This document shows, in pieces, positions 1-64,000 of a stretch of DNA of 64,000 nucleotides. The position numbers and the translations under genes are program-made. This DNA comes from Steromphala cineraria (lineage: Eukaryota > Mollusca > Gastropoda > Trochida > Trochidae): positions 17,926,093-17,990,092 of the forward strand of contig OU744727.1 of assembly GCA_916613615.1 (NCBI GenBank). The letters are read 5' to 3'. The first letter of the stretch is position 1. Every line of letters starts with the position of its first letter. The notes under the pieces were generated by a model that made no database searches, was not told the DNA's origin, and saw nothing but the letters and a program-made list of their open reading frames with translations.

Positions 1-54
1 CCCAATCATCTGCCATCTCAATGCATTTGAAATTCTCCTTCGTGCCATTGTCAT
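1..54 (-). pseudogene. Tc1-like transposase, N-terminal fragment at window edge
   Basis: Read on the minus strand, bases 54-1 start with ATG (52-54, or 46-48) and give a peptide beginning MARRRISNALRWQMIG. This resembles the N-terminal helix-turn-helix start of Tc1-type transposases. The rest of the gene would lie left of the window. The paired sequence at 34767-34826 continues into a clearly broken Tc1-like gene (34041-34826), which supports the call. Only the N-terminal tip is visible here, so whether this copy is intact cannot be judged. Confidence 0.6.
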
Positions 55-841
55 TGAGAAGTCAAACAAGTGGTAATGAAGTCAGAACCCATCCTTAAAT
101 ACCCAATACTTTGATTGTTTGAAACTTTTGTTTGCGAAACACATGGATGATGACCATTCAGATTATGCAAAGAAGTTTCATTTTTTTATCTTGATAACAA
201 GGAACCCCTTTTCATCAAATTTTAATTCAATTAAGGGTTGCTGCTGATTCCACTCTCACAATGTATATTTCATCCCCACATCACTGTTTTCAGAGGCATG
301 TTGCCAGAAGGTTCTTTTTTATCATGATACAAATTAGGATCCATTTTCAAAATAAGTCAGTTATTAATTATGATGAAACGTCATCAGGTAAAATCATGGT
401 TGATAAAAACTTGAAAATGCAACTAGTGATATACCGACTTAGAAATATTTTGACTTCAATAAAGTCAAAATAAGAAAACAGAAACAAAATAGCAAAATCA
501 CAGGTGTGTTATTAGTCTCAATAGGAAGACTGTTGTAGCATTTGGTATACTTGATTCGACACCACCACCAAGACGCACCAGTCAATGGTACTACTCGAAT
601 TGAAAGGTTCCTCTTTTAATGACCCAATCATATTGACTCTTCCCCTACAGTTCATTAAATGGTTTGGTCTTAAAAGTCATGACTTACTTCAAAATGTCTC
701 CTTCCAGTGGGTGTTGAGGACATCACATTTTAGATACTGTATTTAAGATACTGTAATATATACTGTAGGTGCATTCAGTTTGGCTTTACTTACGAAAATT
801 TCTTACGACCTATCTATCCATGATAAATAGTGTTGACCGTA
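55..841. other. No gene seen (5' flank of Tc1-like fragment)
   Basis: AT-rich sequence shared with copy B (34827-35590). A 70-codon open frame at 261-473 (+) is not conserved: the partner region carries changes that break it, and no splice signal or domain supports it. I see nothing functional. Confidence 0.6.
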
Positions 842-845
842 TTAA

Positions 846-1348
846 AGAGACACAGAGTATGTTGATAGGATCAGATCAGATAGGATAGATGTCAAATTTT
901 GAAATCGATGTTATTACATCAAGAACCACTAACTGTTTCTGAAAATAACAGGTTAAAGGTCAATCAGTACATAAGAGATAAAATACGGCCATTCAAAGTC
1001 GGGATTTTGATCGAAAACCGGACAATGTGGCTCAAGTGGCGCGCGCAAATTCGCCAAACGAAATTTTGAAACCTTGTCATAAGCTGACAGGAAGATATAT
1101 TCGATTCGATAGTGTTTATTAGGTATTGTTACTAATAGGAAGATTAATTGGATGCATAATTTCGAATATTAAACGTATTTGAGATGTCTTCTTGATTTTC
1201 CCATAAAATCAAGCATTTTAGAGATATTATGCATAAATGGATTATATTTTCAAGTCCAGTGATGGGATATGAACTTCATTCAACATATTAGATATTTTGT
1301 AGGTTATCAAAACCAAATAAAATATTAAGAAAGATACTCTGTGTCACT
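846..1348. mobile_element. 503-bp MITE with TTAA target duplication
   Basis: The element begins AGAGACACAGAGTA and ends TACTCTGTGTCACT. These are inverted repeats with 13 of 14 bases matching. It is flanked by TTAA at 842-845 and 1349-1352. Copy B has the uninterrupted site, with one TTAA in 'gaccgtattaatgaacag' near 35591-35608. TTAA duplication is the hallmark of piggyBac-type (and some Kolobok-type) transposition. The body has no ORF, so it is non-autonomous. It either inserted after the duplication or was precisely excised from copy B. Confidence 0.88.
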
Positions 1349-1469
1349 TTAATGAACAGTTTGATGATGCATCAGCTGAGGTTTGTCACTAATTGAAGTA
1401 ATGAAATTAGATTATGAAAGCAGACACACAAAACCTGCCACACCACATTTGAACAAGTTCAAATTAGGG

Positions 1470-1791
1470 TGAGTGAGTGAGTGAGTTGGTGTTTAACGTG
1501 TTTTGAACAATATTTCAGTTATTAAACACGTGGATGTTGCCATCCAAAAGAGAGTAGATAGATCAGGGAGAAAGGGATCGAAAGGATGAGAGAAAAGACG
1601 GAAAGAAAGGCATAGTGAGAGATAGAAAAGCAGGTTTTAGAAGGACTCACGTTTGGTCTGGCTTCTACCCGTCGACCTGTCCAGCTTGGGTGACCCTACC
1701 AGGAGCATGTAAGCTCCAGCTGGCATAGCTCTCGGGGTTGTCGAAGCACACAAACCACCACACCACGTTAAGGTAATGAGTCCAGTGGTGG
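1470..1791 (-). mobile_element. 322-bp SINE-like retroposon with 11-bp target duplication
   Basis: The insertion is bounded by the direct repeat TCAAATTAGGG at 1459-1469 and 1792-1802. Copy B has only one copy of the site and no insertion (near 35698-35712). The left end carries the (GTGA)n-type run, so if this is the 3' tail the element lies on the minus strand with an (ACTC)n tail. The internal part near 1690-1770 includes a segment of a kind I recall from invertebrate retroposons (minus strand 'gctggacaggtcgacgg'). A 91-codon open frame at 1637-1912 (-) runs out of the element into flanking DNA and is not a gene. Confidence 0.8.
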
Positions 1792-2060
1792 TCAAATTAG
1801 GGAGAAGAGTCTTACAGTGGGTGTTCTTCGTAGTGTGAACAATATCACTGGCAAATGTTACGTGTCCTTCAAGTGCATTTGTAGCTTTTGAGGCTTCCTG
1901 TGTTGAAAGCACAAGGATCTCCTACCGACTCTTCAGTAACAGTGCTTCAAAATAAAAGTACTTCAAATAACTTGTTATTTTCATATTGATACCTTTCAAT
2001 TACTATGGAATGTCGAGCTGTGAACAAAATTCAAGATATTTAAAAGTATCAACAAGATTT

Positions 2061-2090
2061 GAAGGGTTCAGAAGCAAATCGACCTAAGTC
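2061..2090 (+). repeat. Left terminal inverted repeat of the 5-kb transposon
   Basis: It starts GAAGGGTTCAGAAGCAAA and ends CGACCTAAGTC. It pairs with 7020-7049 in reverse complement with one mismatch (T at 2079 against A). The terminal GACCTAAGTC is the first copy of the subterminal motif. Confidence 0.9.
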
Positions 2091-2283
2091 CCTTTTTGCA
2101 ACTTTTCAGGAGAGACGAAAAACTACTTTCTTTAAAACTATTCTGGGAAGTGTCAATGTTTTTTTATTTTGACTTTTGTTATGGTATACAATACACAATG
2201 CTTAACTTTAACGAAGTTTCAATTAGTATTTACAGAGTTATCATGGCTTAAATGATTTTCCCATTGCTGTTTTGTAGCAGAAT

Positions 2284-2344
2284 GACCTAAGTCAGGTATA
2301 TTTTTCATGGCAGAACGAATTTGAAAAGCAAAACAACCTAAGTC
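2284..2344. promoter_or_regulatory. Left subterminal GACCTAAGTC motifs
   Basis: GACCTAAGTC lies at 2284-2293 and ACCTAAGTC at 2336-2344, in addition to the copy in the terminal repeat (2081-2090). Short motifs repeated near both ends of a DNA transposon are usually transposase-binding sites; that function is inferred here. Confidence 0.6.
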
Positions 2345-3118
2345 ATTATTCTGTAAGTTCATGTAATTAAAATCACATTATTATGACAATAATGATAGCC
2401 AAACTATATTTTAACTATTGAATTGGCTTATTTTGTTATTAATGAAAGTATTGCATTTTGATTCAATATACATAACGTGTTTTGTATTGATGATATCTAA
2501 AAAATAATCCGTTTCATTGGTCACAGCATTAAGAATGATAAAACAACAACATTTTAAGTACCATCAAATTTATTCAAACTTGAAACATCCTGAATAGAAA
2601 CTACAATAAGCAAGAAATATGTCTCTAACTTCTAAATTCAAACATTAGAAAAAGAAGAAACCTATTGCAGAATATATAAACTTTTGATCCTTACTTTTAC
2701 TTGTGTCACAGAAAGAACATTGGTGACTCATATAAAAAAAAGATCTTAAAAAATAACAGGTTCTGATAACACCAACAATTAAATTTGAAAATGTGAAACT
2801 TTAACCATATGAAACAATACATCTGTAATGTCCTTTCGTAACATTTAATGTAACAGTAACTTCAATAAAGGTGAACTTGAGATTGAAAGAACGAATACAA
2901 TTCAATGTTAACCTGCTAGTGCTTCTGAATCAGTACTAGTTTTGATGATTCTCATCAGTGCATGTCAGCATGAATGTCAGAAAAAATCATTCTGATATTA
3001 CTTTACTAGGGTAAGAACAAATCAGATAAACCTCGAACAAAGTGACTGTTCGTCACAAAATGCATACAATGTCAAACTAATGCAACTGCAGTTAACCATT
3101 GTGTCATGTTTCTGTTCT

Positions 3119-5599
3119 TTAATCACTGTCATCACAGTATTCACTCTCCTCATCAGAGTTGGTGTCATGTGGAAGCATCTCAAAGAATGAGCGCTTCTCC
3201 AGATCTGGTATGTAGGGTATCTGTTTTAAGATATCTTGCCATTTGCAACGCTTCAGCTTGATTGGTGCGTTGTACTTCTCACACAGATCCATAGTGAAAG
3301 CTCCACGCTTTAGGATTGGAACTTTCTTCCAAGCTTCTGCTTTGTCAAGGGTGAACCTACACCAGACCTGATCTTCATGTTTGATTTGTCTCACTTGTCC
3401 AGTCTCCCAGTCGATCTCTTCGCTTGTGCCATAACTGAACCATCGTACCTTTGAGAAGCCAACCTTTCCTCCATTAGCATCTTTGAAAACTGTTCTGATG
3501 CTTCTGGTGCTCAGATCTCTAAAATCCTTGAAGTCTGACATTTGCATTTCCTCAACTTTGAAGGCACTTGGGTAAACCCTTGCTTTCTCAATTACTTCCT
3601 TTAGGTCTGATGGTGTAACGATGCTTTCAACCTTTGTTCTTTGCTGGATGATGCCAAAATCGCGATCATTGGCCAGACGTGTGTGGCCTCTAAGTAGTAT
3701 CTTGTGGTTGATACTTTCAAACTTACCATAGTAAATTTGACTTTGAAATAAAGACACCATATCATGATTCCTATTCTGTCCCCCACATCAATCTGAATAG
3801 ACAATGCAGGCTTTCGCTCCCGATTGTCTATTCTGAAGAACCTTCTTAAGGCATGAAGCAACTTCAGAGCCCCCTTTTTTGGCCACTGTTTCTGGATAGA
3901 TGCACATTATACCATCGCCATTTACATGGTCATGGATTCCGAAATTGAACATGTTTAATTGTCTGCTGTAGTACATTTTGTGTGGGTTAAGTTTGGGATC
4001 ATGAAATTTTGTTGATAATCAAAAGAGTACATGTCAATTGCTTCTTTTGAGCATGGGTCATTCTGGTTAAAGTTGCGCTCAACCTCCCATGAATCTTGTG
4101 CACATTTACGATCCTGTTTCATTTCATCATAGGACAGGTTTGCATGATACAAATGCTTGTCCTTCTCAGCTTGAAGCTTTTCCATCTGCTCGGCATCTTC
4201 CTCAACTGCTACTTTAGACTCCAATAGATCACAGGTACCACAGGTGTCAGTACGGGGATATCCAAAGGACAGTGAATATTCACTAAACACTGATCTGTAT
4301 GCATACTCTGTTGTAACAGGTTGACACTCCATGTTATTTTCCATGGCTTCCCAGGTATCTGGTTCGTATTCCCTGAAACACATTCTCCACATCCTCCTGA
4401 TGTTGAGATGAGCTGGCAGATACTGTTTATTAGGGTTATCTTTAGGCGAGTAATGTGATTTCACTGGGGCAAAACTTTTGATATGATCTTTAATTTTCAT
4501 GATTACCTCTTCAGGAATCTTGTTACTTGGAACGTGTCGTCCTCTTTTATCAGGCGGAGGAGACATTGGATTATCAGACCCTAGGATATGTCTTATGCGT
4601 GATCGATCCACAGCATGAACTTGAAGGAAGCATCCATAGCATATCTGGCGACGTGCTCCATCTGCCATAATAACATAATACTTGTAGGGGCAGCTTCTAT
4701 GTCTCGGAGTTTCTGCTCTCGGTTTGTGTTGCATTTTCTCTGTTGATGAATCGACCAATCCACAAAGGTACATATCTTGCTCTCTTTTGTTGCCTAATTC
4801 ATTGAAAACTACCTGGGCATGGTTACCAAGTTTTTCAAAACATTTTGCACGACAACTTCTTGATTTTAGTTTCTTTGCAGCTACTTTTTTGTTACTGGCA
4901 TTGCTATATTCCTGACCAGTGCTTCGTTTCCTTTTCTGGACAGTTCTTTTCCAGTCTGAAGGATTTGCCGTTTTTCTTCTTTTAAGAAAATCATAAACAT
5001 CATCATTTTTGTCATTAGGCACATTGTCATCTGTTGTCTCCTCACAACACACAATCTAATTTAGCTGTCGAGTCAACTGTCGCTGCTACACCGATACCAC
5101 CAGATGCCTCGGACACATCAACCTGAGCTGCAATGACGTCTGTGTTTAACATTTGATATTCAGGACGTTCTGCAGGATGTTCTTCAAGTACTTCAGTTTG
5201 ACATTCCATATGCTTGTCAACGACGAAAGAACCCATATTAAGTAGTCGAACTGATTTATTGTTATCACAGTCGTCAGTATCCTCAGACGAATGCGAATCA
5301 GGCACGAAATCAGGATCTTTAACATCTGTTGGCAATGAAACATCGTCTTCCAGATCAGATGAATTGGAGTCAGGCACAAAACTGGTTTCTTTTGGATCTG
5401 ACGGCAAAACAACATCATCATTCTGATCATCAATTGGTGAATCAGCAACATGTAAATTTGCTGCAGATTCAATTGCAAATTCAATGGACTCTTGAAGTGT
5501 CTTTTGAGTGTTGTCCAGTTCAAATACTGAGTCACTGTCACTCTCTGAATCATAATTAAACAACATTTGTAAGACATCTTCAGTTGTGAGTTTCTCCAT
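3119..5599 (-). pseudogene. Putative transposase, DUF7869-type family, broken by two frameshifts and one stop
   Basis: The product resembles the invertebrate proteins I know as DUF7869 proteins. Segment order from the ATG at 5599: an acidic Asp/Ser-rich N-terminus (about 185 codons, 5599-5042); then after a frameshift at 5042-5052, 365 codons (to 3955) with CRAKC at residues 67-71 of that segment, CPYKYY at 121, CYGC at 138, DKRGRH near 168 and DTCGTCD at 269-275; then a likely first catalytic Asp in SFDYQQNF (residue 345). A one-base frameshift follows in an A-run near 3975, then the MYYSRQL...GIHD block, then VYSD followed by an in-frame TGA (3788-3790) where the family has Asn, then CGGQN and the NDRDFG block to the stop at 3119. 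Pattern Asp...SDN...DRDFG fits an RNase H-like transposase fold, but no catalytic role is proven. Total coding span is about 830 codons. The two frameshifts and the stop mean this copy cannot make the full protein. Confidence 0.75.
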
Positions 5600-5639
5600 T
5601 TTGATTTAGAAAATCAACACTATCGATTCAATGACTCCT

Positions 5640-6350
5640 TTAATCAGTTGCACATGCTCTCTTTGGATGTGGAACAGAGTAAACCCATCTCTTCTCTGAC
5701 AGCATGCTGCGTGGAATAAATTCCATGATACAATGTCCGAAACAAACCTCTCCAACATAGTCATTGACTAAACATGACCACCCTAATGGGTCTTCTTTCG
5801 GAAATAATGAGATAAAAGCCAGACTTCTTCTTGTTGAAAGCATCTTTCGAACAGTTTTAGCTGTAACAGGTTTGGAGTTACTAATGTCCAAGTAACGAAG
5901 ATTTGGCATCCTCATAACAATTTCCAGTTGGTGATCTTCAGTTAGATCTCTAAGTCCATGTGTGAAGAGATGTGTCAAATTCACACATAAGGTCAAAGCA
6001 TTGAAAATGTATGATATGCCATCAGAGTTCCATCCAGAAACTGTCAACTCTGTCAGATTGGGAACATGACTTACATTGCCAATGACCGGGACATGCTGTA
6101 GGCTCATGATAAGTTTTCGAACATTCACGCATAATGGTATATACTTTGAAAAGTCTATATGCTGTTCATATTGTATGCGACAGTCACAGGAACGAAGGTC
6201 CAAACAAGTGAATTTTGCCCATAGAAAACGACTTACTACTATTTCATGCCACAGTTTACAGACAGCGGCAACATCCTGGACAAGAACACATGGGGAAATA
6301 TACTGTAAAATTTCTATTTGAAGTTCCGTTGGCAAGTTGAAGCCATTCAT
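5640..6350 (-). CDS. F-box and leucine-rich-repeat protein carried by the transposon
   Basis: An intact 236-residue frame from the ATG at 6348-6350 to TAA at 5640-5642. Residues about 6-47 fit an F-box (LPTELQIEILQYI ... VCKLWHEIV ... LWAKF), the Skp1-binding module of SCF ubiquitin ligases. The rest has irregular leucine-rich repeats (PNLTELTVSG, VNLTHLFTHGL, PNLRYLDISN), as in FBXL substrate adaptors, with no membrane segment. The open frame extends to 6398, but a strong 3' splice site on the minus strand (pyrimidine run then TTGCAG, AG at 6374-6375) starts an exon at 6373. A matching GTAAGT donor at 6711-6716 gives a 343-bp intron, so the upstream exon is probably 5' UTR. The gene ends 40 bp before the ATG of the DUF7869-type gene, on the same strand and inside the same terminal repeats. 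It has no frameshift or stop, unlike its neighbour. Confidence 0.75.
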   Translation of the reverse strand: MNGFNLPTELQIEILQYISPCVLVQDVAAVCKLWHEIVVSRFLWAKFTCLDLRSCDCRIQYEQHIDFSKYIPLCVNVRKLIMSLQHVPVIGNVSHVPNLTELTVSGWNSDGISYIFNALTLCVNLTHLFTHGLRDLTEDHQLEIVMRMPNLRYLDISNSKPVTAKTVRKMLSTRRSLAFISLFPKEDPLGWSCLVNDYVGEVCFGHCIMEFIPRSMLSEKRWVYSVPHPKRACATD

Positions 6351-6596
6351 TGGAATTTTGAGCGTGGAGATCCCTGCAACAAGGAAAAAAAGATTCACTA
6401 TTTCAACAATTTTCCCATGAAAATTACTACTACTGTTGCATATTTATTTACAGATTATGATAGTGGAAGTCAAAGATGCGATTTAAAATATCAAAAGGTT
6501 GATGGAAAGGAAATCAACTTGACTTTTTGACTTTTATAGCTTTTACTTTATGTTTTATCCTTTTCTTTTGTGCTTCAATAGTTTTGTGCCAAAACA

Positions 6597-7029
6597 ACCT
6601 AAGTCCTGAAACCAACTTTTAGCACATTTTAAGTAGTAATTAACGTTGTTTTTCAAACAAAATCACAAAAAAATATACCCTATCACTTAATTTTCAATAT
6701 CTGTCTCAAAACTTACCAATTTGATTCCGATTTTAAAAGTTGTTACCAGTTTCCTCAGACACTGCTTCCAGAGTGACATGTGGTCATGACACCTATTTTC
6801 ACCTCCTTTCAGAAGAGTTTGGAGGCAAAAAGACCTAAGTCTGGCCCATTCAGAGACAGAACGAACTAAGTCTGACTTAGGTCATTTGTGCATAAATATG
6901 CCAATTTCAATGAGCTGTAACTTCGTCAAAAATTATTGTATCAACATGACAGTTCACCAAAAGGTAGATCTTTTCATAATGATTAACGTGATATAATTAT
7001 GTCAAAACGACCTAAGTGTGACTTAGGTC
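6597..7029. promoter_or_regulatory. Right subterminal GACCTAAGTC motif cluster
   Basis: ACCTAAGTC 6597-6605, GACCTAAGTC 6832-6841, GAACTAAGTC 6863-6872, GACTTAGGTC 6874-6883, GACCTAAGTG 7009-7018 and GACTTAGGTC 7020-7029. Both orientations occur, and two pairs are arranged head to head. The right end is upstream of both minus-strand genes, so these sites could also tie transcription to transposase binding. Confidence 0.6.
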
Positions 7030-7049
7030 GTTTTGCTTCTGAACCCTTC
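7020..7049 (-). repeat. Right terminal inverted repeat of the 5-kb transposon
   Basis: Reverse complement of 2061-2090 with one mismatch. Just inside it, GACCTAAGTG (7009-7018) faces GACTTAGGTC (7020-7029) across one base, forming a perfect short palindrome (CGACCTAAGT / ACTTAGGTCG). This could be a paired transposase-binding site. Confidence 0.9.
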
Positions 7050-7214
7050 ATTTACAAAGACAAATATGTTAACCAAAAAACTAATGGTTGCATGGTTAAG
7101 TTTCATTCATTTAAGATGTCTTTTTTTAAAATACCAAGTTTTGTTAACATTCATGGGATCCAGTAGACCAATGAATATTAATATAATTTTCTTGTTTGCC
7201 CTCTTTTGCTAGAA

Positions 7215-7290
7215 TTATAGTAAACCTAAGCGCCTTGAGCAACCACGAGTGGTTGGATATGCACGCTATATAAAAAAAAAATATCCATCC
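7215..7290 (+). mobile_element. LINE 3'-tail fragment
   Basis: A block absent from copy B contains 'aagcgccttgagcaacc' and 'gcacgctatataaaa', followed by an A-run and (ATCC)n-like repeats. This is the usual 3' end of CR1/L2-type LINEs, like the GCGCTATATAAA tail at 25590. It is too short for coding sequence and the target duplication is not clear. Confidence 0.6.
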
Positions 7291-7704
7291 ATATATACCG
7301 GTATGTAATCAAAGGTACAGTCCATTAGTTACAAATTGTAGGGTCTTCTGTTTTCAAAATCCCCGTTGTTTATCAATTTTTAGAACTATCGGAAAACCGT
7401 ACTTTATCCTCAATGTCTAAAGGTTTTTAGATGGTTTAACACAGCCTTAGGAAATATTCGAAATATATTCTTTAGACGTTTACCTCAACAATATGGAATA
7501 ACTGTCAAAATAATTGAGATCAAATCAATGTTTTCACAATGTCATATGAACTACCTAGAATAATTATTTCAAGCAAAACAAATGTCAAATTAAATTGTAA
7601 GTACATGTATTGAATATTGTAACAGGTTCGTCTTTTGATAGTTTCCTATTCAGGGAAGATTACAGAGAAGAATCTAATTGCAATCAACTTAGCTGAACTA
7701 TCGT

Positions 7705-8068
7705 TCAAATACAAACAAATTCCAAACAAACAAATACCATGAACATTTTATCATGGTTCACGAATGAGCTATTGATGAACTTCTTTGGTCTGTAAAAATA
7801 AATTCTCAATGATTGAAAAGGTGATAATCTTGTGTATGTTGTTCTGAGACCCCATGTGTTCTTTTCTTGGTCCAACAAGAATTTAATGATGAAATACATT
7901 TATCCCGATTGTCATAAGTCTACCAGTGCATACAATTTTAAATCACTCAAATATTTAAATACAGTTTTTTATGTCGTTCAAAAGGAGTGTTATACGTTCC
8001 TTTACGGTAGAATATTAACCATTCTGATTACAAATAGGACAACATACAGTGACCTTTCTGTGTTGAAC
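7705..8068. other. No gene supported
   Basis: Short open frames on both strands (7705-7899 minus, 7832-8110 plus) are present. Their partners near 36.5-37.0 kb differ by indels that shift the frames, so neither looks constrained. The plus-strand frame runs into the dispersed module at 8069. Confidence 0.5.
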
Positions 8069-8206
8069 AGATACACATGTTTACATTCAACCACAAAATC
8101 AAGTAATTAGCAGACAGCAGGTGCTCGTGTTACAATTAAGGCAGATAATTGCCGTTGTTGGTGTCAATGTGCTTAGTTAACTAGATCAGAGTGGAGATTC
8201 ACTAGG
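8069..8206 (+). repeat. Dispersed ~140-bp module, unit 1
   Basis: It starts GATACACATGTTTACATT, contains GACAGCAGGTG (8113) and GGCAGATAATTG, and ends near 'agttaactagatcagagtgg'. Unit 2 (12068-12207) has the same order of blocks. Copy B holds it at about 36927-37065. It combines a CAGGTG E-box and a GATA motif. In copy B an open frame crosses it (Cys-rich peptide NCRCWCQC), so exon and regulatory readings both remain possible. Confidence 0.6.
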
Positions 8207-8815
8207 TTCCGAGTTTGGCTTCAAGCTTTCTCTCGTTAAACTGTTTATTGTTCTCCATTCTAGACAACAGTAATGGTTCTATGATGCTTCTTCAATGTCC
8301 ATCCTTTCAAGAGGTCAATGCTGTACAGTTTGAATAGATTTTGTTGATAAACTGCTTTATATAGTTTTGTAAGAAACAGCACATCTTCTTGTGTAACTAT
8401 ATCGACTTGCAATCAGTGAAATCAATTATCTTATGAAACCTTAGATACAATGGGAGTTTGTATTTGAATATAAGCTAATGATTGTGTTATGAGCAGAAAA
8501 TAGTTACTGAAACTCTTCTGTGACATTCAATTTGCATGTATAGTTTTGGATGATAATAAACTGTTATGTATTACATCTAGAAGTATGATATATGACAAAC
8601 ACCCATCACTTTAACTAACACCCATTAACTTGTCGAAAAAGGGATACTAAAGAAAACAAAAATGCCTACGCCTTCCATTCACAATATTCTACAAATAAAA
8701 AACAATCATGAATGAGTTATGGCTGGTTTTCATGTTTTCGACTAAAATGTATTCTTAATCCGCTAATTTTGTTGGTAATTTAGTTTTGCAATCTAATATG
8801 AAAGGTCCTAGAGTC

Positions 8816-9544
8816 GTTGTTTTATTTTAATACTTGATTATGCACTGTAATGTCTTGTTTACAATATAAGTATAAACGTATTAAAGAAATTAAATTTATT
8901 ACCTATTTAAGTTGCTGATTAGTGGCTGTAAACCTTAAGCAAATTCTGGATGTATATAGTGTTTTAATATATGTCGGATATATTTAAATAACTGACATCA
9001 TTTCATTTGTACCTTTTGATCTGCTGAATAATACATACATGTAATTTGAGGCTTTGAGCAAATCTTCTGTACCTGAAAATTGTTGATGTATGTTAAATTC
9101 TTAATCAAAAATAGCTTTAGGATCAAATATACTTAAGACACATTTTTGCCTCAGGCTAAACAAAACGTTTGACGTAAATTGTAATAAAGCATGCCCATAA
9201 GGATTCAAATGAGTTTCTTTTGTAGCTTTTATCATGTTTCAACTTCAAAATAACAAAATTTAGGAATTCACACAATTTTATTTATTTAGTTCCTAACATT
9301 GATGAATTGTTTGTGCCTAGAAAGTCACGAACAATCAAAGAAGTACATGATATATATTCTTCGGGATCAGCCTCATTTTCATTATTTTTGTAAATTTTAA
9401 CTGACATTTCACCAAAAAGACAATTCAAAACAAATGAAGTCATTTATTTTAAGAACATTTTATAACAACTTGTCAGTGGATGTGTTCACGACATATAATT
9501 GATCTATGGATGACGTTTATGGTAATGCCTCTGTTATCATGTTA
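8816..9544. other. 729-bp block present only in copy A
   Basis: Copy B joins the flanks directly at 37639/37640. There are no inverted ends and no target duplication, so a deletion in copy B is more likely than an insertion in copy A. No ORF or structure was recognised inside. Confidence 0.6.
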
Positions 9545-10280
9545 CATCTGAACTTTGTAGGTACAAGTAAGTTGTATATCTAGGAACAAACAGTTGTGAT
9601 CACCGGTTAAGAGCTTTAAAGCAATACGTTCTGTCATTATATTTGTTACAAATTTATCAATATCTTGAGTAATGTTATAGAGCTGGTGAAATGTGCTGTC
9701 AGCAATATTATTTCAAACTGACCATTTAACTATTAATTCTTAAAATCCATTCAGTTTTTCATTTTGGGGTTGTATGTAAGGCATCCTTTACCCCTAAATT
9801 TTATTTCAAACCGAGCTTGCGCATTTGAAACAAAAATATAACTGTGTATTGAAAGTTATTCAACTTTAATTCTCAACTTTGATAAAACTATAAAGTTTCT
9901 AGGTATTGAAGTTATGATAGAGATTACAATGTTATGATATATAATTTATGTGCAATCACTCAACTTCTTTACAAAATGTGTTAATGCTAGTATCCAAATA
10001 AACAGTGAAACTGATCTGTATATATTGTAATAACAATTTTTGGGAAGAGTAAAGCACATAAAGCAACATATTTATCAACAACTAAATTGTTTATAAAATG
10101 TGCTCCCTTCAGCAATACCCATATGTTCACATATAGGAAAGAACTTGTCAGACACCCGCTCGTCTATTACTGAGATTTGTTTAAGAATTAAACAAAGCTA
10201 TCAAAAAAGTTCTCAAAGTTAAGAAGAGATTGTTTTCCAAATATTTACTCCCTTAGACTATACAAGAACTAAAGTACAGA
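9545..10280. other. No gene seen
   Basis: AT-rich non-coding sequence closely matched by copy B (from 37640). I found no conserved reading frame, splice pair or repeat boundary. Confidence 0.5.
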
Positions 10281-10365
10281 GACGGCAGGTGTGCCAGCTG
10301 CAGTTGGGGAGGATAATTAAAGATGTGGGTGTCAGTAGATAGGCATTTAGCGATGCTGTAGGTTG
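10281..10365 (+). repeat. Dispersed module, diverged third unit
   Basis: It contains ACGGCAGGTGTGCCAGC, then GGATAATTAA and a GTGTCAGTAG stretch in the same order as units 1 and 2, but shorter and more diverged. The partner in copy B is at about 38378-38462. Confidence 0.4.
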
Positions 10366-12067
10366 CTAATGTATATGCTGTTTTTAGAATCCTTTCAAAT
10401 CATCTCTCCTCGGATTCTCAAACGAATCTGTGCACATGATGACAGTGCTTTTAGTTGTTTTAAATGCGGAAATTTTTTCGAGAAATACAGTGACAATAGA
10501 ATTCTATTTATAGTGCTGTACAAGGACATATCAAACTACTGAATGGCTTGTCAAAAAGGGATTTGTACGTTGAGAAACGAATGTTGAGGGTCTGTATTCC
10601 ATGAGAATTTTATGAAATATATAATATAATATAAATATATAATTAAAGCATGCATTACTTAAAATTTAGCAATACTTCCAAATGAGAAATACACAATCCA
10701 GATATTGGTGGACCACAGGTGGTTTGGTTCTAATTAGTAAGAACATTCAAAGTAGTGGGTGTTTTGTAAAGTGGCAACAACATCACCATTCAGAATCACG
10801 AAGCTTTAAGTGAATTCTTATCTTGATTAACAACACTTTAGGGATCATCTTACGACTCTTCAATAACAGTTCTTAAGAATAAAAGTTCTAACAAATAACT
10901 ACAAATGTAGCGTTTTTCGAAACGTTTTATTTACCGTTCATTGCCTAGTCTTCTCAAGGCACTTCGATTGAAAATCAACATCTATTTTGAGGTCCGTGCT
11001 TATTTCTTCGCACTCTCTTTTAAATGAAAACAGACAGAGGGTATGTATGCTTCTATTGTATAACAAACATGAAATGTTCAAAATTTCAACAATAACAAAC
11101 TCAAACGTAGCACATACAATGTAGTAGTGAAACATTATAAAAATCTATAAATTGTAACCAAAAAGGAAGATGTTTAAGTTTTTATGATCCTGTGCATGTT
11201 TATGAAGAAGGTCTGAACTAAGTAAAAAACGTAATTTCTTTGGTTTTCCTTTCTTTAATCAACGAGACCAAATATACTCTGTTCACATTCTTCTAAAATA
11301 TCTGTTAAAACACAAATCTTAACATGTCAAGACCAATATTATTAACTTAATGTAGTATAATCGACCAGATAACAAATTGACAATGATACACTTATGATAT
11401 CTAAAAAAACAAACTTATTGAATCTTTAGGAATCATGTTTATTTGAAAAAGATTTAGTTTGTCGATGTCTGAGGTAATGAAATAAGTGGACATTCTTTAT
11501 TATTACCAATTTTAAATAGTTTAGCTGAAAAAAAAACCTTAATTAATATACCGGTAATTATAGTTACTTGTAGTGAGATGAGATTGAGGTACAGTTCAAA
11601 TAATTTTCTAATTGATTATATTATTGAATATCACAGTTTCAAACTGTACATTTTCAAGTGGTGGGTTCATAAATGCAAACAATTTTTTTGTTTTCTAATC
11701 GACCAATACAAAAATACATCCTTTTAAAAGACACATACATTTTGTTTTGTATCTCAAAACAAATTTTTATAGAGATCAATATATAAATTGGAAAACATCT
11801 TGATAAACACAATGAAAGCAACCTGAAATTTGATTATATTACTGTATCTTTACATGAAAATCAGAACACGTCAGAAAATGTCCAAATTATCCACATATAG
11901 TTTCGGATCACAACTGGATTTAACTTGTCAACATGATTTGAAGCCCCCTGGTGTTTTTTTTTGTAGGATTTCAAAACCAATTTTTCAAGAAATGAGATCA
12001 TATAATTCCTCATTTTTACAAAACAAAATATTTATACTCCCCCCCCCCCCCACCCCCAAAAAAAGGC
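10365..12067. other. No gene seen; copy-specific 80-90-bp deletion in copy B
   Basis: Non-coding AT-rich sequence. About 83 bp after 10900 ('acaaatgtagcgttt...') is missing from copy B near 38993, with short microhomology ('cta') at the junction. The open frame at 10938-11135 (-) overlaps that variable block and is not supported. A C-run at about 12042-12057 is length-variable between copies. Confidence 0.5.
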
Positions 12068-12207
12068 GACACACGTGTCTACATTATTAAAAATAATTAG
12101 GAACAAATTGATAGACAGCAGGTGTTCGTCTTGCAATGAGGGAAGATAATTGCATCTGTAACTATCAACGTTGTTAGTTAACTAGATCGCAGTGAATATT
12201 CATTCGA
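12068..12207 (+). repeat. Dispersed ~140-bp module, unit 2
   Basis: GACACACGTGTCTACATT, GACAGCAGGTG (12114), GGAAGATAATTGC and AGTTAACTAGATCGCAGTG match unit 1 block by block. The copy B partner lies at about 40084-40226. Confidence 0.6.
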
Positions 12208-14315
12208 TTTTTTGGGATTTATTTGAAATCTTAATATGCAACACCTTTAGGATCACAAGATAAGTATTTATCATCGATTTTTAAACTGAAGTCAACACCT
12301 GTAAATTGTTGATTCAGAATAACTGCTTCACTTATTATAAGCTTTCTTTAGCGAATGCAGCATTACTTACATTTCGTTTATGAACTTGAAATAAAAAAAG
12401 TAAGTTGCAATTAAAACAAGTTCTGTACCTCCAAATAATATTACTGAGATAAACAAACGTTGTTTGACATGATTACTATAAATGATTTCGACAAACAATA
12501 ATTGATACGATACCTTTACTACTCTTTATTTATAATTGTTGATCATGGCAAAACACATGTTGAACATAAAACTTAGATCATTATGATAATAAGACTAAAA
12601 TGTTTATTATTGATATCATCAATTTCATAGAGTTACGATCTTACTTGTAAGTCTCCTTATCGGCTAATGATTGCAACGGCAGCTACAATACACCGGGGCA
12701 GTGTGTAAAGTCATTTGTCACAGCTGCATATCTGCTGGCCACCTTCTGACCGTTGATGAGTGGAAACCCAAAATTAAACGTTTCTGTGGATATAAATACT
12801 ATCGATATCGATCTGTTCCCTGTTCAATAAAGGCTTATGATATGTTGGTACAAAAATATCTACTGAAAGGCTGCTTTGATTTACATTGTACATGAAATTA
12901 CGTATAATAGAGACGTGTACACAAAGAGAAAACTGTCTAGGTTTGTCACATATATTCATCATAAAAATAAGAAAGAGGACGTCATGATGAAATAATATTC
13001 TAAATTGATATATATTTAATGATTCAACAGATTACATATGAATAAAAAGTATAGGGAGACAGCCATGTTTTTTTTGGTATCCTCTGAACCTCATTGTGTT
13101 GCAATGAAAATATGGCATGTTGCTCTTTAAAGCGTTGTAGTTTTGTAAACAATAATTACGTTTAGTTTGATTTCTTATAATATGTTATTGCTTCCATACC
13201 ATGCTTAGCAAAATGTTGTATTAGTTTCTTTCAAAACGTTAGTAGTCTATTATCTGTAAACCAAAATACTGAAATTTAACCAAAACATATCGTATGTGAA
13301 GTGCATATTAAGATCAGGCTTCCAGCAGATCCTTTTTTCTGAAGATTGGATTAAATTATTAAAATCTTAATAGGGATCAAATTGTTAAGAAATAATTCCC
13401 TTTGGGGGAATAAAACAGCTAACAAAGAAAACAAAAGGAATCATATTACCATGGTATGTTAAAAACTTTGTTCAACAAATCAAGGATCAAATACATTTAA
13501 GAAAAAGTTTCACCTTAGGCCAAACAAAAACATTCGATTGAAAATTGAAAAATCATAAATGCATGCCCATGAGGATAAAATCTTCCCATGAGAGATCATA
13601 TGGATTTGAAATGTTTCAAAATATTAGCTTTAGCTTATTTTATCAAATATGAAATCGTACAACTGATTTGTAACGATCTACCAAAAACAATTAACAAGAA
13701 AATAATTAATAAAAATACACTTTGGTATTCTACATTGGCATTTTAAGTATAAAGTCAAAATCTACAATCACATTCAGACGGTTATAACCAAAGGTAGAAC
13801 TGAAACAACTAGCCCCAAGATAAACAATTGGACTTATTTGTTGTTATAACCACGTCACTGGTTCATCTAAGTGTTGGATAAACTTTTCAATGTGCACTGA
13901 AATTGTAGTGCTTTGGCCTTAACAGTAACGCCAGTGGGCACTGATATTCCACTGCTTTGGTATTAACGGGTTTACTGGTACATTTAATTATTATTGCTGC
14001 TGTATTCGGTATAACCACATGATACATCAAGTAGGTTTAACAGTCACAAAGCAACACTTGAGTTGCCACTGGTAAAATAAATCAAATACATAGATTACAA
14101 AGCCTTGGGACTGACTCTGTAATCTTCTGTACAATGTAGCTTATTCCTTCGTAAGATTTGTAAGTATGACCATTATTAAAACAGTGAATAGGTCACCCGT
14201 GAATAATGTTCAAGACTTTTCTAACACTAAATTTTCTTAAACATTTATGCTTTTCTTTAAAACATGAAGTTTAGTGGCACGTCTTTTTTCAAGCCACATT
14301 CCTCTCAATACAAAG
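12207..14315. other. No gene supported
   Basis: It includes an open frame at 12671-12895 (+) present in both copies. Most differences between copies change the amino acid and the copy B frame shifts before the end, so constraint is not shown. The rest is AT-rich sequence without splice pairs that I could recognise. Confidence 0.45.
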
Positions 14316-14631
14316 AAGACTGTTAGAAAAGTTAAATTGCCATCCATCAAAATGAAAATAAAAAATCCATGAACCTCAAAAAGCTATCGACGCTAGACCC
14401 AAGTATTATTGAGTCCATTGCAGACGGACATGTCGAATTTCTTCTGAGCAATAAATCAGCACTTTTATATAGATGGAGTGAATAACGGTTCAGGAAATCC
14501 TTGGCACCATTGCTTGTGAAAGCAGTCGTAACTTTTACCAATCTACTCAAGGCTAGGCTAAATAAAACTAGTGCTAAGGGATACAAGATATTTACTGACC
14601 TCCGTTTAGAGAACATCAATTCTCTACCATG
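14316..14631 (+). pseudogene. Exon-like segment with strong donor, disabled (copy A)
   Basis: The plus strand reads as coding up to a strong 5' splice site, CCATG|GTGAGT, after 14631. Upstream, a KTVRKVKLPSIK-type frame runs to a stop at about 14370. One base off, a frame opens at ATG 14369-14371 (MNLKKLSTLDPSIIESI...), stops at TAA 14483-14485, and then continues open in the same frame (RFRKSLAPLLVKAVV...) to the donor. The same frame break and TAA occur in copy B (42360-42675), so the damage predates the duplication, or the first part is a genuine short C-terminus. The 3' part (LLKARLN..KGYKIF) recalls a death-fold/CARD helix pair, but too weakly to assign. On the other strand, 14347-14619 is open for 90 codons in both copies with a hydrophobic N-terminal segment. 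I prefer the plus-strand reading because of the splice site. Confidence 0.4.
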
Positions 14632-14794
14632 GTGAGTGTGGGAAAATCAATAAGTTGGAGGTTCTTTTCTCTAGAGGTAGTGTAGATGTGATCATATTTC
14701 ATCCTCTGCTGTCAACTACATAATTACGTTCTTTACGAAGATTGTAATGTTAGACTAATGAGTGATTTTGTTCTGTTAACATCAGTAAAAGCTT

Positions 14795-15090
14795 TTATTT
14801 CCCATATGGTTGGAAATAAGTGGTGACGTATTTTCAATATGAGCACTAGTGCACATATCACTTCGTCTGTGATGTCATAACACCATTGTTCGTGACGTCA
14901 CCGTAGCCGGCCCCCGCAATGGAAGCGGCACGTTTCTTGGTTATTTCTTAGATGGTAAATGGAATAGAATCGGTTAAAAAGAAATTATTACCCTCGGAAG
15001 TGTGTCATATGACTTTTACGAAACTCAGAAATTCACACTCGTTTCGTAAAAGTCATTTGACATACATCCTTGGGTAATAATCTCTATGTA
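14795..15090. mobile_element. Foldback-type insertion, copy A only
   Basis: Copy B joins the flanks near 42840 without this block. Inside are 39-bp inverted arms at 14986-15024 and 15041-15079 around a 16-bp loop (arm ends TTTTACGAAAC / GTTTCGTAAAA, a few mismatches). A CRE palindrome TGACGTCA lies at 14893-14900. No ORF and no clear target duplication, so the element class is open. Confidence 0.5.
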
Positions 15091-15955
15091 TGAATTTTTT
15101 TTAATCAGTTTTCTGTCGATTTTCGATTAAATTCATATTTTTTTTATCTCAATAAGACGTGTATGTTATAGATGATTTCAAATAATTCATTCTCTACGTG
15201 AACAATACTTTTGCATAGCTATTAAATCTCTAACTAAAATCTATCTGAAATGTTTTTCTCGTCTAAAATATAGATGACATATTGTTGTATATTTTATTGA
15301 CAAATATTGTAAATTTAAAGGGTAAATGAAAACAGAATTTTAGAAAACCTTCATGAATTATGTAATACTCATCTATCCACCACTAAGCCCTCACCCTAAA
15401 AAAACTGATATGTTCGCTTAACTACACAAAACAAGATTTGGTATAAGATCGTACCTGGGAGGCTTGTAAAGATATATGACAGCCTGTTTCCGTGTTCTTT
15501 TAGTATCTAAGAGTTGGATGTATCCATTATCTTTACGCCTCATAGCAGTATTGGAACTTTCGAATTTACTTTAATTCTGAAACATGTCATCCTAACTAAA
15601 CCTACCGACAAGACATTTAAAACGTCTGTTTGTTAAAAGTTGTCTGTTAGACATTTCCTTAGACACTCTCGTTATCTGTTTTTCTTTCAAATGAGAAACA
15701 CATTAGTGCAATTGTCGACAACACAATGGATACATGTAAAGGTGAAGGCTAGGAAAGTAAGATGCAGTAGGTAATTTCTTGGAGGTATTGACGTCAGGAG
15801 ACGTAAATGTGATGGTAACTGAATACATGGTAATTGATAATATAGGTGAGTAAAATATATAAATACAGCAAGCTGTTCATACGTCAACAATCAGCTACAT
15901 TCAGTTAGATACAAATTGTTTGCATGAATGATAGGCAATGAAATAAAGGGAATCG
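15091..15955. other. No gene seen
   Basis: Sequence shared with copy B (about 42841-43690), AT-rich. A short open frame at 15687-15890 (-) has no support. 'gtaagatgcagtag' and 'ataggtgagtaaa' resemble isolated splice signals only. Confidence 0.45.
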
Positions 15956-16150
15956 TTTATGGTAAAACTAGGGTTTTGTGTGACCTTGAAAACAAAACCT
16001 GCTGACAACGTTCAAACATGGGAAAACTTCCGAGAAGTTCCTCGACAAGGAATATTCTTTGAAGCTTTGTGTACTCTGTGGTCCTTTACACGTTTGGTTC
16101 AAATTTTTCTGTCAAGCTACAGTCTTCCAACGTCAGTTCACAATTAAAGG
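15956..16150 (+). other. Possible exon ending at a donor that is intact only in copy B
   Basis: Two overlapping plus-strand frames are open here: one from ATG 15959 (62 codons, stop inside the last codons) and another containing KHGKTSEKFLDKEYS and ending in phase with the donor. In copy B the segment ends in a perfect donor, TTAAAG|GTAAGT (about 43874-43885). In copy A an insertion after GTAA turns this into GTAAAT. Copy B has a 14-bp deletion inside the segment. The true reading frame is uncertain. Confidence 0.3.
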
Positions 16151-16153
16151 TAA

Positions 16154-16344
16154 ATAAATAAATGTCAATTTGTTATCCGTGTATCTGATTCGCTGAACAC
16201 TGTAACAGAAATTCAGTTCATACCTGCATAAACTTAATTTCGTGACGTCACATCACATTTAGCTACGCGGATTTACACAGTTTGCACAGCGGTTTTTAAG
16301 TTTATACCTCCATGAACTTAATAAATTTTGAAGTCAATTCTTAA
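16154..16344. mobile_element. 191-bp insertion in copy A splitting a splice donor
   Basis: Copy B reads 'aaaggtaagtaattccc' where copy A has 'aaaggtaa' + 191 bp + 'gtaattccc', with a TAA (or GTAA-like) repeat at the borders. It contains two direct repeats of a 20-base pattern (ATACCTGCATAAACTTAAT-like, near 16220 and 16298) and a TGACGTCA palindrome at 16243-16250. No inverted ends were found, so the class is unknown. Confidence 0.5.
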
Positions 16345-19300
16345 GTAATTCCCTAGCAATTATGAGTTTGAGCCTTTCACATAAAACATCCATGGGTGAT
16401 ATATCGTAGTGATGATCATCAGAATAATAAAATGAGAAGAGTAAATATGTTTTAAAAAGAACTGTTGGTATCTTGGTTTTGTGTATGTGCTCGATACACC
16501 GTATAGCTTTTTACTACTTTAAGGCTATGTTCATTCATGCCACTCTTATTTGTGAAAGTTGTTTTAAAGATGTATACCATGAAAAGAACAGAAGTGACCT
16601 TGACAACATCTGTACACCATGTTAAATAAAATGTCCTTCATAAATTTCAAAATAATCATAAGCATGTTGAAATTGAGCATGATTAATCAAAACGTCATCC
16701 GTACGATCAACTTTATCTTTTTCTTGTTTTAACTTCACAAACGTTATATAATTGATACATCTACAATTCTCCTGACAAAGAGGCAAGAACTAGCTCTGAC
16801 AGACCCTTTTTGAATGCAGATAGAAAAATCTTTCCAAAATGTATCTGTCTGCTATGCCGTTTGCATTTTATGATAATTTTATGCTTTACTTTCAGTTGAT
16901 AAACTAATAAAAGAAAAAAAACAATCGTATTTCGTATTTGAACTACTGTCATTTCAGAGTAAAATGAAGTCTTGTTGACTTGATGAAATGCTCAGGGGAA
17001 ATTACTTCTAGGACGCGTTCAATACCTTTTTGCACTCTTCAGATATCTAAATTAGTCGTTGTCAGACTAGTTGACATGTACAATGTACAATACCAATACC
17101 TAGGGGGGATTGTAGTTTGACATAACCATTTTGCCGTTACAGAAAAGTTCATTAACTATGTGAGATAACACTAGTAACCATTGAAAATAGAGAATAGTAT
17201 TTGGCTGTTTCCTACTATCTCTTTTTCAGGTAGATTGTCTAGAAACTTTATCAACAACTGTCACGTTGCCATGTATCTTTAACAATCAGCAAAATTATAT
17301 CAACAATTTGAAATATCCATTATTCATGTATACCGGAACAATAGTACCATATAACAGAGTGAAGTGTTTCCTTAGGACTATACGTGTGAAGGTGATATTG
17401 TATATAGTATAGCATAGTTATTTGTTATACAAAGTAGAAAGTATGTTTCAAATATTGAACGGAATATGAACGAAGTGTCTTGAAACTGTCATATATAAGT
17501 TTGTATATACTTTTTAATCTAAGCCAATTTTTATTTTTGAAGGAACCTCAAATCTGTTGAAAATTTAAACCAAGAATGTATCAAATAATAAAAATGATTA
17601 AATTTCGTCAGAGGGGGGGGGGTTCGAATATGTTTTGATATTTATCTGCAATCTCCATGGCTGCTTGATATTCCAAAAGTTCGTATAATCTTCAATCTCG
17701 TTCTCGTCAAAACTTTGGTATGATGTTTGATCATGATGGGAAAAAAAAGACAATTAGTTGTGTTTATAGAAATTATTGGTAGAACAATGGTAAACAGTTT
17801 TTGAAATTTTTAGAATTGAATATTTGAGACTATTTTATAGTTTTATTCAAAATTATGAATTTACCGCACCATCTATAATTATAGATATTGCTATTTTCGT
17901 TTATTTACTTAAGATTAACCTATGCAACTTTTTTTATCTCTTTGGAAAGAATTTGGAGACAACCACTCAATTTCCGTTGTTAAACCTCTACTTTCCCTTG
18001 GGAAATTACAAATAAGCTCCACCCTACCCCTCATAATTAAGAAAAGACTTTGACAAACCAAGTGGCACATACAGAGTATTGCGGTTGTATGAGAATTATA
18101 CCAAAACCACTTGTTTCATTTCCTTTTTGTTAACCTTCGATTAAGATAAAACTTATGGCACACTCAATAGTTCAATCAGACAGTCAGAATATCTAAAGGC
18201 TTAATTCAATTTTGGTATAAAAAAGAGTTGATATTTAGTTGATATGGCGATGTTTACTGTAATGATTGCACAGTGGAACCCTCTGGTAAATGCATGTTTT
18301 CCTCTCCAACAAATTCTTAAAATTGTTAGTATTGAAATGGAATATTTACATCATTGGAAATAGAAAAGCTGATAGATAGTATTTGGTGACACAAAAGCAT
18401 AAATTATACACAAAGTTGTCTTTATTACACTTATGTTATAATAATGTATTATATCTCATATATTATATATAAGATCAGTTCTTATTAGTGAGAATATATT
18501 TTTTTACACAACCGTTTATGGGCCCCTTCAAAATTATATTAATGAAATTTGTAGTACTACGATGTTTCACCTGATGGTTCGAAGCATGAAGTTATTTATT
18601 ATATTTATATGGAAGCACGAGACTCGAAACAAATGTAATGAGCATGTGCACGTTGTGCAGTGCGTGAAGATACGGGTACTTTCCAACGAGTTTTCGCAAG
18701 TCGTCAATTTTTTTAATTAACCATATCTCTTCATATCATGCAAATTGTTATTTATGAACTCTCTGTTGACTTTGTCTTAGACGAAAACATCCATATTATA
18801 AACAGGTTATACCAAAATGATTAAAGTGTCGACAGTAATAACCCTACATACAAATCCTGTTTAAAGAACAGTTTGTCATGGTTTTACGTGAATACCAAAC
18901 ACATTCTAATTCATTCAAATAAACTTGAATTGTCAGCAGTATTTTGTTTGACACAGCTGAAATATTTCATAAAGTTGCTGTTGCTTCTCAAGTCTTATTG
19001 ATCGATTGAAGAAAAGGGGTTTACCGAAAAAATCTTATAAATATTACTAAAATGCATTTTTATCACAGCATGTTATCCCCCTTATCAACCACAAAGTCCT
19101 CACCCTAAAAACCTATGTGCAGTTTAATACGAAATTAAAGAAACGTTTGGTGTGAAGTTGCACCTTGGAGGCTTGTAAAAGATGTGTGATAGTCTGTTTC
19201 CGTCTTCTGTGGGCATTTAAGTGTCGATTTGTCCATTATCGTAATGCCTCATAGCAATATTGTATTTTCTGAATCAAATTTCTTTCTAAATATTATCTTT

Positions 19301-19423
19301 CTTATCTTAACCCAACCTACTTACATGTATACATTGAATGACATCTAAAAAGTTTCATTTTTAAAAATAAAACCTTATTAATATTTCCCTAAAGGTTATT
19401 AGTATCCGTCGTATTATGTTGAG
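16345..19423. other. No gene seen
   Basis: Long AT-rich stretch matched by copy B (about 43880-47110), with a private ~200-bp block in copy B at about 45070-45280. A G-run at about 17610 is extended in copy B (45319-45334). Open frames at 16761-16952 (-) and 17824-18015 (+) lack conservation or splice support. Confidence 0.5.
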
Positions 19424-19524
19424 GATAACATACAAGTAACCGTCCATTCGTGAACAAGAATGTAAGAGCCGTGAAGCGGCGAGTTCATTGTTTTTCTCGG
19501 ATGGACGGTTACGCGTATGTTATC
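19424..19524. repeat. Imperfect palindrome, 24-bp arms (copy A)
   Basis: The arms are 19424-19447 (GATAACATAC..GTAACCGTCCAT) and 19501-19524, pairing at 22 of 24 positions. A nested GCCG..CGGC hairpin lies in the middle. In copy B (47120-47143 and 47197-47220) the arms have extra mismatches that are not compensated, so the fold is not being maintained there. Confidence 0.7.
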
Positions 19525-19651
19525 TGACTTAAAATACAGCCTTGGTTTTTATACAACATTGGTATTATGTGATAAACACCCCAATTAAATGGAACTTCAA
19601 TCAAACAAGAGGTTTGATAAATTTTCCTTAAAGGCCTTTGAGATGCGCAAA

Positions 19652-19772
19652 CCAGTACATTCGTAATGCACGTGTAAACTGTTTAAAACTTACCCGTCGC
19701 AACGACCGTGCCAGAACATTCTTAATGCACGTGCGACCCAACTAAAGAGCCAGTACATTCTTAATGCACGTG
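19652..19772 (+). promoter_or_regulatory. Triple 23-bp repeat containing CACGTG (copy A)
   Basis: Three copies of CCAGTACATTCTTAATGCACG-TG at 19652-19674, 19711-19733 and 19750-19772 (spacing 59 and 39 bp), each holding the CACGTG E-box palindrome inside TGCACGTG. They lie 37 bp upstream of a TATA box. All three are retained in copy B (47348-47370, 47407-47429, 47446-47468). CACGTG is bound by Myc/Max/USF-type bHLH factors and ACGTG is the HIF core; which applies here is unknown. Confidence 0.6.
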
Positions 19773-19808
19773 CAAATGGTTCTAGACGAGAGATTATTTT
19801 GGGTTTGG

Positions 19809-19816
19809 TATAAAAG
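19809..19816 (+). promoter_or_regulatory. TATA box (copy A)
   Basis: TATAAAAG follows the E-box repeats, with transcription expected about 30 bp downstream (near 19840), ahead of the exon-like segments ending at 20113, 20357 and 20940. Copy B has TATAAAGG at 47506-47513. The position relative to upstream repeats and downstream splice donors makes a real core promoter plausible. Confidence 0.5.
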
Positions 19817-19839
19817 GGACCTTATAATTGTTATACCTT

Positions 19840-20357
19840 GACATTATGTGCGGTAATTTGGTGTTTCTGGAGGGACAAAAGGTCCAAGTATCCTCAATTT
19901 AATGATATTTCATCAGACGATGATGTTTCAACACAAGCCACACAGAAAGGGAAGAATTGTTTTTATGCACATGTACGATGAAGACTAAATTATTTCATCA
20001 AATGACGACCGAATCTCATCTCAGCGCAGGTTCCAAATGAATTTGAAGGATCTAGTAAGCAACGGACGGTTTGCTATGCCAACAAGTGAAACCAAAATTA
20101 CCTGTTAAAGACGGTAAGTTTTGTTTCTATCCACTATCCTGATGGTTAACATTAGTGTGTTATTTGTATTTTTAGTGTTTTATTTGGTAGATGTGAATAA
20201 GTCTCGTTACAAGAAAGTGATTCTAACTTATTTTTATTTGCAGGCTCAAATTATCCTAATTCTCATTTTTTTAACATATATTTGGAATATTATTGGGAAC
20301 GAACTACAGGAACGGAGTCATTCTACTTTTGTTAAATGTTAAATCAAATTCAACAAG
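19840..20357 (+). pseudogene. Exon-like segments a and b of an unknown gene (copy A)
   Basis: Segment a ends at 20113 in a strong donor, AAGACG|GTAAGT. Segment b starts after TTATTTGCAG (AG at 20242-20243), spans 20244-20357 and ends CAACAAG|GTTAGT. Joined, a frame ...KPKLPVKD-GSNYPNSHFF... passes through, followed by an in-frame TAA and then MLNQIQQ, which joins in phase to the next segment at 20415. Both splice signals and the TAA exist in copy B as well. I do not recognise the protein, and the stop suggests a decayed gene. No convincing initiator ATG was found in segment a. Confidence 0.35.
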
Positions 20358-20414
20358 GTTAGTGCAGGGTCATTTTCTGAACAAGAGTTTATAATAATTG
20401 TGTTTGTTTTCCAG

Positions 20415-20645
20415 ATTATCCAAGAGCAGAACGGGTACAATGGGCTGTTTCAACATGCAAAAACTGGGCCGAAGTCGAAAAACGAATGTCATGAACGGAG
20501 ATGTTCTTTCAAGGAAAAATTAAAAGAAAATACTACAGAGGAGAAGAATATCATTCTCAGGAGATTCATCGGAAAAGTGAACGATAGGATTACTCGGAAT
20601 TTTGACATCGATAACTGTGTGAAATGTTGTTGGATGGAATATCTC
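20415..20645 (+). pseudogene. Exon-like segment c of the same unknown gene (copy A)
   Basis: It follows GTTTTCCAG (AG 20413-20414). In phase with segment b it reads DYPRAERVQWAVSTCKNW. Copy A then lacks 5 bases that copy B has (GAAAAACTCTACGAATG at about 48168-48184), which shifts the frame. Copy B instead lacks a base a little further on, in the AAGGAAAATTAAAAG stretch. Each copy is therefore broken at a different place, so the frame was probably open when the duplication arose. The segment-b intron (20358-20414) is only 57 bp. Confidence 0.35.
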
Positions 20646-20661
20646 AAGATACCAATATTAG

Positions 20662-20940
20662 GTATTCTACAAAAGAGAAGGGAACTATTATTATGACCAG
20701 GAATATACTTGTGAGTGGGAATTACCAGAAGATTCTGGAAACACTGCTGAATCTCCTTGGAATCAATTTCGCCCTAACAACGGTAAAGTAACTCAAAACT
20801 ACACGATTGAGGCTGACGATGGATACCAGATGCACTGCGATATACATACAATTGTATTTAGAGAACATCGTTTTACAAGGTTACATCTCAATAGAACTTG
20901 TCCACGTTTTGTTAAACATGAATTCAATAAAATTGCTTAA
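20662..20940 (+). CDS. Open exon-like segment d, 92 codons, no ATG at its start (copy A)
   Basis: The frame is open from just after a TATTAG (AG at 20660-20661, possible acceptor) to TAA at 20938-20940. It reads FYKREGNYYYDQEYTCEW near the start and MHCDIHTIVFREHRF near the end, with three Cys and two N-glycosylation-type sites (NYT, NRT). This would suit the C-terminal exon of a small secreted protein. In copy B the aligned frame (48364-48641) has the Trp codon changed to TGA at 48418-48420 and has lost the terminal stop. I do not recognise the family. Confidence 0.4.
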   Translation, partial: VFYKREGNYYYDQEYTCEWELPEDSGNTAESPWNQFRPNNGKVTQNYTIEADDGYQMHCDIHTIVFREHRFTRLHLNRTCPRFVKHEFNKIA

Positions 20941-21802
20941 TCTCAACGTGTTATTTTGTTTGTTCGTTTAAATGCTATGAACATTGCTTGAGATAATGAG
21001 AACGTTGAATTAAAGGACCGTCTCAAAAATCTTTATTTCCAATTTAGTCGCAGTAGATTCCTGAAGGAAAATGTATGATTGACACAATGGTGTAACGTCA
21101 CTGCTGTATTTTAATTTGATTTACCTACCGAGAAGAGTATGAAACTAAATAAATAATGATTGTAATATGAATAGAACAGCCAGAACATAGCTATGCCATG
21201 TACATCTAAGAAGATAGAAAGTTACTAAGTGCAATTGTTAAAGATCTAAATCAAAACTTAGCAAGGGCAATATTTTCAAATGTAAATTTTTACAGTATTC
21301 GCTGTCTTTGTCGCGCACAACCAGATTTGCTTTTCCTTTTCACCGGATCAGGTACTCGTAGCCGTCCAAGAAGTTACAGTGTACCCATTGGCGCAATGAC
21401 AGCAACTTATACGTGAGATATAACCTACACACAAAAAGGTGACGTCACAGAAAGTGGGTTCGTGTGCAGAGGGCACTTCACTTATGACGTTGAAATAGGT
21501 ATTTTGTTGTTGATTAAAACTTAAATGTGATATTAAACTTTAGAAGAATGATGTTTCTACCGTGCAGTGTATTTTCTTCTCAATAGCTAAAATTCATCAA
21601 GAAACGCATCAAGTGGATAGAGGTACAAAACATTATATGATGTCATCGAACAATTATCTGACGAAATGACACATACATGAAGTTATTTTGTTTCTGCGCT
21701 TTTTGCCATGCGACATTGTCTTTCTCGAGCTAACTCAACGACATGAACTTCAATTTTGGTAAAAAGTTTTCCCTTTCTTTACAAATGACATGCTTTTCTC
21801 AC
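20941..21802. other. No gene supported
   Basis: Shared with copy B. A GC-richer patch at about 21300-21480 contains TGACGTCA (21440-21447), with possible coding on either strand (a 62-codon minus frame survives only in copy B, 49050-49238). No splice chain is convincing. Confidence 0.4.
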
Positions 21803-21945
21803 CTAATCAGGAACAAAATGTGAATTTAACAGTGCACACATCAACTTCTGCCATGTCGATAATCCATGATTGTCGGTATCAACTTCTTCAGTATCCACCC
21901 TACCTGCAGATGGAGATGTAGCTCCCTCTGACCTCTCTTTGTCAC
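21803..21945 (-). CDS. Candidate terminal exon, minus strand (copy A)
   Basis: On the minus strand an acceptor ATTAATACAG (AG at 21946-21947) precedes a frame reading GDKERSEGATSPSAGRVDTE, then HGLSTWQKLMCALLNSHFV and a TAG stop at 21803-21805. Copy B keeps the same frame and length (49505-49647) with only substitutions. There the frame is open further upstream (to 49759) while copy A is interrupted by an indel upstream. No domain is recognised. The acidic start and conserved Trp-Gln-Lys-Leu end look protein-like. Confidence 0.4.
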
Positions 21946-24780
21946 CTGTATTAATAATGTTTTTAAACAAGTATTTTCGGTCTGACCATGACGTCATTTT
22001 CGCTGTGGATCATCACACCCGTGATAAGAACTAGCATAACGATTCAGCAACACTGATGGCAAAAGTCTTTATTATTGGGGAACTATGTTTGATAATAAAT
22101 GCATTAGATTTAAATTTTCTTGTTTCTGTGAGAAAGGTGCACTAGCAATCATCCATCACAATATCGCCTTTATTCTATATTTGCAAAAATGTGTTATCTT
22201 CTTTCATTTTATGAACTTTAGTGTTTTACTTTCAATTGATAAACTACTTAGATAAAAAAAAAACGTATTTCATTAGTGCATTACTTCCTATCAGTCTCGT
22301 TGACATGATGTAAAGCTCATGGGAAATTACATTTAAGACGTGCCACACAACTATGTGTACTTTTCAACTACCAAGAAAAGTTTTGGTTATGCCAACTGAC
22401 ATGTACGGTGGTACAATCCCCAAAGAGGAAATGAAAGATATGGGTATTCTTTTCTTTTGGATTTACTTTCTTTTTTTTTGGTAATGTACCCAAATCATTT
22501 TTGTGTTTATCGATGAAAGCCGTTTTGAAAAAAATTGGAATAAAATGTAATATATAAACAAAAATCAGGGAAATACGTTTTTATGTTTAGTTATGCTGTT
22601 TGTTACCTCACAACGACAATCACAATCAATGTACACCCACAGAAAGGTAGGGGTGCATATTTCATCACAACCGCAGATTAGCTACGTCACTTCTAATTTT
22701 GATGTAGTTGCTGCTTTTATGTTTAACAGTGCCCAAATTTATGATTTATTCTAAGAACATACCAAAAGTCAAAATAATAAAATCTTTTTAAGAAGAAGTA
22801 AGAAGCTAAATCATTTTGAATGAAAGCATCTTTAGAATTCTCTCTGAATAAAGATAAAAAAGAAAATCTATAAAGATTATTTCTTTTTAAAAAATTAGAT
22901 AAACTGTTAATGGGATCGAAAAAATCAAACTAAGGAGAAAAAACAATTCAAAACACTTATCGTACAATTTCCTAACGAGACACAATAAAAAGAGTATTTG
23001 ACGTATCTCTTTGTTTCGTCACAATTTGGTAAACTAGATTTGTAGGTACACATAAAGTTTCTCGAAACATCAAGATCGAAATCGATTTCACAATGTTTCA
23101 AATATTTAATGCAACCTTATAGCACCACACGAAAATAAAGTCTTAGATCAAATGCAATATCTCAGTTGGAAATGCTTTCTCCCTGGACTATGTAACATTT
23201 CATGTAATCAATTTGATGTGAATTGGCTCTTTCGATCTTAGTGCCATTTATTGACACCACGGAGTGCACCTCATTTGGGTTTTATCAAGCATAGTAGTAA
23301 ATGGAGTCAGGAATACTAAACAAAGTAGTGAGGGTATTACAGTGTATGTACATTTGGAGCGATATTTCAATTGTACAAGAAAACATTACTGTTGTATGTC
23401 TATGTTTTAAATTGAATACCTGTTGTTACAACTTTTACAACCTTGAATAATAATACGAATTTATAAAAGACAAACCCCATCTATAATTATGAATATTGTG
23501 GACATAAATGTTTATCAAATAAAGCGTTCATCTAATAATGTAACAGTTTTGCAGTATGCATAATCATTAGTTGCTAAAATGTTATTTTTGAAATATATAG
23601 ATAATTGTTGAAATATATACTTAACTTTCTTAACGCTTGAAATTATGCATGTTTTTAATTATTAACCTTTTTGTTATTGTCGACCTCATTTGAACAAACT
23701 GAAAGAGTTCACCTGGACTTAATTTCTTTTGTCTAATCTTCCACCTTCCCATGGGAAATTACGAATAAAATTCACTTACTCCGTCTTCATGAAAATAAGT
23801 CAGTGTTATGCTTTGAAGAGAATAAGGTTAAGTAACTATGTTAAGAGTAAAATAGTATTTCAATATACTTTCTCGTAAAAGCAACATTTTCTCCTCACAG
23901 AATTCTGAAAAGTGATATGAAAAGGAAATGATAACAACTTGCAATAAAACAAGTTTATTAATAACATTTTCAATCACACGCAGACATGTTTTTAGGTTTT
24001 GTTGGTAGTTATAATAACAAGATGAATCTGATAATTCAGCATGAATAATAAATGGCAAGTGAAGTGTCATATTTCTCGGAGTCTTTAACTTATTTTATAT
24101 GTGACCTTTAGATTTTAATGTTATTTCTAGACATTTTTACGAGGTTCTTTTTGATATAACTAGATAATTGTAGAATAAAAAAAACGTTTCATTTGGGTTC
24201 AACTAAAGAAAACGCTAACTGATAGATTCATATGAATGAACTGCCGTTTTATAGAAATGACTAGAAGACAACATATCTTCTGATATTCTGATCTTTGCAA
24301 AATATGTGTATCAGAGAGAGATATGTTGATTTAAAATTGGTATACTGTATTGATTTTACTTTATACTTGTGTCAGTTGCCAGCACCCGCCAATGAAAAAC
24401 TATATAAGTCGGTGATTACAATGTTATACAGTTCAACGCCATGTTGCTAGCTACACCTTTGAAAGTCATCTTCGAAAATCTTGTTCGACATCTCTAAATT
24501 ATATTTTAAATTTTCTTGAAGTTTTTAACTTTTCCCGAGAAGTGAGACAATGGCATGAAGATGTCTTGGATATTGTCATTTTATTCAAGTTGTATTAAGA
24601 TGGGTTTTCATACATCGTTTTATCCCTATAGTTAATGGAAGATGTTACATTAGAAGTTCATGTTGTTATTGGTTTGACTAATTATTAAGTGACAGGCGAT
24701 TTTTTGGCTTCATTCTATTTTGGTGAAATCAACTGACCTTTTCTGAAAAAGATCATTTGTAATATCATCTTTGCTAAATA
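21946..24780. other. No gene seen
   Basis: Very similar to copy B (49648-52446), A/T-rich, with many homopolymer runs. The open frame at 23828-24070 (-) is near-identical in both copies, but that is explained by the high overall similarity here. No splice sites or domain support it. Confidence 0.45.
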
Positions 24781-24830
24781 CAGACAACAAGAAGGTCAGT
24801 CTAAGTAAACCTAGCCTCAATATTATCCGT

Positions 24831-25027
24831 CTCACTCCTATACTGAGCCTAGGAAAGCCTAATAGGGGGTCGCGACAGCCGACCTTTCTGCGACCTATGA
24901 CCCTCCAACGTTATACGTCCGAATGCACACTATTGCGGCTTGATAACATGAGTTCTGATTGGTCAGTTCGATACGTTGGCTGACGCGACTCTCTACTAAG
25001 CCTTTCTAGACTCAGTATTGGAATGAG
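24831..25027. repeat. Imperfect inverted repeat abutting a LINE fragment (copy A)
   Basis: Arms 24831-24884 and 24974-25027 pair at 42 of 54 positions, with most differences being transitions, around an ~89-bp loop. The right arm runs into the start of the LINE reverse-transcriptase homology. The copy B equivalent is 52497-52693. Confidence 0.7.
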
Positions 25028-25625
25028 AAGTCTTGGAAATATCCGCAATCTGATAACTGAGAGTTCTGCTGCAACGCTTGCTCGATGCCTAATTCTGTCA
25101 CGCATAGACTACTGTTATAGTCTGCTCGTGAACGTACCAACAATCCTACATCAAAAGCTTCAGAAGTTGCAAAATCGAGCGGCTAGAATTGTCACCAGAT
25201 CTCCACCAAGAATGCACATAACACCAGTGCTAAAACTGTTACATTGGCTCCCAGTAGCAGCAAGGGTGGATTTCAAACTTCTTGTCCTGACGTATCAGGG
25301 TGTCTTCGGGCTTGCCCCATCATACCTGTGTGAGCTGGTATGCAGGTATATTCCATCACGTAGCCTGAGGTCTGAAAACCAACAGAGACTTGTAGTGTCA
25401 CACTGGAAGAAGAAATCCTTTGGTTACAAGTCCTTTAGTGTTGCTGCTGCCACTAAATGGAACATGATTCCAGACAATATCAAGGAACCTCAATCTTAAA
25501 ACCACATCTATTCAAGCTGTACCTATAAACAAACCTTTAAGTACCCATGACTCTTGTATTCGCTATGAGCACGTCATAGTGGGGTTTAGCGCTATATAAA
25601 TGGACATATTAGTATTATTATTATT
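25020..25625 (+). mobile_element. 5'-truncated CR1/L2-like LINE, 3' end (copy A)
   Basis: The frame at 25023-25499 matches the C-terminal part of CR1/L2/Jockey-type reverse transcriptases: LSRIDYC, LQKLQNRAARIVT, LHWLPV, LTYQGVFGLAPSYL, PSRSLRS and AAATKWN. Then come a GCGCTATATAAATGG tail and (ATT)n at the 3' end. The catalytic YADD region is missing through 5' truncation. Copy A has lost 22 bp near 25495, so the frame ends early after IKEPQS. Copy B retains the original end. The element is dead. Confidence 0.85.
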
Positions 25626-26321
25626 CGTTGGATAAACATTAGTGTGAGATCATTATTAATCAATCGCTATTTTGAGAATTGTTGAATATAGGGAGATCGA
25701 ATTGTTGTTTATTACCCCCATTCCTGGTCTACTTTTAGTCATGAATTCAATTTTATTACGATTGTTTATTTCTTATCTAATACCAGATAACCCAGAAACT
25801 GTCAGCAAAGCAAGCTACTACAGACAGGAAGCGACGAATCTGCACAAATTCATAAACAGGTTCAAATTTTAGAATCAGGAATAAGCTTTGATCCCTAAGT
25901 GCAATTTATGACAGTTTGAAAGCAAGAAATCTAATTTATATCGACGTGCTGGAGATCAATACATTTTCCATTTGGCTTGTTTATTTGCTTGGTCACCTTC
26001 AAGTGAACTGATGTAAAAGTAGATATAAACTTTCTGATGGAAAAGGATATCGATTTTTTGAGACTTGAAGACATTTGAATCCAGGCATGTAAACCATAAA
26101 TAAGGTATTAAAATCACAATATAGCATCCAAGCAGGAAATGTTTTCTCTGATCTCTTGTTTTGTTAAGGTGGATCGGCTTCAAATGATCTGACTCTCTTG
26201 ATCTTAACAACATTTTCAGAAAGCCAAGAAATGTACATCATTTAAAGATTGTCAAAGGCACAATAGTAGTATATCTAAACTAATCTGGGCGTTTGATTCG
26301 GTCATATCCCTCCTTCCACAG
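25626..26321. other. No gene supported
   Basis: Open frames at 25672-25872 (+) and 25956-26213 (-) are present. The first is interrupted by a stop in copy B ('agctagtac' against 'agctactac') and the second is shortened in copy B. I see nothing more. Confidence 0.45.
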
Positions 26322-26387
26322 CCGAGGTGGATACTTTGAGCGTGAAAATCAGCAATCATGCGATGGCATAATAACTACAAAGGATCG
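26322..26387 (+). CDS. Internal 66-bp exon candidate with strong splice sites (copy A)
   Basis: CCCTCCTTCCACAG precedes the segment (AG 26320-26321) and GTACGT follows (from 26388). The only fully open frame reads RGGYFERENQQSCDGIITTK(D), starting with one leftover base and ending with two. Copy B (54010-54075) keeps both splice sites and the frame, with one Thr-to-Ile change. This looks like a real internal exon of an unidentified plus-strand gene, perhaps the one with segments at 19.8-20.9 kb; that link is a guess. Confidence 0.45.
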
Positions 26388-29350
26388 GTACGTTTCGAGT
26401 AACGAAAGTTAAATGGGTGTGTCTTTAGGAAGAGCTAATTAAATTGTTCAGAAACGACTTTTTGTCCTTAAAAATATATGTGTATACAAAAATATAATAT
26501 ATAATGATATTGCAAATAAATTCTTTCGCCGCGTCCCCTCCTTCATGCATATGAAAAGGCAATAATTTGAAAAGTAAAGTAGTGTATTTCTTCTTTCAAA
26601 CATTACATCTTTTCATGACATTCGAAACGTATTTTGCAGCAGCATTATTTTTATTTTTATTTTGTTTTCAGCAGAAGAAGGAGGCGGTCCTTTTGTCAGT
26701 TGGTATGTGGGAATAAATTGCAAAAAATATAAAACAAAAGATAATATAAAATAAGACAAAATAATAGAGGAAATTGATATAATTAAAAAATGAGAATTTT
26801 GCGTAGCCTTCAAGCATTCAAACTGTTGCACCTAGTCAGCTATTCTATTAGAAATCCTTAAAAAACTTCATGTTACTGGTCATCACACATGGATTCACTA
26901 AGTTAGAGAACACCTGGACTGGTCAAAACAATCAAGAACATCATTTCCTTTGTGTTGATGTTTAAGATTAACGATTTAGCTTTCTTACAAGTATGTATGA
27001 TTAGAAACAAAAAACAGGAACATAGTGATATCTAGTGTGAATGTTTGGTACTCAGTTGATAGGCTTATAATTGTCTTAACAATATGACTAATAATTCAGG
27101 AGCAAAATCGGATCTTGAACTATCAACAAAAGTAATTGAAACATGACATTCAATGTGTTTTATCAGGTAAGGGCTCAATTCAGTTCAAAGGCTTTTAGGT
27201 TTTGTTATTTGTGAAAGAGAATGAATTTGTTAAGCAAAATGTATTTATGATTGTTAATATACGACATTTTGATACCATAATCATTACGGTTGGCATTCGT
27301 GTGTGTCTTGATAAAAATACATAATGCTAATTTATAATTTGTCATCAATCAATTTGAAATAGACATCTTATGTATATAAACATAATCCCATTAAAACATT
27401 TAGAAAAATCAAGAGGAAATGATCACAAAGCATAACATCAAATCCTGAAGTCACTGCACGAAATTAAGATTTCTGTTCTTGTTTATATGAATAAACGTTA
27501 TTTACTGACACAGTTTTAGTCGGTCTTGCAAGGTATTTTATGGTTTCAATAGATGAAGTAAACTACATATAGATAGTTTATTTGGAGGTAACTAACGAAA
27601 ACGCTTTGTTGTGGTTTTCAGTGGATTAAGCTAACCTCGTGTAAGAAAGATGAACAGTGTTTCTATAATCAATGTCTTCTAGTATTGATTTTTGTTGTAG
27701 ATGTTATTTTACTAGCCATGAGTACATTAACTTAGTTTGTCCAATCTACATTGTTTTGATCCTGATTATTGCTTATTAGTGTTTAGTAAACAAGTAGCCA
27801 TTCAACATTTGTGAGAGCTCTTTTTTCAAAATATCCACAATTTAAGGAATTGCAATTCTTGACTCTTGTTATTCAAAATCTTATCTTAGCTTTCGAGTTT
27901 TCAAACGGGACTCCACATTTTGCTGTCCTTTCACAACCCCTATCCATGATGGTATTATGATTTTTAATGATTGTTTCAAGAAATAATAATTCAATCGTCA
28001 TATTGTAAGGTGACAATCTAGATACATACATGAACTCAAGAAGTAATAACACAAAATGGACAATGTAATAAACTACCTTCCAAAATAATATAACCATACT
28101 GATTAACTGACAGCATCAATATTATGTAGTTTTCAGTATTTCATTTTGAAAATGGTAAAGTTTGTTTTGGACATCAGGTTTTTTTCTGACATTGTCTGAC
28201 AATCCAATATATTCTTGATAATAATATGATTTAAATGACATTGAAATTGTTTAATAGATTATTACAGTTTTTACAGAACTTAAGTTTCTGTTTTGCTGTA
28301 TTAGCAGGGATGTTAATTTCAACTATAAAAGACTCTTGTCATATATTTTGGCATTGATGATGAGGGATGCATATGCATGTGACATGTATCAAGGACGAAT
28401 GTTGTTTCAAAGTTTCAGTATGTGTTTATCTACAATATCATCTACAAACAACATAATACAACTGCGAGCTCTCTGGAAGGGCAAGGGGGCAGATATAATA
28501 TTAAAAAAATATAACCAAAAGAATAAAAAACTTGATATTTTCTACAGCGATAGTTATAATGGATGATGTCAATAATTGAACGTGTTGCTGCATACAAATA
28601 TATAATGTTCATTTCTTGTGAAACCGATTGCAGTATTATCTCTCCTGTCGGTTTATGAATAAATGTGTACTATTATTTTCTTTTTAAATGACCTGACGCA
28701 TAATAAGGCCTTTTCAAATGAAAAAAATAATGCAACCTTGTTTGTATTCCAATGCATTATGGCAAGACTAGTGACAATAAATAGTAACTACACATTGATG
28801 TGAACTTCATAGGAACCTTTGTAAACCGTAATGAAACCTTAAACGATTAGGCATTAATTCTTGAATTCTCCTTGTTTTGATTTTGCTTTAAACGTTAAAT
28901 GTAATTGATTATTGCTTTAAATTGGAGTTGAACTGGACCAAAAACAATGATATTATACCTAAAAATACGGACCAGCAGGACAGTAAACAAGTCTATTTTT
29001 CACATTTTCAGAAGCTTACAATAGAGTTCTTGCATCCCATATGTATATCGGATAACAATTTATAGCTAAATCAAGCACTGCCAATCTGCTAGACGAGGTC
29101 TCAGATTTCTTTAAATGGTTTTAACTAGCCTGCCAATTTACGAAATTAGCTTGTATTACTAAGCTCAACTGAGTTTATCAGGGCCTAGGTATTGATTACA
29201 AGCAAAACAACTTGGGCATATGTAGAGTATCATTGCTACCTAATGTGTGTTTATTTGGCAAGGGCGCGAACTGAACAGAACATTTTCGAGAATCGATTTC
29301 TAGAATGTTATATCAACATAAGACGTAAGCAAGAATATAGAGAAGTAAGC
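26388..29350. other. No gene seen
   Basis: AT-rich sequence shared with copy B on both sides of its 5.1-kb insertion (the empty site in copy A is at about 28259-28275). Short frames at 26613-26831 (-), 27873-28097 (-) and 28336-28566 (+) show no conserved structure. Confidence 0.5.
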
Positions 29351-29359
29351 GAGAGTATA

Positions 29360-29947
29360 AAGGGCTCATTCTGTTCATCCTTCCGTCCGTTCAATTATCT
29401 CAAAAACCATAAGCTATAGATAAACTAAACTTTCCACACTTGTTAACCACAACCTTGTCCTGAGTTTGGATTTTAAAGTTAAATCTTCTGGAATTAAAGT
29501 TTTTGGTCGTTTCCATATGAACGTCATTTTCTAGACTAAGCAATGTGGTGTGCAATGAGCATTAATTTTCTTAGAAATCTTAAGATTTAGTTGAGAGAAA
29601 TTTGGGCTAAGGGTACTGCTGATTATAATCTTTATAAAGCTAAAAAAAACGCTTCCAAAATCTCATTTTGTACAGAGTTATGGCCCTTAAAGTGCAATTG
29701 AACTTGGGGTAATTGAAAGTTATGATGCTCACACTGGGAACAGTTTTCTCAGTCACTATGACACGTACATGAAGATAAATTTGCGGAGTTATAGCCTTTC
29801 TTCTACTAACAGATCTGACTCTAATGGAGACAAATTTCCTCAGACACTACAACTCATAGGTAACTTGCATTTTGGTCTCAGAAGGTAGTCTTTCATTTAC
29901 CTGTAATATATCCTGTATATTTCAGGGGGGGGGGGGGGACTACATCA
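29360..29947. repeat. Molluscan-type dispersed repeat, partly deleted in copy B
   Basis: It contains 'tccgtccgttcaattatctc', 'ccttgtcctgagtttgg' and 'acagagttatggccctt', phrases I associate with abundant dispersed repeats of molluscs. Copy B lacks about 29650-29947 (its junction is at about 62709). A 13-14-bp G-run lies at about 29926-29938. No ORF. Confidence 0.5.
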
Positions 29948-30165
29948 GCAAACTTCGTGTTTATTTCGTAAGCTTTACAATAGAATAAATAGAGACTGTG
30001 AAATTTGCTTCCTTCTGATTGGACGTGTGGCATGTTTATATACGACTGGTAAATACTCGAATAAACCCCAAGATGTAGATAATACAAAATTCTCTGAAAG
30101 CAGCCCCGTCCTTGCTAAAAATGATTACCATTAAGAACAAAACATGAACTATAGTTTCCTTTTAA

Positions 30166-30521
30166 AGGGGCAGTAGCACGTTTTTAGGGGGAATATAAGG
30201 TGATGTCAGGAAAATGAAAAAAAATGGTTCCAGTTGAAAGACTATGTATTGAAACTAAATTGAGCAGTAATAATTCAAACATATAACATAAAGTTTAGCC
30301 ATGCGATTCATTTTTCTTACACAAAATGAATTAAAGGTGTTCACAAAAAATGGCCGCCAATGGATTTAATGTAAATCTTCATACTTTGTCCTCTGACTAT
30401 GGATGATTGGCTTGTGTAATGAGATTTTTGACACTGTCAATATAATACATTTAGCATTAACTTACAATTATCAGTGAAACATTTGAAATATAAAATTATC
30501 AAAAAACGTGCTACTGCCCCT
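30166..30521. mobile_element. 356-bp MITE with TTAA target duplication
   Basis: The ends are AGGGGCAGTAGCACGTTTTT and its reverse complement, flanked by TTAA at 30162-30165 and 30522-30525. A shortened relative lies at 56683-56800 inside the copy B 5.1-kb element. It differs from the 846-1348 MITE in its terminal sequence, so it is a second piggyBac-like non-autonomous family. Confidence 0.85.
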
Positions 30522-30525
30522 TTAA

Positions 30526-33500
30526 AGCTGCGTGGTCAATTCACGGTAACATTTTCCTTATTCAGAAAATAATTCAATTTGAGCGAATCCATTTTCACTC
30601 GGTATATCTAGATTCTTGAAGTGGACCTCTTTGTTTATGATACCTGTACATGTGCTTACGGAAGCAGATACAAGTATTTATATTTTAAACTTACGGGAGC
30701 AAGAAATCGACATGCCACAGGTGTTAATGTAACAATTAAGAAAGAAATTGGCAGCTGTGTCTACCAATGTGGTTTGTTCATTAGCGAGACGATTCACAAG
30801 GTGTTTTTGCAGTGTTGGGAAGTTGTTCAACGCTAATGGGGAAAATACTTTAGGGATCGCAAAATTTTGCTGCTCTTTAAGTCTTGTGAAATCTACGTTC
30901 CAAAATGTCAAAATTAGGATTTTTGATTCACTATCTTCCAGCGTTATTGTAAAACAAGGTTACCTTTTGCAACTTAATGTTTGTCATTTCTTTTTCTATA
31001 TTGTTGTCAACCCCAAAATTATGAAGTGAGTATGAATATATTAATTTTATTTTTGTTTTCATCTATCATTTCATTTGATTTTATTCATTTATCATTTATT
31101 ATGTTTAGTGAAAGCTGTTTGGTGTGATTGATGTTTGTTGTGTGCAGTTGATAATACATGATAAATAGTTTAGTCAAAATCCTATTTCTTTGCATATTAA
31201 TTAAATAACAATTACTATCCTCAATTTGTTGACACTATATCTTTAATTAATTCAACCTGTATTTGAAGAAAAAGAAGCATGAACGTTAAAGGACACAGAT
31301 AAAATCATCCCATGAACCTTTCATTATTTATTTGTGTCTTTAAAGTTGAAGTCATGAGAATGAGAATATGTGTTTGGCTTTAGTGGTACTGAGTAAGTAT
31401 AATGTTCTCTACGCTATTTCATACATTTTGATTCACACTGCAGATAAGCTATGCCTTTGATTATACATCATTTATGACTTGTTTCCGTGCCTATACATAA
31501 CATGCACTATAATGTACAATTGAGTTGATACATGTTCCTTTCAGAACCAGCAACATGTCGTGACAAAGATGTTCATCTAGTACATTGTTTTATCTCCAAA
31601 TAAAATAACAGTCATTACATACTCAAAACGCAATGATGTCTGTTTCATAGATGACCGAAACGATTCTACTTGAAAAACAAATTCATAGCACAACAAAAAC
31701 TATAGGAAGAATACAGGAATTCATGTACATTATGTTTAGCTATCATTGAGTCAGACTAGTTGCGGGAGTTCCCTTGACGTGACTCTGACCATAGGATCAA
31801 AGAGATCACGAGGGGAATAATCTTTCTTTGATAAAGATTACCTATTTTATCACTTTCGCAAAAAGAATGTGTTTAGTCTACTAAATGAGGAATGATGCTT
31901 AAATTCTGTTAGTGGTCTGTTTCTTTTTATTTCGCTGTAAGCATGCTCTGACTGTAGAAACGTGCTTTGGAAAAATTTTGTTATTACAAAGGTTTGTACA
32001 ATACAATCCCCAATTACTACTTTCTTTTACAGTTAAAATATTTTTTCGATGCTATCTTTGTGACAGTGACACGTTTGTAATCGATATGGTTATCCATCAT
32101 AAGGATGGTTGGATGAAAGAACTACATGATTAGTAATGCCTGAATTGTATGTTTTCTTCATTTCATAAGTTCATTCAGATTTAATGAACGCAACGATAAA
32201 GTGAGACTGTTAAACTGATATGTAATCAAGCTTTTTTGTTGTTTTTAAGTCCTTAAGAATAAGAAATGACATTAAAAAGCAAATAGATAAATGCAAATGA
32301 AACAATTTACGCTATCATTTCATTCCTGTATGTTTATATAATGCTTGCATATCTAAAATACTTCCGCCCAAAGTTGATCCCTTCACATAACAAATAGATC
32401 ATTTGTTGTATCCGTAAATCTGTCAATCAGCCAATGCCTACATATATTGCTAAAACCAAATGTTTTTCTTTCTCTAAAATTCACATTTTCAATACTTGTG
32501 GCTATTAAATGTGCATATTTTCAGTTCATGTAGGAAGAAAAGCCTTCACGCAAAATATTTGACATGACTGTAGATTATGTAAAGATCACGAAAATATTGA
32601 TGTAATCAAAAGCGTTGAAATTGTTGAGATTGCTTTTTTGCTTTTTTTAAAAATCGATTTACAGCGGTTAAAGAAATGATAATAGTATTTTTATAAGGTT
32701 TTCCAATTGCTGGAATATTCTTTATTTATTTTGTAATGGGAGATCAAACAGATTCTTCCTATTCTTAGTCACATTAGCCTTTAAAAAACTTAAACAAATG
32801 ATCAAACATGGCAAACTAATCTATCCACCCAATTCTAAAAGTTTAAATGTATATGGCTTTATACATAGACATACATGAGGGTTTTCTCCCTCTGTATTAG
32901 CCATTATTGGTTATAGACAATTTGAAATTTACACACGACACAAATGCAAGATATTTACAGAATAACCTATTGTCCTTTTTTATATCAATTTGATTTAAAA
33001 AATTCAATGTCAAATACCAATCACCAGGAGGAACTTTGGTAGTTGGAGACAAATGAAAAGAATCTAAAAGAAGATTAATAAATTAGTAATTTATATCACT
33101 TTCCAATGATCAAACAGTAGCTTCACTACACTTTACTACATACATGCATGGATAAGCAGTCTAAGTATATGTGTGTTTCTCTTTCTCACTAGCCCGAAGG
33201 CTATTGATTATCTGATATACTACCTGCATTCATTTGAAGAACTTGTTTGTTCAGGAAGTTGTTATTTACATTGAAGGAACCTTCAGACAGTACAGGGAAA
33301 CATGTCTTTTGAATTTAACCGAAATAAGAACTATTTTCGGCCAAAGAATAAATATAAATCATTGTCTGTGGTATCAATAAAAGAGTCTGGATAAGATTTA
33401 TGTCTGCAAACAAACGTTGTGAACTAATGCTGCATACATTCAGCATGTCTTCTATGAAAGGTTAATGGAAAGTTAAAACATACCCTCCTCCCCTATCTAT

Positions 33501-34040
33501 GATAGCAAAACCTGAAACATTTTAAACTTTCTTGCTCATTGTGACTTTTATCTTAAATAAGTGCAAGAATTAGCATGTTGATGTTTGTTACTCTTGAAAT
33601 ACAGCCGAATTATGTTAGCAGAGCAGTAAAGGCGTGGTGCTTCGTAAAAGCATATGTTATGCTTGAAAGGGGCACTACGGAAAAAAAATATTTCAAATAT
33701 TTGTCATCACAAGGCGGTTTACTTCCTATTTAAAACCCAACAAAAGTAAGCACCCCCTTGAATTTTCACAGAGAGGTGTGTAACTTCGTGAAAGTATGCT
33801 ATGAGACCGAGTAAAAGAAGAAAATCAAAACCAATTTGTATTTAGAGAACAATGATTTGGTCATTTGCAAGAGAAGTTTGTAATCGTGTGGGCACTAAAA
33901 ATGCATGAAAATAAAAGGGAAATAGACATGGAATTCATCCGAAACACATCGATGTTTAAGTATTGTAACAACAAGCTCTTGTTGTGTGCCACCCGATCGA
34001 AGCAGCCTTATATAAAGTCAATCAGTGTTTCAAGAATCAC
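30526..34040. other. Single-copy spacer between the duplicates; no gene supported
   Basis: This stretch is seen once in the window. If the duplication is a tandem, it should match sequence left of base 1. An open frame at 30621-30836 (+) contains a diverged unit of the dispersed module (about 30711-30790, ACAGGTG..ACAATTAAGAAAG) giving a Cys-containing peptide. A second frame at 30748-31029 overlaps it. The rest (31.0-34.0 kb) shows nothing beyond A/T-rich sequence. Confidence 0.45.
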
Positions 34041-34826
34041 AAAACATCAGTAACATGTGGTGCCACTACGCGTGAATATCTGCAGCTACACTTCTTGGCT
34101 TACAATTAGCCAGGTTCTTCAATTGTTCCATCGGTATCCGCTGCAACTCATTGTGAAGAGCGGCCACCAGTACCCTCAGGTATTTTTACAGGTTGATCCC
34201 TTCTTTATATCCAATGATCCAAAATGTCCCACACATGCTCGATTGGGTTCAATCAGGTAACATTGCTGGCCATGGAATTCATGTTACGCCATTATTTTCA
34301 AGAAGATGGTTTAAAGGAAGTGAACGATGGGACTCGGCATTGACGTCGATGATCAAGGATCTTGTGGCAAGTCTGTGGTCATCGTATTGATCAATAATTA
34401 CAGGCCCCAGAACCTCCTGAATGTAGCGAACACCTGTGAGTGAACCCTCCATATGCGGGCTGGGCCATCAACAGCATACAGGAGGAAACGACTTTCGTCG
34501 GTCCAGTGCTCTCTCCTCCATGATCTCAGGTTCCACCTCGGCCTGTCCACAAACCCTAACCTAAGCTCATGTCTATGTTGATTAGTGAGCATTGGACGCC
34601 AGGTGACCCTTCTGGCCCTAAATCCGGCAGCTTTGAGGCGATTTCTCAGAGTTTTGGTTGCTCAATCGGCGATGAGGTAACCATACCCGTTTCAGATGGG
34701 TGCTTAAAGCTAACGACAGGCTTTAACATATCGTAACAGAGCACTATCCTCCTGGGGCGATGAAGCCCAATCATCTGCCATATCAATGCATTTGAAATTC
34801 TCCTTGTGCCATTGTCTTTGAGAAGT
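34041..34826 (-). pseudogene. Tc1-like transposase pseudogene
   Basis: Minus-strand fragments in N-to-C order: TRRISNALIWQMIG (start of the DNA-binding region), then after stops LRNRLKAAGFRARRVTWRP, LTNQHRHELRLGFV and HWTDESRFLLYAVDG (first catalytic Asp in TDESRF) up to about 34400, RYIQEVLGPVIIDQYDDH, and PDLNPIEHVWD (third catalytic block) near 34230. The QDNARPH block carrying the second Asp is not recognisable. There are several frameshifts and stops. It spans most of a Tc1 gene (usual length ~340 codons) with internal loss, and its right part is duplicated at window bases 1-54. Confidence 0.82.
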
Positions 34827-36926
34827 GATACAAGTGGTAAGTCAGAACCCATCCTTAAATACACAATACTTGTGATTGTTTGAAACTTTTGTTTGTAAAA
34901 CACATGGATGATGACCATTCAGATTATGCAAAGAAGTTATATTTTTTCATGTTGATAACATGGAACCCGTTTTCATGTAATTTTAATTCAATTAAGGGTT
35001 GCTGCTGATTCCACTATCACAATGTATATTTCACCGCCACATCAGTCTGTTTTCAGAGTCATGCTGCCAGAAGGTTCTTTTTTATTATGATAAAATTTAG
35101 GATCCATTTTCAAAATAAGTCGATTATTCATTATGATGAAACGTCATCAGGTAAAATCAATGTTGATAAAAACTTGAAAATGCAACTACTGCTATACCGA
35201 CTTAGAAATATTTTGACTTCAATAAAGTCAATATAAGAAAACAGAAACAATAATTAGCAAAATCACAGGTGTGTAATTAGTCTCATTAGGAAGACTGTTG
35301 TAGCATTTGGTTCGACACTTGATTCTACAACACCACCAAGATGAACCAGTCTGCAATGGTTCTACTCGATTTGAAGTCTTCCTCTTTTAATGACCCAATC
35401 ATCGACTCCTCCCCTACAGTTCCTTGAATGGTTTGGTCTAAAAAGTCATGACTTATTTCAAATGTCTCCTTCCAGTGGGTGTTGAGGACATCACATTTTA
35501 GCTACTAAACATTCTGTAGGTGCATTCAGTTTGGCTTTACTTAGGGAAATTTCTTACGACCTATCTATCCATGATAAATAGTGTTGACCGTATTAATGAA
35601 CAGTTTGATGATGCATCAGCTGAGGTTTGTCACTAATTGAAGTAATGAAATCATATTATAAAAGCAGACACAAAAAACCTGCCACACCACATTTGAACAA
35701 GTTCAAAATAGGGAGAAGAGTATTGCAGTAGGTGTTCTGAGTAGTGTGAACAATATCACTGGCACATGTTACGTGCCCTTCAAGTGCATTGGTAGCTTTT
35801 AAGGCTTCCTGTGTTGAAAGCACATTAAGGATCTCCTATCGACTCTTCACTAACAGTGCTTCAAAGTAAAAGTACTTTAAATAACTTGTTATTTTCGAAT
35901 TGATACCTTTCAGTTACTATGGAATGTCGAGCTGTCTGAACAAAATTCAAGATATTTAAGAGTATCAACAAGAGTAACAAAACAAATATGTTAACTGATA
36001 AAAATAATAGTTTTTATGCATTTTACATGTCTTTTTAAAAGATATCAAGTGTCGTTTTCATTCATGAAATCCAGTAGAGCAACCTATATTATTTTCCTGT
36101 TTGCCCTCTCTTGCTAGAATTTAAATATACTTGTATGTAATCAAAGGTACAATCCATTACTTGACAAATCGTTGGGTCTTCTGTTTAAAAAAAACCCCGT
36201 TTTTAACACCTTTTAGAACTATCAGATAAGCTTGTTTTATCCTCAATGTTTAAAGGCTTTGCGATGGTTAAACACAACCTTTGGAAATATTAAGTTCTTA
36301 CCATAGATGTTTACCTCAACATTACGGAAAAACTGTCAAAATAATTGAGATGTCAAATCTTTGTATTCACAATATCATATGACCGACCTAGAATAATTAT
36401 TTCAACCAAAACAAATGTCAAATTAAATTGTAAATGTATCAGGTTCGTCTTTCTCCTATTTAGAGAAGATTGCAGAGAAAAATGTGATTGCAATCAGCTT
36501 AACTGAACTATCGTTCAAATAAAACATTACAGGTGATAATTATAAACAAACAAATACCATGAACATTTTATCATGGTTCACAAAATAGCACATTACTACG
36601 TATATCAATAGCCCCATGAGCTATTGATGAAATTCTTTGGTCTGTAATAAGTAAATTCTCATTGATTCAAAAGGTGATTATATTCTGTATGTTGTTTTGA
36701 GACTCCACATGTTATTTTCTTGGTCCAACAGGAGTTTAATAATAAAATACATTTATCCTGATTGTCATGAGTCTACCAGTGTATCACATTTTAAATCCCT
36801 CAAATACCCAAATACAGTTTTTATTTTATGTCGTTCAAAGGGAGTGTTATACTTTCCTACACGGTAGATTATTAACCATTCTGATTACAATTCGGACAAC
36901 ATACAGTGACCTTTCTGTGTTGAACA
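34827..36926. other. Copy B left part, including empty sites of copy A insertions
   Basis: Non-coding. It holds the uninterrupted target sites for the 503-bp MITE (near 35595), the 322-bp retroposon (near 35705), the 5-kb transposon (near 35973) and the LINE tail (near 36120). An open frame at 36767-37033 (+) crosses dispersed-module unit 1 but is broken in copy A. Confidence 0.7.
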
Positions 36927-37065
36927 GATACACATGTTTACATTTAACCACAAGATCAAGTAATAAACAGACAGCAGGTGCTCGTGTTACAATTAAGGCA
37001 GATAATTGCCGTTGTTGGTGTCAATGTGCTTAGTTAACTAGATCAGTGTAGAGATTCACTAGGTT
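36927..37065 (+). repeat. Dispersed module unit 1 (copy B)
   Basis: Counterpart of 8069-8206, with the ACAGCAGGTGCTCGTG and GGCAGATAATTGCC blocks unchanged. Confidence 0.6.
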
Positions 37066-40000
37066 CCGAGTTTGGCTTCAAGCTTTCTCTCGTTCAACTG
37101 TTTATTGTTCTCCATTATAGACAATAGTAAGGGCTCTATGATGCTTCCTAAATGTCCATCATTACAAGAGGTCAATGGTGTGCCGTTTGAAATGATTGTT
37201 TTGATAAACTTTATTATTTTGAGGTTTTGAAAGAAACGACAGAATTTTTTATGTAACTAAATCGACTTGAATCATTGAAATCATGAAACCTTAGATACAA
37301 TCGGAGTTTGTATTTGAATATAAGCTAATGATTGTGTTATGAGCAGAACAAAGTTACTGAAACTCTTCTGTGACATTCAATTTGCATGTATAGTTTTGGA
37401 TGATAATAAACTGTTATGTATTACATCTAGAAGTATGATATATGACAAAAACCCATCACTTGAACTAACACCCATTAACTTGTCGAATAAGAGATACTAA
37501 AGAAAACAAAAATGCCATTCACAATATTCTACAAATAAAAACCAATCATGATGAGTAGTGTCTGTTTTTCATGTATTCTTAATCCGCTAATTTTGTTGTT
37601 AATTTAGTTTTGCAATCTAATATGAAAGGTCCTATAGTCATCTGAACTTTGTAGGTACATGTAAGTTGTACATCTAGGAACAAACAGTTGTGATCACCGG
37701 TTAAGAGCTTTAAAGCAATATGTTCTGTTATTACATCTGTTACAAGTTTATCAATATCTAGAGTAATGTTATAGAGCTGGTGAAATGTGCTGTCAGCATT
37801 ATTGTTTCAAACTGACCATTTAACTATTAATTCTTAAAATCCATTCTGTTTTTCATTTTGGGGTTGTATGTAAGGCATCCTTTACCCCTAAATTTTATTT
37901 CAAACCGAGCTTGCGCATTTGAAAGAAAATATAACTGTGTATTGAAAGTTATTCAACTTTAATTCTCAACTTTGATAAAACTATAAAGTTTCTAGGTATT
38001 GAAGTTATGATAGAGATTACAATGTTATGATATATAATTTATGTGCAATCACACAACTTCTTTACAAAACGTATTAATGCTAGTATCCAAATAAACAGTG
38101 AAACTGATCTGTATATATTGTAATAACAACTTTTGGAAAGAGTAAAGCACTTAAAGTAACATATTTATCAACAACTAAATTGTTTATAAAATGTGCTCCC
38201 TTCAGCAATACCCATATGTTCACATAATTATAGGAAAGAACTTATCAGACACCCGCTCGTCTATTACTGACACTTGTTTAAGAATTAAACAAAGCTATCA
38301 AAAAAGTTCTCAAAGTTAAGAAGAGATTGTTTTCAAAATATTTAGTTCCTTAGACTATACAGGAACTAAAGTACAGAAACGGCAGGTGTGCCAGCAGCAG
38401 TTGGGGAGGATAATTAAAGCTGTGGGTGTCAGTAGCTGGGCATTTAGCGATGCTGTAGGTTGCTAATGTATATGCTGTTTTTAGAATCCTTTCAAATCAT
38501 CTCTCCTGGGATTCTCAAACGAATCTGTGCACATGATGACAGTGCTTTTAGGTGTTTTAAATGCGGACCTTTTCTAGAAATACAATGACAATATAATTCT
38601 ATTTAAAGTGCTATACAAGGACATATCATACAACTGAATGGCTTGTCAAAAAGGGATTTGTACATTTAGAAACGAATGTTCAGGGTCTGTATTCCATGAG
38701 AATTTTATGAAATATATAATATAATATAAATATATAATTAAAGCATGCATTATTTAAAATTTAGCATTACTTCCAAATGAGAAATACACAATCCAGATAT
38801 TGGTGGACCACAGGTGGTTTGGTTCTAATTAGTAAGAACATTCAAAGTAGTTGGTGTTTTGTAAAGTGGCAACAACATCACCATTCAGAATCACGAAGCT
38901 TTAAGTGAATTCTTATCTTGATTAACAACACTTTAGGGATCATCTTACGACTCTTCAATAACAGTTCTTTAGAATAAAAGTTCTAACAAATAACTATTTT
39001 GAGGTCCGTGCTTATTTCTTCGCACTCTCTTTTAAATGAAAACAGACAGAGGGTATGTATGCTTCTATTGTATAACAAACATGAAATGTTCAAAATTTCA
39101 ACAAAAACAAACTCAAACGTAGCACATACAATGTAGTAGTGAAACATTACACAAATCTATAAATTGTAACCAAAAAGGAAGCTGTTTAAGTTTTTATGAT
39201 CCTGTGCATGTTTATGAAGAAGGTCTGAACTAAGTCAAAAACGAAATTTATTGGTTTTCCTTTCTTTACTCAACGAGACCAAATATACTCTGTTCACATT
39301 CTTCTAAAATATCTGTTAAAACACAAATCTTAACATATCAAGACCAATATTATTAACTTAATGTAGTATAATCGACCAGATAACAAATGGACAATGATAC
39401 ACTTATGATATTTAAAAAAAACCCTTATTGAATCATTAGGAATCATGTTTATTTGAAAAAGATTTAGTTTGTCGATGTCTGAGGTAATGAAATAAGTGGA
39501 CATTATTTATTATTACCAATTTTAAATAGTTTTGCTGAAAAAAAAACCTCAATTAATATACCGGTAATTATAGTTACTTGTAGTGAGATGAGATGAGGTA
39601 CAGTTCAAATAATTTTCTAATTGATTATATTATTGAATATCACAGTTTCAAACTGTACATTTTCAAGTGGTGGGTTCATAAATGCAAACAATTTTTTGTT
39701 TTCTAATCGACCAATACAAAAAAGACATACTTTTACAAGTCACATACATTTTGTTTTGTATCTCACAACAAATTTTTATAGAGATCAATATATAAATTGG
39801 AAAACATCTTGATAAACACAATGAAAGCAACCTGAAATTTGATTATATAACTGTATCTTTACATGAAAATCAGAACACGTCAGAAAATGTCCAAATTATC
39901 CACATATAGTTTCGGATCACAACTGGATTTAACTTGTCAACATGATTTGAAGCCCACTGGCTTAACAGGTTTTTTTGAAGGATTTCAAAACCAATTTTTC

Positions 40001-40083
40001 AAGAAAAGAGATCATATAATTCCTTATTTTTACAAAACAAAATATTTTTACTCCCCCCCCCCCCCCCCCCAAAAAAAAAAAGG
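37066..40083. other. No gene seen (copy B)
   Basis: Counterpart of 8207-12067 with two deletions relative to copy A (junctions at 37639/37640 and about 38993). The diverged third module lies at about 38378-38462. Frames at 39621-39812, 39863-40117 (+) and 39962-40153 (-) include or flank a C-run and are not supported. Confidence 0.5.
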
Positions 40084-40226
40084 CGACACACGTGTCTACA
40101 TTATTAAACATAATTAGGAACAAATTGATAGACAGCAGGTGTTCGTCTTGCAATGAGGGAAGATAATTGCATCTGTAACTATCAACGTTGTTAGTTAACT
40201 AGATCACAGTGAAGATTCATTCGATT
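40084..40226 (+). repeat. Dispersed module unit 2 (copy B)
   Basis: Counterpart of 12068-12207, preceded by a longer C-run and A-run (about 40052-40080). Confidence 0.6.
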
Positions 40227-42359
40227 TTCTGGGATTTATTTGAAATCATAATATGCAACACCTTTAGGATCACAAAATAAGTATTTATTATCGATTCTTA
40301 AACTGAAGTCAACACCTGTAAATTATTGATTCAGAATAACTGCTTCACTTATTATAAGCTTTCATTAGCGAATGCAGCATTACTTACATTTCGTTTATGA
40401 ACTTGAAATAAAAAAAGTAAGTTGCAATTAAAACAAGTTCTGTACCTCCAAATAATATTACTGAGATATACAAACGTTGTTTGACATGATAACTATAAAT
40501 GTTTTCGACAAACAATAATTGATACGATACCTTTACTACTCTTTATTTATAATTGTTGATCATGGCAAAACACATGTTGAACATAAAACTTAGATCATTA
40601 TGATAATAAGACTAAAATGTTTATTATTGATATCATCAATTTCATAGAGTTACGATCTTACTTGTAAGTCTCCTTATTGGCTTATGATTGCAACAGCAGC
40701 TACAATACACCGGGGCAGTGTGTAAAGTCATTTGTCACAGCTGCATATCTGCTGGCCACCTTCTGACCGTTGATGAGAGGAAACCCAAAATTAAACGTTT
40801 CTGTGGATATAAATACTATCGATATCGATCTGCTCCCTGTTCAATAAAGGCTTATGATATGTTGGTACAAAAAATATCTACTGAAAGGCTGCTTTGATTT
40901 ACATTGTACATGAAATTACGTATAATAGAGACGTGTACACAAAGAAAAAACTGTCTAGGTTTGTCACATATATTCATCACAAAAATAAGAAAGAGGACGT
41001 CATGATGAAATAACATTCTGAATTGATATATATTTGATGATTCAACAGATTACATATGAATAAAAAGTATAGGGAGACAGCCATGGTTTTATTGGTATCC
41101 TCTGAACATCATTGTGTTGCAATGAAAATACGGCATGTTGCTCTTTAAAGCGTTGTAGTTTTGTAAACAATAATTACGTTTAGTTTGATTGCTTATAATA
41201 TGTTATTGCTTCCATACCATGCTTAGCAAAATGTTGTATAAGTTTCTTTCTAAACGTTAGTAGTCTATTATCTGTAAACCAAAATACTGAAATTTAACCA
41301 AAACATATCTTATGTGAAGTGCATATTAAGAGCAGGCTTCCAGCAGATCCTTTTTCCTGAAGATGGGATTAAATTATTAAAATCTGAATAGGGATCAAAT
41401 TGTTCAGAAATGATTCCCTTTGGGGGAATAAAACAGCTAACAAAGAATTAAAAAGGAATCATATAACCATGGTATGTTAAAAACTTTGTTCAACAATTCA
41501 AGGATCAAATACATTTAAGAAAAAGTTTCACCTTAGGCCAAACAAAAACATTTGATTGAAAATTGAAAAATCATAAATGCATGCCCATGAGGATAAAATC
41601 TTCCTATGAGAGATCATATGGATTTGAAATGTTTCAAAATATTAGCTTTAGCTTATTTTATCAAATATGAAATCGTAAGATAATTAATTATAATTGTATA
41701 TGTACAACTGATTTGTAACGATCTACCAAAAACAATTAACAAGAAAATAATTAATTAAAATACACTTTGGTATTCTACATTGGCATTTTAAGTATAAAGT
41801 CAAAATCTACAATCAGATTCAGACGGTTATAACCAAAGGTCGAACTGAAACAACTAGCCCCAAGATAAACAATTGGATTTATTTGTTGTTATAACCACGT
41901 CACTGGTTCATCTAAGTGTTGTATAACCTTTTCAATGTGCACTGAACTTGTATTGCTTTGGCCTTAACAGTAACGCCAGTGGGCACTGATATTCCACTGC
42001 TTTGGTATTAACGGGTTTACTGGTACATTTAATTATTATTGCTGCTGTATTCGGTATAACCACATGATACATCAAGTAGGTTTAACAGTCACAAAACAAC
42101 ACTTGAGTTGCCACTGGTAAAATAAATCAAATACATAGACTACAAAGCCTTGGGACTGACTCTGTAATCTTCTGTACAATGTAGCTTATTCCTTCGTAAG
42201 ATTTGTAAGTATGACCATTATTAAAACAGTGAATAAGTCACCCGTGAATAATGTTCAAGACTTTTCTAACACTAAATTTTCTTAAACATTTATGCTTTTC
42301 TTTAAAACATGAAGTTTAGTGGCACGTCTTTTTTTAGCCACATTCCTCTCAATACAAAG

Positions 42360-42675
42360 AAGACTGTTAGAAAAGTTAAATTGCCATCCATCAAAATGAA
42401 AATACAAAATCCATGAACCTCAAAAAGCTATCGACGCTAGACCCAAGTATTATTGAGTCCATTGCAGACGGACATGTCGAATGTCTTCTGAGCAATAAAT
42501 CAGAACTTTTATATAGATGGAGTGAATAACGGTTCATGAAATCCTTGGCACCATTGCTTGTGAAAGCAGTCGTAACTTTTACCAATCTACTCAAGCCAAG
42601 GCTAAATAAAACTAGTGCTAAGGGATACAAGATATTTACTGACCTCCGTTTAGAGAACATCAATTCTCTACCATG
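42360..42675 (+). pseudogene. Exon-like segment with strong donor, disabled (copy B)
   Basis: Counterpart of 14316-14631: ATG at 42413-42415, the same TAA (42527-42529), then an open frame to CCATG|GTGAGT after 42675. Amino-acid differences from copy A are few (for example Phe/Cys, Ala/Glu, Arg/Met, Ala/Pro), and the disabling features are shared. The 90-codon minus-strand frame is also kept (42391-42663). Confidence 0.4.
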
Positions 42676-45600
42676 GTGAGTGTGGGAAAATCAATAAGTT
42701 GGAGGTTCTTTTCTCTAGAGGTAGTGTAGATGTGATCATATTTCATCATCTGCTGTCAACTACATAATGACGTTCTTTACAAAGATTGTAATGTTAGACT
42801 AATGAGTGATTTTGTTCTGTTAACATCAGTAAAAGCTTGGATGAATTTATTTTAATCAGTTTTCTGTAGATTTTCGATTAAAATCATTAAAATGTTATCA
42901 CAATAAGACGTGTATGTTAGAGATGAATTTAAATAATTCATTCTCTACGTGAACGATTCTTTTGCATAGCTATTAATTCCGTACTAAAATCTATCTGAAA
43001 TGTTTTTCTTGTCTAAAATATTAGTGACATATTGTTGTATATTTTATTGAGAAATATTGTACATTTAAAGGGTAAATGAAAACAGAATTTTAGAAAACCT
43101 TCATGAATTACGTAATCCTCATCTATCCACCACTAAGCCCTCACCCTAAAAAAACTGATATGTTCGCTTAACTACACAAAACAAGATTTGGTATAAGATC
43201 GTACCTGGGAGGCTTGTAAAGATATATGACAGCCTGTTTCCGTGTTCTTTTAGTATCTAAGAGTTGGATGTATCCATTATCTTTACGCCTCATAGCAGTA
43301 TTGGAACTTTCAAATTAACTTTTATTCTGAAACATGTCATCCTAACTAAACCTACCGACAAGACATTTAAAACGTCTGTTTGTTAAAAGTTGTCTGTTAG
43401 ACATTTCCTTAGACACTCTCGTTATCGTTTTTTCTTTCAAATGAGAAACACATTAGTGCAATTGTCGACAACACAATGGATACATGTTAAAGGTAAAGGT
43501 TAGAAAAGTAAGATGCATTATGTAAATCCTTGGAGGCATTGACGTCAGCAGACGTAAATATGAAGGTAACTGAATACATGGTAATTGATAATATAGGTGG
43601 GTGAAATAAAGCAAGCTGCTCATACGTCAGTAATCAGGTATATTCATTAAGAGACACAATGTTTGCAAGAATAAGAGGCAATGAAACTAAAGGGAATCGT
43701 TGAAAGTAAAACTAGGGTTTTGTGTGACCTTGAAAACAAAACCTGCTGACAACGTTCAAACATGGGAAAACTTCCAAGAAGTTCCTCTTTGAAGCTTTGT
43801 GTACTCTGTGGTCCTTAACACTTTTGGTTCAAACTTTTATGTCCAGCTACAGTCTTCCAACGTCAGTTCACAATTAAAGGTAAGTAATTCCCTAGCAATT
43901 TTGAGTTTGAGCCTTTCACATAAAACATCCATGGGTGATATTTCGTAGTGATGATCATCAGAATAATAAAATGAGAAGAGTAAATATGTTTTAAAAAGAA
44001 CTGTTTGTATCTTGGTTTAGTGTACATGCTCGGTACACTTTATAGCTTTTTACTACTTTAAGGCTATGTTCATTCATGCCATTCTTATTTGTGAAAGTTG
44101 TTTTAAAGATGTATACCATGAAAAGAACAGACGTGACCTTGACAACATCTGTACACCATGTTAAATAAAATGTCCTTCATAAATTTCAAAATAATCATGT
44201 TTTTGTGACAGCGACGATAGCATATTGGATGTGAGCATGATTAATCAAAACGTCATCCGTACAATCAACTTTATCTTTTTCTTGTTTTAACTTCACAAAC
44301 TTTATATAATTGATACATCTACAATTCTCCTGACAAAGAGGCAAGAACTAGCCCTGACAGACCCTTTCGAATGCAGATAGAAAAATCTTTCCAAAATGTA
44401 TCTGTCTGCTATGCCGTTTGCATTTTATGATAATTTTATGCTTTACTTTCAGTTGATAAACTAATAAAAGAAAAAAAACAATCGTATTTCGTATTTGAAC
44501 TACTGTCATTTCAGAGTAAAATGAAGTCTCGTTGACTTGATGAAATGCTCAGGGGAAATTACTTCTAGGACGCGTTCAATACCTTTTTGCACTCTTCAGA
44601 TATCTAAATTAGTCGTTGTCAGACTAGTTGACATGTACAATGTACAATACCAATACCTAGGGGGGATTGTATTTTGACATAACCATTTTGCCGTTACAGA
44701 AAAGTTCATTAACTATGTGAGATAACACTAGTAACCTTTGAAAATAGAGAATAGTATTTGGCTGTTTCTTACTATCTCTTTTTCAGGTAGATTGTCTAGA
44801 AACGTTATCAACAACTGTCACGTTGCCATGTATCTTTAACAATCAGCAAAATTATATCAACAATTTGAAATATCCATTATTCATGTATACCAGAACAATA
44901 TATATAGTACCATATATATAGTTATTTGTTATAAAAAGTAGAGAGTATGTTTCAAATATTGAACGGAATATGAACGAAGTTTCTTGAAACTGTCATATAT
45001 AAGTTTGTATATACTTTTTAATCAAAACCAATTTATATTTTTGAATGGACCTTAACCAAGAATGTTTTAAGAAAGCGTATTGAAAAAGAATCTTTTTACA
45101 AGTTTACACTAAGAATATCATCAACAGCAAGTTTGAGCAATTAATCGTCCTGTGATTGAAGGAAATGTTTAACTTTATGGTCAGGTTATCGTTGGTAAAT
45201 GATGTGTTGCACATGATGCCATATGATATGTTGTATATTGTTAGACTTTTCAAAAATTTTAAAAACTATTTCAGAGCATGATTAAATTTCGTCAGAGAAA
45301 GAATATTTAGAAATTTTAGGGGGGGGGGGGGGGTGTGCGAATATGTTTTGTTATTTATCTGCAAGCTCCATGGCTGCTTGATATTCCCAAAGTTCGTTTT
45401 ATCTTCAATCTCGTTCTCATCAAAACTTTGGTATGATATTTGATCATGATGGAAAAGTCAAAGACCATTAGTTGTGTTTAATAGAAATTAGTGGTAGAAC
45501 AATTGTAAACAGTTTTTGATATTTTATGAATTTAATATTTGAGACTATTTTATAGTTTTATTCAAAATTATGAATTTACCGCACCATCTATAATTATAGA

Positions 45601-47119
45601 TATTGCAATTTTCGTTTATCTACTTAAGATTAACCTATGCAACTTTTTGATCTCTTTGGAATTTTTTTTGAGAAAACCACTCAATTTCCGTTGTTAAACC
45701 TCTACTTTCCCTTGGGAAATTACAAATAAGCTCCACCCTACCCCTCATAATTAAGAAAAGACTTTGACAAACCAAGTGGCACATACAGAGTATTGCGGTT
45801 GGATGAGAATTATACCAACACCATTTGTTTTATTTCCTTTTTGTTAACCTTCGATTAAGATAAAACTTATGGCACACTCAATAGTTCAATCAGACAATCA
45901 GAATATCGAAAGGCTTAATTCAATTTTGGTATAAAAAAGAGTTGATATTTAGTTGATATGGCGATGTTTACTGTAATGATTGCACAGTGGAACCCTCTGG
46001 TAAATGCATGTTTTCCTCTCCAACAAATTCTTAAAATTGTTAGTATTGAAATGGAATATTTACATCATTGAAAATAGAAAAGCTGATAGATAGTATTTGG
46101 TGACACAAAAGCATAAATTGTACACAAAGTTGCCTTTATTACACTAATGTTATAATAATGTATTATATCTCACTTCCGATCAGTTCTTATTAGTGAGAAT
46201 ATATTTCTTTACACAACCGTTTATAGGCCCCTTCAAAATTATACGAATGAAATTTGTAGTACTACGATGTTTCACCTGATGGTTCGAAGCATGAAGTTAT
46301 TTTTTATGGAAGCACGAGACTCGAAACAAATGTAATGAGCATGTGCACGTTGTGCAGTGCGTGAAGATACGGGTACTTTCCAACGAGTTTTCGCAAGTCG
46401 TCAATCTTTTTAATTAACCATATCTCTTCATATCATGCAAATTGTTATTTATGAACTCTCTGTTGACTTTGTCTTAGACGAAAACATCCATATTATAAAC
46501 TGGTTATACCAAAATGATTAAAGTGTCGACAGTAATAACCCTACATACAAATACTGTTTAAAGAACAGTTTGTCATGGTTTTACATGAATACCAAACAAA
46601 TTTTAATTATTCAAATAAACTTGAATTGTCAGCAGTATTTTGTTTGACACAGCTGAAATATTTCATAAAGTTGCTGTTGCTTCTCAAGTCTTATTGATCG
46701 ATTGAAGAAAAGGGGTTTACCGAAAAAATCTTATAAATATTACTAAAATGCATTTTTATCACAGCATGTTATCCCCCTTATCAACCACAAAGTCCTCACC
46801 CTATAAACCTATGTGCAGTTTAATACGAAATTAAAGAAACGTTTGGTGTGAAGTTGCACCTGGGAGGCTTGTAAAATATATGTGATAGTCTGTTTCCGTC
46901 TTCTGTGGGCATTTAAGTGTCGATTTGTCTATTATCGTAATGCCTTATAGCAATATTGTATTTTCTGAATCAAATTTCTTTCTAAATCTTATCTTTCTTA
47001 TCTTAACCCAACCTACTTACATGTATACATTGAATGATATCTAAAAATTTTCATTTTTAAAAATAAAACTTTATTAATATATCCCTAAAGGTTATTAGTA
47101 TCCGTCGTATTATGTTAAG
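42676..47119. other. No gene seen (copy B)
   Basis: Counterpart of 14632-19423 without the foldback block and without the 191-bp insertion. The candidate exon before the intact donor GTAAGT (about 43880) is frameshifted by a 14-bp deletion. About 200 bp at 45070-45280 are private to this copy and show no ends or ORF. There is a G-run at 45319-45334. Confidence 0.5.
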
Positions 47120-47220
47120 GATAACATACAAGAAACTGTCCATTCGTGAACAAGAATGTACGAGTCGTGAAGCGGCGAGTTCATTGTTTTTCACGGATGG
47201 AAGGTTACCCGTATGTTATC
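47120..47220. repeat. Imperfect palindrome (copy B)
   Basis: Arms 47120-47143 and 47197-47220, counterpart of 19424-19524 with additional unpaired changes. Confidence 0.6.
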
Positions 47221-47347
47221 TGACTTAAAATACAGCCTAGGTTTTTATACAACATTGGTATTATGTGATAAACACCCCAATTTAATGGAACTTCAATCAA
47301 ACAAGAGGTTTGTTAAATTTTCCTTTAACGCCTTTGAGATGCCCAAA

Positions 47348-47468
47348 CCAGTACATTCGTAATGCACGTGTAAACTGTTTAAAACGTACCCGTCGCAACG
47401 ACCGTGCCAGAACATTCTTAATGCACGTGCGACCCAACTAAAGAGCCAGTACATTCTTAATGCACGTG
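47348..47468 (+). promoter_or_regulatory. Triple CACGTG repeat (copy B)
   Basis: All three 23-bp units (47348, 47407, 47446) keep the GCACGTG core despite changes between and around them. They lie 37 bp before the TATA-like TATAAAGG. Confidence 0.6.
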
Positions 47469-47505
47469 CACATGGTTCTAGAAGAGAGAAATATTTTGGG
47501 TTTGG

Positions 47506-47513
47506 TATAAAGG
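47506..47513 (+). promoter_or_regulatory. TATA box (copy B)
   Basis: TATAAAGG, the counterpart of 19809-19816 with one changed base. Confidence 0.45.
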
Positions 47514-47529
47514 GGACCTTATAATTGTT

Positions 47530-48641
47530 ATACCTTGACATTATGTGCGGTAATTTGGTGTTTCTGGAGGGACAAAAGGTCCAAGTATCCTAAATTTAAT
47601 GATATTTCATCAGACGATGATGTTTCAACACAAGCCACACAGAAAGGGAAGAATTGTTTTTATGCACATGTACGATGAAGACTAAATTATTTCATCAAAT
47701 GACGACCGAATCTCATCTCAGGTTCCAAATGAATTTGAAGGATCTAGTAAGCAACGGACGGTTTGCTATGCCAACAAGTGAAACCAAAATTACCTGTTAA
47801 AGACGGTAAGTTTTGTTTCTATCCACAATCCTGATGGTTAACATTAGTGTGTTATTTGTATTTTTAGTGTTTTATTTGGTAAATGTGAATAAGTCTCGTT
47901 ACAAGAAAGTGATTCTAACTTATTTTTATTTGCAGGCTCAAATTATCCGAATTCTAAGTTTTTTAACATATATTTGGAATATTATTGGGAAGGAACTACA
48001 GGAATGGAGTCATTCTACTTTTATTAAATGTTAAATCAAATTCAACAAGGTTAGTGCAGGGTCATTTTCTGAACAAGAGTTTATAATAATTGTGTTTGTT
48101 TTCCAGATTATCCAAGAGCAGAACGGGTACAATGGGCTGTTTCAACATGCAAAAACTGGGCCGAAGTCGAAAAACTCTACGAATGTCATGAACGGAGACG
48201 TTCTTTCAAGGAAAATTAAAAGAAATTACTACAGAGGAGAAGAATATCATTCTCAGGAGATTCATCGGAAAAGTGAACGATAGGATTACTCGGAATTTTG
48301 ACATCGACAACTGTGTGAAATGTTAACGTTGTTGGATTGGATATCTCAAGATACCAATCTTAGGTATTCTACAAAAGAGAAGGAAACTATTATTATGACC
48401 AGGAATATTCTTGTGAGTGAGAATTACCAGAAGATACTGGAAACACTGCTGAATCTCCTTGGAATCAATTTCGCCCTAACAACGGTAAAGTAACTCAAAA
48501 CTACACGATTGAGGCTTACGATGGATACCAGATGCACTGCGATATACATACACTTGTATTTAGAGAACATCGTTTGACAAGGTTACATCTCAATAGAACT
48601 TGTCCACGTTGTGTTAAACATGAATTCAATAAAATTGCTAA
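47530..48641 (+). pseudogene. Unknown gene with exon-like segments a-d, disabled (copy B)
   Basis: The same splice signals as in copy A: donor after segment a (GTAAGT at about 47806), acceptor TTTGCAG near 47935, donor GTTAGT near 48050 and acceptor TTTTCCAG near 48106. Segment c keeps ...EKLYECHERR in frame, then loses a base and stops. Segment d has TGA at 48418-48420 replacing Trp, and the normal stop is gone. It is less intact than copy A in segment d but more intact in segment c. Confidence 0.35.
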
Positions 48642-49504
48642 ATCTCAATGTGTTATTTTCTTTATTCGTTTAAATGCTATGAACATTGCTTGAGATAATG
48701 AGAACGTTGAATTAAAGGACCGTCTCAAAAATCTTTATTTCCAATTTAGTCGCAGTAGATTCCTGAAGGAAAATGTACGATTGACACAATGGTGTAACGT
48801 CACTGCTGTATTTTAATTTGATTTACCTACCGAGAAGAGTATGAAATTAAATAAATAAGGATTGTAATATGAATAGAACAGCCAGAACATAGCTATGCCA
48901 TGTACATCTAAGAAGATAGAAGATTACTAAGTGCAATTGTTAAAGATCCAAATCAAAACTTAGCAAGGGCAATATTTTCAAATGTAAATTTTTACAGTAT
49001 TCGCTGTCTTTGTCGCGCACAACCAGATTTTCTTTTCCTTTTCACCGGATCAGGTACTCGTAGCCGTCCAAGAAGTTACAGTGTACCCATTGGTGCAATG
49101 ACAGCAATTTATACGTGAGATATAACCTACACACAAAAAGGTGACGTCACAAAAAGTGGGTTCGTTTGCAGAGGGCACTTCACTTCTGACGTTGAAATAG
49201 GTCTTTTGTTGTTGATTAAAACTTAAATGTGATATCAAACTTTAGAAGAATGATGTTTCTACCGTGTAGTGTATTTTCTTCTCAATAGCTAAAATTCATC
49301 AATAAACGCATCAAGTGGATAGAGGTACAAAACATTATATGACGTCATCGAACAATTATCTTACGAAATGACACATACATGAAGTTATTTTGTTTTTGCG
49401 CTTTTTGCCATGCGACATTGTCTTTCTCGAGCTAACTCAACGACATGAACTTCAATTTTGGTAAAAAGTTTTCCCTTTCTTTACAAATGACATGCTTTTC
49501 TCAC

Positions 49505-49647
49505 CTAACCAGGAACAAAATGTGAATTTAACAGTGCACACATCAACTTCTGCCATGTCGATAATCCATGATTGTCGGTATCAACTTCTTCAGTATCCAC
49601 CCTACTTGCAGATCGAGATGAAGCTCCCTCTGACCTCTCTTTGTCAC
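49505..49647 (-). CDS. Candidate terminal exon, minus strand (copy B)
   Basis: Counterpart of 21803-21945. The frame is intact through to the TAG stop, and the acceptor TTCATACAG is kept (AG at 49648-49649). Here the frame is continuous from ATG 49757-49759 (84 codons), so either an unspliced small ORF or a spliced exon is possible. Differences from copy A include Pro/Arg and Gly/Ser changes in the Ser-rich part; the TWQKLMCALLNSHFV end is identical. Confidence 0.4.
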
Positions 49648-52446
49648 CTGTATGAATAATGTTTTTTAAACAAGTATTTTCGGTCTGACCATGACTTCGC
49701 TGTGGATCATCACACCCGTGATAAGAACTAGCATAACGATTCAGCAACACTGATGGCAAAAGTCTTTATTATTTAAACAATGTTTGATAATAAATGCATT
49801 AGATTTCAATTTTCTTGTTTCTGTGAGAAAGGTTCACTAGCAATCATCCATCACAATATCGCCTTTATTCTATATTTGCAAAAGTGTGTTATCTTCTTTC
49901 ATTTTATGAACTTTAGTGTTTTACTTTCAATTGATAAACTACTTAGATGAAAAAAAACGTATTTCATTAGTGCATTACTTCCTATCAGTCTCGTTGACAT
50001 GATGTAAAGCTCATGGGAAATTACATTTAAGACGTGCCACACAACTATGTGTACTTTTCAACTACCAAGAAAAGTTTTGGTTATGCCAACTGACAAGAGG
50101 AAATGAAAGATATGGGTATTCTTTTCTTTTGGATTTACTTTCTTTTTTTTTTGGTACTGTACCCAAATCATTTTTGTGTTTATCGATGAAAGCCGTTTTG
50201 AAAAAAATTTGAATAAAATGTAATATATAAACAAAAATCAGGGAAATACGTTTTTATGTTTAGTTATGCTGTTTGTTACCTCACAACGACAATCACAATC
50301 AATGTACACCCACAGAAAGGTAGGGGTGCATATTTCATCACAACCGCAGATTAGCTACGTCACTTCTAATTTTGATGTAGTTGCTGCTTTTATGTTTAAC
50401 AGTGCCCAAATTTATGATTTATTCTAAGAACATACCAAAAGTCAAAATAATAAAATCTTTTTAAGAAGAAGTAAGAAGCTAAATCATTTTGAATGAAAGC
50501 ATCTTTAGAATTCTCTCTGAATAAAGATAAAAAAGAAAATCTATAAAGATTATTTCTTTTTAAAAAATTAGATAAACTGTTAATGGGATCGAAAAAATCA
50601 AACTAAGGAGAAAAAACAATTCAAAACACTTATCGTACAATTTCCTAACGAGACACAATAATAAGAGTATTTGACGTATCTCTTTGTTTCGTCACAATTT
50701 GGTAAACTAGATTTGTAGGTACACATAAAGTTTCTCTAAACATCAAGATCGAAATCGATTTCACAATGTTTCAAATATTTAATGCAACCTTATAGCACCA
50801 CACGAAAATAAAGTCTTAGATCAAATGCAATATCTCAGTTGGAAATGCTTTCTCCCTGGACTATGTAACATTTCATGTAATCAATTTGATGTGAATTGGC
50901 TCTTTCGATCTTAGTGCCATTTATTGACACCACGGAGTGCACATCATTTGGGTTTTATCAAGCATAGTAGTAAATGGAGTCAGGAATACTAGACAAAGTA
51001 GTGAGGGTATTACAGTGTATGTACATTTGGAGCGATATTTCAATTGTACAAGAAAACATTACTGTTGTATGTCTATGTTTTAAATTGAATACCTGTTGTT
51101 ACAACTTTTACAACCTTGAATAATAATACGAATTTATAAAAGACAAACCCCATCTATAATTATGAATGTTGTGGACATAAATGTTTATCAAATAAAGCGT
51201 TCATCTAATAATGTAACAGTTTTGCAGTATGCATAATCATTAGTTGCTAAAATGTTATTTTTGAAATATATAGATAATTGTTGAAATATATACTTAACTT
51301 TCTTAACGCTTGAAATTATGCATGTTTTTGATTATTAACCTTTTTGTTATTGTCGACCTCATTTGAACAAACTGAAAGAGTTCACCTGGATTTAATTTCT
51401 TTTGTCTAATCTTCCACCTTCCCATAAAATAATAAAATTCACTTACCCTTCGTCTACATGAAAATAAGTCAGTGTTATCCTTTGAAGAGAATAAGGTTAA
51501 GTAACTATGTTAAGAGTAAAATAGTATTTCAATATACTTTCTCGTAAAAGCAACATTTTCTCCTCACAGAATTCTGAAAAGTGATATGAAAAGGAAATGA
51601 TAACAACTTGCAATAAAACAAGTTTATTAATAACATTTTCACTCACACGCAGACATGTTTTTAGGTTTTGTTGGTAGTTATAATAACAAGATGAATCTGA
51701 TAATTCAGCATGAATAATAAATGGCAAGTGCAGTGTCATATTTCTCGGAGTCTTTAACTTATTTTATATGTGACCTTTAGATTTTAATGTTATTTCTAGA
51801 CATTTTTACGAGGTTCTTTTTGATATAACTAGATAATTGTAGAAAAATAACGTTTCATTTGGGTTCAACTAAAGAAAACGCTAACTGATATATTCATATG
51901 AATGAACTGCCGTTTTATAGAAATGACTAGAAGACAACATATCTTCTGATATTCTGATCTTTGCAAAATATTTGTATCAGAGAGAGATATGTTGATTTAA
52001 AATTGGTATACTGTATTGATTTTACTTTATACTTGTGTCAGTTGCCAGCACCCGCCAATGAAAAACTATATAAGTCGGTGATTACAATGTTATACAGTTC
52101 AACGCCATGTTGCTAGCTACACCTTTGTAAGTCATCTTCGAAAATCTTGTTCGACATCTCTAAATTATATTTTAAATTTTCTTGAAGTTTTTAACTTTTC
52201 CCGAGAAGTGAGACAATGCCATGAAGATGTCTTAGATATTGTCATTTTATTCAAGTTGTATTAAGATGGGTTTTCATACATCGTTTTATCCCTATAGTTA
52301 ATGGAAGATGTTACATTAGAAGTTCATGTTGTTATTGGTTTGACTAATTATTAAGTGACAGACGATTTTTTGGCTTCATTCTATTTTGGTGAAATCAACT
52401 GACCTTTTCTGAAAAAGATCATTTGTAATATCATCTTTGCTAAATA
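49648..52446. other. No gene seen (copy B)
   Basis: Counterpart of 21946-24780, nearly the same sequence. No supported feature. Confidence 0.45.
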
Positions 52447-52496
52447 CAGACAACAAGAAGGTCAGTCTAAGTAAACCTAGCCTCAATATTATCCGT

Positions 52497-52693
52497 CTCA
52501 CTCCTATACTGAGCCTAGAAAAGCCTAATAGGGGGTCGCGACAGCCGACCTTTCTGCGACCTATGACCCTCCAACGTTATACGTCCGAATGCACACTATT
52601 GCGGCTTGATAACATGAGTTCTGATTGGTCAGTTCGATACGTTGGCTGACGCGACTCTCTACTAAGCCTTTCTAGACTCAGTATTGGAATGAG
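52497..52693. repeat. Imperfect inverted repeat at LINE 5' end (copy B)
   Basis: Counterpart of 24831-25027; the arms are almost unchanged. Confidence 0.7.
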
Positions 52694-53313
52694 AAGTCTT
52701 GGAAATATCCGCAATCTGATAACTGAGAGTTCTGCTGCAACGCTTGCTCGATGCCTAATTCTGTCACGCATAGACTACTGTTATAGTCTGCTCGTGAACG
52801 TACCAACAACCCTACATCAAAAGCTTCAGAAGTTGCAAAATCGAGCGGCTAGAATTGTCACCATATCTCCACCAAGAATGCACATAACACCAGTGCTAAA
52901 ACTGTTACATTGGCTCCCAGTAGCAGCAAGGGTGGATTTCAAACTTCTTGTCCTGACTTATCAGGGTGTTTTCGGGCTTGCCCCATCATACCTGTGTGAG
53001 CTGGTATGCAGGTATATTCCATCACGTAGCCTGAGGTCTGAAAACCAACAGAGACTTGTAGTGTCACACTGGAAGAAGAAATCCTTTGGTTACAAGTCCT
53101 TTAGTGTTGCTGCTGCCACTAAATGGAACATGATTCCAGACAATATCAAGGAAGCTCAATCGTTGGAACATTTTAAGTCTCTCTTAAAACCACATCTATT
53201 CAAGCTGTACCTATAAACAAACCTTTAAGTACCCATGACTCTTGTATTCGCTATGAGCACGTCATAGTGGGGTTTAGCGCTATATAAATGGACATATTAG
53301 TATTAATATTATT
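52686..53313 (+). mobile_element. 5'-truncated CR1/L2-like LINE, 3' end (copy B)
   Basis: The frame at 52689-53216 keeps the natural C-terminus of the LINE reverse-transcriptase ORF (LEHFKSLLKPHLFKLYL then stop), which copy A lost by a 22-bp deletion. The tail is GCGCTATATAAATGG followed by A/T repeats. The reverse-transcriptase active site is not present because of 5' truncation. Confidence 0.85.
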
Positions 53314-54009
53314 CGTTGGATAAACATTAGTGTGAGATCATTATTAATCAATCGCTATTTTGAGAATTGTTGAATATAGGGAGATCGAATTGTTGTTTAT
53401 TACCCCCATTCCTGGTCTACTTTTAGTCATGAATTCAATTTTATTACGATTGTTTATTTCTTATCTAATACCAGATAACCCAGAAACTGTCAGCAAAGCA
53501 AGCTAGTACAGACAGGAAGCGACGAATCTGCACAAATTCATAAACAGGTTCAAATTTTAGAATCAGGAATAAGCTTTGATCCCTAAGTGCAATTTATGAC
53601 AGTTTGAAAGCAAGAAATCTAATTTATATCGACGTGCTGGAGATCAATACATTTTCCATTTGGCTTGTTTATTTGCTTGGTCACCTTCAAGTGAACTGAT
53701 GTAAAAGTAGATATAAACTTTCTGATGGAAAAGGATATCGATTTTTTGAGACTTGAAGACATTTGAATCCAGGCATGTAAACCATAAATAAGGTATTAAA
53801 ATCACAAGATAGCATCCAAGCAGGAAATGTTTTCTCTGATCTCTTGTTTTGTTAAGGTGGATCGGCTTCAAATGATCTGACTCTCTTGATCATAACAACA
53901 TTTTCAGAAAGCCAAGAAATGTACATCATTTAAAGATTGTCAAAGGCACAATAGTAGTATATCTAAACTAATCTGGGCGTTTGATTCGGTCATATCCCTC
54001 CTTCCACAG
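53314..54009. other. No gene supported (copy B)
   Basis: Counterpart of 25626-26321. The minus frame at 53644-53871 is a shortened form of the one in copy A and has no other support. Confidence 0.45.
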
Positions 54010-54075
54010 CCGAGGTGGATACTTTGAGCGTGAAAATCAGCAATCATGCGATGGCATAATAACTATAAAGGATCG
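54010..54075 (+). CDS. Internal 66-bp exon candidate (copy B)
   Basis: Counterpart of 26322-26387. The acceptor TTCCACAG and donor GTACGT are identical, and the frame is open with one substitution (Thr to Ile). Confidence 0.45.
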
Positions 54076-55182
54076 GTACGTTTCGAGTAACGAAAGTTAA
54101 ATGGGTGTGTCTTTAGGAAGAGCTAATTAAATTGTTCAGAAACGACTTTTTGTCCTTAAAAATATATGTGTATACAAAAATATGATATATAATGATATTG
54201 CAAATATATTCTTTCGCCGCGTCCCCTCCTTCATACATATGAAAAGGCAATAACTTGAAAAGTAAAGTAGTGTATTTCTTCTTTCAAACATTACATTTTT
54301 TCATGACATTCGAAACGTATTTTGCAGCAGCATTATTTTTATTTTTATTTTGTTTTCAGCAGAAGAAGGAGGCGGTCCTTTTTTCGGTTGGTATGTGGGA
54401 ATAAATTGCAAAAAATATAAAACATAAGATAATATAAAATAAGACAAAATAATAGAGGAAATTGATATAATTAAAAAATGAGAATTTTGCGTAGCCTTCA
54501 AGCATTCAAACTGATGCACCTAGTCAGCTATTCTATTAGAAATCCTTAAAAAAATTCATGTTACTGGTCATCACACATGGATTCACTAAGTTAGAGAACA
54601 CCTGGACTGGTCAAAACAATCAAGAACATCATTTTCTTTGTGTTGATGTTTAAGATTATCGATTTAGCTTACTTACAAGTTTGTATGATTAGAAACAAAA
54701 AACAGAAACATAGTGATATTTAGTGTGAATGTTTGATACTCAGTTGATAGGCTTATAATTGTCTTAACAATATGACTAATAATTCAGGAGCAAAATCGGA
54801 TCTTGAACTATCAACAAAAGTAATTGAAACATGACATTCAATGTGTTTTATCAGGTTAGGGCTCAATTCAATTCAAAGGCTTTTAGGTTTTGTTATTTGT
54901 GAAAGAGAATGAATTTGTTAAGCAAAATGTATTTATGATTGTTAATATAAGACATGTTGATACCATAATCATTACGGTTGGCATTCGTGTGTGTCTTGAT
55001 AAAAATACATAATGCTAATTTATAATTTGTCATCAATCAATTTGAAATAGACATCTTATGTATATAAACATAATCCCATTAAAACATTTAGAAAAATCAA
55101 GAGGAAATGATCACAAAGCATAACATCATAACCTGAAGTCACTGCACGAAATTAAGATTTCTGTTCTTGTTTATATGAATAA

Positions 55183-55443
55183 TCCATAACAAGAAATTAA
55201 TTGCACGGGGATGATGAACGAGCAAGGGCAGTTCCTATCGATTCTACAAGAAAGGAACATGACATCCACAAATATAAGTAGACAGCACGTGAAGCCATTT
55301 ATTGACATGAACTTTGACCTCGATAAATTAAACAATATCAACGTGTCCTCGGTGTTATATTTCATGCTATAATTCATGCGGTCTATAAAATGATGTTTTA
55401 TGCGGCCTTATCTTAACGTAATTTACTGGCAGATTATATTCGT
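55183..55443. other. ~260-bp block private to copy B
   Basis: Copy A reads 'atatgaataaacgttatttac' (about 27486) where copy B has this extra block. It contains a minus-strand open frame (55171-55377) that runs across its border and an internal repeat (GCGGTCTATAAAATG / TTTTATGCGGCC). No terminal repeats or target duplication were identified, so it could be an insertion here or a deletion in copy A. Confidence 0.45.
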
Positions 55444-56351
55444 TATTTACTGACACATTTTAGTCGGTCTTGCGATGTATTTTATGGTTTCAATAGATTA
55501 AGTAAACTACATATAGATATTTTATTTTGAGGTAACTAACGAAAACGCTTTTTTGTGGTTTTCAGTGGATTAAGCTAACCTCGTGTAAGAAAGATGAACA
55601 GTTTTTCTATAATCAATGTCTTCTAGTATTTTTATTGTAGATGTTATTTTACTAGCCATGAGTACATGAACTAAGATTGCCAAATCTACATTGTTTTGAT
55701 CCTGGTCATTGCTTATTAGTGTTTTAGTAAACAAGTAGCCTTTTGCGATAGTTTTATTTTCAAAATATCCACGATTTAAGGAATTCCAATTCTTGACTCT
55801 TGTTATTCAAAATCTTATCTTAGCTTTCGAGTTTTCAAACGGGACTCCACATTTTGCTGTCCTTTATCACAAGCCCTATCCATGATGGTATTATGATTTT
55901 TAATGATTGTTTCAAGAAATAATAATTCAATCGTCATATTGTAAGGTGACAATCTAGATACATACATGAACTCAAGAAGTAATAACACAAAATGGACAAT
56001 GTAATAAACTGCCTTCCAAAATAATATAACCATACTGATTAACTGACAGCATCAATATTAGATAGTTTTCAATATTTCATTTTGAAAATGGTAAAGTTTG
56101 TTTTGGACATCAGGTTTTTTCTGACATTGTCTGACAATCCAATATATTCTTGATAATAATATGATTTAAATGACATTGAAATTGTTTAATAGATTATTAT
56201 ACACTGCAAAAACGGTGTTTTAATATTAAACACAAAGCCAAACACATATCTTGTCCTGTTTTTTAAAACACATAAATAATCTAAACATGTTTAAATCCTA
56301 AACACATAAATTAAAGTGTTTAATATCAAAACATGTTCTAGTTTAGAACTA

Positions 56352-56496
56352 GTTGTGGAAAGTGTTTCAATATAAAACATGTTGTGGAAAGTGTTTCAAT
56401 ATAAAACATGTTGTGGAAAGTGTTTCAATATAAAACATGTTGTGGAAAGTGTTTTAATCTAAAACATGTTGTGGAAAGTGTTTTGATGGAAAATAT
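56352..56496 (+). repeat. Five-unit 29-bp tandem repeat in the left subterminal region
   Basis: Units start at 56352, 56381, 56410, 56439 and 56468 (GTTGTGGAAAGTGTTTCAAT and so on). Each unit join reads AAACATGTTG, giving one AACATGTT palindrome per unit. The first three are near-identical and the last diverges. Confidence 0.85.
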
Positions 56497-56682
56497 GTTT
56501 AGAGTTGGAACATGTTGTGGTTGTAAACGCCTCTTGTGTCACTCGTTGTTAATGCATTAAAGGCTATATGATAAAGAATTATATTGTTCAGTAAATATCG
56601 AGCAAATTCATAGAAAAATTTACAAAGTAGCCCACCAAAATACAGTGTTATGTGATCATACTTCATTCATCATTATGTTTAA

Positions 56683-56800
56683 AAGGGGCAGTAGTACGTT
56701 TTAGGGTCATGTCAGAAAATGAAAATAAATGGTTCATTTTGCATTAACGTAATACTATCAGTGAAAATATAGAATTTTCAAAACACGTGCTACTGCCCCT
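56683..56800. mobile_element. 118-bp MITE nested in the CACTG-ended element
   Basis: AAGGGGCAGTAGTACGTTTT and its complement end GTGCTACTGCCCCT, flanked by TTAA at 56679-56682 and 56801-56804. It belongs to the same family as 30166-30521 but is internally deleted. Confidence 0.75.
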
Positions 56801-57197
56801 TTAACATGTCAGAATATATCTCTTTAATAACGCATAAGAAAAAGGTGAAGACAGTTCAAATGTAAAACATGTTTATTGCTTTTTAAAAAACAAGGCATTC
56901 CGTAACATTGTAAAAAAAAAACAAGATTTTAATTATCACACACTGAAAAATAAGGACGTAACAGTGAATAACTTATGTCAACTAACATCCATTTATTCAT
57001 TAATAAGTACTGATATCATTTATATCTTTAATGGAAGCCCAAAAACTGCAAATGCAAATGTTTTTGGCTAATTTAGATCTCATAAAATCAAGGTAAAACG
57101 TCTTCACAGGGCGACCTTTTTCACTCTATAGTTAACAGTGACTTCTATGTGATATGAACAGCACAGCAGCTTCCAACAACTTCTCTTTGGGTCACCA

Positions 57198-59623
57198 TCA
57201 GCAGTCTGCGAGCTTCCTTTTCATGGATGAGATGTCCTGACCCTATCAAGAACAAATTCAAAATTCTTCAGTTACTTATAAAAACACAGCGTTTTAATGG
57301 AAGTAAGAGAAAGGTCCCAAACTATGTTTCTACTACATACATTCATATTTAGTAAATAAGCAATCATTGTTTAATAAAAAGGATGGCTTTGTGACATGAC
57401 CAGCTATTATACTCATCCCTTTTTGCGCATGCGCGAGAGTCTCTCTGGACAGACAAATAAGTTTGTAGATGATTACTGTAAGAGTTTGTCTTTAGACTCA
57501 TGTCACTAAAGAACCCCTGCAATAACCAATAATTCAAGGTTCAAAGTACAAAGATAAATATGTGCTCTTTACAATGATATTTTTCATTTTAATTTAATTA
57601 AATATGTTGTTCAAATTTCAAGGTTCGCGATAAAGAGACGCAATTCTCTTTTTTACAGAAATACATTCGAAATTACCCATTGTTCCTTCAATGTTTGAAA
57701 ATAGCGAAAAACTGAGAAATTCTGTGACATGCTTCGCTGATCACGAGCCTCGAGTGCTTAATGGTGGCAATTGGTAACAGTGGGAGGTCTTTAATTATGT
57801 TTGCGTTGTAATATAAGCTTGAAATAATTCCCTCCCCTAGCCAAGGTGTTCCCAGATGTATAACTTAGTTGCTAAAGCATTACTGTTTTTTGCAATCTAT
57901 ATTAATTCTTTACTAAAATTTGCAAAGGGCGGATACAAAATTTTTGTATTGATGGTGAGCTCCAATAGCCAACAATACAACTTTTAAAAACTCTGGTTAC
58001 AAAAACGTGTACACAGGAAAATTATCTTATTGAATTGATTCAGAAGTTAAACGAATTTTACCAACTAAGAGAAAAATACGACTCTCAAAATTTACTTTAT
58101 TTGGAACTCCCCCACTCCCGTTAACCTAAATTTGTGTCTATATCTAAGAATGAAATAAGACGACTACTCAGTGCCAACTCAAAATCCGAATAAATATCCC
58201 TTTTTATTTAATGAAAGAATATATCTGTTAGATATCAATGCAACCAAGGACGTTCATGGAATGAACATCCTAGATGCAACACAACTCTAACAACGGTTGT
58301 GATGCCAGTCGATTCCTTCATAAATTTTAGTGATAAAACATGATTAATATTTTCGATAAACTTAAAAGCGTTTTGTTCATTGAAATATAAAAAAAAATCG
58401 GTTGCATTCTATGAGCATACAAAGTAAAAATCCCACAACTAGATTACATCGGTAAACATGTGCACTGTTGCGTCGCCAATATCATGAAGATTTACATGTA
58501 GCTTATTGGAACACGTTTCTGTTAATAGGGCAAAGACCTGCGGAACTATCATGTGAATGCATTTAAGTACATGTGAAAAGTGAAGAATAATATGATAAAT
58601 CTATACCGCTCAAATGTACCTGCTTGAATAACACAGCGTTTGTTACTTCCTGAACTGTTTCTACATCAGCTTGCGGTTTTTATGGATGTATTTAGAAATC
58701 GTTTTCTACTTTTTAATATATGTTGCGATTTATTAGGCCCTGACATAAGTGATATTAGATAAGGGTAGTTAACTACGTATCTCTGTCAATAAAAGATGTG
58801 ATTAAAGAGCAATTTCATGATATTCATCCTATATTGTTTTGCTTTGATATGAACATGAACATCTCAAAAGTAAAGCTCGATTCATTAAATAAACTCAAAA
58901 CATCTCCAATATTCATCCCAAATGACAGGTGAATACTTGTTTAAAGTGAAAATATTTAAGTCATAAGAATCCGGAAGCTTATTCACACGTGAAATTTCCA
59001 TAGAAACTAGTAATATACTATAGCGTTAAAGTTTTCAACATTACGTTTAATTGATTGAACGTTCTAATATAACGGTTCTGTTACTCGCACGGATGTGGAC
59101 GAAACCACCCTCATAGACGTATTATTTCTATCAAATATAAATTTTTTAATGATTGAACGCTTTTTTGTTCTTCAAGTTTAGTTGTGTAATTGTAAACTCT
59201 AGACTTGCTAATCGAGGAGTTTCAAACTTTCACTGGCCGAAATCAGTAGCATAGCTTGACCTGTTACAAAGTGATAGCCATGTGTGTTGACTTAGCCTAA
59301 ATGATGCAACAAGGTCAAAGCTCAGTGTCTTGGAGGGCAGGTCATATGTTGAAACCCATATGTTTACACTCGACTGCTTAACGAGCTAAGGGCAGATAAT
59401 TTCAAAAACTGACTCTAATAGCTGTTAATGGAAAAGAGATTTAAGATATTGCTTGCAGCCTGAAAATAAAAACAGTTGTTATGCATCATGACATACATGG
59501 CTATCACATACACTAATTATAGACCAAAAAAATGGGCAAATTCTCTTACCTTTTCTGAGAACATATTTGACATCTGTTTCATCCGAGCGAATAGCCTCAA
59601 TGGTATCACATGACTTGATCGTC
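57198..59623 (-). CDS. Three-exon chain on the minus strand inside the CACTG-ended element
   Basis: Exon 59623-59550 follows TTTTGTATAG and ends AGAAAAG|GTAAGA (CDTIEAIRSDETDVKYVLRK). Exon 58660-58620 follows GATGTAG and ends AAGCAG|GTACAT (ETVQEVTNAVLFKQ). Exon 57236-57198 follows GATAGGGTCAG and ends in TGA (DISSMKRKLADC). The phases agree across both introns (889 and 1383 bp). The middle acceptor is weak. A further donor at 60111-60115 (GTAAGA) suggests an upstream exon, but its frame does not join cleanly. I do not recognise the protein. It may be part of the element's own gene or a captured host gene. Confidence 0.35.
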
Positions 59624-60959
59624 CTATACAAAAGCAAATAAATATCCTACGAATTAAACAAGCTTATATTTGTAATGCTAATTAGCAAATGATTCAAATA
59701 ACTATTACAGACACCTTTAAGCTTCAAGTAACGACGAATTCTCTCTTTTTATTTGTCAAGGATAAGCAATGATAACACGTACAAATCAGGATTTATGTTA
59801 TGGGAGATATTTAATCTCTGTAAACGGGCCACTGGCTCATTATAAATGTAAATTGATGACACACTGAACTGCCCGAAGCTCCATAAAATAACATGTACAG
59901 ACCAATAACATAACAATAATTGTGATGCATGATGCAAGTTTATTTTAAGCAAGACAAATATATTTTGCAAGATTATTGAGGTAAATACTATTTGTTGATG
60001 AAAACAGTGAGATGAAAATGTTACCAGATGGAATAACATAGTAGTTATGTAAACGTGTAATTTACTATCCCAGTTGTTCACTTGCTAAAATATGTCAGAT
60101 TCAACAGGTTCTTACCTTCAAATATGTTGCGAAATGGGTCTTGACTTCTGTTTCCGATGTTATACAATAGTATATTGACGTAAACAATCTTCTTTGAAGG
60201 CCCAAATTCAAGGAGAACAGGGCGATGTTAAATCAGACCGATGAAACAAACAGAACAAAGGAATTTCCGTACGCTTTCAGGCAAGGGCAAGTAACTCTAA
60301 TTGCACGATTGAATGTGTTTTATTTCAAAACATGTTGTGCATGTGGGTTGCAAGTTGCTACACGTACAAAGTAATCCCGTTCACATATAAACACATTTCA
60401 AAACATCTTTTGAGTTTTAAAACACAAATAGAACACGTTAATTCTTTTTTTTTGCAGTGTATATCCCGAGATGCAATATTATGCAACCTATCTATGATTG
60501 TTAACGTAGCTATTTGAAACAACATTGTCATAACTTTTTTTTTCATATTTTGTTCAGAATATTGAAAGAAAAATGAGTTTAAACTCTATTTTGCCCATGA
60601 ATCAAAATAATATAATGAACTCATTAAGCTTAATTAGCGTGCACAATGTCACTCCCCCAACCCCATTTTGAAAGTATATTTCTCGACAGCAGGTGTTTCA
60701 TGGATAAGAACTTTGATTTTCTTTTGTTAAGATGTTTCCCCATTCAAAAGATTTTGTCAATACTCTTAAACTCTATATTGAATTGGAATATCTTCTTAAA
60801 ACATTAAAACAAGTAATTCTGAAATAAATAAGTAAAATCAGTTTTAAAATGACAATGACAATAGTACAAAAGTACAATCTACTAGACAGCAACATGTATA
60901 TGTTCAACATATATATTGGCATGACTCTACTTAAATGAGGTCGGTATCATATGCATGTT

Positions 60960-61310
60960 TTATAATGCAATGTTTTTAAAATCGAAACATGTTTTGAGTT
61001 ACAACACATACAAATTCATGTGTTTAGCATATATACACATTTCAAAAACATGTTGCGAGTCACAACATGTTTTGAGTTACAACACATACAAATTCATGTG
61101 TTTAGCATATAAACACATTTCAAAACATGTTGCGAGTTACAACATGTTTAGAGTTAAAAACCCTTTAATTATCATAACGCAACATGTTTAAAATCGAAAC
61201 ATGTTTTGAGTTACAACACATACAAATTCATGTGTTTGGCATATAAACACTTTTCAAAACATGTTTTGAGTAAAACACGTACGGAACATGTTTAAAGTCA
61301 AAACACCATT
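60960..61310. repeat. Right subterminal repeat array
   Basis: A block reading AACATGTTTTGAGTTACAAC, then ATACAAATTCATGTGTTT and CATTTCAAAACATGTT, occurs near 60985, 61066 and 61199. A short relative lies at 60328-60440. The AACATGTT core is shared with the left-end tandem repeat. Confidence 0.75.
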
Positions 61311-61321
61311 TTTGCAGTGTA

Positions 61322-62394
61322 GTTTTTAAAGAACTTAAGTTTCTATTTTGCTGTATTGGCAGGGCTGTTGATTTCAACTATGAATGACTCTTGTCATATA
61401 TTTTGGCATTGATCATGAGGGATGCATATGCATGTGACATGTATCAAAGACGAATGTTGTTTCAAAGTATCAGTATTTGTTTATCTACAATACTATCTAC
61501 AAACAACAGAATACAACTGCGAGCTCTCTGGAAGGGCAAGGGGGCAGATTAAATATAAAAAAAATTATAACAAAAGGAATAAAAAACTTGATATTTTCTA
61601 CAGCGATAGTTATAATGGATGATGTCAATAATGGAACGTGTTGCTGCATACAAATATCTGTGTAAATAATGTTCATTTCTTGTGAAACCGATTGCAGTAT
61701 TATCTCTCCTGTTGGTTTATGAATAAATGTGTACTATTATTTTCTTTTTAAATGACCTGACGCATAAAAAGGCCTTTTCAAATGAAAAAAATAATGCAAC
61801 CTTGTTTGTATTCCAATGCATTATGGTAAGACTAGTGACAATAAATAGTAACTACACATTGATGTGAACTTCATAGGAACCTTTGTAAACCGTAATGATA
61901 CCTTAAACGATAAGGCATTAATTCTTGAATTCTCCTTGTTTCCATTTTGTTTTAAACGTTAAATTTAATTGATTATTGCTTTAAATGTGAGTTGAACTGG
62001 ACCAAAAACAATGAAATTATACCTAAAAATACGGACCAGCAGGACAGTAAGCAAGTCTATCCTTCACATTTTCAGAAGCTTACAATAGAGTTCTTGCATC
62101 CCATATGTATATCGGATAACAATTTATAGCTAAATCAAGCACTGCCAATCTGATAGACGAGGTCCCAGATTTCTTTAAATGGTTTAAACTAGCCTGCCAA
62201 TTTACGAAATTAGCTTGTTTTACTAAGCTCAACTGAGTTTATCAGGGCCTAGGTATTGATTACAAGCAAAACAACTTGGGAATATGGAGAGTATCATTGC
62301 TACCTAATGTGTGTTTATTTGGCAAGAGCGCTAACTGAACAGAACATTTTCGAGAATCGATTTCTAGAATGTTTTATCAACATAAGACGTAAGC
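61322..62394. other. No gene seen (copy B)
   Basis: Counterpart of 28267-29350. Frames at 61422-61622 and 61477-61665 (+) differ from copy A by indels and are not supported. Confidence 0.5.
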
Positions 62395-62851
62395 AAGAAT
62401 ATAGAGAAGTAAGCAAGAGTATAAAGGGCTCATTCTGTTCGTCCTTCCGTCCGTTCAATTATCTCAAAATAGATAATAGATAAACTAAACTTTCCACAAT
62501 TGTTAACCACAACCATGTCCTGAGTTTGGATTTTAAAGTTAAATCTGGAATTAAAGTTTTTGGTCGTTTCCATATGAACGTCATTTTCTAGACTAAGCAA
62601 TGTGGTGTGCAATGAGGATTAATTTTCTTAGAAATCTTAAGATTTAGATGAGATAAATTTGGGTTAAGGGTACTGCTGATTATAATCTTTTTCAAGCTAA
62701 AAAAAAAAGCAAACTTCGTTTTTATTTTGTAAGCTTTACAATAGAATAAATAGAGACTGTGAAATTTGCTTCCTTCTGATTGGACGTATGGCATGTTTAT
62801 ATGCGACTGGTAAATACTCGAATAAACCCCAAGATGTAGATAATACAAAAT
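62395..62851. repeat. Molluscan-type dispersed repeat remnant and end of copy B
   Basis: Shortened counterpart of 29360-30090, ending at the duplication breakpoint 62851. The minus frame 62588-62848 spans the deletion junction and is not a gene. Confidence 0.5.
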
Positions 62852-64000
62852 AGACCATCACATGTTTTGGCGTTGACTCAAATGCTGCCTGCTAGTTGTC
62901 AACGTAAGGACTATGATTTATCATGACAAGTATCATGACATTCTATATTCACAATTGCATGTACGTCTTAGAAAATACTAAGTTAAGACTGAATATTCAT
63001 AAGTGAGAGTAAATATATTTTGAAACAGTTTATTAGACATTATCGGCAATGACGTGTGATTTCTTGTGGACGAGTTATAAACAAAATACTATTAAAGTTA
63101 ATCCCATCTAATTCTATTTTCAATAAACTTTTGAATTCATTGAAGTTTCCAAACATACTGATTCATTTGTTCGATTATCATATTATTAAATGACGGGTCG
63201 ATATGTATACTCCATTGAATGCATGGACAAATTTGGAAATTATACAAACGATACCTTTTTCTCCTGAACAACATCGTGCTACAAGCAAAGACAACAATTA
63301 TGAAGGTATATCAAATTAAGCAAGATTGAATATTTGAAGCTGTGTATGTAAAGGATCGTTGTTATCCTCTCATTAGGAGCGTCATAGCCATGGCCACGGT
63401 ATGATCCGTCTTAAAATGTTGACAACTCAAATATGATTTAAGATGTAATAAGAAACTGCTGTCTAGATATACTAAATCAAATGAGTTGTGCCCTGTCATA
63501 ACCACATGTATTCATAAAATCATTACAATACAATTTTTTTCACAATAATATCTTTTAAATGCTCTTAAATAATAAAGATTTTATCGATGTTTTTGTGTAA
63601 GCGTTGATGTAAAGCAAATGACGTATGCTAAAGAGGCAAAGCATGACCACTGAATAATTTAAGCTGTTACAAAATGTTATTCTTTAAATGTACTCATGTA
63701 TCCGTAGGACATAAAATCATAAAATGTTGTTTTATGACATGTCCTAGGATACATAGATTTGTCTTACATCAAAGCATCAATATTAACTATAAAAATCCAT
63801 TTCTCTATGCACGATGTTTCTAAACGTTTGTAAATGGGTAATACGTCATCCTTTTCTCTGCTATGTAAAGCATGTATTTTGAATAGAATCTTTTGAATGT
63901 CATTTCTTTTGCTCAGTCTTATATACAAGATTTGTTCTTATTCTCATAATTATTGAAATTACCTTTTTCATTATTAAAAGCGTAGCAGTTTGTTAAATTG
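62852..64000. other. Unique flank; no gene seen
   Basis: Sequence beyond the duplication, with no counterpart in the window. AT-rich, without a convincing frame or splice pair. The only structure noted is the palindrome at 63696-63754. Confidence 0.55.
63696..63754. repeat. Short palindrome with 25-29-bp arms
   Basis: ATGTATCCGTAGGACAT...TCATAAAA (63696-63724) pairs with 63730-63754 (TTTTATGACATGTCCTAGG and so on) around a 5-base loop. There are a few unpaired bases in the left arm. It could be a tiny foldback element or a hairpin. Confidence 0.65.

Follow-up and report, generated by a model that had tools for sequence, protein, structure and literature searches.

Sola transposons encode a DDD transposase with an RNase H-like fold and generate 4-bp target-site duplications, and we know of no F-box gene among them. 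Harbinger elements encode a transposase together with a Myb-like protein and produce a 3-bp target-site duplication. F-box/LRR genes are common in animals, the capture of genes by transposons is known, and parasites can supply F-box subunits that redirect the host SCF, as Agrobacterium VirF and polerovirus P0 do. According to the passages available, Sola elements are reported from bivalves, with a mean length of 5,445 bp for Sola1 (PMC10294476), and Kolobok and piggyBac generate TTAA duplications (PMC9587614). Ginger1 elements, as described in the available excerpts, have a Gypsy-type integrase whose extra domain is C-terminal, end in TGTNR, and duplicate CCGG or CCGT, and they are a recorded case of DNA transposons with domains that remove ubiquitin or SUMO: their transposases contain OTU or Ulp1, never both, and one of the families listed has PHD (PMC2836005). 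The Caenorhabditis F-box::HTH and zebrafish F-box::CxC7/KDZ genes are host F-box genes that took a transposable-element domain (PMC12062965); neither "Harbinger" nor "LRR" occurs in the main text of that paper. In the literature listings searched, no paper was found that describes a ubiquitin-ligase adaptor as a regular gene of transposons, which is a weak negative.

The window analyzed here is a 64,000-nucleotide stretch of the Steromphala cineraria genome. At positions 2061-7049 it contains a DNA transposon of 4,989 bp, in which an F-box/LRR gene and a presumed transposase gene lie on one strand, with the F-box gene first and the reading frames almost touching. The features of this element and of its empty site are as follows.

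2057..2060, no strand: left target-site duplication ATTT, read from the sequence
2061..2090, plus strand: left terminal inverted repeat (TIR), 30 bp, 29/30 identity to the right TIR
2081-2090: extra GACCTAAGTC-like site inside the left TIR, from a motif scan
2284-2293 and 2335-2344, plus strand: left subterminal GACCTAAGTC-like sites, from a motif scan
3122..5599, minus strand: DUF7869 transposase gene, in three frames (about 5599-5045, 5073-3976, and 4006-3122)
5600..5639, minus strand: 40 nt separating the stop codon of the F-box ORF from the ATG of the transposase
5640..6350, minus strand: F-box/LRR ORF, 236 amino acids, from the first ATG after the predicted 3' splice site
6374..6395, minus strand: possible 3' splice site preceding the F-box exon (pyrimidine-rich stretch with CAG), read from the sequence
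6596..7018, plus strand: right subterminal GACCTAAGTC-like sites, from a motif scan
6863-6883 and 7009-7029: head-to-head pairs of GACCTAAGTC-like sites at the right end
7020..7049, minus strand: right TIR, 30 bp, 29/30 identity to the left TIR
7050..7053, no strand: right target-site duplication ATTT, read from the sequence
about 35973..35976, no strand: empty paralogous site, AGTA, from alignment of the flanks to a duplicated block

An earlier note on this DNA had claimed that the block has 30-bp inverted ends, a 4-bp flank repeat, end-clustered motifs, and an empty site in a duplicated copy, and that its 4989 bp moved as a unit; all of this stood up to analysis, and other copies with the same ends exist. 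In addition to the TIRs and the ATTT on both flanks, GACCTAAGTC (with at most one mismatch) occurs 10 times in the window versus 1.84 times expected from shuffles, a count of 10 was reached in none of 100 shuffles, and 9 of the 10 sites lie inside the element, close to its ends. Similar subterminal GACCTAAGTC-like sites are found at matching places in two other copies (L007 and L008). When the flanks of the element are joined, they align across the insertion point with a duplicated block that has no insert, and this empty site has diverged, since it now reads AGTA instead of ATTT.

The F-box ORF of the window copy is open and matches the F-box-like profile PF12937 at 38.3 bits (cut-off 24.3), and an LRR region of the substrate-binding type follows the F-box. 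Among PDB sequences, this protein matches the LRR of ZYG11B (E = 0.00047) and SKP2 over F-box plus LRR (E = 0.0024). The transposase gene is broken into the three frames listed above, so in its present state the window copy is non-autonomous. The window fragment of the transposase scores 21.2 bits against DUF7869 (PF25273), below the 26-bit cut-off. In copies L007 and L006, the transposase is a single ORF of about 831 amino acids, and the unbroken L007 ORF reached 35.9 bits, above the cut-off, with a chance-level Chromo match as the only other profile hit and no DDE_Tnp_4. These matches confirm the earlier claim of an F-box/LRR gene beside a presumed transposase of the DUF7869 type. Structure predictions were too weak to confirm either fold (the transposase model had a pLDDT of 44, and Foldseek returned no match for it at E <= 0.001).

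Besides the window copy, this family comprises two full-length copies, one that is internally deleted, and one that has decayed. The same 30-bp ends, sought elsewhere as the earlier note had proposed, were found: each of the four copies examined has matching TIRs and a 4-bp duplication (ATTT in the window, ATAT in L006, AAAT in L007, and ATTT in L008). Because copies with the same ends hold both sequences, neither the absence of other copies nor a one-off capture describes this element. The interpretation in the earlier note is partly supported; its suggestions of an undescribed superfamily and of an SCF adaptor that tunes the turnover of transposase or a host repressor stay at the level of proposals. 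As to whether every copy carries both genes, F-box sequence accompanies transposase sequence in 5 of the 5 copies found, but an internal deletion takes most of the F-box motif in L006, the F-box frame is interrupted in L008, the F-box of the C32 copy has decayed, and in none of the window-family copies read are both genes clearly intact. The transposase of L006 is nevertheless open, and this copy has TIRs and a duplication of its own, so the F-box may not be essential. Short end-only matches occur at C6:65.63 Mb (72% over about 148 bp, with nothing else of the element within the 9.5 kb read) and at C43:8.51 Mb (86% over 58 bp). A host F-box gene with a transposon landed beside it was rejected as an explanation, because the gene lies inside the TIRs at unlinked places and in a second family.

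A considerable number of other transposons of this genome also have an F-box gene, which suggests a recurring accessory rather than an accidental addition. An F-box match (PF12937) lies within 1.2 kb of the transposase in 20 of the 69 DUF7869 loci found, compared with 0.055 expected by chance; the search radius was 5 kb, and all 20 matches fell within the shorter distance. All are on the transposase strand (18 upstream and 2 downstream), the 10 junctions measured range from -14 to +40 nt, and by our own grouping these loci represent about nine DUF7869 families, one of which has the F-box downstream of the transposase. An accidental neighbor of the transposase was rejected on the basis of this frequency, the single strand, and the tight spacing. 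The remaining 49 loci have no F-box match. An OTU domain is present at 5 of the 69 loci, an OTU-like domain is fused N-terminally to the transposase in three F-box-less loci (chosen for long ORFs), and the L018-L020 group has a sub-threshold PHD-like ORF. A general tendency of F-box genes to lie near any transposase was also rejected, as 0 of 150 PF13359 loci (the best 150 of 1200 candidates, a list outside which the F-box-bearing Harbinger lineage falls) had an F-box match within 5 kb. Conversely, 5 of 5 hand-picked host-type F-box loci, in stretches read mainly downstream, had no significant transposase match (best E = 0.079). Since 20 of the 92 F-box matches listed (about a fifth) sit at DUF7869 elements, transposons may inflate the size of the F-box gene family as counted in genomes like this one.

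A second F-box-bearing DUF7869 family has the same GAAGGGTT end, an F-box inside its own TIRs, and AATT as the duplication of both copies (2 of 2). Ends were read for this family and for that of the window element, and in both the termini are 5'-GAAGGGTT and the 4-bp A/T duplication fits AWWT. TIRs and a target-site duplication, which together mark cut-and-paste transposition, were present in 6 of 6 copies from these families (ATTT, ATTT, AAAT, ATAT, AATT, and AATT). We read the block at 2061-7049 as a cut-and-paste element from a large and diverse group of DUF7869 transposons.

The window F-box protein is closest to F-box/LRR proteins encoded 3-11 nt upstream of PIF/Harbinger transposases. 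A Harbinger F-box profile matches the window F-box at 44.7 bits (E = 6.6e-13), with homology extending beyond the F-box motif, whereas host F-box/LRR pieces reach no more than 21.9 bits, and a tree split of 95/97 points the same way. A Harbinger transposase adjoins the F-box ORF in 9 of the 10 loci examined outside the window's family (the exception is L044); all 9 loci compared by tblastn contain Harbinger transposase sequence, which is incomplete or interrupted in L039, L041, L042, and L046, and L047 matches DDE_Tnp_4 at 109.5 bits (cut-off 24.8). For an F-box-bearing Harbinger element, one boundary was reached. The best reading of these similarities is that an F-box/LRR gene was shared at least once between superfamilies.

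Beyond the F-box motif, several links among DUF7869 F-box proteins are no stronger than those to host F-box/LRR pieces, so families may have recruited their F-box genes separately, and a single origin of all transposon F-box genes is not supported by these comparisons. For example, a profile of the L062/L064/L065 F-boxes scores 18.4 bits against L023, 16.2 against L067, 18.2 against host L070, and 2.6 against the window, with L029 standing out at 60.4. The diverged Harbinger F-boxes of L039 and L047 have a dN/dS of 0.18. Among recent copies, dN/dS was not below 1 (2.31 for L040-L041, with 9 changes, and 1.07 for L063-L064, with 15 changes), and the window copy and L007 differ by 3 non-synonymous and 0 synonymous changes.

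Based on the above results, the window contains a mobile element with a two-gene layout, and this pair of genes is likely to be a maintained functional module. We assign a probability of about 0.58 to the reading that the F-box/LRR gene encodes an SCF adaptor that recurs among transposons, is expressed together with the transposase, and is probably aimed at a host factor. On balance we favor a role as an SCF adaptor, and a host factor as its target is a reasonable proposal at slightly under even odds. The F-box/LRR protein and the transposase would be made from the same transcript, and the former would act as the substrate receptor of an SCF ubiquitin ligase, its F-box most likely binding host Skp1/Cul1 and its LRR and C-terminal part sending a transposition-limiting host factor (perhaps one with a role in silencing, repair, or quality control) to the proteasome. 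We favor a host target over the transposase for two reasons: the window and Harbinger F-box proteins are related although their transposases are not, and in sister DUF7869 elements an OTU deubiquitinase-like domain takes the place of the F-box. More tentatively, SCF receptors exchanged at least once between DUF7869 and PIF/Harbinger elements may work as a portable module for counter-defence or licensing, through the destruction of a host factor that restricts transposition, with sister elements reaching the same end via an OTU domain fused to the transposase.

The F-box/LRR protein could instead target its own transposase, either limiting its level or removing it from the ends once strand transfer is complete, to let repair follow, much as ClpX does with MuA. 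Near-touching frames imply co-production, and in most DUF7869 families the F-box protein is one of their own that has diverged strongly (most of these proteins share 12-26% identity), as would be expected of a partner adapted to its transposase; however, related F-boxes that serve both DUF7869 and DDE_Tnp_4 would be unexpected without retargeting, and we consider such a target unlikely. The closeness of several DUF7869 F-boxes to host pieces fits separate captures, and with the loss of most of the motif in L006 it would suit F-box exons that were repeatedly captured from a large host family and are useless for transposition. This passenger status is improbable for genes that always lie on the transposase strand, are upstream in 18 of 20 cases, have measured junctions between -14 and +40 nt, occur in two superfamilies, and show a dN/dS of 0.18 between diverged Harbinger members; even if separate captures had happened again and again, their arrival at one and the same position would speak for a use. 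Some F-box proteins have roles outside SCF, and as substrate degradation is here proposed from sequence, the F-box might be only a Skp1- or nuclear-binding scaffold that degrades nothing. An LRR region of the substrate-binding type follows the F-box, however, and the OTU domain of sister elements points at ubiquitin itself, which makes a scaffold very improbable.

A further possibility, compatible with a transposon-borne SCF adaptor, concerns only the name: the element has about an even chance of belonging to a named superfamily, with Sola as the candidate, whose accessory gene was overlooked. The 4-bp duplications in 6 of 6 copies fit Sola, and D532, D608, and D650, which are invariant in 11 aligned transposase sequences, may form a DDD triad; the choice of these three is ours, since D355, D456, and E584 are also invariant. 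Against this, a Sola duplication motif was not found in the literature passages searched.

Should the F-box genes prove to have a function, DNA transposons would be drawing on both sides of the ubiquitin system, and the LRR region would then be a bait for host proteins that check transposition in animals. Compared with known systems, the window element resembles PIF/Harbinger in that the closest F-box/LRR relatives lie immediately upstream of DDE_Tnp_4, but it differs in having DUF7869 and 4-bp duplications; in the F-box-bearing Harbinger elements, the F-box is an addition to the usual pair of transposase and Myb-like protein. Sola, set beside our element by its general description and not by sequence, shares 4-bp duplications, a similar length, and possibly a DDD-type transposase. 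VirF and P0 likewise are F-box proteins supplied by a genetic parasite, although they are effector or viral genes and not transposon genes. Kolobok and piggyBac were rejected because TTAA, the duplication of these two groups (PMC9587614), was found in 0 of 6 copies. As far as the available description goes, Ginger1 (PMC2836005) shares 4-bp duplications and accessory ubiquitin/SUMO-pathway domains with the DUF7869 elements, but it too was rejected, because the latter have AWWT rather than CCGG/CCGT in 6 of 6 copies and GAAGGGTT rather than TGTNR termini, and they also differ in DUF7869 itself, in an N-terminal OTU domain, and in an F-box/LRR ligase-side adaptor encoded as a separate ORF. The host genes of worm and zebrafish, as they are described in the part of the source available, also combine an F-box with transposable-element-derived sequence (PMC12062965), whereas here it is the mobile element that carries the F-box gene.

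The earlier note described a transposon at 2061–7049 that encodes a protein of DUF7869 type (PF25273, the presumed transposase domain) and an F-box/LRR protein. The features of this element, and its further copies in the 1.27 Gb of genome searched, are as follows.

2061–7049: DNA transposon, 4,989 bp, 30-bp inverted ends, ATTT at both flanks
Minus strand: F-box/LRR ORF, 236 aa from ATG (F-box-like, PF12937, 38.3 bits; cut-off 24.3)
Minus strand, 40 nt after the F-box/LRR ORF: DUF7869 gene
L007: copy, 98.3% over full length, duplication AAAT
L008: copy, 96.6%, duplication ATTT
L006: copy, 97.9%, internal deletion of element positions about 4172–4944, duplication ATAT
C32:44.56 Mb: decayed copy

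The inverted ends of the window element are identical at 29 of 30 positions and ATTT is present on both sides, in agreement with the inverted ends and 4-bp flank repeat claimed in the earlier note. The end-clustered motifs that it reported were also recovered: nine of the 10 GACCTAAGTC-like sites in the window (≤1 mismatch; 1.84 expected) lie near the ends of the element. When the flanks are joined without the element, they align continuously to a duplicated block in the window through ∼35,973, where the insert is absent, as had been claimed, and the four bases at this empty site have diverged. The empty site derives from a large duplication (window 1–14000 versus 34766–42045, about 73–96% identity by piece). 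A head-to-head GACCTAAGT / ACTTAGGTC pair, confined to the right end, occurs twice (6857–6887 and 7003–7033) and may form an asymmetric transposase-binding array.

The TIRs of L006, L007, and L008 match at 28–29 of 30 positions, the 4-bp duplication was present in all four copies examined (each consistent with AWWT), and the subterminal sites of L007 and L008 are at places matching the window copy. These three loci confirm that further copies with the same ends exist in the genome. Short end-only matches were found at C43:8.51 Mb (86% over 58 bp) and at C6:65.63 Mb (72% over about 148 bp), where the 9.5 kb read contained no other part of the window element. The DUF7869 gene is broken over three frames in the window copy and is a single ORF of about 831 aa in L006 and L007 (35.9 bits against PF25273 for L007). 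The F-box frame of L007 is open, with a frame shift in its final part when compared with the window copy, the F-box region of L008 is interrupted, and the deletion in L006 takes out the greater part of the F-box motif together with neighboring sequence. On the question of whether full-length copies always carry both genes, F-box sequence is present in all five copies that contain transposase sequence, yet none of the copies read is clearly intact in both.

A second F-box-bearing DUF7869 family, the L023 group, contains two copies read to both ends (L023 on contig C3 and L028 on C42). Both start with GAAGGGTT (with a single mismatch in L028), are flanked by AATT, and have the F-box and transposase inside the element ends. 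In L023, both ORFs are open (F-box, 295 codons stop to stop; transposase, 594) and overlap by 14 nt. Across 3,861 bp of compared sequence, L023 is 99.3–99.7% identical to its five relatives, which indicates that this family spread recently.

Merging 68 matches to a transposase-piece query with 35 to PF25273 gave 69 DUF7869 loci, and a PF12937 genome search gave at least 92 F-box matches (150 of 278 candidates scored). Among the matches listed, an F-box match lies no more than 5 kb from at least 20 of the 69 loci, compared with 0.055 expected under uniform placement, and at all of these the F-box is on the transposase strand and ≤1.2 kb away. It is upstream of the transposase at 18 of the 20 listed loci and downstream at two. 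Copies within a family are not independent, and by our own grouping the 20 loci represent about nine families (window family, three loci; L023 group, six; L029 group, L062 group, L063/L064, and L015/L067, two each; single loci on C2, at C32:44.15 Mb, and on C43). As controls, no F-box was found within 5 kb of 150 PF13359 Harbinger loci (best 150 of 1200 candidates), and the sequence read around five hand-picked host-type F-box loci, most of it on the downstream side, contained no significant match to a transposase (best E 0.079). The DUF7869 family of L015, L017, and L067 (C39:56.84 Mb, C41:19.64 Mb), with its F-box/LRR ORF downstream of the transposase, has repeats at about 196-bp spacing on the upstream side.

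The other 49 of the 69 loci, many of them short matches, lie outside the paired set. Three picked from these for their long ORFs (L059, L060, and L061, at C35:23.16 Mb, C5:13.25 Mb, and C39:4.23 Mb; 973–1189 codons) all have an OTU-type, deubiquitinase-like domain N-terminal to the transposase in the same ORF (28.7, 22.9, and 27.1 bits, respectively; cut-off 23.3, with L060 just below). Genome-wide, four of 34 OTU matches are at DUF7869 loci, giving OTU at five of the 69 loci with L060, and no locus among the 69 has both an OTU match and a listed F-box match. In the L018–L020 group (C1:57.04 Mb, C37:30.98 Mb), a small PHD-like ORF overlaps the transposase start, in the place where others have the F-box; the one scored, in L018, reaches 20.1 bits, below the 23.9 cut-off. 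The two C1 loci of this group, separated by 4.1 kb, show 100% identity across 2,861 bp.

The window F-box protein has 28 matches in the genome (E ≤ 0.001): 11 in its own family, nine at loci read beside a PIF/Harbinger transposase, six with scores and ORF lengths near those of the nine (the flanks of C41:41.09 Mb also match), and two at C5:110002 and C5:17420294. At C5:110002–114236, a decayed F-box piece, 40% identical to that of the window, lies about 3 kb from same-strand DUF7869 matches; it was excluded from the 20 paired loci, and no transposase was found in the 3.2 kb of L044 (C5:110002). At the nine Harbinger loci (L039–L042, L046–L049, and L069), the F-box/LRR ORF is upstream of the transposase, and tblastn detected an L047-type transposase in 9/9, each time on the same strand as the F-box. 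This transposase scores 109.5 bits against DDE_Tnp_4 in L047 and is broken or partial in L039, L041, L042, and L046. The F-box stop is 3 to 11 nt from the transposase ATG (n = 6 measured). By eye, a short ORF further upstream in L039–L041 resembles the Myb/MADF-type DNA-binding protein of Harbinger.

Profile comparisons excluded the F-box motif (first 55 residues). Even so, the window protein scored 44.7 bits against the Harbinger F-box profile (E 6.6e-13, set size 1000), compared with at most 21.9 bits for six host F-box gene pieces; other DUF7869 F-box proteins gave E values of 4.7e-5 to 0.056. The window and Harbinger proteins share the C-terminal motif CFGH-I----PR--L---R--YS, and the window protein, on a long branch, joins the four Harbinger ones in an unrooted 12-protein F-box tree (95/97). 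Transfer from one superfamily to the other, in either direction, or an ancestral gene captured by each of them would account for this kinship.

Across the 10 F-box/transposase junctions measured, the two frames overlap by up to 14 nt or lie up to 40 nt apart, the value for L007 being a consequence of its shifted F-box frame. Such near-touching frames in an animal element suggest a single transcript, from which the second frame would be expressed via reinitiation or alternative splicing. By eye, a pyrimidine-rich stretch plus AG precedes most of the listed F-box ORFs; as this is a plausible predicted 3' splice site, an unseen upstream exon is likely. The dN/dS between the diverged Harbinger F-boxes of L039 and L047 is 0.18, and recent F-box pairs, with few changes per pair, gave no sign of constraint. 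Based on the close junctions and the dN/dS of 0.18, we favor the F-box/LRR protein as a putative maintained SCF adaptor, and because the adaptors of the window and Harbinger elements are related while the two transposases that they serve are not, its target would more likely be a host factor than the transposase.

One origin for all of the DUF7869-associated F-box/LRR genes has to be weighed against separate recruitment into the same place. An L062/L064/L065 profile, again without the motif, scored 60.4 bits against L029, 18.4 against L023, 16.2 against L067, and 2.6 against the window protein, compared with 18.2 for a host piece. Since L023, L067, and the window protein score no better than about host level, separate recruitment would, from these sequence comparisons, be as likely as one origin. 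This control therefore slightly lowers the odds of the module reading and of the maintained SCF adaptor that we favor.

In the DUF7869 transposase, D532, D608, and D650 are invariant in 11 sequences, as are other acids. These residues and the 4-bp duplications would fit Sola, a candidate superfamily for the DUF7869 elements. Among proteins with a named source, the closest come from Patella caerulea (49%, full length) and Haliotis rufescens (46% over 59%), which suggests a probable gastropod host. In the description of Ginger1 (PMC2836005), these transposons carry OTU or Ulp1, not both, with PHD in one listed family, and its authors propose that the ubiquitin pathway is widely involved in transposition. 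The OTU-bearing DUF7869 elements match this picture of Ginger1; the F-box/LRR of the DUF7869 elements brings in the ligase side. Host F-box genes with captured transposon domains are on record (PMC12062965), the reverse of the transposon-borne F-box found here.
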